Both the position numbers and the translations under genes were made by a program. Below the pieces are notes generated by a model. It had not been told where the DNA came from. It worked only from the letters and a program-made list of their open reading frames with translations, and searched no databases. From Romanomermis culicivorax (lineage: Eukaryota; Nematoda; Enoplea; Mermithida; Mermithidae), in contig CAWUHX010000009.1 in NCBI GenBank assembly GCA_963922205.1, positions 124,001 to 188,000 of the forward strand: a stretch of DNA of 64,000 nt, written 5' to 3'. Shown here piece after piece: positions 1-64,000 of this stretch. Every line of letters starts with the position of its first letter. Within the stretch, counting starts at the first letter, position 1.

Positions 1-33
1 CATACCATACACACTGCACACTTTGCGCTTTTC

Positions 34-567
34 TTGTATGAAGCGTGTGGTCTTGACAACCAGTCGTGTCTTTTGCAAGCATGCAATGCCACCATCAGCT
101 TGATTGACAGCTATATGGCGTATCCACAGTATCCACCATTTCTGCAGCCTCAGGAAATTGCCGATATTCAAAGAAAATACCTCCAATACCACAGGGAGAC
201 CAATTGTCCAGTTCCCCTGCTGCATCGGCACGATTTTTCCGCCCGATGGAATTTATTGCCACTGAGATCATTGCCACCAACAGGGCTACCCTCGGACTGG
301 CCATCTTTAGTCGTGATGTAAATCCCAGGGCCCGTCATTAACTGGCTGTCCCCGTTGCATATGCAAACGTATTCATCCTCTTCCAGCCATCGCGATGCTG
401 CCAACCACGGCCGCTACTCATGCAATTCACACTCCATTCGATTTGATGGCCATGACGACCCTCGCGATCCCCATGGATACCATAACGATGGCTACTGCAA
501 TGATCACTGAGATCGCCACAATGACTACAACCATTCCCGCTCAATGTCGGACACGTGCTACCATCGC
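34..567 (+). pseudogene. K-family protein, C-terminal fragment
   Basis: One frame stays open for about 178 codons with only two internal stops (near 319 and 508). The first part is compositionally normal protein (a Tyr/Pro/Gln-rich stretch, then [11 protein letters not shown]). After the first stop the same frame becomes rich in His, Asp, Arg, Tyr and Ser, as an Arg/Asp- or Arg/Ser-rich tail would look after CpG decay. I recall this as the C-terminal region of a large protein family that is very abundant in the mermithid Romanomermis culicivorax; this is memory, not a search. Two other pieces of the family lie at 24138-26440 and 41808-43168. The polypurine tract and LTR start 575 bp downstream put this protein at the 3' end of an LTR element, where env usually sits. 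Function unknown. The 5' end lies outside the window. Confidence 0.55.
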
Positions 568-1141
568 CACTACTGATCAACAGCTTTTGTACAGTAATGT
601 TTGTCATTTTTGTATTTTTTCTTTACCTCGTTTCTCCTGGTTGTTTTCGTCTAATCTCTTTTCGTATCCCTTTATTTTTTTTACTAGTTTTCCCCGACGC
701 ACGCGTAGCTGATGCTAGGTCCACACAGTAAGACGGCTCCACATGTTCTACCGCCATATGCCCCCACTTTTGTGGTTTGTCCTTTCCGCCTACGCCGCCT
801 CGATGCTGTGTTTGTTGTTGCTGTCACGGTAGTGGCGGGCCTCACCCTCCCATCCGCATGGCCTCGTATGCTGGTGTGCTCTGGTGTATCGGTGTGGATG
901 GGGTGACGATGCGAGCCCCGGTGTTGCTGAATTTACAGCCTTGCTAGTTGCAACTCGCATTGGGAGGTCTCACCCTACGCCCCGCCCTAAATCGGCTCAA
1001 ACAACTGCAACGACTCCATTCGCCCTGCTGTGTGACACCAAAGATCCCTTCGGCCACCCTGGTGACAGCCTGTAGTGGCGGAGTCCCTTCCCCTTGCATG
1101 TTTTGGTTATTTCTTGATGATCGCTTAGGGGGATCTACTGC
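568..1141. other. 3' untranslated part of an LTR element, no gene
   Basis: No credible coding frame is seen between the K fragment and the polypurine tract. The stretch is of mixed composition and holds an approximately 80 bp block (862-944) repeated at 4611-4690. It is read as the 3' untranslated region of the element that ends at 1142-1440. Confidence 0.35.
862..944 (+). repeat. short dispersed repeat, copy 1
   Basis: The block starting cctcgtatgctggtgtgctc recurs almost unchanged at 4611-4690, with about three differences by eye. The flanks of the two copies are unrelated. Confidence 0.8.
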
Positions 1142-1154
1142 AAGGGGGGAGGGG
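1142..1154 (+). other. polypurine tract (candidate)
   Basis: A 13-base pure purine run (AAGGGGGGAGGGG) sits directly against a TG dinucleotide, the expected layout of plus-strand primer and 3' LTR start. The PPTs of elements A and B have the same G-run followed by AGGGA. Confidence 0.55.
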
Positions 1155-1440
1155 TGTTGTAGTGCTATACATTCGTGAATTTTGTAGATTGTTGTAAGAG
1201 GCCCGCAGGTACAAAGTGGAGTGAGCAATGCAGATTATCAACAGTCGTCTTACTGTAGCGCATGTCAGTACGCGTGTGTTTGGGCTCTCTCTCAATTATC
1301 ATTCGTGTTATGTTTACTGGTATATGTTATGCGCACTTGTTCGCCTCCCAGTGCGTCCTGCCTTCTTTGTATTTTTCTCATAGCACTTGGGAGTGATTGT
1401 CGTCTCGCCCGTCTCGTTTTGTATTAGTAATAGTAAAAAT
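1155..1440 (+). repeat. LTR start (partial 3' LTR, candidate)
   Basis: It begins TGTTGTAGTGC right after the purine tract and continues as T-rich non-coding DNA. The right boundary is not resolved and no second copy is in the window, so the length is a guess. The assignment rests on PPT adjacency and on the K-family ORF upstream. Confidence 0.4.
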
Positions 1441-1639
1441 ATGAAAAAGGGAACTACGTGTTTTTCATTCTCAAGGTTTACAAGCTTCTCGACTAGAATA
1501 GAATTCTATGTTGATTGCTTATATAGATTTATAACCAGCGTGATGTCTACATTTTCGGGTACTAGAATCAGAATCCAAAATCCAAATCCAGATGGCTCAA
1601 TCAATCCTCAATTGAACCCCAATTTTCGGCATGCAATGC

Positions 1640-4575
1640 AACTTTGACGTTTTGTCGTCCAGGAAGTCAAATGTGGAAAGGTGCCGAATTTTATCCAGAA
1701 TTTGAGAATTTGAATTCCAAGAGCAAAAACTCATATTTCGAAATCAATCAAAATCCATTATATTCAATTCAATCACTTTTGACATTCCCCTTTCGCTTCC
1801 AAACAACATAGACCCTGATCCGAAAAAAGAAACTGGTTCGAACTTTGTAGAGAAGATCAAGTTAGCAGTATTAAGAACCTCAATGGTGCAGATATTCTGA
1901 CATCAAGAGGCGAACAAATTCCAATACAAATCCAATTTGTCTATTCAGGTGAGTGAAAAAATCCTTCAAGAGAAAATGGATGAAAATTCGGTCAGTAGGA
2001 TAATTAATATGTATTAATTTGTTATTTAACTACTATCTCTCCAACGACAGTCTCACATTTCACTGCAATTCCTTAATCCTACAAGTGATGTTGACCATGT
2101 TTCGAGTACTGAGAGTAGTGTTCATGATATGCTAGTCGTAGTTGAGCCAACTTGCATTGAGTTCAATCAGTGTACAGTGTTAAGACGTCCGAGTTTGAGT
2201 TGGCAATGAATAGAAACCTATAGTTCAGCAGAAACAGGTCATAACTGAAAACCAAAGCAGACCATCGAAAATAAGCGTATTTTGCATTGGGAAAGACCAA
2301 AATTCTGTCACGATCATGCAAAGTCAACTGAGAGAGAATATTTTATTTTCTCTGCCGTGTTGATTTTCATACCTAGAGTACAGAGGGAAGGGTAGAGTTA
2401 GGCGATCCACAAATTAAGCTGATATGCACTTTGAGGTTTTGTTATCGTAAGATAAATATTACATAAAAATGCCAAATGAAAAATACCAGAGAGACGTTCA
2501 ATTGAGGCATCCTCTCTGTTTCACCACTAATTTTGATCGTTTTTCGAGCTGGTAAATTGCAGCATCGAGTTCTGTTCGATCAAGTTGCTCACAAAATCTT
2601 TTCCTTCGATTGATTACGGATTGACTTTTTGTAAAATATTTCTTGTTGAACCTTTTAAAAACAGTAACCAGGTGGATTCTAGTCCGAAGGAAGTCATTCG
2701 TCAAGCTTCAAAAAATCAGGAAAATTTTGTTGATCCAGTTGACAGTCTGTCTGGATATCAGTTTTACGTAATTTCCGTTTATGTAAAAACTATGAAGGCT
2801 ACGAGCATAAAACTTTGCTTTTAAAACAGAGGCAAATAGGGGATTGTAATGCATGAATCCGCATTAAAAACATTCATCCATTCGAAAGTTATGAAAGTCA
2901 GAACTGGTTGCTTTTCTTGGCCCACCCTTTTTTGATTTTGTATTTTTATATTCATTTATATTTTTCTAGTTTTAAAAAATGTGAGGCTTTTAGGCGCACA
3001 CATCTGTGGAGGTTGTTGGGCAAGCGGCTTGATCTCAGCCAGAAAGCTGTTGGATTGGTTCGGATGGAATATAGCTCTTTGCGGTGGGCGGCAAGAAGCT
3101 CCATGCAGTTGGGGAATCAACCTAAAATTTCATAGAAAAACCCGAAAAAAGCCCAAAAATGTTCTTTTACTGTCAACGTTTTCCGAGTAGAGGGGAATTT
3201 GGGACATAACGGGACTTGGGTCGGTAATACAAGAAGTTGAGGAGGAATTTCCAACCCCACTCCCATGGAGGTCATATTTTGCAGCCAAAATATAGTATGT
3301 CGTTTCGTTACCAAAAATTCACGCAAAGCGCTATATAGTTGATCCCACGTCACACAAAGGAACAATTGACTTCTTTGTGCGACAACCAATCAGACTACCG
3401 GCAGCCATGACACTTGCCACGCCACAAGTAGTATATAAGAGATAGGTTGATAGAGACGTATCATTGAGATTTATATTTCGGAAAGTGGTGTCGTTTCGTT
3501 GTCCAGCGTTTGGACTCGGTGCCTTGTGCTAGTGATATGTTGCTTCATTCTATCATCATATCACAGCCCTTGACACTGGATCCCGATTATTTGGGCTTTC
3601 CTTCGATATTGCAACGACACACGGCGGTGTTCTGCAGTGCATGTGCGCTACGGTCATGCATTTTTCACTTTATGTGGCATCACCGGGTTCACATGCATTA
3701 TAGAACAGTCCGTTCTTTCGACGTTTTTCAGAAAAATTTTGGCCGCCACGAGCATAGGTGCCGTTGGCTAGGTATGTACCACGCACTACATTAGTTTATA
3801 TCACAGCCCTTCGGCGCTCATTTTCGTGGAGACTGATTTGCGGAAAAGCGAACATTTATGATGACTTCCATAGATGCGCCCTTCAGTCCTGGGTGTGTGC
3901 CTCTAGTCGTGTGTTATTAATGAAAATTTCATGACTAGAGACATGCTCAGCATTGTGGGACTCAAAACTTCTAACCAAGCTGCCCGACGGTATACTGTAG
4001 TCGCTAGCCTTGACGCAGGATTTCGGTAATTTGGCTCGTGGTCATTAGTGCCACCCACAATAGACCACGTTCCGCGACGCATGTGTGCTGAGGTCATGCA
4101 TTTTTCACAGAAGATTTCATGATCGGGTTCACATGCATCATGGAACTGTGGTCTTGTGCTTTCTGCGGTGCTTATTTCTTTAAATATAAGCTATTTTCCC
4201 AATTCGATTTCGCCTCCAGCTGTGGTTGTTTTCTGCTTGTTCGGTCGCTTCAGTTTTCCTTATGGTACGGATTTTTCCTTTTGTCCCGTTTTAAATACTA
4301 ATTTAAATATTAATATCACGTTTTTGAATATTAAATTTTGTCTCGTTTTAAAAATGAATTTTTCTACGTTTTTTTCTTCTGCGTCGTTTTAGAGTTTTTT
4401 TGCACTGTTTACTGCTCTCATTTTTTCTTTTCTCGTTTTTTATTTTCACTGCGTTTCTACTTTTCTCGATCACAGTGTGGATAGATAGTGTAGATCTTCT
4501 CTCTTCCTTTTTTATGTTTCTCTTTTTTTTAAAGATTCTTGTGTCTAGACAACATTTCAAAACTTTTTCTACAAA
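1640..4575 (+). repeat. dispersed repeat R, copy 1
   Basis: Collinear by eye with 36710-38970 (plus) and with 47640-44145 (minus strand). Landmarks include the block starting gacgttttgtc near 1645, the tail of the 85 bp inverted motif near 2860-2940 (ccgcattaaaaacattcatcc ... ttggcccaccct), a promoter near 3386-3440, and a T-rich 3' part to 4575. Relative to the other copies it lacks about 350 bp near 2430-2460. No long ORF is conserved between copies, so R is read as non-coding. It could be an LTR, a large non-autonomous DNA transposon or a composite. Confidence 0.7.
3386..3440 (+). promoter_or_regulatory. CCAAT box plus TATA box inside repeat R copy 1
   Basis: CCAATCAG at about 3387 is followed about 45 bp later by TATATAAGAG at about 3431, typical spacing for a pol II promoter. 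The same arrangement recurs in R copy 2 (38750-38800). The RNA would run into the segment after gtcgtttcgttgtcc. No coding region is recognised directly downstream in this copy. Confidence 0.5.
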
Positions 4576-4610
4576 AGGACAACTTTTAGCTTTTGGAAAG
4601 TGACCACTTT

Positions 4611-4690
4611 CCTCGTATGCTGGTGTGCTCTGGTGTATCGGTGTGGATGGGGTGACGATGCAAGCCCCGGTGTTGCTGAAATTACACTCG
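4611..4690 (+). repeat. short dispersed repeat, copy 2
   Basis: Near-identical to 862-944 (see that entry). It follows directly after the end of repeat R copy 1. Confidence 0.8.
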
Positions 4691-5405
4691 AGTCAACACA
4701 TAGGTTTCCTTCATTGTGGTCAAGTTCCACTAAAAATATCAATTTCCAGGTTTTGTCTGGTACAAAATTCCTGGCATGTAGACCCAGGTCAAAGCGAATA
4801 TCTGGCATTGAGGAATGCCAAATGGTTTCAGAACTGTATGGATCAAGGTCATATTGCTGTAGAATGCTGTAGAACTGCCAAGGTTCAGAAGGGTGGCAGG
4901 TAATCTGGCTGTTACTCATTTCGAGGTCCTTGGTGATCTCTAATCACGTCAAAAGATTCCTGACACAGCCAATACCAGTAAATCATCAACTATGGAGTGA
5001 ATCAAAGACTGAGGGTAAAAGATATCATCCAAGTAGGTCGACCATCCTAGTAAGTCAGCTATCCTGGTAGGGCCACCAATGATATAAGAATTTTCTTAGA
5101 TATCATAGAAATCTCTAGTACGTCCTCTGTCACAGTAAGTCAACTTCCTCACGAAGTCCATTATACTCAAATCGATCAGAGCCAGACTATCACAAATTCC
5201 AGGAAAGTTCAATAATCAAATTTTTTGTGGCCAGGTTGTTTTCAGGGCTTAGGCACATTCAGAGAAAACATGGTGAATTACAGTGCACTTGACCAAATGA
5301 CCTACTGGGATGGTCGACTTACTGGGAAAGTGCTGTAATATATACATGTTAGCTAAACTGATACTACCTCCATTTTCTGGTATTTTTTCTACATTAAAGC
5401 TCCTA
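4691..5405. other. no gene seen; short dyad motifs
   Basis: No convincing ORF. A motif near 5032-5058 (aggtcgaccatcctagtaagtc) returns as its approximate reverse complement near 5299-5326, and shorter related pieces (ttactggga) recur to about 5820. Otherwise unremarkable repetitive-looking DNA. Confidence 0.3.
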
Positions 5406-5725
5406 AAAATAACCAACCTGGTATAAAATTTTTTCATGTGCTTCTTTCACTAATATTGCCCATACTTGTAAAATTTACATAACCATTCATCATGTGTTTG
5501 TGGTTATTGTGTGGGCCCTTTTGGCCAAGTTAGTCACTGTGTTTTTCTCATCGTCTCTATGCTATTATTCGACCAATTTTTTGTCCTTAGTAATGAAGTT
5601 GTATATGGCGAATGCATAGCACCTGGCCATACATTTATCTTTTTACTGAACACGTCTTCTCGTTTTTCCTGTATTTGATTCATATTAGCATTATCCGCTC
5701 ATCAGTTTTTTCCTCTTTCCCTGCC
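5406..5725 (+). repeat. dispersed repeat R2, copy 1
   Basis: About 320 bp alignable by eye to 41495-41805, starting at aaccaacctggtataaaatt and running to the T-rich stretch. T-rich and non-coding. Copy 2 abuts a K-family fragment, which suggests it may be the flank of a K-carrying element. Confidence 0.75.
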
Positions 5726-7309
5726 AAATTCCATATTTTATTTCTTCTTTTTTTCCACGAAATATTCTTCGTATATTACGCATATTTCACAGTCGTCTTA
5801 CCGGAGTGGTTGGTTTACTGGGACATTTGACCAGCAGAACAGAATCGACTCAAAGCAACCGAACCAATGTTGTTTCAAATAAAGTGGCTTACTAGTCTAC
5901 AAAAGGATATTCATTTCATAAAGAGGCTAAGGCCATGGGAGATAAAGAAGCTGTGGATGCTACAAATTCAGTGGAGGCCAAAAATTTTGGGGAAACATTC
6001 GCTTGGGATCTTCCAAAACTGGGAATTTGATGCAACTCCGCCTGTAATGCCTTCTACAAGACCAGTGAGTACAAGTACTGATAAGATTCCAATCTAAGGC
6101 GCCAGATTTTCAACATGTTGCCCTTCATATTAGTTGAAGCAAAGCCTTACGATTCTATTGTATTGTATTGTAATGTATACTATAGTATACTTTCTATTGG
6201 CAATGTGAACTCAGAAGCGACAATTCATCCATCAATAACCTCAAGGGTTATCCTGGTAAAATGTCTTTGGTCAACGTTTAAGAAAAATTAAGGAGAAAAA
6301 CGATGGAGCTTTTCGAGCATGAAGTTAACACCTTCGGATCTCCCAGTGAAGGAATAGGACAAATTAGTTGATAAGTTAGATAAGAAAAAGCAGAACATTT
6401 TATGGAAGAGTGGAGTGCACTTATGGAGTCATAATAAATATATGGTCAACATTCTGAGTTAACACTTTCCACACCTTTATGCGTGATAACAAAGAAAAGA
6501 AGTTAAAGAAAGTATTTTGACTTTTATGTGGAATAAATGCTGCCACAATACACAGCATGTAGTACTATGCACAATATATCATTTTCGTATATGTATTATT
6601 AATTGGAACACATGGTCGAAACTATTAGAAACCCTTTCTTGAAGATGGCAGGTTGAACCTATCCTGGTACCCATAGACTTCTGAAAAGTATTAACAAATA
6701 GCCGATTATGTGAACTTTAAGACGAGAATTAGAAATTAGAAACAGTAGATGCAGAGAATCCATTAAAGTTGCTTTAACTCGCAAAAAAGCACAATCTCAT
6801 GACTGCAGTCATCAAGTCAGCTCTCGATAGATAACCCCACAATGAGGAACTACGAGTATGAGGCACTTTTATCTACAACAACCAATAATTTTACTGGCAG
6901 GCATGGCACTTGCCACGTCAAATACAGTTTATAGAAATCTATAGTTAAATGATTGCATTATTCCTGGAAATTTACTCCCCTTTGTTGAACGATGTGTCCT
7001 TTGGATATACTCTATTCCGATTATCAGACTGTTCGGCAGTGCATGATTGCTTTTGATATGGAACATTGCATCACCGGGTTCACATGCATCCTAGGACTTT
7101 TGATATGGAACATTGCATCACTGGGTTCACATACGTCCACATCAGGGGCGCAGGCTCTTATTTTCGCATGGCAGCTGTATTGAACGATACCCCGCCACCT
7201 GCTCCAATGGGGTCTGATGATGTTTTAAATGATTTATTGGTTAAGATTTGCCACAATTGAACCCTGCAATGAACAGCAGACCACTCGGAAGGCTTGGGTC
7301 CGAACCCTT
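5726..7309. other. AT-rich stretch, no gene; minor repeats
   Basis: No ORF here looks like protein. It holds a short TATTG microsatellite (about 6153-6170) with the palindromic tatactatagtata next to it. A decayed relative of the R promoter region lies at about 6878-6945 (caaccaat ... cttgccacgtcaa ... tttataga). About 7051-7137 holds two tandem copies of a 45 bp unit containing gggttcacat. Confidence 0.35.
7051..7137 (+). repeat. two-unit tandem repeat with gggttcacatgcat motif
   Basis: The unit (atggaacattgcatcaccgg, then gttcacatgcatc) occurs twice in a row. The core GGGTTCACATGCAT also occurs singly near 3683 and 4124, and a variant lies in reverse complement near 45045, all within repeat R sequence. 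Confidence 0.6.
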
Positions 7310-7570
7310 TTCGCTTGTGGTGTAAGCAACTGGTTGTGTCTCACTTCTTAAAGTTTCATGGCTTCAGACATACACAGCAGGGAAGGGTGTCAGGCCATCG
7401 ATAAAAAATTTGTTACAATATAGCCTGAGTATCAATTTCAAATTATTTTCCCTTCAAATAAGCCATTGATATATTGTGGTTATTTTTGTAGGGCTTATAT
7501 CACTGTCAACTTGTGGCATGAATTGTTTCTATCCATAATTTTCTATTGGATTTCGATCTGGGGTGGACTG
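7310..7570 (+). repeat. R-associated repeat block
   Basis: It contains gtttcatg ... gggtgtcaggcc ... gttacaatatagcctgag ... cttgtggcatgaattg. It matches the reverse complement of 43480-43750 over most of its length, and shorter parts of 36590-36700 and (reverse) 47690-47830, where it leads into repeat R. Confidence 0.7.
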
Positions 7571-7689
7571 TGAGCTTATTCTGTGTGGATTTGTGTGCAG
7601 TTTTCGGTGAATCCATAACACATCATCCACCAGGCCTACTTTGTGATCTCAAACATGTGGAAGCAGATATTTTTAATTTTTTTTGGTTG

Positions 7690-9114
7690 TGTCACATTAA
7701 ACGAAATAGGAGCCATGTCACATTAAGTGAATTGGTGATCAGTCACATTGATGGGAAAACCCATACCATATCCCATAGGAAATACAGCCATGACACTGCA
7801 AGTGACATGCTGTGACCCCGTTGGCTGGCTCGCTAATGTATCTGTTTCGGGAACCTAACCCAGCTGGTACTACCACAGGAAAAACCTATAGTGTACCTCG
7901 GCCTTGTCCTAGGGTTCAGCTGTAGAATAATGGACAACGCAGCCGGGTCAGGGGTGGCAATCCCTAGTCCTCATTCACTGAGAATGAGGGACAGTGACCT
8001 TCATGGAATGGCTTACTGTAGCGGACCCGATTGTCAACCTAAATCCCCTAATTGGCCCTGACCTTAGGGGTCCAGGGGCTGTCTCGACTGAGGGTACTCT
8101 CAAGGGAAAACTGGCTTAAGGAGGATTCCCACAAATATACCCTCAACAATAATAACCCCTGAGAAGACTCACTAAATCCTCTTCTCAAAGTACTCGGCGC
8201 TGGGCGACAGGTTCAAGGGTCAAATGTGGGTCCTGCGGAGGGCGGGGAATGGGTTCGATAATCCGAAAGCGATTCAGTGTGGACTGTTGGTGAGTGCGAG
8301 TCGGTGGGCGACAGTGTCAAAACGTTCCTCGGGGAGGCGATGGGGGTTCTGGATCAACAGGGGACAGGGTAAACTCCTAAGGTTGGGTTACAGTAACTGG
8401 CAACGCAAGGGAGAGGGAAGACAAATATGTAAATTTATTATAGAGGCCACGGAGGCAGGTACAATATGTAAATTTATAATAAAACGATGCAGGCAAATGC
8501 AGGAACGCAGGCTGTGAAATGCAAAAGACGATTAGGCCCAAAAATGAGTGCAAAATTAACAAAACAAGCCATTTTAAAGGGCCCCGTAATCTACAGTATG
8601 CCTTGGGCGGAGCTAAGACACACCCAAGATAACTTCTGCAGTGGAAATCGCTGTAGAAGATGCCTATGGTCACATAGACATTTTCCAGTTCACTATGTTA
8701 AGCATTGGGGCGAGTTTTCACTCTCCATGCTCAACATAGGAACGTCATCTAGTGAGAATTTCCAACTAGGTGTTTCAGGTTGCGAAACGTCGCTAGTTTT
8801 TACTAATAAGAGGTGCATGTTGTGCTCCAATTGCAGCGATAAGCTCGGAGAGCTTATCTATAACAGAAATTGTGACTAGCGGGTTGCATACAGTAGTCTA
8901 CGTGCGCAACGGAAAATAACAAATTGTGATGGAAATGAAAGTGCGACAAATAAACAGAAACAAAACATAAAAAGTACAAACAGAAATTGCATGTATAAAT
9001 TGTAAAAATGGAACCTAAAATTAAGGTAAGTTACTGCAAAACAAAACGTGGTGAAAAACATAAGGGAAAAATATGATGTGAATCACGTGACACTGGATGA
9101 AATTCCTCGGCACA
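7690..9114 (-). repeat. element C candidate 3' LTR
   Basis: Alignable by eye along its whole length to 21143-22556, with roughly one difference every five bases and small indels. It shares gtgacatgctgtgacc, gtagaataatggacaa, ctgagaagact and aaacgtcgctagtttttact. A further partial copy of the far end lies at 26442-26794. The divergence suggests an old insertion, matching the decay of the genes between the copies. Confidence 0.5.
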
Positions 9115-9609
9115 TGAAACGGCGGTCCATCGAAAAAGGGCGTCCTCATCCTTGTCTTGTTGAGGTTTTATGCAGCATGTCGGTTGGGGTTGATCGTCCA
9201 GGTAAAGGTGACGGCGGGCCGTCAATAGTCCAGTGGTTTTTCCGCGCGTTTTGGCTTGTGGAGTTGTGTCAATGATGCGTGGAGTTGCTGAGGCCAATTG
9301 ATCAGTGTGGTTGGTTATGTGTGGAGTTGCTGATGCCAATTGATCCATTTGGTAATGCATGGAGTTGCCATTTGTCGACTGATTTGTGAGATCTGTAACG
9401 AGACTAAAAGAGAAATTTTAGGTGCAAGATGTAGGCTATCGCAGGGATGCGCCTGTACTATGGAGCAATACCATAGTTTAGATGCATTGATTGCTGCTCA
9501 TTCTCTTCTTTACACTGTTGTTCCAGCATGGAGCAGGAGGGGCACGGCGGTCCTTCGAAAAAGGACAACCTCTATCGTTAGTCGACTAAAGAAGAGAAGA
9601 GCTACTTGA
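9115..9609. other. spacer between integrase end and LTR of element C
   Basis: No gene. It holds a tandem motif, tgtggagttgctgaggccaa, repeated with changes at about 9278-9375, and a 24 bp direct repeat (acggcggtcc, then tcgaaaaagg) at about 9118 and 9545. No polypurine tract in element orientation was found beside 9114. Confidence 0.35.
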
Positions 9610-11123
9610 TTACAGGTCTGAGACCTCTGCATCAAGATGTGGGTCAAGGAGATCTTGTGTAAAATCTCCACTTGTTGATGGAATCAACAACGGTGCAGTC
9701 TCGACAACCTGTGAAGTGGAAGGTATCTCCTCTGCTTCAGTAGGGTGATCAGGTGACACGTAGCATCTAAGCTGATTGACATGCACAGTATCTTCTTGAT
9801 CTGCCTCAAGCGGAATGGTGACATTGGGATATGCCATATTTGTTAAAAGTAGGGTCCATCGTAAATGAGCAGCAAGTTAGGCGTAAGGCCACGTTTGCCC
9901 GTGGTGCGCAGTTTGAGCACCTGATCACCAACTTTGTATGAGACATCTTGTGCCATGCGATCGTAAGACCGAGCATAAGCCGCCTGTGATCTCTCAATTC
10001 GGCTCTGGATCAAGGTCAAGGCATTTGTAAAACGTCCTTTGACCTCCATATCATATGTGGAAATATCAATCATATGGGCTGGAGGGTTGAATGAGAGCGC
10101 CGCATCAACAGGTAGCATGGGCGTACAACCATACATGAGTTCAAAGTGGGAATATCCTGTGGACTCATTCATGCTAATGTTGACGGGGAACACAGAATAC
10201 GGCAGGTGTTCATCCCAATCAGTATGACCTTGGTGGACATACATACGTAGCTGTGTAGCTAGCGTTTGATTAGCTCTTCACACTTCTCCGTTTGTCATCG
10301 GGTGATAAGCAGTGGAGTGGATTTTCTTAGTCAAACAAATGACAGTGATTTCAGTCATCAGTTTGGACGTGAAATCAGTGCCATGATCAAACTGGAGAAT
10401 CTCTGGTGCCCCATGTCTGCAGACAATTTGTGTAACAAAAAGGCATGCTATGGTTTGCGCAGTAATGTCCGGAGTAGCAAAAGCTTCAACCCATTTGGTA
10501 AAATAGTCGATAAAGACTACAATAAAACTGTTCCCACTTTCACTAGTGGTCATTGGTCCCATACAGTCAACACCTACTCAATGAAACGGCCCCGTAATGG
10601 TGATCGGTTTCAGAGCTGCTCCGGTCTTCTGTCTCGTGGGTTTATTTCTCTGGCAAAGGTCAAACTGCTGACAAAAGAATTTTACATCTGCTCTGGGGGA
10701 AGGCCAGTGGTACCTGCGGGCTATAAGCCTCATGGTACGTTTAGCACCAAAGTGTCCAGCGAGAATGTCATTATGGTGAGCCTCAATAATGGTAGTAACC
10801 ATTGATCGGGGAATGACAATCTTGTTGGACTTGCCTGTCCACTTCTGGAGGATGTTATCCAACAGGTGGTAGCCATTAACATCATTCTGATCACTGTAGG
10901 GGTTTAGTGACCTAAGAATGGAGGCTAGTTCCAGATCCTCAAATTGAGCTGCAAGAAGGTCATGGTGCTGCGCATCCTGTGACATCTCAGCATAAGACTC
11001 TGACCTCACCAGGTACTGCGCACCATCCGTGGTCATTTGAGATGATCTCGCCAGGCGCTGCGCACCATCGGAGATCATTTGAGATGATCTCGCAAAGTGC
11101 TGAGCACCATCAGAGATCATCAT
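9610..11123 (-). pseudogene. pol: element C integrase
   Basis: Ty3/gypsy integrase would insert the cDNA. The 11123-10578 segment holds the HHCC zinc domain (HHNDILAGHFG, then the Cys pair in FDLCQRNK). The 10562-10278 segment starts the catalytic core with VGVDCMGP (first Asp) and LQFDHGTDF (second Asp). The segment stops at TGA (10278-10280), exactly where the Glu of the usual VER motif is expected, and RANQTL follows. The 10244-9843 segment continues to a GPY/F-type end (YDGPYF), and the last part (9837-9610, shifted frame) carries NVTI ... VHVNQLRCYV. Another stop lies at 10563-10565. The protein start is in the linker with tandem repeats at about 11000-11115. Inactive: the catalytic Glu codon is lost and frames are broken. 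Confidence 0.85.
11000..11115 (-). repeat. in-frame tandem repeat in RNase H-integrase linker
   Basis: About three copies of a 14-residue unit of the form SDGAQHLARSSQMI, encoded by a roughly 42 bp DNA unit. It sits between RNase H and the integrase zinc domain, a linker where length variation is tolerated. Confidence 0.7.
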
Positions 11124-11234
11124 AATCTCTCCCTCAGGTCTGTATAGGGGAGTATTGTCGATACTCTCCCGGGCAAGGGAATTAGGACCAGGCAGGCGTG
11201 ATAATGTGTCAGCATTACGATTAGACCAACCTTT

Positions 11235-11702
11235 TCACGGCCGAATTGTCAGTTTGAATTCAAGGAGCGCAAGGCCCCACCGAGCTATCCGGGCTGAAGG
11301 GTTAGGTTTCTCCAACACAGCCTTAACAGTGGTATGATCAGTCTGAAAGACCACCTCATGTTGAAAGAGGTAAGGCCAAAAGTTCTTGACAAAATGGACA
11401 ACAGCGAGAGTCTCTAACTCCCTAATAGTGTAGTTCTTCTCGGCTGCTGTTAACCCTCCACTGGCGTATGGGACAGGATGGTCGTATCCATCATCATCCA
11501 ACTGGCTCAGAACCGCTCATATCCCTGAAATACTTGCATCAGTTTGAAGGATGAAGGATTTCGTAAAGTCCGGATGGCACAGAATAGGAGGGTTTGTCAC
11601 AGCCTTTGGAGTCCATCGAACGCTGCTTGCTGAAGCTTTGACCACAGGAAGGTAACTTCCTTCCATAGGAGCTTGGTCAGTGGCTCGCTGAGCCGGGTGC
11701 AA
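11235..11702 (-). pseudogene. pol: element C RNase H
   Basis: RNase H removes the RNA strand during reverse transcription. In this frame the first catalytic Asp is in FILQTDAS, the Glu in TIRELETLA and the next Asp in VVFQTDHTTV, so all three expected acidic residues are visible. One stop separates 11702-11517 from 11501-11235. The frame differs from that of the RT upstream, so a frameshift lies between about 11600 and 11700. It continues the pol order of element C. Confidence 0.85.
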
Positions 11703-12898
11703 CCAGGGATGAAACGCCTATAATAAGACACAAGACCAAGAAAAGACTTGATGTCTTTGGCGTTTTGTGGAATGGGTAGATCCTGGACGGCAGCCAATTT
11801 GACTTTATCTGGTTCTAGGCCGTTCTGTGAGATATGGTAGCCTAGATATTCTACCTCAGAGTGCGAAAACTCGCACTTGCTCAGTCTGAGCTTCATTCCA
11901 CCCTGATGGAGATTTATAAACACATCCGTCAGTCGCTCAAGCATCTGAGTGTGGGAGTTCCCGAACACCAAGATGTCATCGAGATAGGTCAATGCTGTAC
12001 GCTACTGCAATCCCGTGAGAAGCAGGTCCATGAGACGTTGAAACTTTCCAGGGGCGTTGCAGAGATCAAAAGGCAGATAGTTGAACTCATAGAGCCCAAT
12101 ATACGTGTTGAACGCCGTTTTCTCCTTGTCTGCCTTGGCAATAGGTATAGACCAGTAGGCATTAGCCTGATCAAGGGTAGTAAAGTATTTCATACCCTTG
12201 AGTGTGTCGAGGATGTCATCAATTCGTGGGAGAGGATAGACATCCTTTTTCATGACCTCCTTAAGACCACGAAAATCAACACACATCTGGTGTGACATAT
12301 TTTTCTTGCGCACTAGGACGGTATTCGTAGCCCAGGGGGAAGTACTAGGCTGGATAATACCTTTCTCCTGGAGCACTCTGACTTCTTGTATGATGAGGTC
12401 CTTTTCCTTGGGCACAGTGCGGTAAGGGAAATGGCGGACTGGGCGAGCGTCACCCGTGCTGATCTCATGGTGCATGAGGTCAGTGGAACCTGTGTCCTTC
12501 TCATCAATAGCATAGAGGTCAGTGAATGCGACCAGTAGGTCGAGTAATGCTGTCTTGTTCTGTTAGGAAATATCAGGAAATATTACAGCATTTGCTTTGA
12601 CCCATTTCCGGTCAAGAATGGTATCAGACTTGACGGCCAATCCCCGTGAGGAATCAGTGTGCATCTGGACATGACCAATGGTCGTGTGTGGGTGGACAAT
12701 CACTGAGCGTGTACTCAGGTTAACTACCTGTAGGGTTATGCGACCATGAGTCACAGTGCTCATAGTACCAGCAAAATGTACGCTGCGTTGTTGTCCCAAG
12801 AGGTTCTTAGGGAAGAAAGCTACCTCGGGCACATTCGCATATAGTGAAGGTACAGTTGCAGTGAATTGCGTCAGGGAGCAAGGTTCAAGGACAATCAA
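11597..12898 (-). pseudogene. pol: element C reverse transcriptase
   Basis: Reverse transcriptase of Ty3/gypsy type. Visible in order: the pre-RT linker (12898-12563), the entry motif HEISTGDARPVRHFPYR, then VDFRGLKEV, YPLPRIDDIL, FTTLDQANAYW, LPFDLCNAPGKFQRLMD, and after a stop near 12000 the catalytic YLDDILVFG, with the thumb region KCEFSHSEVEYLGYHIS and FLGLVSYYRRFIP. Stops at 12899-12901, 12563-12565 and around 12000 interrupt one otherwise constant frame, shared with the glycoprotein upstream. Catalytic Asp pair intact; the copy cannot make a full protein. Confidence 0.9.
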
Positions 12899-13804
12899 CT
12901 ACTGCAAGGGTAGTGCACCACGAGCAGAGGGGGGATTGTGAATGAGGCCCTCACATGGAACCTGAAGCTCCTTGAACTGAAGAAAGGATTTCTCCCAGTT
13001 CAGGCTGACGCAATTGAACCATCCAAGGAAGTTCGTCCCCAAGACTAATTCAGCTGAACAACTCTCTTGAATTTGGACCTGAATCCGTTCAGAGACATCA
13101 GCTACCATCACCTTGACATAGGCAGCGCCTAGCAGTAGAATCGGAGACCCATTGGCTGCTATGGGGTTAGCCATAGTCTCTGTGAGTACCAAGTCGGGTA
13201 ACTGGACCACCAACTTGTGATCCAGGAGTGAGAAAACTGCTCCTGTATCAATCAGACCCTTGGCTGCCACCCAATTGTTCAGAAGAACTCTGATAGGAGG
13301 GGTCCTTATTCCAGTCGGGTGGAAGGCTGACACTACATGACCTGGATCAGGTGCAGAGTCACCAAAACTTGACTCGGGCGGGTCAGTTTGCTTCGGTATC
13401 AGGAAACCGGTGCGTCGGAGTAACCTCACCAGAGCATAACCAGCCGATAATTCTGGGTTGGTCCGTGGAGTGGGATGAACCTGAACAGCAAGTACATGAT
13501 CCGATCGCTCTCCTGAGCTCTGAGTAGCTCTTAGGGATTCGATCTCTTTGTCAGAGAGTGGGGACACCTCTAGTACAGAGGATGCAGGCGCATCTGAATC
13601 ACTAGGCTTGCGGAACCAGCCCTTCTCTAGTGTAACCTGAGAATTTCTAGGCGGGGGTCGAGGGCAACCTGACACTGACCTGGCCATTAAATGACGACTG
13701 GCCCGTCTAGAAGAGGTCTGACTACCTCTGGTCGACCCACGTGATGAGGCAACAGAGGAAGCCCACAAGGGTGGCTGAGAAATGGATGAAGTCCTTGATC
13801 TTGA
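12899..13804 (-). pseudogene. pol: element C second retropepsin (DTGA) and preceding basic linker
   Basis: The frame directly after the TGA at 13805-13807 begins with an Arg/Ser-rich stretch that continues the Arg/Ser run before the stop. It then carries a Ser/Pro-rich linker and a retropepsin: the active-site LIDTGAVFS (Asp at 13247-13249), a central strand region (PIAANGSPILLLGA) and the LVLGTNFLG motif. This is the usual protease position, just before RT, so it is probably the processing protease of pol. It ends at a stop at 12899-12901, after which the same frame continues into the RT region. Confidence 0.8.
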
Positions 13805-16207
13805 TCAAGACCGGGACCTGTCCGAGGCCCTTGATAGTGAACGTGTGTTCTCCCACCAGGGTTGGACCTGATCAATCTCAGTGGCTGTCAAGAGAAGTGG
13901 CAGTTCTACTGCATTCAACCGACAGACATGCTGTTGGTAATCAAACATAATATTCTGGAATTTTTCTAGAAAGTCCAACCCCAGAATCAGATCAACCGGT
14001 GCCCAGAAAGGAAATGTAGTCTTACACACATGGAGATGTATATCCCCTCTTGTGTGCAGCTGACGGGTTCCAGGCAACATGATCTCATACCGTCCCGATA
14101 GGAGAGTATGGATAGCTTTCCCATTGATACTCATTAATGGGATAAAGTCATGATGTTGCTGGAAGGCCATCACCACCTTCGGACTTTCTTTAATCAAGGC
14201 CTTCTGAAGGCGTTGACTAATGATGGTCCATGGACAACCAGTGTCAAGGAAAGCTGGAGTTTCCTTGGCATCAACCAGTACGGCGAAACACGGAGTGATT
14301 CTGTCTAACTGAGTCGGCACATCCTTCTGCACGTAATGAAAACCGACCCAAGGTTGAACTTTCCGAAAAAGGTTCAATGGAGAGTATTGGCTAACAAACT
14401 GGACCTGTCTTTTCCGCAGGTGGTAGCCCAGATAATAGAATAACCCAAGGTAGATGAGATATCCTGTACCAGCCAGCACTGCCAGGGTGATGAGGGTGTT
14501 AAAGATCGACTGCACCCGTCCACTCAGAAGAGACTGTAAGCCCTGTATGAGATTGTGCTGTTGACCAGTAATCACATGGTTCGCTGCCAGACCAACACCT
14601 TCCAGAGAGGCCTTGATGTCAGTCCCTACCCCTGCAACTGCCTGATAGAGAGAATCTGGTTGTAGGGATAGACCAGTGGTAAAGTTTACCAACCAGTTTA
14701 AGACCGCTTCAATTTGCTCAGTCTTGTAAACATATTGTTTGAAGAAAGCAAAACTTGAAGGGGTCATCGCAAACTGATCGTGAAAGAGCGCAGGAGCATC
14801 AAAGTGAGTGACGTTGAAATGCTGTTTCCAGAAAAGTTCAAGCCGAATGTGGCTCACATGGACTGTGCCAGACTCAGATAACCAGGCTGAGCGATTTTGG
14901 AAAATCCCCATAAAGTGATGGTCGCACAGCACTCTTGGACTAAATTTAATGGGATCTGGGCCACCGGGGGTGGAAAAGTAAATGGTACCACCAACCTGTA
15001 CAGGTAGATACTTGTAACAGGTGTCCCCCACCCAGTACGAGTGGTAGACATACGTAGCCTTGACCTTTTGACACAGCCATATTGTCAGTGCTTCACCCGT
15101 GAATTCGGCCGTCAGGTCATTCCTTTGCAGAAATGCCCGGGCTCCTAGTGTATGGTCAAAACGAAGCAACTGCCAAGTCAGATCAAGGTAGCATTGAGCG
15201 TGGGAGCAAAGTTCAAGCCACATGAACCAAAAATTGTTAATTTCCGATTCTTTGATCTGCTGAGCCAGGTAGTTCAGTTTGGCATTGGCCGGGTCAGGAT
15301 GCGAGTCCTTTGCCAATCCAAACAACCTTTGGGTCATATTAAATCTTCCGTGGATGCGTAGAAGAAGACCCTGATCCGTCCCTACTGTGTTGAACCGGAG
15401 GTGGGGACACAACCGAAAGACGCAAGAGTTTCCCGGGATCTTCAGGGCAACTTACAAATCATCAATGATGACATGGTTCCCTGACACAGACGCAGTGTAA
15501 TTGCCCTGAGGAGGATAATGACACTGTGCTGTAAAGTTTGTTGCAGGCCAAACGATTACCCCCTCTAGAGTAGTGCATTGACCTGCAGTGGGACTGCATC
15601 CACCTACATAACCTAAGGTACTTAGAGCTGTAGTGCCATCCCATGAAACGACCTGTCCCTCCTCGATGAAGAGGTTAGTCACCGTCTTGCAAACGTCACT
15701 GCAGCACTATGAGTACATCACTTCCAGCATTTGGTTAGTGCTATAAAAGCCAGGGCGTATTTCCACAAGCTTTTGTAAACCAAACACCTTCCTGCGATGT
15801 GCTCAGGTACAAGCCACTGGCGCTAGATGCTGAGTGGTAATGACGTCCTCAGTAATGCCCCTAGATCCAAAAAAACCATTGTTGGTGCACACCTTAGGGT
15901 TTCCCAAAGTGCATGTCCACGCTAAAGTAGTGATTGGATCAGAACTAGGAACATACACTGTAACATTCATGTGTCGTGGACTCCATGAGGATTTTGGTGG
16001 CTTGCATTCTACTTTTTGAGGTAGCTCAAGTGGATGACCGCTTCTTGAAAGACCACAAAATTGGTACTGAGTAGCATGTATTGCAGAGCTCATCCCTAAG
16101 AACAGTAGTGTCACAAAGGCCCAATTTATTATGTACAAGCTATTTACAAATGGTGCTCCCAAATATACACCAATTATGTACTGTGTCAGCCCGTCGGGCG
16201 GGTTCAT
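13805..16207 (-). pseudogene. env: element C chuvirus-like envelope glycoprotein with C-terminal retropepsin-like domain
   Basis: The ORF opens with a signal-anchor-like stretch (hydrophobic run ending GMSSAIHA) and a Cys-rich ectodomain. The pattern resembles glycoproteins of Jingchuvirales, which are known to have been captured by LTR elements: paired Cys with GFFGSRG, then a short Cys-x-Cys block near 15590 followed by EGVIVW, then TCYKYLPV with a downstream FSTPG and Cys. A transmembrane helix lies at about residues 303-329 of the last 535-codon segment. The same segment then runs into a retropepsin fold: AFLDTGCPW (Asp at 14243-14245) and LILGLDFL. In-frame stops at 15803-15805, 15707-15709 and 15452-15454 break it; it ends at TGA 13805-13807. 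The start ATG overlaps the ORF X stop. Family assignment is by pattern only. Such a protein would mediate membrane fusion; this copy is defunct. Confidence 0.7.
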
Positions 16208-17032
16208 TCTTCATCGCTATCCGAGGATATCGGCTCCTCGCCGGGGAAGTCCATGACCAGACACCCGCATGGGTGGACTTTGCGAAGAACGCCAATCTTT
16301 GGGGACCACCGGGCGGTTGCTGTCAGGAATGGCAACGCCTGGATGATGCTGATGTCGTTGTTGATGGCGCGCAACGTTTCTACAAAGGGGTTGGCAACCT
16401 TGGTGGGCGATCTGGCGACGGCCACTGGTTGCTGCTGGACAATCGCAGCCAGCATTTGGGCTCCTGTCGTCGTTGACGGTAAGGCGGCAACAACTGCTGT
16501 GGGCTGCTTGTTGCAGCTCGCCTGTTCCACAGCCCGGCGGACGGCTTCCACTGCCGGCGACGACAGTTCACTGTCCAACAGGATCTTGTCCACTGGGGTG
16601 GCGCGAATAGTTCCATCCGTGATAAACTCGAGCGCTCGTCGAGCAACTTCAGGCACCAATATCTGCAGCGCCACTGGGGCCGAGAGCACCACGTCGGCGG
16701 CTGTAAGCGCCTCAACCTCGAACGGCTCGTTGAGTAGTGCCCATGGGAGGTGCGGATACTTTTTGGCCAAATCGGTTGACCAAATGGTCCGCATCGCATT
16801 GGTGACGGATGAGGAATCTGTAAATGAGATCCGCCAGGTGTTCAGCCAGAACTTCATCATCCAGATCAAACAGATCTGGGTGAGGAAGACCTTCGGTAGC
16901 CCCTATGGCATTATTTTGCTGTGGGGTGGTGGATATTGATCCCTGTCCCGTGAGAAGGTGGATTAGCATATGGCTGAAAATTCCCACTTGCCCCCTAAGG
17001 AGAGTAACCAGTGCTATGAAAGTTAGTCTCAC
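16204..17032 (-). pseudogene. element C ORF X between gag and glycoprotein
   Basis: Two overlapping open frames (17032-16712, then 16869-16204) look like one coding region split by a frameshift: the first gives a helical acidic stretch ([20 protein letters not shown]), the second 221 codons rich in Ala and Val and ending [12 protein letters not shown] do not recognise the product. It lies between the gag zinc knuckles and the glycoprotein, where a Ty3/gypsy element normally goes straight into protease. Its TGA stop overlaps the glycoprotein ATG by four bases (ATGA), a tight coupling typical of neighbouring ORFs on one mRNA. It may be a gag C-terminal extension or a separate accessory protein. 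Confidence 0.5.
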
Positions 17033-17057
17033 CAGGCATTGTCGGAGTCTGATGTGG

Positions 17058-18340
17058 GCAGGCCGTGGCCCTGTGCACTCCTATTTGTCGGCAATGCGGA
17101 CAGGGTCTGTCGCATCAGTCAGTCTGGTGCGCCCTCGTTCGACAAAAACAGCAAGAGCCGGCGCCAGTGGCTGTGGTGTTGCTAGGGCTGGCGCTGTCGG
17201 GATGTCGGGCCTGGCATCTAGAATCATTGTGGGTGCAGCATCCATGGTAGGAGCACATCTGTAAATGGGCCCCTGATGGGCAATCACCAGCATTTTGGAC
17301 GGGCACCAATGGCGTCGTTGACGGCATCGGATTTCTCAAACGTGGCGCCGTTTGCTGAGCCGTAAGTCGCACAACGTGAGCCGTAAGCCGGGCCATCTCT
17401 GATTGTAGGCGTCCAATCTCATGGGACACCTACAGACGTTGAGCGGTGCCCCTTTGATTGGACATTGACCTGAGGTTGTCGGCGGTCTTTTGTTCTGAAG
17501 AGAAAACAGCATTAGATGGGGCAGTATACCTAATCTCATCCCGAAAAATCTGTGATTCTGCGTAACAAGCTGGTTTGAGAGTCTCTTCAAGAGTTGTAAA
17601 CTCCCTGAACTCAATACTATCTCAGAGGACTGGTCTCAACCCTCACAGGAAGATAGGTTTTATAATCGAATCTCTAACGTCAGTCTGGAGATCCAGATAA
17701 GCCACCCTGGACAGTCTCTTAAGGTGCTCAAGGTAGACTATCGCAGACTCAGTCGGTTTCTGCAGACCATCTTGGATCAACTGCTGATGCAGATCTGAGT
17801 CATGCCCTACCAGAAAGTCTTTCCTTAGAAAAGCGGTGAACTCTTCGTAGTGGGTAGGCTGTGGAGTACCACTGCTAAAGTCCCCGTAGGATGCAAGAGC
17901 AGGACCTGTTAGGCAAGACTCCAGAAACGGGATTTTATATGCATGATCCATTTCTGTTACCCGTTGAAGTGTAAAGAAACGGGTCAAGTGAGATATAAAA
18001 TCCATTATAGACTCATCAAAAGCGCCCGAAAAGGCAGGAGGGGCCATGAAGCTGGACACAGAAGGGTGCCTTCTGCCATTCATAGCCTACAGCTTTTGGT
18101 TGAGCGGCCCAAGGGCATTCTCAAATGCAGCTTGGACCTTGTTCTCAATCTATGAAGGTAGATCAACTTCTGACTCCATAGTTGAGGGTTCGTCTTCCTG
18201 TAAGGTGGCTAAGACAGATAATCGTGCCTGTGAAGCTATTCGATCAAACTGAATAGAGAGAGGCTCACTGGTCTTTTTAAAACTAGAACTGAGACGGCAG
18301 GAACGTCTAGGTGTCTCTATTTTGTGAAAATGAGGTAAGT
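17058..18340 (-). pseudogene. gag: element C gag (capsid plus three zinc knuckles)
   Basis: One frame is open from just after a stop near 18340 down to about 17058, with stops at about 18150, 18087, 17643, near 17430 and 17115-17117. The capsid part is recognisable (FSGAFDESIMDFISHLTRFF ... DLHQQLIQDGLQKPTESAI). A probable N-terminus extends upstream of the ATG at 18083 (another ATG is at 18179). Three zinc knuckles follow: CX2HX4HX4C at 17255-17214, CX2CX4HX4C at 17153-17112 (a stop replaces one inner residue), and CX2CX5HX4C at 17102-17058. Gag would form the particle and bind RNA. Non-functional here. Confidence 0.8.
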
Positions 18341-19641
18341 ATTACTCTTGTGGTCTCGCAGCGAAGAGGCGCAGGAATTAAGAGATCATTTACGCGACGG
18401 CGTTTTTGAGGCTTTAAGGCTTGTTCTTTACAATAACTAGGGACCACTCACCGATGGGGCTAGAAAAGAACAAGGTTTTAGCTCTCAGAATGGCCAGAGA
18501 GATAGGCTGACTCAGAAGGGAATTTATCTGGTCACCTATATACTTAGAGAGGGGGTAACCCGTGTGTAAAGAGAGGGAAATTATACGTCCCAAACTTTAG
18601 TGAAGAAGAATGGGGCTAGGCCCAAGTGGTTTAAACCAAAAGTGAATAAATTTTGAATGAAATTGTGAACCGAAAAGAAGGACGATGGAGGACTCGTGAG
18701 TATGGATAAACCCACCCAAAAGGGAATTTTATTTGGAGGTTAAGTCCGTTGCGCTAGTTTACAAAACCTTGGATATGGGAGAGCTGGCAAAGTCCTACTC
18801 ACCAGGAGTAGTGTGTGAAGTAGCTTAAGAATTAATAAGTAAGGGGGGACAACTCAAAATAAACTTAGTGGGTGTAAATAGATAGGGACAAAATTAGTTT
18901 ACACACCAGACTATGCAAAGGGGGTGTGCTATTACACAGTCAGCCTCACTCACTAGGAGCAATTGCGATCTCTGAAAAGTGTGATGACTAGACAGGGGGA
19001 TCCCAAGGGGACAACATTGGCATGTATTTTACAACCGTGCCCAAAACAGGAATGTGCGTTTTGAACAGAACGGGAGCTCTCCAGGAGCATTATATACAGC
19101 TGGTGGCTGGGATTTAAATCACTGAGATGAAGTGAGGCTCGCTAGGTCACTAGTTGGAGGCAGGAGCACCAGGTACCAAGGTGCTATTCTGACACACTCA
19201 GTCAGTAAATGGGTGGCATGGGGGTCCTTGGCCCAGCTGTGCCTAATAGAGGTGGGGTTATGCAGGCTTCCTCCTATGATTCGAGGTGGAGCTCAAAGCA
19301 TCTTGAGATCAGGGGTACAGTCTGTCTCGATTAAATGAGTGTAGAGTGAGGAGCTAAGGGGGACTCAGTTGTAATGTGTTTAGGCGGACTCGAACACCTT
19401 TGCTTAGCCGGACTAGCGGTATTATGCTATATGGACAACCAACAGAGGCGGACTCAGGATTAATGGGCGACTCTAGTGCGGACATTATTAGGCCAGCTAA
19501 CGAAGGAGTTTGAGTGTAAAGAATGATTACAGAGGGGCCTTTTACACTTTAGGCCCAACCAGTAACTGTGCCCTAATTCCTGAGGAATTATTCTGGTTGG
19601 GACACTAAAGAAGATTATAGATGAGAAAGAAATGCGAGAAA

Positions 19642-19902
19642 TTAGATAAGAAATTTAAGGTTGTCAACCCTTGCAGTTGTTAGACACTGGCAGTACCGAC
19701 TGCAAATGCCTAACTGTTGCCTAAGTTGAACAACCAACCCAGCTGAGGCCGAGTGTAACCTGTTCAAACCTGCAGTTAAAGCTTTGAAGGTGGTCACGTG
19801 CTGATCAATCAGTGCCGCTACCCAGGCAGACAACCTGATCAGTATCATGGACCGAGTGCATCTCAGGCTGAGTGAGCATGTCAACTGATGTTTCCAAGGC
19901 AT
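19642..19902 (-). CDS. small unrecognised ORF in element C leader
   Basis: 86 codons, intact, rich in Leu, Ala, Ser and Gln with a heptad-like Leu pattern (TTFKALTAGLNRLHSASAGL). It lies on the coding strand of element C, about 1.3 kb upstream of the gag frame. It could be a detached gag N-terminus, an upstream ORF or chance. No family recognised. Confidence 0.25.
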   Translation of the reverse strand: MPWKHQLTCSLSLRCTRSMILIRLSAWVAALIDQHVTTFKALTAGLNRLHSASAGLVVQLRQQLGICSRYCQCLTTARVDNLKFLI

Positions 19903-20954
19903 CAGTTATACGCAGACGCAACCAGTGGACAAGAGCCATAGGTGAGAGGGTCATATTCCAGCAATCACCTATGACTCAAGTGGCATCTTGTAAACCCACA
20001 GTAACCCAGTGCTGATGTCAAAAGATGTGATATACACTACCACACACTCTGTTCTGACCTCAGGTGACTGGGATGTGAGTGCCATAGTCTCATCTTGCAG
20101 TATTTATGCCAAAAGGTAAGAGCCTACGGCCACGGACCCCTTACGGCAAAAAGAGTAAATAAAAAGTTTGAGGCCAAGTAGATAAGCAAGATGATCTGAT
20201 AAGCATGGAGTTAAATGTGTCAACAGTAGGATTTAATTTGTTTTGACTGGAAAAATATGCGACTTGGCTAGTGCTCAGTGAAGATAAGAAAAAATTTGAA
20301 AAATTCGTTGATGCTGGTACTGGATACAGATAACAAAATCACGACCACACTTGATGTCCAGAATCAAATACAGAAGGAGTACTATATCTCATGATTGTTA
20401 ACCAGGATATCCAGGGGTCTTGAACCTCATGAGCTGTGATACTCAAGTACCCATGCCTAGGTATACTGTAGTTAGAGTATGTGCAAATCGCAGGCCTACT
20501 GTAACTAGTCTAGCTCCATGGCGGTACATTAACCTGTCAGACCACATTCAGAGAAAGAGAAGGCCCAAGTGAATAAAATTTACAAAAAAAGAGGTAGAAA
20601 GAGAAAACTCAGAGGCGATTTTAGCAGAATACTCTATTTAATACTCAACTCTGGGAAATTTTACTCTTGGGGATGGACTCTGGGGGAAACCTAACACCAG
20701 GGGATTTATTCTAACCTAGGGGTGGTACACACATATAAGGGCAATAAAATATACATGGGAATCAATAATTTGATCTCTCGAAAGGGCTAATCCCAGTGTA
20801 CAGTAATAAAACACGACTCAAGGGGGTTGCGACTTGAGTTGGCCATAAACTCCAACATTAGGGCCAATTTCTGACCTAAGGGGCAGTATACCAGCCTTAA
20901 GGGAGGTTTCAACTTATATGAAGGCTAGAGGCCATCCTAAGGGCCAGTTTTACC

Positions 20955-21090
20955 ACTTAGAATGTGATTCCCCTGACCTGAGAGAGGTTTCTCCACTAAG
21001 TGGTGATCCAATGGATTTAAGAGAAGTTACTCCACTCAAAGGCCAATTTACCTGATTTGAGAGAGCTTTCTCCACTCAAATGGTAAAGGG
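20955..21090 (+). repeat. degenerate 40 bp tandem repeat
   Basis: Three imperfect units with the core gagagagg/ctttctccactcaaa (positions about 20980, 21020 and 21060). Adjacent lines hold looser relatives (ttaagggaggtttcaactta). Located just inside the candidate 5' LTR of element C. Confidence 0.5.
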
Positions 21091-21142
21091 TCGTTCTTAA
21101 GAGCTGTAAGCCAGACTTAAGGTCGATTTTCCAGCCTAGCCA

Positions 21143-22556
21143 TGTCACATTAAACTAAATTGGTGCCATGTCACATTAAATGAGAACTGGACAGTCACAT
21201 TGATTGGAAAACCCATGCCATATTGATACAAATACGGCCCTGTCACTGTGAGTGACATGCTGTGACCCTGTTGGGTGGCTCGTTTGTATTCATTTCAGGA
21301 ACCTAACCTAGCTGGTACTGGCTATAGGAGACCCTATAGAGTGCCTTAGTACTGTCCTTGGGTTCTGCTGTAGAATAATGGACAATGCCCCCAGGTCAGG
21401 GATGGCAATCCCAAGTCCCATTCAGTGAGAATGAAGGACAAGGCCATTTGTGGAATGGCCTACTGTAGGAGACCCAATTGTATACCTAAATTCCCTTTTT
21501 GGCCCTAACCCCAGAGGTACGAGGGCTGCTGTAACTGAGGGAATTCTCAAGGGAAGACCCACTTAGGAAAGGGTTCCCACAAATACACCCTCAACAACAA
21601 TAATCCCCTGAGAAGACTTACCTAGTCTTTTCCTCAACTACGACTCGGTGCGGGGCGATGGGTTCACAGGTTCACAGATCCTGGGAGGACAGAAAGGGGG
21701 GTGATGGCGGTCCTGTTCCATTTTGGCATTGGGTGTACTGTAAAACGGGTCAGCGAGCGACACAAGAGGTCCACTAATGGAGCGATGGGCAAGTACTAGG
21801 CGAGAGGGGTGACGTATAACTCCTATGCAGAAATGCAGGCGGCAAACACAGTGAGGGACATGAAGACATATGCAAATTTATTCCAAAATGTATTCGACGG
21901 ATGCAGTGTATGTGAATTAATAATAAAACAGTCAATGGATGCAAGATGCAAGAGCTAAACCCAAGAGGAAAACGATGTAAGCTCAAAAATGAGTACAAAA
22001 CTAATGAAACAGGTCCTTTTAAAGGGCCTCGTAGACCTACAGTATGCCCTGGGCAGAGCTAACAACACCCAAACTAAGTTCTGCAGTGGAAATCACTGCA
22101 GAAGATGCCTATGGTCACATAGACATTTTCCAGTTCGAATATGTTAAGCATTGTGGCCAGTTTCACTCTCCATGCTAATCATATGAACATCTTTTAGAGA
22201 GAATCTCCAAAGTAGTCATTTCACATTGCAAAACGTCGCTAGTTTTTACTGATAAGAGGTGCACCTAATGCTCTAATTATGGCCATGAGCTCATAGAGCT
22301 TATCTTGGCGGAAATTCTAACTAGAGGTTTACATACCCTAGTCTACATGCCCAATGGCACAATAACAAAAGGTAATAGAAATGAAACACAAAAATGAAAC
22401 AGCAAGGAAACACAAAAATGCAGACAATAATGCATGTAAAATATAATGAACAAAACGCAAAAATAAGAGTAAGTAACTGTTAATCGAAAATTGGCCAAAA
22501 ACATAAAGTACCGGCATGATGTCAATCATGTGACGTTGGGCAAAATTGACCCACAC
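21143..22556 (-). repeat. element C candidate 5' LTR
   Basis: Diverged direct copy of 7690-9114. It begins TGTCACATTAAAC with CCA immediately to its left. Its last 350 bp (22204-22556) are also part of the much younger 1.8 kb duplication found again at 26442. Confidence 0.5.
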
Positions 22557-24010
22557 ATAACGCTATGTACTATAAATCCCATACCAACAACCTTACAAAT
22601 GGCAATGCATGGGCAGGACTTGTACTTGAATTTGGATTTCAACAAAGTTCCAATTTCCACTCCTGACATATTCTGGATTCATAATGCGAACAACGGAATG
22701 CCTGTTGAAATTTTCGAGCCCATTTTTTACCACTTGACTTCTGAATCTAGCACTTGCAAGATCCACATCTGGCTTCAAAATTAAAAATCGAAATAACTGT
22801 GTTCCCTGCCAAATAGAATGTCTTGAAGAACATAGACATTTTCTTGCGATCAATCGCTACTGGTGCATTCATGAGCATTGATGTTTCTATTATTTCAAAC
22901 TGTTTACATTAAGCGTTCATGAATCTTATGCCCCCACATTGACTCTGCTTGGAGTCTGTTTTTATTCTTCTGACGGTTCTTGCTCATCACTGAATCAAAT
23001 GTGAAATGTAGCATTAACCTTTCATTAAACATTGCAAAAATGTTTTGAAATACATAAATCAATTGCTACAAATGATCGTTTGAAAATTCCATAAATTGAT
23101 TGCTACAAATAATTGTCGGAAAACTATAACAATGGGAAAAAGTTGCAAAAAACCAATGAGGCCGTTTTATCTCAATTGGTGAGTAATCGAAACTTTGAGC
23201 ATCATCACCAAAGGCAGTGTGGGCAGTTGTGCAGGATTCGAAATGGTCGGAGGAAGTTGTTGGTCAAAATTCAAATTATGGCATGGCATTTGAGGCAGCA
23301 TTAGGTGAACTTGATTGCAAATTTTGGTGTTGCTGATCAGGTGGCATGCGTCTCACCTGTGGCATTTTCTTCCACAATTGGTAGAATCCTTGTTGATAGC
23401 ATTGGGTGCAAGAGTGGGGTGGTCGTCAGCAGAGGTTGGATGCAGCGCAACAGCGTGGAAATAAGGCTTGCAAACCAAGCGGCTCACCAATGTTGTATTC
23501 CTAAATATGGTCCGGGCTTTCAGATAGTGGTAGACAGTAGTTGGGTCCAGGGATCGTTCTTAATGCATGTGTTTCCAGCACCCATGCTTACCTGATAAAC
23601 TAATCTCTTAAAGTACTTAAACCCCACAATAATTTAACCAAAATTAGAAAACCTTCAGTTTCCTAATTTGAATTTGAAAAAGTAAAAGCCAAAAGAGGAG
23701 AGATCCCTCTTGATAATTTTACCTACTAAAATAACACACTTACGTACAAAACCAATGCATTTGCAAGAATAATGGAAGATTCCCCAGTCCTGGGAAAATA
23801 TGAAGAAACACATGGGGATTCACACTAGTAAACGACAATATTAATAACAATAATAATATGAGAGCACCCACCACATGCAACCGAGACTGAACTACAGTAA
23901 GACGCCCATCGATGGTCCACATAGCTCACTTCACTTCAAGCCTGCATGCGTCTTTGAATAATCAACAAACTTTTCGAAACTCTTACAAATCATTGGAAAC
24001 ACACTACAAC
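22204..24010 (+). repeat. 1.8 kb direct repeat, left copy
   Basis: It matches 26442-28250. The first about 1.2 kb appears identical by eye; from about 23440 onward substitutions appear every 15-30 bases. It contains the tail of a C-type LTR, then AT-rich DNA with no gene. The ORFs found here (for example 22491-22784) are short, identical in both copies simply because the DNA is, and do not resemble known proteins. A 38 bp internal direct duplication (attgctacaaat) lies at about 23055-23120. Confidence 0.85.
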
Positions 24011-24137
24011 GGTTGGTCTTTTTGTTTAGGAACGATGCCCAACAGTTTTCGCAGCGTCAAAGTATTGACGTGTACAATGCACCAGAAACTTCTCACCACC
24101 CTGAAAGTGCCCAAAAAGAAAAAGAAGAAGCAGAAAG

Positions 24138-26440
24138 ATGAATGCTCTCCAACCTAGATCGATGTTCGATGACCCGAAACTCCTTCAAGCAGCTGTCACT
24201 TTGGCCATGAAGAGTGGGCTCACAGACCGACTTATCGAATTGCTCAACTTTCCAGTTTCGCCTATGTCCAAATTAGCTGTCCGCGATGGCCTTCAATACA
24301 AAACTGACACCGCGCTGCCACCATTTCCGCACGAGGTTGATGACGTGTGGATTGAATGCTTTGCTGCCGACCAACCGCTCCACGATCGAACCTACCAGCG
24401 TACCCATTACCATTATCACCCCTCCACCATTTTTAGTTTTTTACAGGTGGATGGCTACTGCTTTCGTTGCCTAACAACTTTCATGCCGTTGGCCGCACTT
24501 TAGGCTTCACCTTGTTCCACCGCCGAATACGCTTACGTTAACGATTTGTTGCTTCACCATGCTCAAAACTTCAATCCGGCAACGCCTACTGCCTTCTACA
24601 ACTGTATGTGGTACGGCCCCAACAGCAACCCCCGAACGCACCTCACCGAATGGATGAACAGCATACCAGAACGAGAGCCGTCTTTCGCAAGCGACCCCAG
24701 AACATACGTCTGCAACTGGTTTGCTCTAGGCCTGATCATCTTCGACGAGGAATTCCACATGGAAACTGCCCTAGAGCAAATCGATATCGACCAATCCCAC
24801 TACACGGCGAATCCCCATAGCCGTTTTCATTTCTACTCGACTTTCCTCAACATCATTGACTTTCAAAATCGATTTTCATTCTCCGCACTGGTGTACGCGT
24901 ACCCCTTGCCGACTACGGCCTTGGTGCACACGCTCACCGCCGAGGAACTGCTGGATCGCCTAACTTCAGCCATAGACATAGAGCCCGCTGACCAAGAGCT
25001 TTTGGACACCCCCATTTTCGATTTGAATATAGCGAAGCTGCGGCCGTCAACTGACGTGTCGGCCCTTCCTCCGCCTGCTGCCACAGCCGAATCTTACGGC
25101 AACGGCCACGCAAATAACCGATTTCTTGAAATTGATGCTTGATGAAATATCAACCCTCGCCCCGGTGCGGATGGACGAATCTACTCAGATCCAACCCACC
25201 GCAATGGATGCCGAAACAAACACCACCACGGATCAAACGCTAATGGATATACTAGAAGAAAGCACCGTCGACCAGTCCACATCAATGGACGTCATGCCTG
25301 CAGAACCCGCAATGGTGTTGCCTCTGACTGCGTCGGCCGTGGACCCCCGCATTTATATGGCCACTCCGGCAACCCTGCCCGGTCCTCCAATTATTGCGAC
25401 TGTTGCCCTGCTAGGTATAGTGCTCCTGTTCATTTTTCGCAACATATTATTTCAGATCAGCAATGGCAAGCATTAGCCGCAGCCCTCACCGCGTACTATT
25501 TTCCCTTGCCGCCGCCCAGTATGTTGTTCCCTGAACACCGTTGGATGGATTATCTGGATGCGCTCAAGGAAGAGATACAACGTATCTTGCTGCCGCAACT
25601 GACGCCAGCTGCACCGGTTCCCAAGTTGCTCAACCGGCTCCAGTCATCGCTCTAGAGGCCGTACAGCCGCCCACCACACTACCACCGCCGGAAGTACAAC
25701 AACAGTCACGGCCTGTGACTCTATTGCCGCCGCCGGTGCCTGTGGATGTTCAAACCCCACAGGCTCCCAGCACGTCTGGGCTGGCTTTAGATCGCCATGG
25801 CCAGCCTATTCAAAAACCCGGATGTTACGAACATTCTATGAAACACAAGCAACATCTTCAGGAAGAAGCCAATTACCGTAAGTATCACAAAACGTGTACA
25901 ATGGACAAACCCCGCACCTGGCGAATGCGGCCACCCAGTACTTCGCGTACTGAGCGCAGCAAAACGCCCAGCGAACGAACAACCCGTCGCTGCGAACAAC
26001 GAAATCAACAAAAAGCTCGTGAAGAGGCCCGTCAAACTAGTTCGCAAACTAGTGCGACGCCGCAGCCGAAAGACACGTCTACAAAAACAGCAGTGCCGGC
26101 CAAACAAACGCCGCCTGCCCGCCACTCGGAAAGTCACCATTCATGCCACGAGTCGCACTCTCGTGACGACCACCACCCGAAAGAAACCCAACAATCCCAC
26201 ACTACAAGCGGTGACAGTCATCAACACAAACGCCGCAATGATGCATCGCCGCACCGCACTCAAAGCGAACAAGCGCACCAGGTGCACTCCACAGGCTTCT
26301 GCGAAGACGCGTACAAGCATGGTTTCCGCCAATCCCCACCAAAGTTAACCGACTATATTAGCCCATTGCAGCGTGACGCCGAAATTCAGAAACATTTGAA
26401 AGCTTTGAAAAATCGGCCGAAAGTGGTGTTCAAGTGGTGT
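24138..26440 (+). pseudogene. K-family protein, N-terminal and middle part
   Basis: Consecutive frames (24138-24503, 24546-25142, 25126-25476, 25541-26440) read as one protein broken by stops and shifts. In order: helical N-terminus (DDPKLLQAAVTLAMKSGL), a conserved globular block ([10 protein letters not shown] ... DEEFHMET ... [10 protein letters not shown] ... LTAEELLD), an acidic Thr-rich stretch, the hydrophobic segment [18 protein letters not shown], a Pro/Gln-rich region, and an Arg/Lys/Ser/His-rich tail with [12 protein letters not shown]. The minus-strand fragment at 43168-41808 shares the globular block. The frame is cut at 26441 by the start of the right-hand direct repeat. Function unknown; I recall it as abundant in Romanomermis. 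The basic, Ser/Arg-rich tail would suit a nuclear or RNA-binding protein (inference). Confidence 0.6.
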
Positions 26441-26441
26441 T

Positions 26442-28250
26442 TCTCCAAAGTAGTCATTTCACATTGCAAAACGTCGCTAGTTTTTACTGATAAGAGGTGC
26501 ACCTAATGCTCTAATTATGGCCATGAGCTCATAGAGCTTATCTTGGCGGAAATTCTAACTAGAGGTTTACATACCCTAGTCTACATGCCCAATGGCACAA
26601 TAACAAAAGGTAATAGAAATGAAACACAAAAATGAAACAGCAAGGAAACACAAAAATGCAGACAATAATGCATGTAAAATATAATGAACAAAACGCAAAA
26701 ATAAGAGTAAGTAACTGTTAATCGAAAATTGGCCAAAAACATAAAGTACCGGCATGATGTCAATCATGTGACGTTGGGCAAAATTGACCCACACATAACG
26801 CTATGTACTATAAATCCCATACCAACAACCTTACAAATGGCAATGCATGGGCAGGACTTGTACTTGAATTTGGATTTCAACAAAGTTCCAATTTCCACTC
26901 CTGACATATTCTGGATTCATAATGCGAACAACGGAATGCCTGTTGAAATTTTCGAGCCCATTTTTTACCACTTGACTTCTGAATCTAGCACTTGCAAGAT
27001 CCACATCTGGCTTCAAAATTAAAAATCGAAATAACTGTGTTCCCTGCCAAATAGAATGTCTTGAAGAACATAGACATTTTCTTGCGATCAATCGCTACTG
27101 GTGCATTCATGAGCATTGATGTTTCTATTATTTCAAACTGTTTACATTAAGCGTTCATGAATCTTATGCCCCCACATTGACTCTGCTTGGAGTCTGTTTT
27201 TATTCTTCTGACGGTTCTTGCTCATCACTGAATCAAATGTGAAATGTAGCATTAACCTTTCATTAAACATTGCAAAAATGTTTTGAAATACATAAATCAA
27301 TTGCTACAAATGATCGTTTGAAAATTCCATAAATTGATTGCTACAAATAATTGTCGGAAAACTATAACAATGGGAAAAAGTTGCAAAAAACCAATGAGGC
27401 CGTTTTATCTCAATTGGTGAGTAATCGAAACTTTGAGCATCATCACCAAAGGCAGTGTGGGCAGTTGTGCAGGATTCGAAATGGTCGGAGGAAGTTGTTG
27501 GTCAAAATTCAAATTATGGCATGGCATTTGAGGCAGCATTAGGTGAACTTGATTGCAAATTTTGGTGTTGCTGATCAGGTGGCATGCGTCTCACCTGTGG
27601 CATTTTCTTCCACAATTGGTAGAATCCTTGTTGATAGCATTGGGTGCAAGAGTGGGGTGGTCGTCAGCAGAGGTTGGATGCAGTGCAACAGCATAGAAAT
27701 AAGGCTTGCAAACCAAGCAGCTCACCAATGTCGTATTCCTGAATATGGTCTGGGCTTTCAGATAGTGGTGAGCAGGAGTTGGGTCCAGGAATCATTCTTA
27801 ATGCATGTGTTTCCAGCACCCATGCTTACCTGATAAACTAATCTCTTAGAGGACTTAAACCCCACAATAATTTAACTGAAATTAGAAAACCTTCGGTTTC
27901 CTAATTTTGAATTCCCGATGAGTAAAAACCAAAAGAGGAGACATTCCTCTTGATAATTTTACCTACTAAAAAAACACACTTACATACAAAACCAATGCGT
28001 TTGCAAGAATAAATGAAGAGTCCCCAGTGCTGCGAAAATATGAAGAAACACATGGGGATGCACACTAGTAAAGAACAATATTAATAACAATAACGATATG
28101 AGAGCACCCACCACATGCAACCGAGACTGAACTACAGTAAGACGCCCATTGATGGTCCACATAGCTCACTCCACTTTGAGCCTGCAAGCATCTTGGAATA
28201 ATCAACAAACTTTTCGAAACTCTTACAAATCATTGGAAACACACTACAAC
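26442..28250 (+). repeat. 1.8 kb direct repeat, right copy
   Basis: Duplicate of 22204-24010. The left edge cuts into the K ORF; the right edge ends at acactacaac, after which 24011 and 28251 diverge completely. There is no purine tract before the left edge and no TG...CA at the edges, so these do not behave like intact LTRs. Confidence 0.85.
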
Positions 28251-28261
28251 AGATACAACTA

Positions 28262-28659
28262 GTGGGAGATTCATGCTTGGAGATTATAATGCTCGAGCGT
28301 TATGAACTAATCATGGTGCACATTTCTCACTGGGGCATACCATTGAACAGAGTGACTGGTGCAATGAGTCTTTGCAGACTAAAGTATGCTGGCATCGAGG
28401 CTGTTGGCATTTTATCCCATCAATCACACTTTTCCTCAATAGAAGAATACACTGTACATAGCAAGATTGTAACGTTTCCTATTGCAGTCAAACACAAATA
28501 TATAAATTTTGAAATACGTTATTTTTTTGGAATGATTGATGCAACAATGGGAGTTTCGACAAAACACAACCCTACTAGAGATCAGGAAATCACCTTCGAT
28601 ATTCCTGGTATGGGTGAGAAGAGCAATCCTCACAGAGTCTGTATCATGGAGGAAAAATT
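28262..28659 (+). pseudogene. unrecognised ORF interrupted by element A
   Basis: About 130 codons are open before the LTR of element A begins at 28660. The peptide (HISHWGIPLNRVTGAMSL ... EITFDIPGMGEK) has no family I recognise. Past the far end of element A the frame would stop within three codons (about 35740), so the original ORF would have ended right at the insertion. It could be the end of a host exon, another element's gene or chance. Confidence 0.3.
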
Positions 28660-29497
28660 TGTCAGAGGGTCAATTCCTCTGACCTTTGGTCCTCTAATTA
28701 CTATATTTTTATTCTTTAAAGTTTCTTTGTTGTTAAAGTGTTTCCATTTATTATTAAGTAAACAAACCGATAAAATGGTTTGTGTCACACATTTCTGGCC
28801 CTAAAACTAATAAATGGTTAGCAAAAGTTTTGCATACAACATGCAAGTTGATGTTAGGCAGGCCGCCGTGCAGATTATTCATTATTGAAATATATTATTC
28901 AATTATTATTACGCGTTTATCGTTTTTCGTTGGGTCGGACGTTTTTACATACACGGTGGCCAGGAAAGTTGCGTGGGCGTTACCGCCAATTACGGTCATT
29001 TGTATTTTCGTTTTGACATCGCGTTGCCATTACAGTGGAGGGCCGAACACGGGCTAAGGATTTACGACGACCCTTTTGATTAGGAAGTTTAGTGAGTTGT
29101 TATTGGAGACTGGTAGATCAGTCTCACCTTTCTCGGAGGAGTTTGAGTTTCAGTTTCAGTACTTTAGAAGGCGAAGCGGCTTAGGCCCTGTGTCAGATAT
29201 CCTAGCACCTCTGAGGCGCTGTGCGCAGAGGTGAAACAAAAGGATCCATGAGCTAGGGAGGAAGTAGGCGTTGGTGTTTTCGTGTTTAGATTCTTACACT
29301 TGTATTCTAGCAATTCTCACATTTGTATTTGCTGCACTTCTCGTTTTTACTCGTAATAAATATCTTCGTACATTCAGTCTCAGCTAGGTACCATAAGAGT
29401 ATCATTAGTACCGGGTTAGCATCAGGGGCCCTACCAGATTGGATCTCCCAAGAACCGCAGCTAGGTAGCCGAGGGCATACAAGCACCCAATACAACA
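28660..29497 (+). repeat. element A 5' LTR
   Basis: 838 bp, TG...CA. It opens with the hairpin GTCAGAGG-gtcaatt-CCTCTGAC and contains an AATAAA polyadenylation signal at about 29356. It is related to, but distinct from, the LTRs of element B. Confidence 0.9.
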
Positions 29498-29515
29498 TTG
29501 GTGACTGTACACAGG
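29498..29515 (+). other. element A primer binding site
   Basis: TTGGTGACTGTACACAGG directly follows the LTR CA. Element B has TTGGTGACTTGTACAGC at the same place, so the site is conserved. TGG would pair with a tRNA 3' CCA; the tRNA was not identified. Confidence 0.7.
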
Positions 29516-29646
29516 GGCCAGCAATTTATATGCCGAGGATTTTGGGTGTTTGAGAGCCTGATCAACTCCCCTATGTCCAAATTTATTCTTGAGCATTTGA
29601 GTCATTTTTGTTTCAGAATTATTCTTAAAAAAGAGTAGTTAAAAAA

Positions 29647-30456
29647 TTGTGTGGACATTTTAAGATTATAACATTCGACGATTGGTGCGGTCAACAGATA
29701 TTTTTAATTATTTCACATCGTTGTGTCGGTGGGTCACACATGGCCATCGAAGAACCAATGTTTCTTGCGCCCGAAAACATAAAAGCGTTCAACAAAGCCG
29801 TAAATTTATCGAAATTTAGAGGAAGGGTAGTTATAGCACTTGATACGGAGAGCGGACGAAAACCCAAAACACAGGGTTCGAAACCTAGCGACACTCTACG
29901 GCTCCTAACAATCTCTACTATGTGCAGGAAAAACTTCATAGTAGACTTGAAATTTTGGGATAAGGAGCACTTCCACAAGATCTACGGGACAATTTTTCGC
30001 CAAGAAAATATTATCGTTGGTTTTCATATTCGGGAAGATATCACCCTAGTCTTGACTAAATTTGGTTATTTAGATCAAGAGAAAGAGTTAGCTCAGAAAA
30101 GGCGTGATAATATTGACTATATACTATCGTGTTGCGTTTAGGACTTGGAAATCATATTGGCGGAAATGAAAGACAAATCAAAAACGTGAATGATCGTAAT
30201 AAGCCCAGAAGCCCTGAGCTTAAAAGCTCTAATGACGGAAATATTATTTTTGTGGGCTGATGCGTTCAAGATCTCGTGGGGGCAATTGAGCTCCTTAGAA
30301 TTCCGACAGCTAATGGACGCGAACAAACTGAATATGGAAGTCCTGCGATAGGTGACGCTCGACGCACGCGGATTGCTTTTGTGTTTTTTAGCGTTGCTTT
30401 GATATGGATTTGCTACGGACATCCAAAATTGTTTCCAGTTATATGCGCATGATACA
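29647..30456 (+). pseudogene. DEDDy 3'-5' exonuclease (RNase D/WRN type), element A copy
   Basis: Exonucleases of this family remove 3' nucleotides from RNA or DNA with two metal ions. Visible motifs: Exo I VIALDTESG (Asp 29842-29844, then Glu), a strand FIVDLKFWD, and Exo II IIVGFHIREDITLV (Asp at residue 131). Exo III should read YxxxD; here the codon aligned to the Tyr is TAG (30349-30351), followed four codons later by Asp (30361-30363) in TLDARGLLLCF. The likely start is ATG 29740. Stops at 30139, 30187, 30349 and 30400 lie in the same frame, which then runs on into the 586-codon ORF. The exonuclease was therefore probably the N-terminal domain of a larger protein. A relative with all three motifs lies at 60960-61592. 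Confidence 0.7.
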
Positions 30457-32217
30457 ATGGAACCCGAATTGGTTGCGGATTTGGGGCGGAGGTTTCGAGA
30501 AACGTTTGAAGATAAATACACCGACCAACAGTGGAAAGGTGCCTATGACGTCGAAGAAATGACCGACAATATCAACGCGTTATACTTCATGATGCGTAGA
30601 GAAGCGATTGCCACTTATAAATTGTCGGAGGAACAGGCACCCGGGACATTTTATTGTCCCCCACATTTTTCTAATAGCAATATCGAACCGCAACCAGTAC
30701 CTCGCGGCTGGTACCCATGGGTAGAAAGAAAAGTAAAGGCGCAAAAGAAAAGGAAGAGTACTGATGACGAAGAAGACGAACCCTCAAATGATTGGGACTT
30801 GGAAGATATGTTGGCAGCGCGACAATTTGGACGACCAATCGAACCGAAACAAGTCGAAATGAAGCAAGGAAAGTGGCCAAAAGGAGTTTTGCAATTCACG
30901 AACAATATTCGAGACCAGGTGTCACACCTGAGGGACTACTACCACCCTAGAATCAATCGATCAATTGTGCCCATAGTCAAAGAACTCTACGAGATAAACG
31001 TAAATCCTATTGTTTACTTCTTGTGGCCTCATTCGGCGCAAGAGTGGAAAGCGTGGATACCAGGATTTATGTCAGGAATGTGGTCCTCCCAGTGGAGAAA
31101 CGAACATGAAAGGATCGAATTTATGAAATGGATGGCCCAAGACTTATTGAACAACAAAATAACCAATCAAATGGAACAAATGTTGGAAAGATATCCAAAG
31201 GTACGTACGCAAAAATCAGTCCAAAATATTTTTTGCGTACTACCCATAAAATGGATACCACGATCACTAAAGGAACCCATAGAAGAACAACAGACGAATC
31301 TGGGCGAAAATTCCGTTTATTTTATGAATTGTAATTTTTACAACGTGTTCCACTTTTTGAATATCCACGTCGCTAGCCAAAATCTAATTTATTGGAATGT
31401 TTCCGCTTCTATATTCGAGGCTAAGGACCTATGGGTCCCTAGCACTTCAACAACTTTCAAATCAGTGACTAAATGGGACGAATCTGATCTGATTCCCCAA
31501 GTAGAAGTTGTGGTCCCGGCTAGCCAGGGTCCTCTAGAAAAAACCTCGAAGGAACAGACAGAAAATGAGTCCGCTAAAATTGATATTTCAAATGTTTCAG
31601 GTCAGCAGAAGGATCAAGAAAAGCGGGAATTAGTAATCATCGCAGATCCTCCTATCACCACGACACCCGCTACTGGGAGTAAAGGTGCTACAGAGGAGGA
31701 AGGATTAATGGAGATAGTTGAAACCGAAATCGAAAAACAACCCAAAGTGGAGAAATTGACCAAACAAATCAAAGAAATGAAAGAGAAAATTGAGATTTTG
31801 GAAAAAGAAAAATATGAGAAAGCGGCTATTGAATTGGTGAAGCAGCTAGAAAATATAAACGCAGAAGAAGAAGAGACTAGCGAAGAGTCATTCATCGACA
31901 TTGTGTCAGAAATCGGGAGCGAAGAAGAAGAAAATTCGAGAGCTAACGTTTTGCCCACTCCGCCAGTGTATGCTAAAACTAGTGGCCAGAATGTCGAAAA
32001 TATTACGAACCCAGAAAAATTTGCGAGGGTAATGCAGACCAAAAGGCAAGCGAAAGAAAAACGAATAGCTCAGGACGAAAATAAGGCAGAATTGGACAAG
32101 GTCAAGAGTGGAAACTTTCAACAACCATCGGGGAATCCGAACGACAAAAAAAAATACTGGAGAGGCCTAGGAAAATGCGGGCAAGTTTTGAATAAGGCCC
32201 TAAAGGAAGGAAAATAG
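30457..32217 (+). CDS. exonuclease-module companion protein
   Basis: 586 codons, intact, in the frame of the exonuclease upstream. Order: an N-terminal helical part (ALYFMMRREAI) with a Lys/Glu/Asp stretch (about residues 90-115), a block with YFLWPHSAQEWKAWIPGFMS (about 185-205), a hydrophobic/aromatic block (LIYWNVSASIFEAKDLWVPS, about 305-325), a long acidic coiled coil (about 360-490) and a basic end. Element E (61589-63958) has the same order with YHMMRQK, VIWPHSRKEL, IFDYKPL and an acidic/basic end, which shows it is a conserved protein and not chance. Function unknown. The fusion partner suggests a nucleic-acid-binding or particle-forming role. It ends at a single TAG after which the frame continues. 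Confidence 0.65.
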   Translation: MEPELVADLGRRFRETFEDKYTDQQWKGAYDVEEMTDNINALYFMMRREAIATYKLSEEQAPGTFYCPPHFSNSNIEPQPVPRGWYPWVERKVKAQKKRKSTDDEEDEPSNDWDLEDMLAARQFGRPIEPKQVEMKQGKWPKGVLQFTNNIRDQVSHLRDYYHPRINRSIVPIVKELYEINVNPIVYFLWPHSAQEWKAWIPGFMSGMWSSQWRNEHERIEFMKWMAQDLLNNKITNQMEQMLERYPKVRTQKSVQNIFCVLPIKWIPRSLKEPIEEQQTNLGENSVYFMNCNFYNVFHFLNIHVASQNLIYWNVSASIFEAKDLWVPSTSTTFKSVTKWDESDLIPQVEVVVPASQGPLEKTSKEQTENESAKIDISNVSGQQKDQEKRELVIIADPPITTTPATGSKGATEEEGLMEIVETEIEKQPKVEKLTKQIKEMKEKIEILEKEKYEKAAIELVKQLENINAEEEETSEESFIDIVSEIGSEEEENSRANVLPTPPVYAKTSGQNVENITNPEKFARVMQTKRQAKEKRIAQDENKAELDKVKSGNFQQPSGNPNDKKKYWRGLGKCGQVLNKALKEGK

Positions 32218-32220
32218 GTT

Positions 32221-32867
32221 GTGGATTTTCAGTACGGAAGGGTATCTCTCTGGAACCCATGTGTACAGAAATACCTGGCACACATGGTTCCTACGTTAGA
32301 CGAAGAGGTAGCCCTGATGGCCACAGAATTGATAAATCGAATATACCACGAAGCGGGCCTAGAGATACAAACAATTCGATATTATGAATTACAATTCCAC
32401 GTCCTGCAGGCAAACTTGCCAGAAAAACTGTGGCACATTTTCGAAGTACAATTAGCTGAATGGACTACAAAGCGACTCCCTTGGAAAGCCTAGAAGCCGC
32501 CGTGTGGGCCTGCACCTGCCTTTTCATGAAATTATCACGTTTGGGGAGAATCCCTCAAAATTTCGCAGGATTTCATTACCAGGCTCATGCCTACGTAACG
32601 ATCAAATTAGGACGCGAATTCAATGCGAGACAGGGAGGTTTAGGCAATAATTTTCATGCCATGTACGCCTCATGCCAATCAAGGGCAGCTGGACTGGGGT
32701 ATACAATTGCCAAAGCCGTACTGGAGGACAAAAAAGATCCAGAACCGAATTACCCCAATATCCAAGCGTGGAAGAAAGAAACTGACAATACCGACCCCCA
32801 TATACGTTTTTGGGAGGTTATTGACCGGAAAAAGGCTCACGATATATTGGAAGTCAAAAGAATTTGA
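32221..32867 (+). pseudogene. exonuclease-module second domain
   Basis: The frame after the TAG at 32215-32217 runs to 32493 (helical, WNPCVQKYLAHMVPTLDEEVALMATELINRIYHEAG) and overlaps a shifted ORF at 32460-32867 (ACTCLFMKLSRLGRIPQNF ... IAKAVLEDKKDPE). It reads as one compact helical domain split by a frameshift near 32460-32490. Not recognised. Any counterpart in element E would lie beyond the right end of the window. Confidence 0.45.
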
Positions 32868-33754
32868 AAAAGAAAGTTGGGTACCGAGTAGAGCATGCCT
32901 ACAATAGGCCTGGGACAAGTAAGGTACCTAGGCGATGGTTTAAGAGATATAGTGATAGAAAGGATAAGTCGGAGACACCCTACAAAGATCAGAAAAGAAA
33001 GCACAAAAGTCGACAAAGGGACGAAAAGCGCCGCGAGAAGTCGATGTCTAAAGAAAAAAGGCGAAAAGGAAATGATGAAGAGTTGGAGAGCTACCGACAG
33101 AAAGAACGCGAAAGGAAAGAAGAATCCCGCGAAAGAAAACACGAGGAAAAAAGAGATGCAAAGGAACACAAAGATAGTCGAAAGTCCCGGAGTAGAAAAA
33201 GAACGCCGGCATATTACCAGCAGGACGATAGATTGGACGTTTCCTATTCCAGCCGAGCAACCTCACTGGATAGGGCTAGAACCAATGAAGTGGCCCAGCA
33301 GGGGGCGCCGATGTGCAATACGAACGCGATGATGCAGGGGCAACAACAACAATTGTCCTATTTGCCACCGAATTACCCAGGATTACCAATGGTAGGGTTT
33401 GACTGTTTAAACCGTCCTCTCTTTTCAGGTTAATTATTGGCGAGCACTGCGATACCTCCGCCGACGCAATTTCAGGTGCCGCAATTGCCTATGATGCAAT
33501 TTCAACCGGGGCAGGGGCCGTATTACCATCAGTTTCTGGTCCCGCCAGGTCTTCAAATGCAGCCTCCTATGATAATTCCGCCAATCCGTAGTGTACAAGG
33601 CGAGGAGCGAATGGATATTCTCAGGCCGTCGACAGTGATCCAGCCGCCCCAGAGACCTCCGTCAACAGGCAATCCCGATTACATTTCGCCATTGAAAAGA
33701 GATACCGAAATTGGCCAGCCAGGGTGGGACCACAGTGGCCAAAGACGCAAGTAA
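32864..33754 (+). pseudogene. Lys/Arg/Glu-rich protein with proline-rich C-terminus
   Basis: 32864-33433 encodes a highly charged stretch (alternating Arg/Lys and Glu, with RKSRSRKRTPAYY), followed by Gln- and Pro-rich sequence. After one TAA the same frame continues (33437-33754) with Pro/Gln-rich sequence and ends in NPDYISPLKRDTEIGQPG. The motif DYISPLxRDxEI also occurs near the end of the K protein at 26340-26380. The charged, SR-like composition is typical of nuclear RNA-associated proteins (inference). It is probably the C-terminal part of the exonuclease-module polyprotein. Confidence 0.45.
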
Positions 33755-34170
33755 ATTTCTATGTTAAAAGTGACCTCGCTCTTCGTGAGGTCACCATAAA
33801 ATCAGTATCTTGTTATGTATTTTTCTCGTCATTCCAAAAATAACTTATTTTTTCTCAAATGTCAGTATGTTAAAATTTAAACCGGTTGTGCCACAAGTAT
33901 TATGCCTTAAAAATTGCCTCGTTTTTTAAATATCATTTATTCGTTTTGTTCTTTTCTTGTTTTATTACTATTTTAACCCGTGCGAAGCTATTCTTGTGTC
34001 CTTTTATGTGAGTATTTCTGTAAATTTTTGGATTTTTCTTTCCTTACCTTTCCGAAATTGGCCATTGAGTAACATCACGCATGCTTTAGGCAGCTTCGCG
34101 CTACCATTTCTAAACCATTTTCTCATCCTTTTTTCAAATTTACATACATTTTCATTCAAAACTTTTTTTT
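33755..34170. other. AT-rich spacer in element A, no gene
   Basis: T-rich DNA with no credible ORF, between the proline-rich ORF and the part of the tail homologous to element B. It includes a small gacctcgctcttcgtgaggtc hairpin at about 33771-33793. Confidence 0.5.
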
Positions 34171-34883
34171 GTGGCACAGACCGTGTTATGGGTTTAAGTT
34201 TACATTTTAATAAGGCAGATTCACTTCAACAACAAATACCATAAATATTTCAGTTCAAAATCTAGACAGTCAAAGGCCCAGAGGATTCGATCTTCCGGCA
34301 TCCTTTCTCCCTGGGGGCAGATAATACCAAAGGCGTTGGGGGGGCCAGTGTCCGGCCAAGGGGCCAGTGGAGTAGCGGCGGCGAAAAATATGAAGTCTAG
34401 CGGGCTCACCACCCACTGATCAACCCCCCCCCCTCCGGAGAGGATGGAGACGAAGGCCAAAATCGAGGATGGAGGCGCCGCCGATACAATATACATGGAC
34501 CGCAGTGGTGGGCAGCCCACAACCAAAAAAGGGCACTGCCAGAGTTCGCCACCGATCAATTTTTTATTCCTCAAAATTCGGCCCCAGTGCCGCAAACGCT
34601 TTCATTCAATTTTTTTCATTTTTTATTTGGGTCAACGACCCACTGGGCATATTTTATGGACGAACCTTTTTTGGCTGCGTCGGGGTAGCATCCGGCGCCA
34701 TTGGCTCCAGAATTTTATCAATACCATTGGAAACGGACAGTTTTTCTTTTTATTTGTAATATTGCGTCAAGGGCGGGTAGCGTCATTATGGAATGATTGG
34801 AATCGCCGGTCAACGGCATGGATGGACTGGGGCCCTTGGGGGACCTCCTGACTTTTCCCTTCGCTGGCGGGAAAAGTCTTGCC
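34171..34883 (+). other. RT stub and 3' tail shared with element B
   Basis: It starts with codons for [18 protein letters not shown], the beginning of an RT that is then deleted. It continues as about 700 bp that matches the reverse complement of 56700-55970 (tail of B), with indels. Some peptide similarity persists in one frame (TWTAV...PQ, FGPSAANA), but stops and shifts argue for non-coding sequence, perhaps packaging or cis-acting. Confidence 0.7.
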
Positions 34884-34897
34884 TTTGGGGGGAGGGA
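34884..34897 (+). other. element A polypurine tract
   Basis: The purine run TTTGGGGGGAGGGA ends immediately at the TG of the 3' LTR. Element B has the same tract. Confidence 0.8.
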
Positions 34898-35732
34898 TGT
34901 CAGAGGGTCAATTCCTCTGACCTTTGGTCCTCTAATTACTATATTTTTATTCTTTAAAGTTTCTTTGTTGTTAAAGTGTTTCCATTTATTATTAAGTAAA
35001 CAAACCGATAAAACGGTTTGTGTCACACATTTTTGGCCCTAAAACTAATAAATGGTTAGCAAAAGTTTTGCATACAACATGCAAGTTGATGTTAGGCACG
35101 CTGCCGTGCAGATTATTCATTATTGAAATATATTATTCAATTATTATTACGCATTTATCGTTTTTCGTTGGGTCGGACGTTTTTACATACACGGTGGCCA
35201 GGAAAGTTGCGTGGGCGTTACCGCCAATTACGGTCATTTGTATTTTCGTTTTGACATCGCATTGCCATTACAGTGGAGGGCTGAACACGGGCTAAGGATT
35301 TACGACGACCCTTTTGATTAGGAAGTTTAGTGAGTTGTTATTGGAGACTGGTAGATCAGTCTCACCTTTCTCGGAGGAGTTTGAGTTTCAGTTTCAGTAC
35401 TTTAGAAGGCAAAGCGGCTTAGGCCCTGTGTCAGATATCCTAGCACCTCTGAGGCGCTGTGCGCAGAGGTGAAACAAAAGGATCCGTGAGCTAGGGAGGA
35501 AGTAGGCGTTGGTGTTTTCGTGTTTAGATTCTTATACTTGTATTCTAGCAATTCTCACATTTGTATTTGCTGCACTTCTCGTTTTTACTCGTAATAAATA
35601 TCTTCTTACATTCAGTCTCAGCTAGGTACGGTAAGAGTATCATTAGTACCGGGTTAGCGTCAGGGGCTGTACCAGATTGGATCTCCCAAGAACTGCAGCT
35701 AGGTAGCGGAGGCATCTGAGCACCCAATACAA
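34898..35732 (+). repeat. element A 3' LTR
   Basis: Direct copy of 28660-29497 with about 20 substitutions by eye; the extreme 3' end (aatacaa) has lost the CA. AAAAATTT follows, matching the AAAAATT before the 5' LTR. Confidence 0.9.
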
Positions 35733-35984
35733 AAAATTTATTCAATAGAATCAACGAGCCTTTTATAAATTTGGATAAAAATTTGACAGTGACCACACTG
35801 CATCGATCATTTAAAAATGAATGGAGTATAATATTCTGGTAATTTTATATTTTGGTAACATGTGATATGGAGTCTAACATTTCAGAAGAGTCATCCTTTT
35901 TCTTTTTTTCAATTTTTCTGATTTCTGCTCTACCTATTTCCTTAGAACGGAAAAAAATTTTACAAGGCAGTCAGGCGCTCTTTG
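35733..35984. other. right flank of element A, no gene
   Basis: AT-rich DNA between element A and repeat R copy 2; no gene seen. Confidence 0.4.
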
Positions 35985-37556
35985 GATGCTTTTGCCACAT
36001 GATGGAGGCCAGATTTCACAGGTTAGCTTCTGCCTGAAAAACAGGACCCGTAAATGGATTTGGCCCGCATTCTCGTTCACCACACCTTATTGCCAAGATG
36101 CTAACTAAGCTGAGGGGATTCCAGTAAGAACAGTTGCAAGCTTGCCTGCACAATTTATCGACTCCTAAAAATAAAAGGATATGTCAGTTCATGAGTTTCC
36201 TCTGGAACAAAAAACAGATGTTAATAATGTTTTGTATATAAATGGGATAGCACAACAGCAACATCGAATACCGAGAAGTACGGTATTCTCTAAGCGCAAA
36301 TCAGAAATATACTGTTTTCCTCAAAATGCAAGTAAATATCAATAATAGAAAGTCGTATTCTACATTTCATTCTGCCCATTATTTTTTTGCCCATTGAGTA
36401 TATGTGTAGTATATCATATAGTATATCCATATGGGCCCTTTACTTTGAAATTGCAGACAGAGGGACGACAAAAAAGGTAGTTTAATTTGCCACAGAATGT
36501 TCACAATGAAGAACGTCAAAAACTGAGTTTATTTGGAAAACTTGATCACATAACCAAGTTATTGGAACGCTTTTCGGTTGTGGTGTATGCCTCTGGTCCT
36601 GTCTCACTAAAGTTTCATGACTACAGACACACACAGCATTGAAGGGTGTCAGGCCGTCGATGAAAAATTCGTTACAATATATGTAGCCTGAGTGTCAATT
36701 TCGAATAACTTTGACGTTTTGTCATCACGACAGTCAAATGGCGAAAAGTGCCGAATTTTATATGAATTGGAGAATTTGAATTCCGAGCGCAAAAAACCCA
36801 TATTTCAAATTCAATCAATTTCATTAAATGCAATTCAGTTAAATTTTGATAGGTTTCAGTTTCAAACACCATGAACCCTGAACCGGTGAATGAAACTGAT
36901 CCGAATTTTGTAGAGAAGATCGAGTTAGACTTATTTAGAACATCAATGATGCAGATAATTTGATATCAAGAGGCGAACTAGTTCAATACAAATCCAATTT
37001 GTTTAATTCAGCTGTGTGAAAAATTCTTCAAGAGAAAATGAATGAAAATGCGGTCAGTAGGATAATTAATATGTATAAATTTGTTAATTTACTACTATCC
37101 CTGCAGCGACAGTCTTATATTTCACTGCTTTTTAATAATACTACATATGATGTTGACCGTGTATCGAGAACTGAGAGTTGTGTTCATGATATGCTAGCCG
37201 TAGGTGAGCCAATTTGCATTGATTCCAATCAGTGTACAGTGTTAAAACGTCCGAGTTTGAGTTGAATCAAGAGAAACCTATAGTTCAGCAGAAACAGGTC
37301 ATGACTAAAAACCAAAGCAGACCATCAAAAATAAGCGTATTTTGCATCGGGAAGGACCAAAATTCCGTCACAATCATACGAAGTTAACTGAGAGAGAATA
37401 TTTCATTTTCTCTGCTATGTTGATTTTCGTTCCCAGAGTACAGAGGAAAAGAATTGCGTTAGGCGATCCACTAATTGAACTGTTGAGGTTTTCTTGTCGT
37501 ACCTGATCCGGGGTTTTTTCAAACTCTGAGGAGCTTTTTTGCCTGTAACTGGTACT

Positions 37557-38285
37557 TGTACAGGGTGACCCTAAAGGAAGGCAACCTATGCTGACTTACA
37601 TAGCTTTCAAATGGATGAAGCTTTTCTAATGCGGTTTGCGGCATCGACAGATAAAACGTCTGGCATAAATACTGCGAATCCATATCGCTAAAAATTTACT
37701 GGCCAGAATCAGAAATACTAAACGTCGATTTTTTGCAAAAAAACAAATCGAAATGACAAAAATCAACATGTATTTTGAGAGAAAAAAGTAAAATTCATCC
37801 AATGATAAATACTACATAACAGCTGAAAATTACAAGAGAGACGTTTAAATAAGCCCTCCTCTCTGTTTCACCACTAATTTTGATCGTTTTTCAAGGTGGT
37901 CAATGGCAGCATCGAGCTTGGTTTGATCAAGTCTCACAACATCTTTTCATTCAGTTGAACACAGATTGACTTTTCGTAAAATATTTCTTGTTAAACTTTT
38001 CAAACATAGCAACCAGGTGGATTCTAGTCCGAATAATTTGGAGGTCATTCGTTAGGCCTCAAAAAATCAGGAAAATTTTGTTGATCCAATTGACAGTCTG
38101 TCTGGATGTAACTTTTACGAAAGTTCCGTCTATGTTGAAAGCATGAGGGTTACGCCCATAAAACTCTGCTTTCAAAACAGAGGTAAGTAGGGGATTCTAA
38201 TGCATCAATCCGCATTAAAAAACATTCATCCATTCCAATGTTATAGAAGTCAGAACTGGTTGCTTTTCTTGGCCCACCCTTTTTT
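37557..38285. repeat. candidate inverted-repeat transposon inside repeat R
   Basis: The left end reads agggtgaccctaaaggaagg followed by caacctatgctgactta ... ttcatccattt mirrored. The right end reads, in reverse complement, agggtgggccaagaaaagca followed by accagttctgacttc. About 85 bp at each end are similar in inverted orientation, with about 560 bp between. The same pair occurs in copy 3 (45604-45690 and 46725-46812). No transposase is seen. Confidence 0.45.
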
Positions 38286-38749
38286 GATTTTGTATTTTTA
38301 CACTCATTTATATTTTCTAGTTCTGAAAAATGTGGGGCTTTTAGGTACACACATCTGGGCGATGGGTTGTTGGGCAAGCGGCTTGATCTCAGCCAGAAAG
38401 CTGTTGGATTGGTTCGGATGGAATATGACTCTTCGTGGTGGGCACCATGCCTTTAGAAGCTCAAAGCAGGTGGGGAGTCAACCTAAAATTTTATAGAAAA
38501 AACCTGAAAAAGGCCAAAAAATGGCCTTTTACAGTCAAATTTTTCCGAGTAGAGGGGAGCTTGGGTCATAACGGGACTTGGATGGGTAATACAAGGAGTT
38601 GAGGAGAACTTCCAACCCCAATACCCCCATGGACGCAACATTTTTCGGCCAAACTATAGTGTGTATTTTCGTTGTTCAAAATTGATGCAAAGCGCCATAA
38701 TTGATCTGACGTCACACAAAGGAACAATTGACTCTTTTGTGTGACAACC

Positions 38750-38800
38750 AATCAGACTACGGGCAGCCATGACACTTGCCACGCCACAAGTGGTATATAA
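38750..38800 (+). promoter_or_regulatory. CCAAT box plus TATA box inside repeat R copy 2
   Basis: ACCAATCAG near 38748 and GTATATAAGAGA near 38791, same spacing and context as at 3386-3440. Downstream sequence to about 38970 is conserved with copy 1, then the LINE fragment begins. Confidence 0.5.
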
Positions 38801-38999
38801 GAGATAGGTTAATAGAGTGGTATCATTGAGGTTTATTTTTTGGAAAGTCGTGTCGTTTCGTTGTCCAACATTTGGACTCGGTGCCTTGTGCTAGTGATAT
38901 GTTGCTTCATTCTATCATCATATCACAGGCCTCGACACTGGATCCCGATTATTTGGGCTTTTCTTCGATATCACAACTACTCATGGGCCGTGTTATTAC

Positions 39000-39724
39000 A
39001 GATAAATCAAGAAGACTATTACAAATAAATCAAGAAGATAATGGTTTGAAGATTAAGGGAAAGTTTTTTGAGTGGATAAATATCAAAACGAAGCTATTAT
39101 ATCAATTGCTAACCGAAGACAAAGAAAAACAGGCAAACAAAAATGAAATACTGGTCAAAAGAACTGTTAGTAGACAAGGAAAAAATAGACAAGTATTTAA
39201 GATTGGCAGAATCCAAGTATGTCCAAGGCGCAGTGCGAAATATTCATTATTCCATTTTGCACAGATTTTTGTACACGAGATCACGCGCCAGCTATTATAT
39301 GGCAGGCGAAGACCCAAATTGCAAGTATTGCTCAGGAAGAAACCTTACAAGTAGGGAAAATCTAAAGCACGCCTTTGTAGAATGTTCCAGAATAGAGAGT
39401 TTTTGGAAAGAATTCGATATCCTTATCTCAGAAGTGTGCGGAGAAAAAATTGAACCATCTGCTACAAATAAAATTTTTGAATTTATTTTTGACAACAAGC
39501 AAAAACAAATTGTTGCAAATTTGATGCTACAAATTGCACAAAAAACTATCTGGACAACACGAGGCAAAATGGGAAGGAATAAAAAGATGATTAACATATA
39601 CACTCTATACTTATGGCACATGAGAACCAGATTAAGTCAGCTAGAGAAAATTTTACCATACAAAACGTTCGAAACGTACTTTGAGAGAAATAAGCTGGCT
39701 AAGTTGTCAAGATATAAGGACTAG
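39000..39724 (+). pseudogene. LINE (non-LTR retrotransposon) ORF2 C-terminal fragment
   Basis: The last 193 codons (39143-39724) are intact and end at TAG. They carry CKYCSGRNLTSRENLKHAFVEC, that is CX2CX12HX4C, followed by a Trp (FWKEF). This is the zinc-binding region found at the C-terminus of many LINE reverse transcriptases (zf-RVT type). The preceding codons (from about 39000) are in another frame, so a shift lies near 39145. No RT or endonuclease domain is present: this is a 5'-truncated insertion, the usual fate of LINE copies. Clade not assigned; no poly-A tail was identified. Confidence 0.65.
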
Positions 39725-41100
39725 AAACTGACCAACTGTGGAACTACCGAGAGTAGAGGTCAAAGTTGATTACGGGCTCTTCCTCATCTGTGGATGACCT
39801 CCCTTCAACTTGGCAGTTCATCTAGCCATTCTACGAGGATCAACTCGAGCGATAAATGAATGGACCGTCGCTGGAAAAGACCATATCAACAATATCAATC
39901 AAATTTTGGAATAAGAATTTTTTCTGAATTTTGTTGATATAAAATACAAGAATATTTGCTTCAATCAATATGAATATTGGAGTCATGGTTGGAAAGACCC
40001 TAGGCAATGAAAATTTTTGACTTTTTTAGCATAAAGATGGAAGGCACTGTTTTTGGCGGAGGAACCCATTCTTTGTTTTGTAAACTGCAAGGTAAGGGAA
40101 TGAAAATAGATTATTGTTTGCTCCTCGAATTTAAACGGCCGGTTTTTATGGAAATGCCTGCATAGGCATTCGAGACAATGTGACTGTTCCTTTACGTCGT
40201 TACCTTGGCCAGGTTTAAAAACCAAAAACTGCGGATCTCTATTTTTCCGGAACAAAATTTTGATCCGAAAATTGCTGAAATCTTTTTTTACTAGAAGAGA
40301 GTCGAAATAAAAAAAAATTAAGTGAAATTTTTAAGTGATGCATCAAAACTTGAACCCTGAACTTCTACTCTTTCTATTATTGATCGATGAGTGATCAGGT
40401 TTGTAGCTGAGCGAATTTTGAAGAAGATATAAACTATATTTCTCCACCTTATCATCGAGGAAGGAAAATATTTTGAAAGGAAAAGGTATTACCTGATTTA
40501 AGCATGTTTTTTCATGTTACTGATGGGAGGACTGAAAGAAGAGCATTATGCCGACCATTTGCGGCATCATGGAGCTGCATGCCGGGAAATAACGACGTTT
40601 GAACCCTAAAGTTTTAAAATTGAAGGAATATACGAACACATCTCGGATTCGGCCACTGAGACCAGTATCCTCAATTTGGTAAATAAGATAAGAAAAACAA
40701 AACACGATATAGGAAATTTTGAAAAAAACAAATTCACTCATGGAATCTGAAAAAAATTGATGGTCAACATATCGAGTTGTCATTCTAGTCCTTGTGACGG
40801 GGGCTAAGGAAGATAAGTAAAATATGGTATGTGCAAATGTGAAAAAATACTCACTGAGAATGGAACATTAGAGTGTATGATAGATTCTTGCCCGATACTT
40901 GGTAGAGCGTGGTATCCCAATTTTGCTAGAAATCGAATGTATACTCATAATCGTCGACAAAATCGCCTTTTTCCTGGCTAAACGTGAACTCTACGGACGA
41001 GGTTGATGGGATTATTGTGATTTTTTACGACATTTCTCATTCGTTTTTTTTGTTTTCATGACTGTGATTTTTCCATTTTTAGTTGAAAAAAAAAGAAAAT
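39725..41100. other. no gene seen
   Basis: AT-rich sequence with scattered short ORFs (for example 40255-39983) that resemble nothing known. It ends with ggaaagtggtgtcgtttcgt (about 41103-41122), a motif also found just downstream of the R promoters at 3480 and 38840. Confidence 0.4.
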
Positions 41101-41134
41101 TTTGGAAAGTGGTGTCGTTTCGTTGGGGTAGCAC

Positions 41135-41445
41135 TAAAACCCGGATCGGGTCCACGGATCTGGATCCGGATCGGGTGCCTAAAACCCGGATCACCACGGA
41201 TCCGCGGATCGGCGGATCGGGGGTTTAGCTCGCTAAACCATGGTTTTAGGTGCCTAAAACCCGGATCAGCACGGATCACGGCGGATCAGTCCGGTGATCT
41301 GGATCCGTGGAAAATTCGTTTAAAACACGGATTTTCATCACGGATCGCCCCCCACGGATCGGGTTCCCATGTATTAATTTTTGATCGGGAACCGGAATAT
41401 TTGATCCGGATCACGTTTTTCTGATCCGGATCAAAATTTTTGATC
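41135..41445. repeat. GATC-dense degenerate repeat
   Basis: About 21 GATC tetramers in about 310 bp, mostly as cggatc, ggatcc or tgatccggatca, mixed with two copies of gtgcctaaaacccggatca (about 41178 and 41248). It is locally GC-rich in AT-rich surroundings and highly self-complementary. ORFs on both strands here are low-complexity by-products. Confidence 0.8.
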
Positions 41446-41446
41446 C

Positions 41447-41490
41447 TGGTGTTTTTCTAGCTGCATTCTGGTGTTTATCTAGCTGCATTC
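41447..41490 (+). repeat. two-unit tandem repeat
   Basis: Two copies of ctggtgtttttctagctgca-ttc (second with one change), directly after the GATC-dense patch. Confidence 0.7.
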
Positions 41491-41494
41491 TCCC

Positions 41495-41805
41495 CAAAAT
41501 AGCCAACCTGGTATAAAATTTGTTCATGTCCTTCTTTTAGTAATATTGTCCATACTCCTCAAATTTACATAACCATTCATTATATGTTTGTGGTTATTCT
41601 GAGGGCCTTTTTGGCCACGTTAGTCACTATATTTTTCTCATCGTCTCTATGTATTATTCAACCAATTTTTTGTCCTTAGTAATAAAGTTGTTTATGGCGA
41701 CTGCATCCCACCTAGCCGTACAAATATCTTTTTACTGATGGTCTCTTCTCGTTTTTCCTGTATTAGATTCATATTAGCATTATCCATTCATTAGTTTTTT
41801 TCCCA
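41495..41805 (+). repeat. dispersed repeat R2, copy 2
   Basis: Matches 5406-5725. It ends exactly where the minus-strand K fragment begins to be recognisable. Confidence 0.75.
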
Positions 41806-41807
41806 TC

Positions 41808-43168
41808 AGCAGCAATTGCATAACCATCGGCTGAGGCGCCGATTGTGTGACAATTAGAACTTTTGGAACAGATGGCATTTGTTGAGAGGCGGCGGGAGCA
41901 GAGGTTGTAGGCGGCAGCAAAATTAACTTAATTCGGTATTCTAATGTAGCCTGTAGTCGGGCCAGTAGTGTTCTGGAGAACAGCATACTGGGCAGCAGTG
42001 GCGTGAAACTGTACTCTTTGAGAGCGGCAGCCAGGGCGTTCCACTGAGTATCTGAAATGATTTGTTGTGGAAATCTAACAGGGGAATATACCTGGCTGCG
42101 GCAACAGTGGCAATCATCAGGGGACTGGGCAACACCACGGGTGTAGTCAAATAGATTGAAGGGTTAAGGGCAGGTGTGGGCCGAGCTACATTGATAGTGG
42201 TCACATCATTGGCTGTGGTCTTTTCTGGGTTGTCGGTCAAATTGTGGTTCGAAGTAGCAGTGTCAGCTTCAGTCTCCATGTCGATTGGCTGAATGGGTTT
42301 CGATTCCTGTATGGGAACCAATGCCAGTGACCAAATGTCATAGAGCTTACGCTTAAGGAAGTTATTGATCAATGTTGTCAAAACTGTAAGATCAGCCACA
42401 GCTGGCCGCTCAGTAGGTGATGACGTAGGAACCATCACAGGCGATTTCACGATGTTGAGGTCAAAAATCAAAGTTTGAGCAGCTCATCATCAGATGGTTC
42501 GGGTTCCGCCAGCAACATTGGCTGTCCAGCAATTCTTCTGCAGTCAATGCACATGCCGACACTCTAGTCGGCAACAGGTATGCATTGGTGGATCCAAGGA
42601 AAGAAAACCAATTTTGAAAATCGATATGGCCAAGCAAGGGGGAAAAGAAATGGAACTGGCTATGCGGGTTAGATGTGTAATCAGTGTCCTCGATTTCGAT
42701 TTCTTCCACAGTACTTTCCATATGAAAATCTTCCTCAAACATGACGGGGGGGGAGGGCGAATCAATTGCAGACGTATGTGCCGGGCTCATGGTCAAAAGC
42801 GTGCTAGGGTTGGGGATGTGATTCATCCAATCAGTAAGCTGAGTAAGAGGGTTGCCATCGGTGTGGTACCACATACAAGTGTAAAAGGCTGTATGGGTTA
42901 CATCATCGAGTGTATGGGCGTGTTTTGCCAAAAGATCGTTTATGTAGGCCAATTTGGCAGTGGAGCAGGTCGAAGCTAAAACTGCAGCGAGGGGTATAGT
43001 GGTGGTGAGTCGTTGAAGCCAGCCATCCATCAGCCTGTAAAACACTAAGAATGGTGTTAGGAAGATAACTGTAATGCATACCATGGTAAGTGGGATCGCA
43101 GAGGGGTTGGTCGGGTGCCACGTGCTCGGTCCAAACATTGCCCATGTCTGTGGATAGCAGCGGGTCAT
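41808..43168 (-). pseudogene. K-family protein, middle part (second copy)
   Basis: 43168-42461 (235 codons) and 42471-41941 (176 codons, overlapping by a shift) align by eye with the K fragment at 24300-25480. Shared blocks are [52 protein letters not shown], then FDLNI and LPSPLMIATVA. The hydrophobic stretch after this point differs from the plus-strand copy. The fragment lacks both ends and is bounded on its 3' side by repeat R2. Function unknown. Confidence 0.6.
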
Positions 43169-43479
43169 TTATAGCATCAATATGCTAACGGACAATGAGC
43201 TTATATGGGAAAGTGGAGTAAGTCAATCAGGCGATGCATTAGGCTGCTCTACATGGCCGAGACTATGGCTGCTTGAAGGCATTTCTGATCATTGTAGATT
43301 TTCTTGGTTTGCAGCCTTCGTTGTCGTAGACGTCTGGAGATTTATTTCATTCGTCTTTTTGCTTCTTCTTTTTCTTTGTCGGTTTTCTCCAGGCAGTCAG
43401 CAGTATTGGATGGGTGGTAGATGTCAACGTTTTTACGTCTCATTTTTATGTTTTTGATTCACCAAAAGCTGCAATCCAT
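43169..43479. other. no gene seen
   Basis: A 91-codon ORF at 43182-43457 is Phe/Leu/Val-rich and not recognised; probably chance. The segment joins the K fragment to an R-associated repeat block. Confidence 0.35.
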
Positions 43480-43750
43480 GTAGGATAAGCTCACAGTCCA
43501 CCCAAGATCGAAATCGAATAGAAAATTTTGTAGAGAAACAATTCATGCCACAAGTTGGCAGTGATGTAAGCTCTACAGTAATAGCCACAATATATCACAG
43601 GCTTATTTGCCGGGAAAATAATTTGACATTGATAATCGGGCTATATTGTAACGAATTTTTCATTGATGGCCTGACACCCTTCACCACTGTGCATGTCTGA
43701 AGTCATGAAACTTTAACAAGTGGGGCGCGACCAGTTGCAGTACTTTGCAG
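43480..43750 (-). repeat. R-associated repeat block, inverted copy
   Basis: Reverse complement of most of 7310-7570 (see that entry). Confidence 0.7.
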
Positions 43751-44144
43751 AAGTTTCTGATTGTCATTACCAAGCCAGCATTCCCTATTTGAAAAGTCGG
43801 GGGGACAGAAAGTGCTCAACAATTTTCACTTCTACATCCTTCAGGTAAAAGCTCCTGCCCATGTGTCTTACTGCTGGCTACACTCAAGCCAGGTAAATAA
43901 CCTTTAGTCTGTTTTTTATCAAATGCTTGTAAATCATTTGAAATGACAAAAACTAATACTGTTTTTCACTTCCATATGATATATGTCCCAGCAGAAAATC
44001 ACGAACATATGAAATTGTTCTTACTTCCCAGTGTTATTTACAAGCATTCAAGAAAACCAGACTATAGCTAGTGATACTAGACGACAGCTGCTTTTGAGCT
44101 GTTTTCTTATTTTTATTTACTGTAGGATAAATGTTTTTTTGTGG
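43751..44144. other. no gene seen
   Basis: AT-rich DNA; no feature supported. Confidence 0.4.
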
Positions 44145-47100
44145 AAAAGGTTTTGAAATGTTGTCTAGACACAGGAATCTTTAAAAACTCAGCAAATTTG
44201 TAATTTAAACGTAATTAATTAGTTTCTTGTTTCACTATTGGTAAAATTTCGCCATTTTTAAGTTGGAAAAAAAAACCAAATCAAAGCAGAGTCAATTCTG
44301 CCATTGACCAGTTCGGAAAACGATTGAGATTAATGGTGAAGCAGATAGGAAGACACATTGAAACGGCTCTCTTGTGGTTTTAATCCATTTTACTGTTCTT
44401 ATGATTTATTTTATCATCCTTAACACAAAAAAGTAGAAACTCAAGTTGATGCTAAGGAATAGTGAAGGAGGAAACAAACTAACATAAAAACACAAAAAAT
44501 GAATATCTATATTAAAAAAATAGTCCTGAAATGAAAAATAGATGGAGCATTTAAATAGGAACAGACAAAAATAACAACAAAAAATGTAAAAACACCAATA
44601 CATTGAAAGCAATAATGAACTGAAGTTATATTAAGCACCGCTGTGTAACTGACAAAAAATCAGGATTAAATGCATAATAAAAAACCACAACACCATGCAA
44701 ACAGAATAAAATGTGTAAGGAAAGAAAAAAATGAAATGAAAGCAGAAGAGGAACATAAAAAAGGAAGAGAAAAGATCTACACTGTCTAAACAAGATAAGT
44801 AGAAATGCAGCAAAAATTAGAGCCATAAAAAGTACAGTATACGACAAAAGATAAATATAATGTAGAAAAATTAATATTTAAAACGATACAAAAATGAAAC
44901 GAACACGTAGGAGAAATCTGTATCCTAAGGAAAACTGAAGCAGGTAAACAACCACAGCCAAAGGTGAAATTGAATTGGGAAAATAGCTTATATTGGCTGA
45001 AAACAGCACTGCAAAACGTACAAGACCAGAGTTTCATGATGCGTGTGAACCCGATCATGACATCTTCTGTGAAAAATGCATGACTTCAGCACACTTGCAT
45101 TGCAGAACGTGGTCTATAGGGGATGGCACTACTGACCACGAGCCCACATTACACGGACCCTGCATTAAGGCTAGCGACTACAGTATACCGCCAGGCCACT
45201 TGGTTAAAAGTTTTGCGTTCCACAATGCTGAGTATGTCTCTAGTCATGAAATTTTCATGAATGGAACACGACCAGAGGCACACACCCAGGACTGAAGCGC
45301 GCGTCCATCGAAGTCCCCCAAGCTGCCCTCTACTCGGGAAATTTTGACTGTAAAAGTCCACCTTTGGGACTTTTTCAGGTTTTTTCTATAAAATTTTAGG
45401 TTGACTCCCCAACTGCTAGGAGCTTCTGCAGGCCTGCTGCCCACCACGAAGAACCATATTCCGTACGAACGAAACCAACAGCTTTCTGGTTGAGATCAAG
45501 CCGCTTGCCCAACAACCCCATCCCAGATGTGTTTTCCTAAAAGCCCCACATTTTTTTGGTACTGGAAATAAATGAATGGATGTAAAATTACAGAATCAAA
45601 AAAGGGTGAGCCAAGAAAAGCAACCAGTTCTGACTTCCATAACTTTGGAATGGATGAATGTTTTTTAATGCGGATTGATGCATTAGAATCCCCTACTTAC
45701 CTCTGTTTTAAAAGCAAAGTTTTATGGTCGTAACCCTCATGGTTTTAACATAAACGCAAATTTCGTAAAAGTTACATCCAGACAGACTGTCATCTTGGCT
45801 ATAAAAGCCTTAACCTGATTGATTGTCTATTAATATACAATTTCCAGGCTCCCAAATAGTTTATTCAAATTTTGGTCTTGCATATATGTCTATTAATAGA
45901 CAATTTCTAGTTTCCTCATATGTGCCTGAAAAACGTGCATTTATATGTCAGTTATTTTGGAGACCCTGTGCCAAAATTGCCTGTATTTGGATGTCAGGAT
46001 TTCAGCATGATTCTGCTCTTAACAATATTTCAAGAATTCCAAAAAACTGACACATATCATGTTAAAAAAGAGTACTCATACTGCTGACATGTAAAAAATT
46101 TTCATGAATGTTGGATTTTTTATTTTGTGCAAAGTCAGGAAAAATGCCATAAACTGCTGATTTTGCTGACATGTCAGTTTTTTGGCATGGACTAGGAAAA
46201 TATTTAAAGTTTATCAACATTTGTCAGGAATTTCAAGCACTTTGTTCTTTTTTTTGTCGATAGTCCACGAGTCCACAAATCGTTTTCACTCTGTTTTTCC
46301 TGATTTTTTGAGGCCTAACGAATGACCTCCAAATTATTCGGACTAGAATCCATCTGGTTACTACGTTTGAAAGGTTTAACAAGAAATGTTTCACGAAAAG
46401 TCAATCCGTGATTAACTGAAGGAAAAGATCTTGTGAGACTTGATCAAACCAAGCTCGATGCTGCCATTGGCCACCTCGAAAAACGATCAAAATTAGTGGT
46501 GAAACAGAGAGGAGAGCTTATTTAAACGTCTCTCTTGTATTTTTCAGCTGTTATGTAGTATTTATTATTGGATGAATTTTACTTTTTTTCTCTCAAAAAA
46601 CATGTTGATTTTTGTCATTTCGATTTGTTTTTTTTGCAAAAAATCGACGTTTAGTATTTTTGATTCTGGCCAGTCAATTTTGAGCGATATGGATTCGCAG
46701 TATTTATGCCAGACGTTTTATCTGTCAATGCCGCAAACCGCATTAGAAAAGCTTCATCCATTTGAAAGCTATGTAAGTCAGCATAGGTTGCCTTCCTTTA
46801 GGGTCACCCTGTACAAGTTACAGGCAAAAAAAGCTCCTCGGAGTTTGAAAAAACCCCCGGATCAGGTACGATAAGAAAACCTCAACAGTTCAATTAGTGG
46901 ATCGCGTAACGCAATTCTTTTCCTCTGTACTCTGGGAACGAAAATCAACATAGTAGAGAAAATGAAATATTCTCTCTCAGTTGACTTTGTATGATTGTGA
47001 CGGAATTTTGGTCCTTCCCGATGCAAAATACGCTTATTTTTGATGGTCTGCTTTGCTTTTGAGTTCTGACCTGTTTCTGCTGAACTATAGGTTTCTCTTG

Positions 47101-48420
47101 ATTGCCAACTCAAACTCGGACGTTTTAACACTGTACACTGATTGAGATCAATGCAAATTGGCTCAACTACGGCTAGCATATCATGAACACAACTCTCAGT
47201 TCTCGATACACGGTCAACATCATATGTAGTATTATAGAAATGCAGTGAAATATAAGACTGTCGCTGCATAGATAGTAGTGAAAAAACAAATTAATACGTA
47301 TTAATTATCCTACTGACTGCATTTTCATTCATTTTCTCTTGAAGGATTTTTCACACAGCTGAATTAGACAAATTGGATTTGTATCAAACTAGTTCGCCTC
47401 TTGATATCAAATTATCTGCATCATTGATGTTCTTAATAAGTCTAACTTGATCTTCTCTACAAAATTCGAACCAGTTTCCTTCACCGGTTCAGAGTTCTTG
47501 GTGTTTGAAACTGAAACCTGTCAAAAATCAATTGAATTGAATTTATTGAAATTGATTGAATTTGAAAAATGGGTTTTTTGCGCTTGGAATTCAAATTCTT
47601 AAATTCCATGTAAAATTCGGCACCTTTCGCCATTTGACTTTCGTGATGTTTGCGAAGTTGCATTGCAATTATCACTAGCCTGTTTGCCCGAAAAATTATT
47701 CGAAATTGACACTCAGGCTACATATATTGTAACGAATTTTTCATCGACGGCCTGACACACTGCAATGCTGTGTATGTCTGTAGTCATGAAACTTTAACGA
47801 GTGAGACAGGACCAGAGGCATACACCACAACCGAAAAGGGTTTCAATAACTTGGTTGTGTGATCAAGTTATCCAAGTAAACTCAGTTTTTGACGTTTTTC
47901 ATTGGGAACATTGTGTGGCAAATTAACCTACCTTTTTTATCGTCACTCTGTTTGCACTTTCAAAGTAAATGGCCTCTATGGATATACTATATGATATACA
48001 TATATATATATATATACTTAATGGGCAAAAAAAAATAATGGGCAAAATGAAATATAGAATATGACTTTCTACTATTAATATTTACTTGCATTTTGAGGAA
48101 AACAGGATATTTCTGATTTGTACTTGAAGAATACCGTACTCCTCGGTATGTGCTATCCCATTTATATACCAAACATTATTAACATCTGTTTTTTGTTTCT
48201 AGAGGAAACTTGTGAACTGACACATCCTTTTATTTTTAGGGTGTCGATAAAATGTGCAGACAAGCTTGCAACTGTTCTTACTGGAATCTCTTCAGCTTCA
48301 TTAGTATCTTGGCAATAAGGTGTGGTGAATGAGAATGCGGGCCAAATCCATTTATGGGTCCTGTTTTTCAGGCAGAAGCTAACCTGTGAAATGTGGCCTC
48401 CATCAGGTGTCGGGGATGGA
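44145..48420 (-). repeat. dispersed repeat R, copy 3 (right arm of large inverted repeat)
   Basis: The minus strand is collinear with copy 2 from 48420 to about 45310. It is then collinear with the distal half of copy 1 (3870-4575) down to 44145. It lacks the approximately 650 bp promoter segment of copies 1 and 2 and has about 500 extra bp at about 45795-46295. A (TA)n run lies at 47993-48016. Confidence 0.75.
45795..46295. repeat. insertion specific to R copy 3
   Basis: Absent from copies 1 and 2, where the flanking sequences are joined by about 20 bp. It contains the perfect palindrome TGTCTATTAATAGACA at about 45887-45902 and a near copy at about 45822. No ORF of interest. Possibly a small non-autonomous element; no clean terminal repeats seen. 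Confidence 0.45.
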
Positions 48421-48951
48421 CATAGTCTATCTCCAGGTTGCGAAGAAATTGCCAAAGTCGACGCAATTTGTGTCGATGCTGATTTGCATAGACACCGTGC
48501 ATAAAAGTGCTGGTTGTTTATGTTTTTGGTCATTCTCGTTTATTGTTTTTATTAAAGTAAAGAATCAGTGGCCTGACGGCTATTAATTATAATAATCTTA
48601 TTATTGTTATTTTTGTGGAGTAATTGGCCAAAGTACAATGTCCCTTGTCCGGACATTTGATCTAGATCTTGCAGCAGAGGGAACGCAGGTTAGACCCTGG
48701 ATTTCTGGAGAGCCACCCATTGTGCAAGTTTACATTTGCAACTCAATTCTCTGCCTGATTTCTGAGGTTTGTCTTTGATTTGAAGTTACTTGAGCTCAGA
48801 GAGTTATTTGATCTTCTGCAGTTTTTTGGAACAGAAGCAGATTATCATTTGTTGAACTTGAGACTGACTGAACTGTTGCAAACTTATTATACCTAAGGTT
48901 TCAGCTGAAAGTTCAGCTGAAGAAGACAATGGCTCAGATCACAGGCCTTTA
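48421..48951. other. possible leader of element D, no gene
   Basis: No ORF of note. From about 48880 the sequence starts to read as the gag frame of element D (the ATG of ATGGCTCAGATC at 48928 is out of frame with 48952). No LTR was identified to the left of element D. Confidence 0.3.
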
Positions 48952-50935
48952 TTGGTGGAAAATATAGGCAACATACCTACGGCCTCCTCAGCTGTCAAAA
49001 GGGAGGACAACGATGCGATATTGTCGTCCAATGAAGATCAAATATTTAAAATTCCCTTGTCGACAAACCTCCGGAGGAGAGACCATTCATTACATCTGTC
49101 CATTAGTGGACTGGTGCATCCAATACCGAAGATGAACATTCGGGTCATGGATCAACAGCAGCACCGGCCAAAGAATAAGCCCGCTCAATTATTCGATACT
49201 TACCATCAATTGTATTGGGATAACGAGCAGAAGGAACATCGTGAAAATCCTCGCAAAAGCTCATTAGAGGATAAACAGGACCAAATCATGAACAGGTTAG
49301 ATGTTTATGATAGCATATTTGCCAACATTGCTAATAACCGTTCACAGAAAGCCAGTAAGGCACATGAACAGAGGCAAAGCAATGCTGGCAGTATGGAACA
49401 AGGTGGTGAATTGAAGCTTGAGCAGACCCAGGAAGAGTTGGTGTGGCAAAATGATGGTATCACTCTTCAGAATGACTGTAGACGGAAAGACCAACAGTCA
49501 AGTCTAGGTCCTAAAGAGCAGTATACGCCTCATTCGCCCCCTACCTCAAGAGAGAAGCAGAGTTGTGGTTTTGACGAAGGCGTAAAAACAGTTGTGGTTT
49601 TAACGAAGGCGTAGAAAACCCGAGTCTGATAAATCCAACTGTGTCACAACAAAGCAGTTGTATTAGGGATGAAAACCCAAATGTCAGGCAGCAGGTAATG
49701 CCTACAATGATTCCGATTGATCCGGCCTTATGGGTCAATGCGGCTCAGGTAGGCCCAACTGTCTATGATATTGAAAGGGCTATCAAACCGAAATTACTGC
49801 AATCAGATATGCCAAGTAGACAGGTTCTTGCTTTTCTAGTGGAGCTAGAAGGTGAGTTTCGAAAAAATACTGCCGATGAGGTGAAACTAGAAGCATTAAC
49901 CCCATTGTCAAGGGATTTGTTGAAAGAATTGGCCGAAGAGTCAACGACATATAGGAAAGCCAGAGACAAAATTTTGAATTATTGTGCTCCAGACTGTAAC
50001 CTGGATATGCTCAAATGAGATTTGTTAGATATTAAGCAGGAGCCAGATGAAGCGGCAACCAAATTTTTGAAAAGGGTTAGAGCACATGTGATGAATCTCG
50101 TTTATCAGAGTGAAAGTAAAGAGTTTAAAAATAAAGTGATCATTGAAACCTTTTTCTATAGAAGTTCTTTAACTTAAGAAGATCAAACTCAGAAAGGCAA
50201 ACTCCAATGCAATCTTCGCAAAATCAATTAATAGATATAGCAGATGATGAAGTACTTGAGGTACCTCCACAACAGGCCATAATGCCTCGGCATTAGCCTG
50301 TTGAGGAGCAAAAAAAGGACTCCCTCATGGTGGCTTTATCTAAGGCTATTAAAATGGCACAATGTTATGAAGAAATTAGGAACTCTGCCAAAACCCAAGA
50401 GGAAGCCATAACTGCTTTAACTCAGAAAGTTGATAAAGTGAAAACAATAAATTAACAAGAGGTTCAGCAGCGAAAATAGTGTACTTACCATGAAAATAAC
50501 ACCAACAACACGATTGATTGTAGAACTTTGAATTTTTATAAGAGTCTACAAAATCGTGGAAGGGGTGGAAATAGTGGGAGAGGCTTTGGAAGAGATAATC
50601 ATAGAGGAAGTTTTGGAATTTTCCAAGGTAGAGGAAAATTCAGAGGTAATTTCAGAGGAAATTAGGGAGGAAATAGAGGAGGTTATGGTAATGACGCGCA
50701 AAGCGGAGCATATCAAGTTTTGTTTCCTGAGGATGAGGCAGAAAGATCGCAAGAGTATGCAGAATTCCAGGAATACCTAAAGTTGAAGAAGCTCAGGGAG
50801 CAGATGAGATTGTTACAGACTACCACAGAGCTGATGTTACCAGGACCAAATCTAATGGACCAACAACCAGTAGTTGTAAATCGGAGTTCAAATACTCTAT
50901 TGACTCCGCAGAAGGTAGTTAGTTAGTTCCAAGCC
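48952..50935 (+). pseudogene. gag: element D gag
   Basis: Gag forms the particle and binds RNA. The N-terminal 220 codons (48952-49614) are polar with a helical middle (DKQDQIMNRLDVYDSIFANI). The capsid part (49641-50018 and on) aligns with that of element B: AFLVELEGEF matches FFACLEGTF and FLKRVRAHVMNL matches [12 protein letters not shown]. Near 50480 a zinc knuckle is recognisable as C-T-Y-H...C, with Asn at the inner His position and a TAG just before it. An RGG/GRG-rich basic tail follows. At least six stops or shifts break it, so it is inactive. Confidence 0.7.
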
Positions 50936-50992
50936 TCAGGGCAGACAGACCAACCATCGACTAGTGGTGTTAATAGTGTACAGCAAGAACCG

Positions 50993-51607
50993 ATGATGGA
51001 GATGAAGTTGTGTGGCCTAAATAACTGTGCCATGAACAAAGAGGAAAATGTACCGGAGATGGAATGCAGTGCCAAATATAGTAGAAAGGGGACTGCAGAA
51101 GAACTGGATATGTTGGCTATATCCCCTAGAATGCAGCCATTTCACATCAGAGTAACTGTGTGTTCCACTACTGCAAAGGCACTGATTGACATGGGAGCTC
51201 TTTGTTCGGTTATATCAGGCGATTTCTTTAAAAAATCACTTGGACTGGAGTATACAGTGTACCCTAAGATCCTGAAAGTCACAGTTGCCAATGCTAAAGT
51301 AGTGAGCTCACATGGTTACGTTCAGTTTCAAATGGAATGTGATTATGGCCATTTTCCGGTCAAGGCTATCATAATACCAGGGTCCACAGAAGATTTGATA
51401 TTGGGAACAGACTTCCTAGCACATCTGGAAGTCAATATGGTAATAGATTTCGGAAAAGGTTCAATGACAAAGATGGGTGTAAAGAAGAGTATTGATTTGT
51501 TAACATCTGATAAGAAAGTGATTCCAATGGTTGGGACGCATAATCAGATGATAGTAGAATCAATAGAGGAAAATCCTATTGAAGAGGATCAAAGTTTGGC
51601 AATCTAG
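50993..51607 (+). pseudogene. pol: element D retropepsin
   Basis: Aspartic protease that would process the polyprotein. The active-site strand reads KALIDMGALCSVIS: Asp is present but Thr/Ser of DTG/DSG is Met. The second half shows LILGTDFLAHLE. The following 51632-51934 frame is the protease-RT linker, after one TAG. Element B has the related KALIDMVAQ at this place. The Met may be a lineage feature or decay. Confidence 0.75.
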
Positions 51608-52038
51608 CAGCTGGAAGATCTAGTTCCTGTAGTGGCATGTAATAGGATTTACATCCCACATGGAACAGATCAACTAGTAAAAGCTAAATTGTGGAACAAA
51701 TCCTCGGCAAATAAGATAAATGGAATCATCATAGAAGGAGATGATTCAGAAAGGAGATTCAGAATAGATGATACTATAGTTGACAGTTCAAAGGAAGACT
51801 TTGTATTGATGATCTCCAATAATACGGGTTCCAGTTGCCTGATAGAATCTAATCAAGTTCTTGGTTACTGTAACTCTGTAGAGAGTCAAGTGTATCAATT
51901 CTACAGGCTAGAAATTGTGGAGAAGATAGCCTAGAGAGTATTTTAGATGCCAAGGAATCAAAATTTGATGGAGTTGTGTTTCTGCAAGCATTGTATGAAA
52001 TGACCTCTAAAGCTACAGTGTGAGAAGAACAGAAAGAG

Positions 52039-53203
52039 ATGGCGATATGGCAACTCATGAAATACCGGGATGTATTTAGCCTACTCCATGATCCTCTGAC
52101 AACTACTCCCCATCTTACTTGTAAAATTGATACATGTGATGCTAGTCCTGTGGCGAAATATTACTACAGAGCTGCCATTGAATGGCGACCATATATCAGA
52201 CAACATGTGCAGGAAATGCTGGATAAGGGAGTCATAGCCCTGGGCGGCGCCATTATTCCTAGTAGAGAAGAAAGATGGGTTGCTCAGGCTGGTTGTAGAT
52301 TTAAGAGGCTTGAACAAGGTCACAAAAGATGATCGATATCCAATACCCAGAATAGATGATTATCTGGACTGCCTCGGGAGAGCAAAATTTTATATGACTC
52401 TTGACCTGAAGTCGATTTATTGGCAAGTGCCAATGGAAGAAGGCAGTAAAGACAAGATTGCTCTCCTGTGCCAAGAAGGGTTGTTTCAGTTCAAGGTTAT
52501 GCCCTTTAGACTGAAGAATGCACCAGCTGAGTTCCTGAGGATGATGGAAAGAATCCTACATCCTCATGTGTGGAAGATATGTCTGGTATATATAGACGAT
52601 ATCATAGTGTTCTTGAATACGTTTGAGGAACACATAGAAAATTTAAAATTGGTCCTAGATGCTCTGAGACGAGCCCAGCTTACACTTAAACCGGAAAAAT
52701 GTGGATTCCTACCAAAGAAAGTTCATTTTCTTGGTCATATTTTGGATTCTAATGGAATTCCGTCTGATCCGAAAAAAGTGCAAGCTATAAAAGAGTTTGA
52801 ATTCCCAGACTTGGTCAAGCATGTGCAAAGGTTTCTCGGAATGCTCCAATGGTGTAAAAAACTTATACCAAATTTGGCAAAGCATGCAGAGCCTTTGTAT
52901 ATGCTGACGGCGAAGAAAAGGAATAAATGGCTCCTCACAGAGGATCATTACAAAGCATTTAAGGCTTTGAAAGAAGCACTGGTATCGCTTCCATTTCTTA
53001 GGTACCCAGTAATGGATGGCTCAGCCCAATTCATTCTGCAAATCGAGGCCAGTGGAACAGCATTAGGGGCTGTTCTATATCAAGAGTCTGGAGATGATCG
53101 TTGGGTCATAGCATATAATAGCCGAGTGCTAAAGGAGGACGAGAAAAAGTGGTGCGCTACGAAAAGGGAGTGCCTCGCGATTATCTACGGCCTCAAAATC
53201 TAG
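52039..53203 (+). pseudogene. pol: element D reverse transcriptase
   Basis: A Ty3/gypsy RT. 52039-52332 gives the N-terminal part (YYYRAAIEWRPYIRQHVQEML), and a shift leads into 52280-53203, intact for 307 codons. Motifs: LVVDLRGLN, YPIPRIDDYL, FYMTLDLKSIYW (usual Gly in SGYW replaced by Ile), MPFRLKNAPAEF, LVYIDDIIVF (catalytic pair intact), KCGFLPKKVHFLGHIL, FLGMLQWCKKLIPN. It runs into RNase H without a break. Confidence 0.9.
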
Positions 53204-53464
53204 TAGCACTATTTATTGGGGCAGAAAGTATTGATTAAGACAGATCACAGACCACTGTTGTCAATGAAAGGCAATACCACAACAAATGACAAGTTGAAAC
53301 GGTGGTATGCGATCATTAATCAATACAACCACAAGTTAGAATACATGCCAGGTAGACAGAATGCTATGGCTGATTTTCTCTCTAGAAAGGATGAGCCAGA
53401 GAATGTGGTGAAATCACCACCAAAGTGGGAGAGTATTATTCAAATCAGATGTTGTTTCCTCTGA
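53020..53464 (+). pseudogene. pol: element D RNase H
   Basis: The first catalytic position reads FILQIEASG, where family members have TDAS, so Asp is replaced by Glu. KRECLAI keeps the next acidic residue. A TAG at 53201-53203 interrupts the frame, which continues with LIKTDHRPLLSM and ends with YMPGRQNAMADFLSR, the typical RNase H end. Confidence 0.8.
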
Positions 53465-53883
53465 TGTCAAAGGAATAAAAGGACAAGAACAACAACAAAT
53501 TTCCTTGGTGGCCGAGAGGACCAACATCTCTGAGGAGAATAAATCCCACAAGGAGGAAGAAAAAGAAGAGGATGCTCAAATTTGTCCTGAGGACGAAATA
53601 GAGCGAGTAGAAGCAGTGGTAACCCAAAGCAAAGCTCTTGTTTCAGAAAAGGTGCAGAAGGAAAATCAGGAAACTGATTAATCTCTGATACCTAAGGAAC
53701 AAGACAATGTGCAGTGGTTGTACCCTGGAAAGGAACGAGAATTTGATAAACCAGGAACATCAGGTGATGAAGAGATATCTATTGGCCTGATCCCAGATGA
53801 CTTGATGAGCAAACTGCAAAAAGTAGATGAAAGCTTAAAGCTAATCTGGGATAGATTAGGTACAAATAGCACCACGAAGTAGG
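53465..53883 (+). pseudogene. pol: element D acidic RNase H-integrase linker
   Basis: The coding frame continues as a Glu/Lys-rich linker (ERTNISEENKSHKEEEKEED...) with stops at about 53680 and 53879. Such linkers are common between RNase H and integrase in gypsy elements. Confidence 0.5.
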
Positions 53884-54854
53884 GCAGTGGGTTCTACAAA
53901 GAAAATGGTGTACTGTACAGGGAAACTGAGGCAGAAAGCGAAGACCAACTGGCCGTATCCGCAAACCTCAGGGACTCTGTACTGCATCAGCATCATTGTG
54001 CTGTAATAATGGCACATCAGGGTTTCAAAAGAATTCTGAGTGTCATGAAAGGGCATTATTGGTGGCCTGCCATGGGAAAAGATGTCAGGGAATGGATAAA
54101 ATACTGCGTTGTCTGTCAATTGGCAACTGCAGGAAAGCCATCCATTTCTCGGTTGATACCCATTGTGCCACAAGGTCCATTTGACCTTGTATCAGTGGAT
54201 ATAGTAGGAATTTCACCAATGGGAGAAAGAATGCCTTATGTTATATTTTTTCAGGATTACTTCACAAAGTGGGTTGAAGCTGAAATGATCCCAGATCAAT
54301 CAGCAAACTCAGTTGTGAATGGGTTCTTAGAAGCTATAATATTTAGACATGGAACACTGATGAAACTCCTAAGTGACAATGGATCTTGTTTTACTTCGGA
54401 CTTAATGAAATCAGTCTGTGATTTATTGGAGTGTAAGAAGATCTTCACTACTGCTTACCACCCTCAGGGTAATGGTATGGTAGAGAAGTTCAACCAAACT
54501 CTAATAAAACAGCTGAGAAAAGTAGCTATCCGTGAACCCGATAGCTGGCCAAGATATATCAAATCAGTGGTCTTTGCTCATAATGCAACCCCATATGTGG
54601 TGACGAAGGCATCGCCATTTGGGTTGTTACGGGGCCATGAAGCAAAGTTCAGGATGAATTTTTCAAAAGCTCTTAAAATAGTAATGCCCGTGAATTATGA
54701 GGCATACAAATTCATCCTAACTGACCACTTAACCAGGCTTTATGGTATTATTGCGGAAAAAATCCATAAAGCAGTGGAAGCTAGCAAAAGATATTTCCAC
54801 AAGAAAATTGAAACCTCGGTTTTTAAAGAAAATGATTGGGTGAAGGAAGGCTAA
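53884..54854 (+). pseudogene. pol: element D integrase
   Basis: From about 53884 the N-terminal part (FYKENGVLYRE) leads to the HHCC zinc domain (HHCAVIMAHQGF ... YCVVCQLA). The core has LVSVDIVG (Asp), KLLSDNGSCF (Asp) and GNGMVEKFNQTL (Glu), so all three catalytic residues are visible. The ORF 54009-54854 is intact for 281 codons and stops in the C-terminal domain (NDWVKEG), with related sequence continuing in another frame. No GPY/F motif is clear. A 320 bp spacer separates it from the exonuclease module E, ignoring the insertion of element B. Confidence 0.9.
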
Positions 54855-55176
54855 ATATCAAGTTCCTGCTCCAAAAATTCCAAAAGTTTCAAATTTTTAC
54901 GGTGTTTTGCACAAAGGTGCCAGAGTGCCCCAAAAGTAAAGGGTATTAATGGGTAAAATTACCCAAAGAGTTGATGAAGGGTCTGGAAAATGCACATAAA
55001 ACAGTAACAAAGTGTGTTAAAGCAAAAACCTAAATTTCTCCTGGATTTTTTGACTACAACATCCATTGGGCCATGTGGATAGTGGAGTTGAAAGGTGGTT
55101 TTTTGCCTCTTTTGAGTTCTAGCTGACCAATCCAATCGAGCCAATAACTGTTCCCATGGGAAGTATGGAAAGGATG
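54855..55176. other. spacer between element D integrase and exonuclease E
   Basis: No gene apart from a few shifted integrase codons at its left end. The last codons before 55177 (ATGGGAAGTATGGAAAGG) are open and in frame with the exonuclease ATG that lies across the B insertion, so the exonuclease may start up to six codons earlier. Confidence 0.45.
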
Positions 55177-55958
55177 TGTCGTATATGCGGTCCTATGCCC
55201 TCCGCTACCTAGCTGCGGTTCTCGGGAGATCCAATCTGGTACGGCCCCTGACGCTAACCCGGTACTAGATACAATCCTACTGCAGGTCACAGAGACTAGA
55301 GGAACAAAGGTATTTATTTTGGAACTGACAAAAGTGCAAATACAACCGTGAGCAGGTGGTAAACGGAATACAAAATGCCAAAATATGAATAGGAACACTG
55401 ATTTCCTCCCTAAGTCGCTGACCCTTCTTTTAGTCCCTGTGCACAGAGCCCCAGGGACTTTCGGGTGTCTTAATCCACGACCTAAGCTGAAAGCTTGACC
55501 AAACAGTCTACCTAACTGCTGAACAACCACTCACTCCTCTCCTCGATCAAGTTTGAACGTCGAAAATCTTCTCAGGTCGCGGGAGTTCCTCTAGACGAGT
55601 CCGCGACGCGAATTCGAAAACACACAATAATACGAACAGTAAATGCGTCCTCAATCCTTCCACAGTCGCCACGAGTCTTCTTCGAAGACGCAAACGAGAC
55701 GCGACCAGATGACAATAATACGTAATAATAATAATAATGAAACAAACTGCAACGCGTCTAACATGGACTTGCCAGATGCATGCAAAACATTCGCGTCACC
55801 ATTTATGTATTTTTGAACCAAAAATGTATATGACACAAACCGTTTTACCAGTTTGTTTACCCAAGAATAAATGAAATCACTTCAACAACAAAGGAACTTT
55901 AGACAATGAAAGTGAGGTAGTTAGAGGACCAAAGGTCAGAGGAATTGACCCTCTGACA
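55177..55958 (-). repeat. element B 3' LTR
   Basis: 782 bp direct copy of 60177-60958. In element orientation it opens TGTCAGAGGG with the same 8 bp hairpin as element A. It contains an AAT microsatellite at about 55719-55738 and an AATAAA signal on the coding strand. Confidence 0.95.
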
Positions 55959-55973
55959 TCCCTCCCCCCAAAA
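55959..55973 (-). other. element B polypurine tract
   Basis: On the minus strand TTTTGGGGGGAGGGA runs directly into the TG of the 3' LTR. Confidence 0.85.
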
Positions 55974-56644
55974 GGCAAGACTTTTCCCGCCAGCGAAGGG
56001 AAAAGTCAGGAGGTCCCCCAAGGGCCCCAGACCCTCGACGCCGACGGTCGACGCCTCCAAATGATCCACAAAACGACGCTACGCGCCATTGACGCAATTG
56101 TAAACAATAAAAAATAAAATGTCTGTATCGAACGGTATTGCTACACTACGGGGCCGATGGCGCCGGGTGCTACCCCCGACGCTAAAAAGTTCACGAATAA
56201 AAATGCCCCGTGGGCCGGTTGTTCCCGAATAATAAAACAAAGAATAAAATGTTCGAACGAATAGCGTTCGCGGCGCTCGGGCCGAATTTGACCAAATAAA
56301 TAAAAAACAATAAAATCCTTTGACCGGCGGCGACCCCCGCGGTGCCCGGGTTAAGTTGTGGGCAGCTCCCCACTGCCGTCCATGTGTTTGTTATCGGCGG
56401 CTCCTCCTTCACCGATTTTGGCGTTCGTCTCCGTCCTCTCCAGAGGGGGGTTATTGACTGTGGAGAGCCCGCAAGACTTTCGCAATTTCCGCCGCCGTTG
56501 CTCCTCTGGCCCCTTGGCCGGACACTGGCCCCCCCAACGCCTTTGGTATTATCTGCCCCCAGGGAGAAAGGATGCCCGAAAACCAAATCCTCTGGTCCTT
56601 TGGCTGTCTAGATTTTGAATCAAAAATATTTATGGTATTTGTTG
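55974..56644 (-). other. element B 3' tail, non-coding
   Basis: About 670 bp, GC-rich in parts, homologous to 34230-34883 of element A. The 131-codon ORF at 56586-56191 has a partial peptide counterpart in A, but the frames are not maintained. I read it as conserved cis-acting or left-over sequence. Confidence 0.55.
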
Positions 56645-59600
56645 TTAAAGTGATTTTGCCTTATTAAAAGGTAAACTTAAACCCATAACACGGTCTGTGC
56701 CATCTTTCTTGCCCACTAAAAACAATGGTGCGGCCCAAGGGCTTCTAGAGGGCTCAATGACCACTTTTTCCATCATATCCTTTACGTGCTCACGGATAAT
56801 ATCTCTTTGCATTATAGGGGCTCTCCAGTAGTGCTTTTGGACCGGCAACGCGTTTTCTGTGTCGATTCTGTGTTGTGCCTCATGAGTCATCATCAGAGGG
56901 TCGTTCTTCATACTAAATGCGTGCCTATGTTTAAGTAGGACGTTCATAAGCTGCTGTTGCCCTTGTCGATCAATACTTGATTCTTTCACTAACTGCGTTA
57001 TGATTTTGATAAATTCTGGCTCGCTCTGTTGTTGAATTTGCGGTTCTGACTGAAGTTGATGTATCTTTTCGTCAAATTCTGGCCCCACGAATTTCGTTTT
57101 GGATTTTGCTATTAGCTCGTTGCCACGCAATTTTATCCCCTTATTGGTTTCGTTTATTAACAGAATTCGGAAATTATTATCTCTGGTGTCCACAATTGAG
57201 GCGTCGACGTCGAACAAAGTATTCTTCCCGGTTTCTTCTACCACTATAGGACCCTTTGTCCAATCTTTCTGTGGCCAAACCACAGCTTGTACAAAGGAAG
57301 TGGTATTCGGGGGAATATACGTCCCATTTTTTGTCCAAATAAAGGTTTCCTCGTTCATTTCGGTAATTTGCATTACTTGTTCTTGATCATCATCACTTTC
57401 TAACTCAGGCAAATCTTCCTCCTTAATTTCCTCCTTTATGGGTACATAATCCAAAACCATCGGATTTGTAGGAATTGGCAACCGCGGCGGTATTTGCGTA
57501 TCGTCGAATAACGTTTCACTAATTATCTGTCTTTCTACATTTGCTAGGCGTATGTGGCCGTTTCGAAAATCAATAGACGCCTGTATACAAGGATGGGTTA
57601 GAAAATCTAGACCCAATATAATACCTTCATTTAGGTTATCTAGCAATGCGAATCTAGCGAGGAAATTTCCAAAACCAGTTCCAACGTATATGAATGTAGG
57701 ACCATATGTTGTTACGCGTTTTCCAACCGCTGTTACTACTGAATTCAAAATAGGAAATTTTGTCTTTGATATATTCAGTAATCTCGACGCTGTATCTGTC
57801 CTCATAAAGCTAGATTGCGCTACCATATCGATTAGAGCTTTAAATTCTTCTCCACGTATTTTGACAGGTATTAACAGTGGTTGACATTTGCGAAAATTTT
57901 CCAAAAATAAATGTTCGTTATCATTGGCGAGTCTAGGTTTTGCTTCTGAAGTAGAGTTGATAACGTTCGCCAAACTTAGCTCATAATTTTCTATAAGTAC
58001 TCCATCTAGGGCTATAATTTCTGGTTTATCTTGTTTTTCAGCCTCTTGTGAATTTATAACATTTATGGAATTATTCGGAGGATTATTGATCGGTTGCGAT
58101 GTTGTTGGTGGTGCGATATTCGGTGGTGGCTGCGGGACACTATTTTGACGATAATAATATGCCGTATTTGGGTTTTGTTCCATATTATTATGGTATGGCA
58201 TCCATTGACCAAAATTTGCAAAACCGGCTCGTCCACGATTCACGAAACCACCGCGATGGTCGAAATTTCGATTATAGAAATTGTTACCACGATTCCACGG
58301 CCTTCCCTGATCCGTTGGTTGAATCAGTTCCGGGTGAAGAATAAAACAGTTTTCGGATGAGTGGCTATTAGACTTATGGTATGAACAATACGGTCGACGA
58401 TATGGATTCCCCAAAACTCGATCAGGTAAATTATTATATTGAACATTATTAGAATTTTTATTGACTCCCCAACGATTAAGAGCTGGAGGGCCCTGATTCC
58501 TGATTGCATCATTGACCATCTTCATAATATCTTGTTGAGATACGGGATTTTGAAATGCTGTTGGAGGTGGAAAAATTTGCTGAGGCCTTGCAATTTGTTG
58601 TTGTTGACCTATACTACTATCCTGCTGACGAATCTGCAAATTATTAAATCTTCTATTTTCATAGACTCGATTCAGCTGATCGTCTTCGCCGTCTTCTTGT
58701 TCTTGGCTGAATTCCTTCCAGGCCGTCGTATCGGCTTTCAATTTATTTACGAATTCTGCCAAGGAGGCGATATTTTTGAATTCATGGAGCCGACCTTCCA
58801 TCAGAGTTTGGACATATACTGGAGCCTTGTGAAAATATGTTTGGATAACAATTCGATTTCTTTCGTTTTCTGTTTTTTCGTAATTCAATAAATGCACATA
58901 CGTCTTTATTCTTCGCAAAAAATCCTTTGTAGTTTCCCCTTTCCGTTTTTTCATATCATGTAATTCCCTTCTAAGTGCAGGAGTATCCATTTTGGGGGCG
59001 ATCATTCTGATTACGCTTGCTTTTCCTTCTTCATAGCTGCCATTTTTGTCTACATAAGTCAACGTTTCAAAATCGCAACAACGCCAAAGTACTTCAATTC
59101 TCAGGTCTTCTGTGTCTTCAGGCTTGAATGTGCCTTCCAAACAGGCGAAAAAATTGAGTATTTCTGCAGCCTCCATTTTATCGGATATTTCTTTATTTTT
59201 CATTCGGCTTAAAATTATCTTCATTCTTTTTTCAGGATCTTCACAATATCTTCCATACTCTTGCCGATTTCGAGGACTTCCTCCAGATATGGGTTGCTCT
59301 CTTCCTTGATTCCATGACGTGGTTGGTATATCTTCTTCCATCATTCGATGTTGGGCACCTTGAGCCTGAGCCTGAGCCAAGTGGTTTTCAAACCAATTCA
59401 ATTTTCTTTCCAAACTCCTGTCTAAATGGTCTTTGACCGTTTCAGACGGAAGTATTTCCATATCTCCAGTATTCGATATTCTTTCGTCAGGTCTTTTGTC
59501 CATTTTCTTCATCAGTTCCCGCATTTGCTTTTCAACTTCTTCCATTATCTTTCTTGAATTTTGTTGTTCTTGTTCCCGAAATTTTTCTTCCCATAACTTG

Positions 59601-60145
59601 CGTTCCGCTCTTTCTCCCATGAGTTGATCCAGTATTTCTTGTTCTCGTAACGCCGCCTTCGTTCTTTCTACATTAACGGCATTAGTTGATTTGTCAATGG
59701 CTCTTTGCATGGATTCCAGGATGGCTAAAGTGGCCACATCCTGTATATTTCCACTCGTTATCCTTTCCATTTCGTTTTTCGGTTTCGCTTCAATGTCGAC
59801 CTTCGCGTCAGTTTTCCGTACTGTAGGCGTATATCTTGAGTTATAAAATGATACCGCATTCGTTTCGGGGGGTAAACTAATTTTCTCAAAAGATGATACT
59901 GAATCAGAGGACATCTGTATCCGGTGATCCGCATAATCATACGTTTCCGCATCAATAGTTTGATCTTTATCACTATCCTCGGGTAAATTCGCAAATTTCT
60001 TTGCTACTTGCTCGATGGTCGCCTCCATATTTGCCATTCGTTCGGTGTGATCCTCTTTATTTACTTCGGTTTGTAATAATGTTACCTTTGGTCGTCTTCC
60101 AGGTTGTTTCCTTACCGTTAATTTCGGTTTCGATGCTTTCTTCAT
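56645..60145 (-). CDS. gag: element B gag-protease polyprotein with truncated RT
   Basis: 1166 codons, uninterrupted. Order: basic N-terminus, a coiled coil at about 160-220, a capsid at about 300-480 ([25 protein letters not shown]), a Gln-rich linker, a zinc knuckle CX2HX4HX4C at 587-600, an RG/NRG-rich tail, a retropepsin-like domain at about 755-870, an acidic linker, and the start of RT ([20 protein letters not shown]) where the ORF ends. The protease active site reads LIDMVAQ (773-775 Asp-Met-Val) instead of DTG/DSG, while GIILGLDFL is kept. The Gly loss predicts a dead protease. The start ATG lies 31 bp inside the PBS. Gag can still assemble in principle; replication enzymes are missing. 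Gag is related to that of element D. Confidence 0.9.
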
Positions 60146-60159
60146 CCTTTGCCTTCGTA

Positions 60160-60176
60160 GCTGTACAAGTCACCAA
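60160..60176 (-). other. element B primer binding site
   Basis: On the minus strand TTGGTGACTTGTACAGC directly follows the 5' LTR CA. It matches the element A site with a one-base difference in length. The tRNA was not identified. Confidence 0.7.
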
Positions 60177-60958
60177 TGTCGTATATGCGGTCCTATGCCC
60201 TCGGCTACCTAGCTGCGGTTCTCGGGAGATCCAATCTGGTACGGCCCCTGACGCTAACCCGGTACTAGATACAATCCTACTGCAGGTCACAGAGACTAGA
60301 GGAACAAAGGTATTTATTTTGGAACTGACAAAAGTGCAAATACAACCGTGAGCAGGTGGTAAACAGAATACAAAATGCCAAAATATGAATACGAACACTG
60401 ATTTCCTCCCTAAGTCGCTGACCCTTCTTTTAGTCCCTGTGCACAGAGCCCCAGGGACTTTCGGGTGTCTTAATCCACGACCTAAGCTGAAAGCTTGACC
60501 AAACAGTCTACCTAACTGCTGAACAACCACTCACTCCTCTCCTCGATCAAGTTTGAACGTCGAAAATCTTCTCAGGTCGCGGGAGTTCCTCTAGACGAGT
60601 CCGCGACGCGAATTCGAAAACACACAATAATACGAACAGTAAATGCGTCCTCAATCCTTCCACAGTCGCCACGAGTCTTCTTCGAAGACGCAAACGAGAC
60701 GCGACCAGATGACAATAATACGTAATAATAATAATAATGAAACAAACTGCAACGCGTCTAACATCGACTTGCCAGATGCATGCAAAACATTCGCGTCACC
60801 ATTTATGTATTTTTGAACCAAAAATGTATATGACACAAACCGTTTTACCGGTTTGTTTACCCAAGAATAAATGAAATCACTTCAACAACAAAGGAACTTT
60901 AGACAATGAAAGTGAGGTAGTTAGAGGACCAAAGGTCAGAGGAATTGACCCTCTGACA
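60177..60958 (-). repeat. element B 5' LTR
   Basis: See the element B entry; pairs with 55177-55958. Confidence 0.95.
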
Positions 60959-60959
60959 G

Positions 60960-61592
60960 ATGGTAAAACATCTCGAAAGCAGCACTTTCCGAGGCATGAA
61001 CATTCTTGGTTTCGATGTAGAAAAAGTGAACCGCAAAGAGGCTAAAAAACTATTTAGGTGGGGGATCAATAACAAAAAGTTTGCCAGATTAGTTTTGTTT
61101 GCCCACCTAAATGGTAAAAGGTTCGTAGTTGACTTAACATTGCTGCAGGAGCAAGAGTGGGACATTTTATTGCACTTTTTACGCTCCAGGACGTTGTTAG
61201 TGGGCTAGGCCATTTTAGAGGACATAGTTTCGATTGTTAATGCCCAAGGATGTGGAAAAAGCACTGATGGTCCCGATTTGTCTGAGGCGATTAGATGTAG
61301 TATCAAGGATGGAAATCTGGGAAGATACTATGATCTAAGCCTCACGGCAAAGCAGATCATGGGAAGCAAGATTACCAAATCCAGAAAGGCAGGAATCTGC
61401 CCGGAAACATCAAAATTGAAAGGCCTCTTTGCGGAAATGTATTTGGCTGATATTGGTCCACACCAGACTGATTTTAATCTTTTATGTAATAGACAAAGTG
61501 TGGCCAGAAAGAAAGAGATACTGCAGTATGCTGGTATGGATGCCTACTTTTCTCTGGCAATTTTTATGGGGCATTTCACTATGGGTATGTGA
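60960..61592 (+). pseudogene. DEDDy 3'-5' exonuclease (RNase D/WRN type), copy E
   Basis: All three motifs of the family are visible: Exo I ILGFDVEK (Asp and Glu two apart), Exo II LLVG ... LEDIVSIV (Asp at 61221-61223) and Exo III LQYAGMDAYFSLAIF, the YxxxD signature (Tyr 61527-61529, Asp 61539-61541). Between I and II runs FVVDLTLLQEQEWDIL, as in the element A copy. One in-frame TAG (61206-61208) interrupts it just before Exo II, so it is probably inactive. The ATG is part of the target duplication of element B. After Exo III the coding region continues in another frame (61589 on) as the companion protein. It lies about 320 bp past the element D integrase on the same strand. Confidence 0.75.
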
Positions 61593-62535
61593 TTGAGCTA
61601 TGTGGGGGAGTTGCTAACTTTCCTCACGATATAGTTGATATGGCTCAGATTGAAATGCTTTCATATAAATTCTATCAGTTTTACTCATATATAGTTACGG
61701 ATTATAAACTACGTAACTTTGTGGGTACACCTGATATTGTGGTTAGGCAGCCTGAGGCAACCTACCACATGATGCGCCAGAAAATGTACGCAAGATGGGC
61801 CAGGCAAGTGCAAGAAATAGGGCCTAAATTTCGTTGCCATTGGGACATTTGCAATCCTAGGAAGGGGAGAGAAAATTTGCCCCGGCCGAGCATCTATCCA
61901 GGTGCTTACCGCCAAGGTAAAAATTTAAAACCCATATCCTATGATGAAGCAAGTGACCCCAACGAGGAGGAAATGATTAGGCCCAAACAGCACTTGTGAG
62001 CCAAGGATAAATTGTACCTGGAGTTGGTAGAGGAGATGGCACAAGGAAAGCAGTATCAGGAGCTTAGGCAGCCAGCATTTTTCCTTTGGTTCATAGATAC
62101 AGTTAGAAAGGTTATCAAACTACCTCAGGATAGTAAAAAGCAAGCACTACTCAATGCCCTAAAAAATCATCTGGTTCATGTGCCAATTGACATTGATCTG
62201 GAATGGGGTATTTTGATAAAGATCATTGGAAGCCTCAGCTAGCAGAGTATGCTAAAGCATTTGAGGAAAAGGGGTTCTCAGAACTGCAAGCTGCTTGTAC
62301 TTTAGTCCCCCTGGCCTTCCACGTGATCTGGCCCCATAGCAGAAAGGAACTGGATTTTGTGATGGCAGAAATGTTTAGTTACAGGTTCATTACATCATTC
62401 AGCCCAGAGCTACAGGGCAAAATAGAGGAGATGGCTTGGTGGTCAGATGATAGGTTGACCCAATATCTTTTGTTGGCAAAGAGTATGAGGTACCCTGAAA
62501 ACGTGCTGGAAAGCATAGAGTATGAGGTACCCTGA
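61589..62535 (+). pseudogene. exonuclease-module companion protein, copy E, first part
   Basis: 61589-61999 and 62012-62242 share a frame, separated by one TGA; 62203-62535 continues in a shifted frame. Blocks shared with the 586-codon protein of element A: TYHMMRQKMYARW, a Cys/Pro/Tyr-rich stretch, a Glu/Asp run, and FHVIWPHSRKELDFVMAEMFS, matching YFLWPHSAQEW. The ends overlap as if one long protein had decayed. Function unknown. Confidence 0.6.
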
Positions 62536-62792
62536 AAAGGTGCTGGAATATATGTTTGGATGAATCAATTCCAGTTTATGCTGATTCAGTTAAGGTTGTG
62601 GAGGAATGTGGATATGCATGCACTGATCCCTGGTAGTCCTGACACGATAACTATAGACAGTAAAAGCTATAGCTGAAATCTGTATTATTATGTTAGGTTA
62701 TATCATATTGAGCTAGCACAAAGGACGATTCATTAAGATATGGGTTAACCTGGCAAACGAAAATCGACAAGGTTGGGGATGTCTATAGGTCA
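62536..62792. other. frame-broken part of exonuclease module E
   Basis: No open frame longer than about 25 codons. It probably represents decayed coding sequence, because recognisable module sequence lies on both sides. The last codons before 62536 are repeated (atgaggtaccctgaaaa at about 62487 and 62522), a 35 bp tandem duplication. Confidence 0.4.
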
Positions 62793-63958
62793 TTGGCTGA
62801 AAGTAGGGAGTATAATATATCCTTCCCTACAAAGATCTTTGACTACAAACCCTTGGCCTCCGATTCACTGAGAATTCAGCATACATATAGTTATAGCACG
62901 GGTGAAGGTACTATCACCAATCTAGCTGGCAAGATTAGTCCCACTAAGACTGATAGTCTGAAAGGTGAGGACAAAAAGCAAGCTGGAGTAAGTGTAGTTG
63001 AAGTTCTGATACTTTCAGGCCAAGAAGTCCAGACGTCGGATAGCGAAAATTCCAGCGATGCAGTTGGACTGCCTGCTGAGGATGATTCGCAAGACGGGAG
63101 CCTAAAGGAGGACGTGACTGAACTGTCCGAAGAAGAGCAGCAGGAAGAGCAATCTGTTCTGGCAAGGGAACTGATGGAAGCTCAAACTGCTCAGACCCAG
63201 TCCGAACTCGCTAACCAGCATCGATTAGAAGAAATTCTGAAAATGGAAGAGGAAGCAAAGCAAAGAATTTGAATCCAACGCGAACAATTGGAAAAGGAGC
63301 TCAGGGAAGTGTAGCGATTTACAACGCCAAAATTCACCAAATGGAGATCGAATATGGACTCCGAAAAGATGAGGAGGCAGCACCTGCAGTCGAAAAGAAA
63401 TTAATGGAGCTACCATCACCGATGAAAGTGGATGATGATATTACCACCAATAAGCTCATTATTGACAAAAATGTAGCGGAAACGCCAGAGCCAGAAATGG
63501 TGGAGAGCAAGGAGGTAATAGCTTTTTCCACCAATGGAGGAGTTCCAGGGTTATATTCAGCCAAAGCTGTCCAAAGCATGAGAGAGAGAGAATGGAACGA
63601 CGAAAGAATATTTTTCATGGCTGAAAGAAAAAAGAAAATGAGAATGAAGGAGAACGAAAAAAGGAAGAAGGGTAACAAGGGAGAAAAAGTGGAGCAGAAA
63701 CAGGAAGACAGTAAGACAGGTACTTCGTCCATCATATCGACCTCAAGTTCCACAATTACCTCCACTACTACCCCCACATCCCAAATTACTTCAACTTCGA
63801 CTGGAACACCATCAGTGGTTACGTCCTCATTGGCAACTGCAACTTTAGATAGTACATCACAAACTAGCCAAACTTCAGGCGCAATAGGCCTTGGGATGGG
63901 GAAACTGTACTCAAAGGTCAGGCAAAAACCCAGCAAGGACCAAAAACCAGAAGTATAA
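62793..63958 (+). pseudogene. exonuclease-module companion protein, copy E, second part
   Basis: 62793-63272 gives [19 protein letters not shown], matching the aromatic block of the element A protein, then an acidic Glu/Gln-rich coiled coil ([21 protein letters not shown]). A shift leads to 63269-63958: a Glu/Lys-rich stretch ([20 protein letters not shown]), a Ser/Thr-rich tract and [20 protein letters not shown], which mirrors the basic end of the A protein (YWRGLGKCGQVLNKAL). The window ends 42 bp later, so any following domains are not visible. Confidence 0.6.
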
Positions 63959-64000
63959 GCTAGTCAAGTGCAAGGGGCTGCTCCTAGTAGAATTAAGCAG

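What the first reader, a model, noticed from the sequence alone, without database searches (positions are those of the whole stretch)
13805..16207. Chuvirus-like glycoprotein sits between gag and pol
In LTR elements with captured envelopes the glycoprotein normally lies after integrase. Here a protein with signal-like start, Cys-rich ectodomain and transmembrane helix precedes protease and RT. It shares one reading frame with them from 16207 to about 11600; only scattered stops interrupt it. Either an envelope-pol polyprotein existed, or the stop at 13805 is the true end of the glycoprotein and the shared frame is chance (one in three).
Basis: partly seen in the sequence, partly recalled or inferred. 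Interest (0 to 1): 0.87.

Follow-up and report, generated by a model that had tools for sequence, protein, structure and literature searches.

The report
Worm retroelement with envelope inside gag-pol
In a nematode that parasitises mosquitoes, an abundant and recently active retrovirus-like element carries a virus-type envelope protein in the middle of its gag-pol protein, not at the end, and a small intron appears to decide whether only the capsid protein or the whole chain is made.

Summary
The finding is real, and larger than described. The window copy is a broken, mosaic member of a family of 16.3-kb Ty3/Gypsy-type elements in a mermithid nematode (Romanomermis culicivorax by protein matches). 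A Monjiviricetes-type fusion glycoprotein lies between Gag and Pol. The stop at 13805 is absent in sisters (0 of 19). Capsid, nucleocapsid, glycoprotein, protease, RT, RNase H and integrase form one open frame of 3014-3018 codons (15 of 79 scored places); a second subfamily has 3090-3116 codons (70 of 150). Gag's tail (X) overlaps the Gag-Env-Pol frame in another frame and is reached by an 86-nt GT-AG intron; two genomic copies lack exactly those bases. Best model: spliced RNA makes Gag-X; unspliced RNA makes Gag-Env-PR1-PR2-RT-RH-IN, the envelope entering the membrane by an internal signal. I found no precedent for this order. RNA and protein evidence is lacking; origin is shown only to Monjiviricetes, not chuviruses.

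The parts
21143..22547 (-). 5' LTR-like repeat of the window copy (different LTR subfamily; 5' end of a mosaic)
   Evidence: 74% identical to 7690-9104; 74-76% to the LTR of sister C85, 79-81% to another LTR beside it; identity to C85 drops from 85% to 74% at about 20149
17643..18083 (-). Gag capsid (CA) part
   Evidence: PF03732 E 0.0032, below cut-off, here; sister Gag matches PF19259 Ty3_capsid E 3.3e-7, above cut-off; dN/dS 0.16 against C85
17118..17429 (-). Gag nucleocapsid part (Cys/His knuckle-like by eye)
   Evidence: Same frame as CA and Env in sisters; matched by UniRef models P0041, P0058
16824..16827 (-). Scar of a loss of about 380 bases (C85 7260-7639) that includes the intron's 5' splice site
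16204..16817 (-). X: Gag tail exon, read in the -1 frame relative to Gag/Env of sisters, ends in TGA; 3' splice site TTTACAG|ATTCC retained
   Evidence: 59 R. culicivorax homologues; codon-position tests; X-frame dN/dS 0.34; intron boundaries
15806..16207 (-). Glycoprotein, N-terminal piece with hydrophobic signal-like segment
   Evidence: dN/dS 0.13
15455..15706 (-). Glycoprotein, middle piece (six Cys)
   Evidence: dN/dS 0.13
14423..15451 (-). Glycoprotein, C-terminal piece with Monjiviricetes fusion domain and membrane helix (about 14494-14423)
   Evidence: PF24664 E 5.1e-10; helix; dN/dS 0.14 for the first 169 codons
13862..14326 (-). PR1: retropepsin-like domain after the membrane helix (LDTG ... 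LILGLDFL)
   Evidence: both motifs in 19 of 19 sisters and in one copy of the second subfamily; dN/dS 0.10 and, between subfamilies, 0.07
13805..13807 (-). In-frame stop of this copy
   Evidence: 0 of 19 sisters have a stop here
13361..13804 (-). Linker between PR1 and PR2
   Evidence: same frame in sisters; dN/dS 0.26
12980..13339 (-). PR2: the usual Pol retropepsin
   Evidence: PF13975 E 0.0056, below cut-off, here, 8.5e-7, above cut-off, in a sister; dN/dS 0.33 and, between subfamilies, 0.05
11600..12562 (-). Reverse transcriptase (two pieces)
   Evidence: PF00078; nearest solved structure is Ty3 RT, E 7e-27
11238..11516 (-). RNase H
   Evidence: PF17917 E 4.5e-23
9613..11234 (-). Integrase (H2C2 piece, further pieces, C-terminus)
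   Evidence: PF17921 E 5.5e-19 for the first piece; order and frame in sisters
7690..9117 (-). 3' LTR
   Evidence: 79% to the LTR of C85, 90% to another LTR beside that copy

Best explanation
The element is a Ty3/Gypsy-type LTR retroelement that took up a Monjiviricetes-type fusion glycoprotein, not after integrase but inside its gag-pol reading frame. SHOWN from sequence: the order LTR-leader-CA-NC-[X overlap]-Env-PR1-linker-PR2-RT-RH-IN-LTR; one open frame from CA to IN in young copies; an 86-nt GT-AG intron whose removal joins Gag to X in a different frame with its own stop; purifying selection on each part in the stated frame. INFERRED: spliced RNA makes Gag-X, the bulk structural protein, as BARE and copia make Gag from spliced RNA. 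Unspliced RNA is read straight through as Gag-Env-PR1-PR2-RT-RH-IN. The hydrophobic segment before Env acts as an internal signal, so Gag stays in the cytosol, the Env ectodomain goes to the lumen, and the two proteases and Pol hang on the cytosolic side of Env's membrane helix. Signal peptidase and PR1/PR2 then cut the chain. Splicing thus sets the Gag to Env-Pol ratio, and every enzyme molecule is first made tied to an envelope protein.
For: Order and frame: 19 of 19 sister loci; eight copies read on both sides, with CA, NC, Env, PR1, PR2, RT, RH, IN in order, in one uninterrupted frame in 6 of 8. Uninterrupted 3014-3018-codon frames in 15 of 79 scored places, 3090-3116 in 70 of 150 listed places of a second subfamily. 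Real insertions: LTR pairs of 1.43 kb, 96.95-99.86% identical in seven copies; 4-base target duplications in 6 of 7 by eye. Constraint: dN/dS 0.08-0.19 for CA, Env pieces, PR1, RT, RH, IN pieces; between subfamilies 0.10 for two Env pieces, 0.07 PR1, 0.05 PR2. Frame switch: most changes at Gag-frame third positions before the intron, even in the intron, at X third positions in X, and again at Gag-frame third positions in Env. Intron: GT and acceptor in 19 of 19 sisters; two copies lack exactly the 86 nt; GT kept in 9 of 10 and acceptor in 10 of 10 divergent loci. Read-through: with the X protein held fixed, codon shuffles give 5.5 stops in the Gag/Env frame, zero in 0 of 5,000, observed 0; the reverse test gives 19 of 5,000 and a glycoprotein control shows no depletion; second subfamily mean 2.2, 172 of 5,000 at the observed 0. 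No in-frame start codon in the last 100 bases before the signal segment in 17 of 19 sisters.
Against: No RNA or protein data. Ten divergent intron-bearing loci carry 2-7 stops in the projected Gag/Env frame over X against 0-3 in the X frame (and 6-12 in the third frame), several at shared sites. Many of these sites are CGA in C85, one transition from TGA, so decay can explain them, but so could a closed frame in older lineages. The third frame is also somewhat poor in stops in C85 (287 of 5,000 shuffles at or below the observed 3), so base composition may add to the effect. The one copy of the second subfamily that I read has an early stop in X, and its Gag was not read. The read-through product carries a 226-residue Arg/Pro/Ser-rich spacer without selection on its residues (dN/dS 0.93). 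PR1 stays below Pfam cut-offs and its AlphaFold model is poor (pLDDT 47).
Confidence: 0.68

Rival explanations
1. Env-Pol is made from its own spliced RNA: a Gag start-codon exon is joined to a 3' splice site upstream of Env, as retroviruses make Env, and the continuous frame through Gag and X is not what is translated.
For: No usable start codon just before Env in most sisters (17 of 19), so a borrowed Gag start would be needed; nematode Cer1 makes an alternative-frame protein by splicing (PMC10309623, passages).
Against: It leaves unexplained why the Gag/Env frame is stop-free over intron and X in two subfamilies. A crude scan of 6900-8300 of one copy gave two acceptor-like sites, 7211 and 7645, none close before Env; the scan is insensitive, since it missed a candidate near 7307.
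Confidence: 0.22
2. Reinitiation: the ribosome ends X at TGA and restarts at the overlapping ATG (ATGA) to make Env, as the window copy suggests at 16207.
For: ATGA overlap present in the window and in 19 of 19 sisters.
Against: In the usual sister copy that ATG opens a six-codon frame, not Env; Env-frame starts in the last 100 bases occur only in the window, in L008 (followed by stops) and in L017.
Confidence: 0.02
3. The stop at 13805 is the true end of the glycoprotein gene and the frame shared with pol is chance.
For: The stop exists in the window copy.
Against: 0 of 19 sisters have it; uninterrupted frames in dozens of copies.
Confidence: 0.01
4. Two unrelated elements are nested or spliced, so the order is an accident of this locus.
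For: The window copy is a mosaic near 20149 and has lost about 380 bases near 16825.
Against: Neither break lies between Env and Pol; the glycoprotein follows X at 19 of 19 and 12 of 12 other fetched loci, and copies have their own target duplications.
Confidence: 0.01
5. PR1 is a retropepsin relic without enzyme activity, kept as a structural cytosolic tail of Env.
For: Weak profile scores (PF13975 18.4 bits against a cut-off of 28.2); PR2 already gives the element a standard protease.
Against: LDTG and LILGLDFL in 19 of 19 sisters and in the second-subfamily copy; dN/dS 0.07 between subfamilies.
Confidence: 0.2

Closest known systems
Atlas virus and other hookworm belpaoviruses (PMC9094657, passages read)
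   Same: Nematode LTR element; RNA-virus glycoprotein taken up; Env part of one long polyprotein (2,828 residues)
   Different: BEL/Pao, order Gag-Pol-Env, phlebovirus-like class II glycoprotein at the C-terminus, coding sequence reported without introns
Anakin, mosquito Pao elements with chuvirus glycoprotein (PMC7642597, passages read)
   Same: Glycoprotein of a Monjiviricetes virus captured by an LTR element
   Different: Pao not Gypsy; a glycoprotein inside the gag-pol frame is not described in the passages read. A later survey by the same group reports no clear capture by Gypsy (PMC10084718, passages)
BARE1 of barley (PMC3735527, passages read)
   Same: One gag-pol frame; a small alternative intron (104 nt) whose removal causes a frame change and a stop, giving Gag only
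   Different: Copia superfamily, plant, no Env mentioned; the stop follows three residues after Gag, whereas here a conserved exon of about 200 codons follows
Cer1 of C. elegans (PMC10309623, passages read)
   Same: Nematode LTR element without a stop between gag and pol; spliced product with an exon in another frame
   Different: The extra protein CERV is a nuclear export factor whose C-terminal half is encoded after pol; no Env between Gag and Pol described
Ty3 (4OL8, 7Q5B)
   Same: Closest solved RT; capsid family
   Different: No Env, no PR1, frameshift between gag and pol (recalled)

Membership tests
Ty3/Gypsy (Metaviridae) | RT closest to Ty3 | tested here: met
   4ol8 E 7e-27 and 7q5b 3.1e-26 rank first, best non-Ty3 hit 8r0s 1.8e-16
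Ty3/Gypsy (Metaviridae) | Pol order PR-RT-RH-IN | tested here: met
   8 of 8 copies read on both sides, with PR1 as an addition
Ty3/Gypsy (Metaviridae) | Ty3-type capsid | tested here: met
   PF19259 E 3.3e-7, 30.3 bits over cut-off 29.1, in one sister
Ty3/Gypsy (Metaviridae) | LTRs with TG..CA ends and 4-6-base target duplications | tested here: met
   TGTCAC...GTGACA; 4-base duplications in 6 of 7 copies by eye
Ty3/Gypsy (Metaviridae) | GPY/F module in integrase | not tested
   -
Monjiviricetes fusion glycoprotein | Profile match above the curated cut-off | tested here: met
   PF24664 38.4 bits (window) and 61.1 bits (sister) over 27; only the middle of the profile is matched
Monjiviricetes fusion glycoprotein | Fold of the ectodomain | tested here: inconclusive
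   AlphaFold without relatives, pLDDT 29.5
Chuvirus (Jingchuvirales) glycoprotein | Nearest relatives are Jingchuvirales rather than other Monjiviricetes | not testable with these tools
   No viral homologue was reached; the second Pfam hit is BDV_G, below cut-off
Anakin (Pao-chuvirus hybrid) | Pao-type RT | tested here: not met
   RT is Ty3-type
Retrovirus-like gag-pol-env organisation | Env downstream of integrase | tested here: not met
   Env lies between X and PR1 in 19 of 19 loci and after NC in 8 of 8 copies; in C85 the frame ends after integrase about 460 bases before the 3' LTR
Retropepsin (PR1) | Active-site D-T/S-G and second hydrophobic-Gly motif | tested here: met
   19 of 19 sisters and one second-subfamily copy
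Retropepsin (PR1) | Retropepsin fold | tested here: inconclusive
   hhalign to PR2-4 E 2.6e-4 over 117 columns, probability 42%; Ddi1 E 0.0047; Foldseek ranks 1-24 all Ddi1 proteases, but best E 3.4e-3 on a pLDDT-47 model whose alignment included proteases
BARE-like splice control of Gag | Small intron whose removal changes frame and ends the product after Gag | tested here: met
   Intron-less genomic copies L038, L039 with Gag-X in one 805-codon frame
BARE-like splice control of Gag | Both RNAs present | not testable with these tools
   No RNA data

The most novel reading that the evidence does not exclude
A new genome plan for reverse-transcribing elements: a topogenic Gag-signal-Env-Pol polyprotein, laid out like the capsid-signal-glycoprotein chain of alpha- and flaviviruses, in which Pol is delivered to the particle as the cytosolic tail of the envelope protein, a first, membrane-tethered protease (PR1) is built into that tail, and a retained intron with two overlapping reading frames sets the Gag to Env-Pol ratio.
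Probability: 0.4. Interest if true: 0.92.

Novelty: new variant of a known kind. Interest (0 to 1): 0.86.

Why it matters
Capture of a viral glycoprotein by a retrotransposon is proposed as the way retroviruses arose (Atlas paper, passage), and the cases I read about put Env after Pol. Here Env sits inside the polyprotein, so capsid, envelope and enzymes would be made as one membrane-threaded chain. That makes the question of how an element packages Pol and balances Gag against Env and Pol directly testable, in an abundant family with dozens of intact frames. It also adds a second, selected retropepsin, and a natural case of a retained intron with overlapping frames under selection.

Tried and rejected
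Searching for relatives of the 548-aa ORF in 5.8 billion proteins gave nothing at E 1e-3 (only proteins of about 301-959 aa are candidates); a 290-aa piece found four fragments. Viral contigs gave no confirmed relative. Whole-ORF and PR1 AlphaFold models were too poor to stand on. LTR divergence in the window (26%) first suggested great age; that conflicts with the few stops and is better explained by a mosaic with two LTR subfamilies. The ATGA overlap at 16207 first looked like reinitiation; sisters spoke against it. A -1 frameshift into X was considered: the motif scan printed no slippery heptamer in 7400-7900 of C85, and the intron explains the junction. A second, in-frame 255-nt intron in Gag is only a candidate; it is kept in both copies that lack the 86 nt. 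Rfam and tRNA scans of the window were empty. Paper searches that returned nothing useful for the order.
Full report
WHAT WAS CHECKED. The minus-strand frame from 16207 to about 11600 is unusually open: 8 stops counting the last one, against 84 and 84 in the other two minus frames and 71-101 in the plus frames. Its pieces match a Monjiviricetes fusion glycoprotein (PF24664, E 5.1e-10, above cut-off), RT, RNase H and integrase, and, below cut-off, gag-type aspartyl proteases. The glycoprotein has a hydrophobic start, cysteines, N-glycosylation motifs and a membrane helix near residue 320 of the 548-aa ORF. The match is colinear: residue 307 of the sister stretch aligns to profile position 311. 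The RT is Ty3-type and the sister Gag matches the Ty3 capsid profile.

HOST AND FAMILY. The piece upstream of the glycoprotein (X) has 59 relatives, all named Romanomermis culicivorax in the source, a mermithid nematode that parasitises mosquito larvae (recalled). One of them, P0015, matches the window's own genome at 98% over residues 50-244. The window lies in an assembly of 359 Mb. Public gene models already join the parts: X with the glycoprotein start (P0012), with the glycoprotein stem (P0061, P0062), with PR1 (P0060), glycoprotein with PR1 (P0063), X with integrase (P0058) and with the 3' end (P0042).

SISTER COPIES. A genome search with the 548-aa ORF scored 79 places out of 3,567 first-look candidates, one of them the window itself; the others are 86-88% identical. 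15 of the 79 lie in uninterrupted frames of 3014-3018 codons (counted by eye twice). In the 19 fetched sister loci the order X, glycoprotein, PR1, linker is the same in 19 of 19 (linker partial in L005 and L020, X in two frames in L018); full PR2 follows in 17, is partial in L020 and absent in L005. The site of the window's stop at 13805 is a stop in 0 of 19. Eight copies were read on both sides; all have CA, NC, Env, PR1, PR2, RT, RH and IN in order. Six have one uninterrupted frame; C123 has a stop in Env and C347 a frame break near the start of Env. Seven copies have LTR pairs of 1.43 kb at 96.95-99.86% identity (the match of the eighth, C347, runs beyond the LTR) and 4-base target duplications in 6 of 7, read by eye; C201 shows none. 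Element length is 16,273-16,301 bases in six of the seven and 14,547 in C431. So the family was recently active.

A SECOND SUBFAMILY. An RT search scored 150 of 6,897 candidates and showed a group at 88% RT identity, several in frames of 3092-3116 codons. A 2-kb stretch of one such copy (C93; L049) has X at 48% and glycoprotein pieces at 73-89% identity, with no stop in the Env frame across the intron, the X overlap and Env; its X frame has an early stop. A search with its glycoprotein piece listed 150 places at 97-100%, 70 of them in frames of 3090-3116 codons. A further 1.6-kb stretch of the same copy (L050) shows PR1, linker and PR2 in one frame. Gag of this subfamily was not read; that the frame includes it is inferred from its length.

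TWO PROTEASES. After the membrane helix lies a domain with LDTG and LILGLDFL (PR1); the usual Pol protease (PR2) starts about 175 residues after PR1 ends. PR1 scores weakly by family profiles but aligns over 117 columns with PR2 and two other Gypsy proteases of the window (hhalign E 2.6e-4, probability 42%) and with Ddi1 retropepsins (E 0.0047). A poor AlphaFold model (pLDDT 47, made with those proteases in the alignment) has only Ddi1 proteases in its first 24 Foldseek places, none below E 0.001. Selection on PR1 is as strong as on RT: dN/dS 0.10 between window and C85 (RT pieces 0.11 and 0.19), and 0.07 between subfamilies at dS 1.1. PR2 gives 0.33 and 0.05. Both PR1 motifs are present in 19 of 19 sisters.

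THE OVERLAPPING GAG TAIL AND ITS INTRON. In sisters CA, NC, Env and Pol share one frame, but X is conserved in the -1 frame. Substitutions between one sister and divergent loci fall mostly at third positions of the Gag frame before the intron, are even over the intron, fall at third positions of X within X, and return to the Gag frame in Env (5-10 loci per region). The switch is an 86-nt interval, AG|GTAAAC in 17 of 19 sisters (GG|GTAAAC in L002, AG|GTAGAC in L017), with CTTACAG|ATTCC at its end; GT and acceptor are present in 19 of 19. Splicing it gives the peptide NL-I-DSS; the pattern NLxDSS is found in 6 of 63 gene models. Two genomic copies, L038 and L039, lack exactly these 86 bases, are 96.7% identical to each other, and have Gag and X in one 805-codon frame. 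They look like reverse-transcribed spliced RNA, the best evidence here that splicing happens. The X query gave 175 matches; the best 12 were fetched, and 12 of 12, including divergent ones, carry the glycoprotein right after X.

IS THE UNSPLICED FRAME READ? Over X the Gag/Env frame shows no selection on residues (dN/dS 0.93), yet it is stop-free in 12 of 19 sisters. In C85, holding the X protein fixed and permuting its synonymous codons gives on average 5.5 stops in that frame and never zero in 5,000 trials; the third frame is mildly poor in stops too (287 of 5,000). The reverse test gives 19 of 5,000 for the X frame and 3,552 of 5,000 for the third frame, and a glycoprotein control shows no depletion. 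In the second subfamily the test gives 172 of 5,000. Against this, ten divergent intron-bearing loci show 2-7 stops in the projected frame, many at CGA codons. These loci are decayed (0-3 stops in X as well), so the point stays open for older lineages. Usual sister copies have no start codon just before the signal segment (17 of 19), so Env needs either read-through from Gag or a borrowed start.

HOW IT MOST LIKELY WORKS. Spliced RNA yields Gag-X. Unspliced RNA yields Gag-Env-PR1-PR2-RT-RH-IN. The segment before Env threads the ectodomain into the lumen, leaving Gag and Pol in the cytosol on either side of the membrane passage; host signal peptidase and the two retropepsins release the parts. 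Only the sequence facts are shown; translation, topology and cleavage are inferred. The resemblance to capsid-signal-glycoprotein polyproteins of alpha- and flaviviruses is recalled, not tested.

THE WINDOW COPY. It is a broken mosaic: 84-85% to sister C85 from 20149 inward, 74-76% outward to the 5' LTR, a 3' LTR closer to another LTR subfamily (90%), a loss of about 380 bases that includes the 5' splice site, and about 1.1 kb of C85's leader missing.

COMPARISON. Passages of the mosquito Anakin papers, the Atlas virus paper, BARE, Cer1, the sORF2 preprint and parts 1-2 of the Troyka paper were read. None of these passages describes Env between Gag and Pol, a Gypsy element with a captured Jingchuvirales-type glycoprotein, or a second retropepsin behind Env. 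The paper library lacks most subscription journals, so absence there is weak. The family is filed as a new variant of envelope-bearing Ty3/Gypsy elements.

Noticed in passing
window 22204-24010 and 26442-28250: Direct repeat of 1.8 kb at 97% beside the 5' LTR-like end; it overlaps the LTR-like repeat, so it may be a tandem duplication.
   Followed up: no
window 55177-55958, 60177-60958 and 56645-60169 (-): A second Gypsy-type element with 99% identical 782-base repeats around a 1,174-aa frame; a third Gypsy-type element with protease-, RT- and integrase-like frames at about 50900-54850 (+) (domains by eye).
   Followed up: no
window 28660-29495 and 34898-35732: Direct repeats of 836 bases at 97% around a 604-aa frame at 30403-32217; possible further LTR element.
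   Followed up: no
L021 1833-5900: A leader of 4 kb between 5' LTR and Gag in young copy C85, with plus-strand frames of 92-138 codons; function unknown.
   Followed up: no
L021 7053-7307: Candidate second intron of 255 bases (in frame) within Gag, skipped by some public gene models; retained in the two copies that lack the 86-nt intron.
   Followed up: partly
L022 8010-9447: Another LTR 1.3 kb beyond one young copy, 90% identical to the window's 3' LTR but 80% to that copy's own LTR: several LTR subfamilies exist.
   Followed up: partly
window 13722-13870 (-): A short overlapping frame just after PR1 encodes a strongly hydrophobic stretch; probably chance, not compared in sisters.
   Followed up: no
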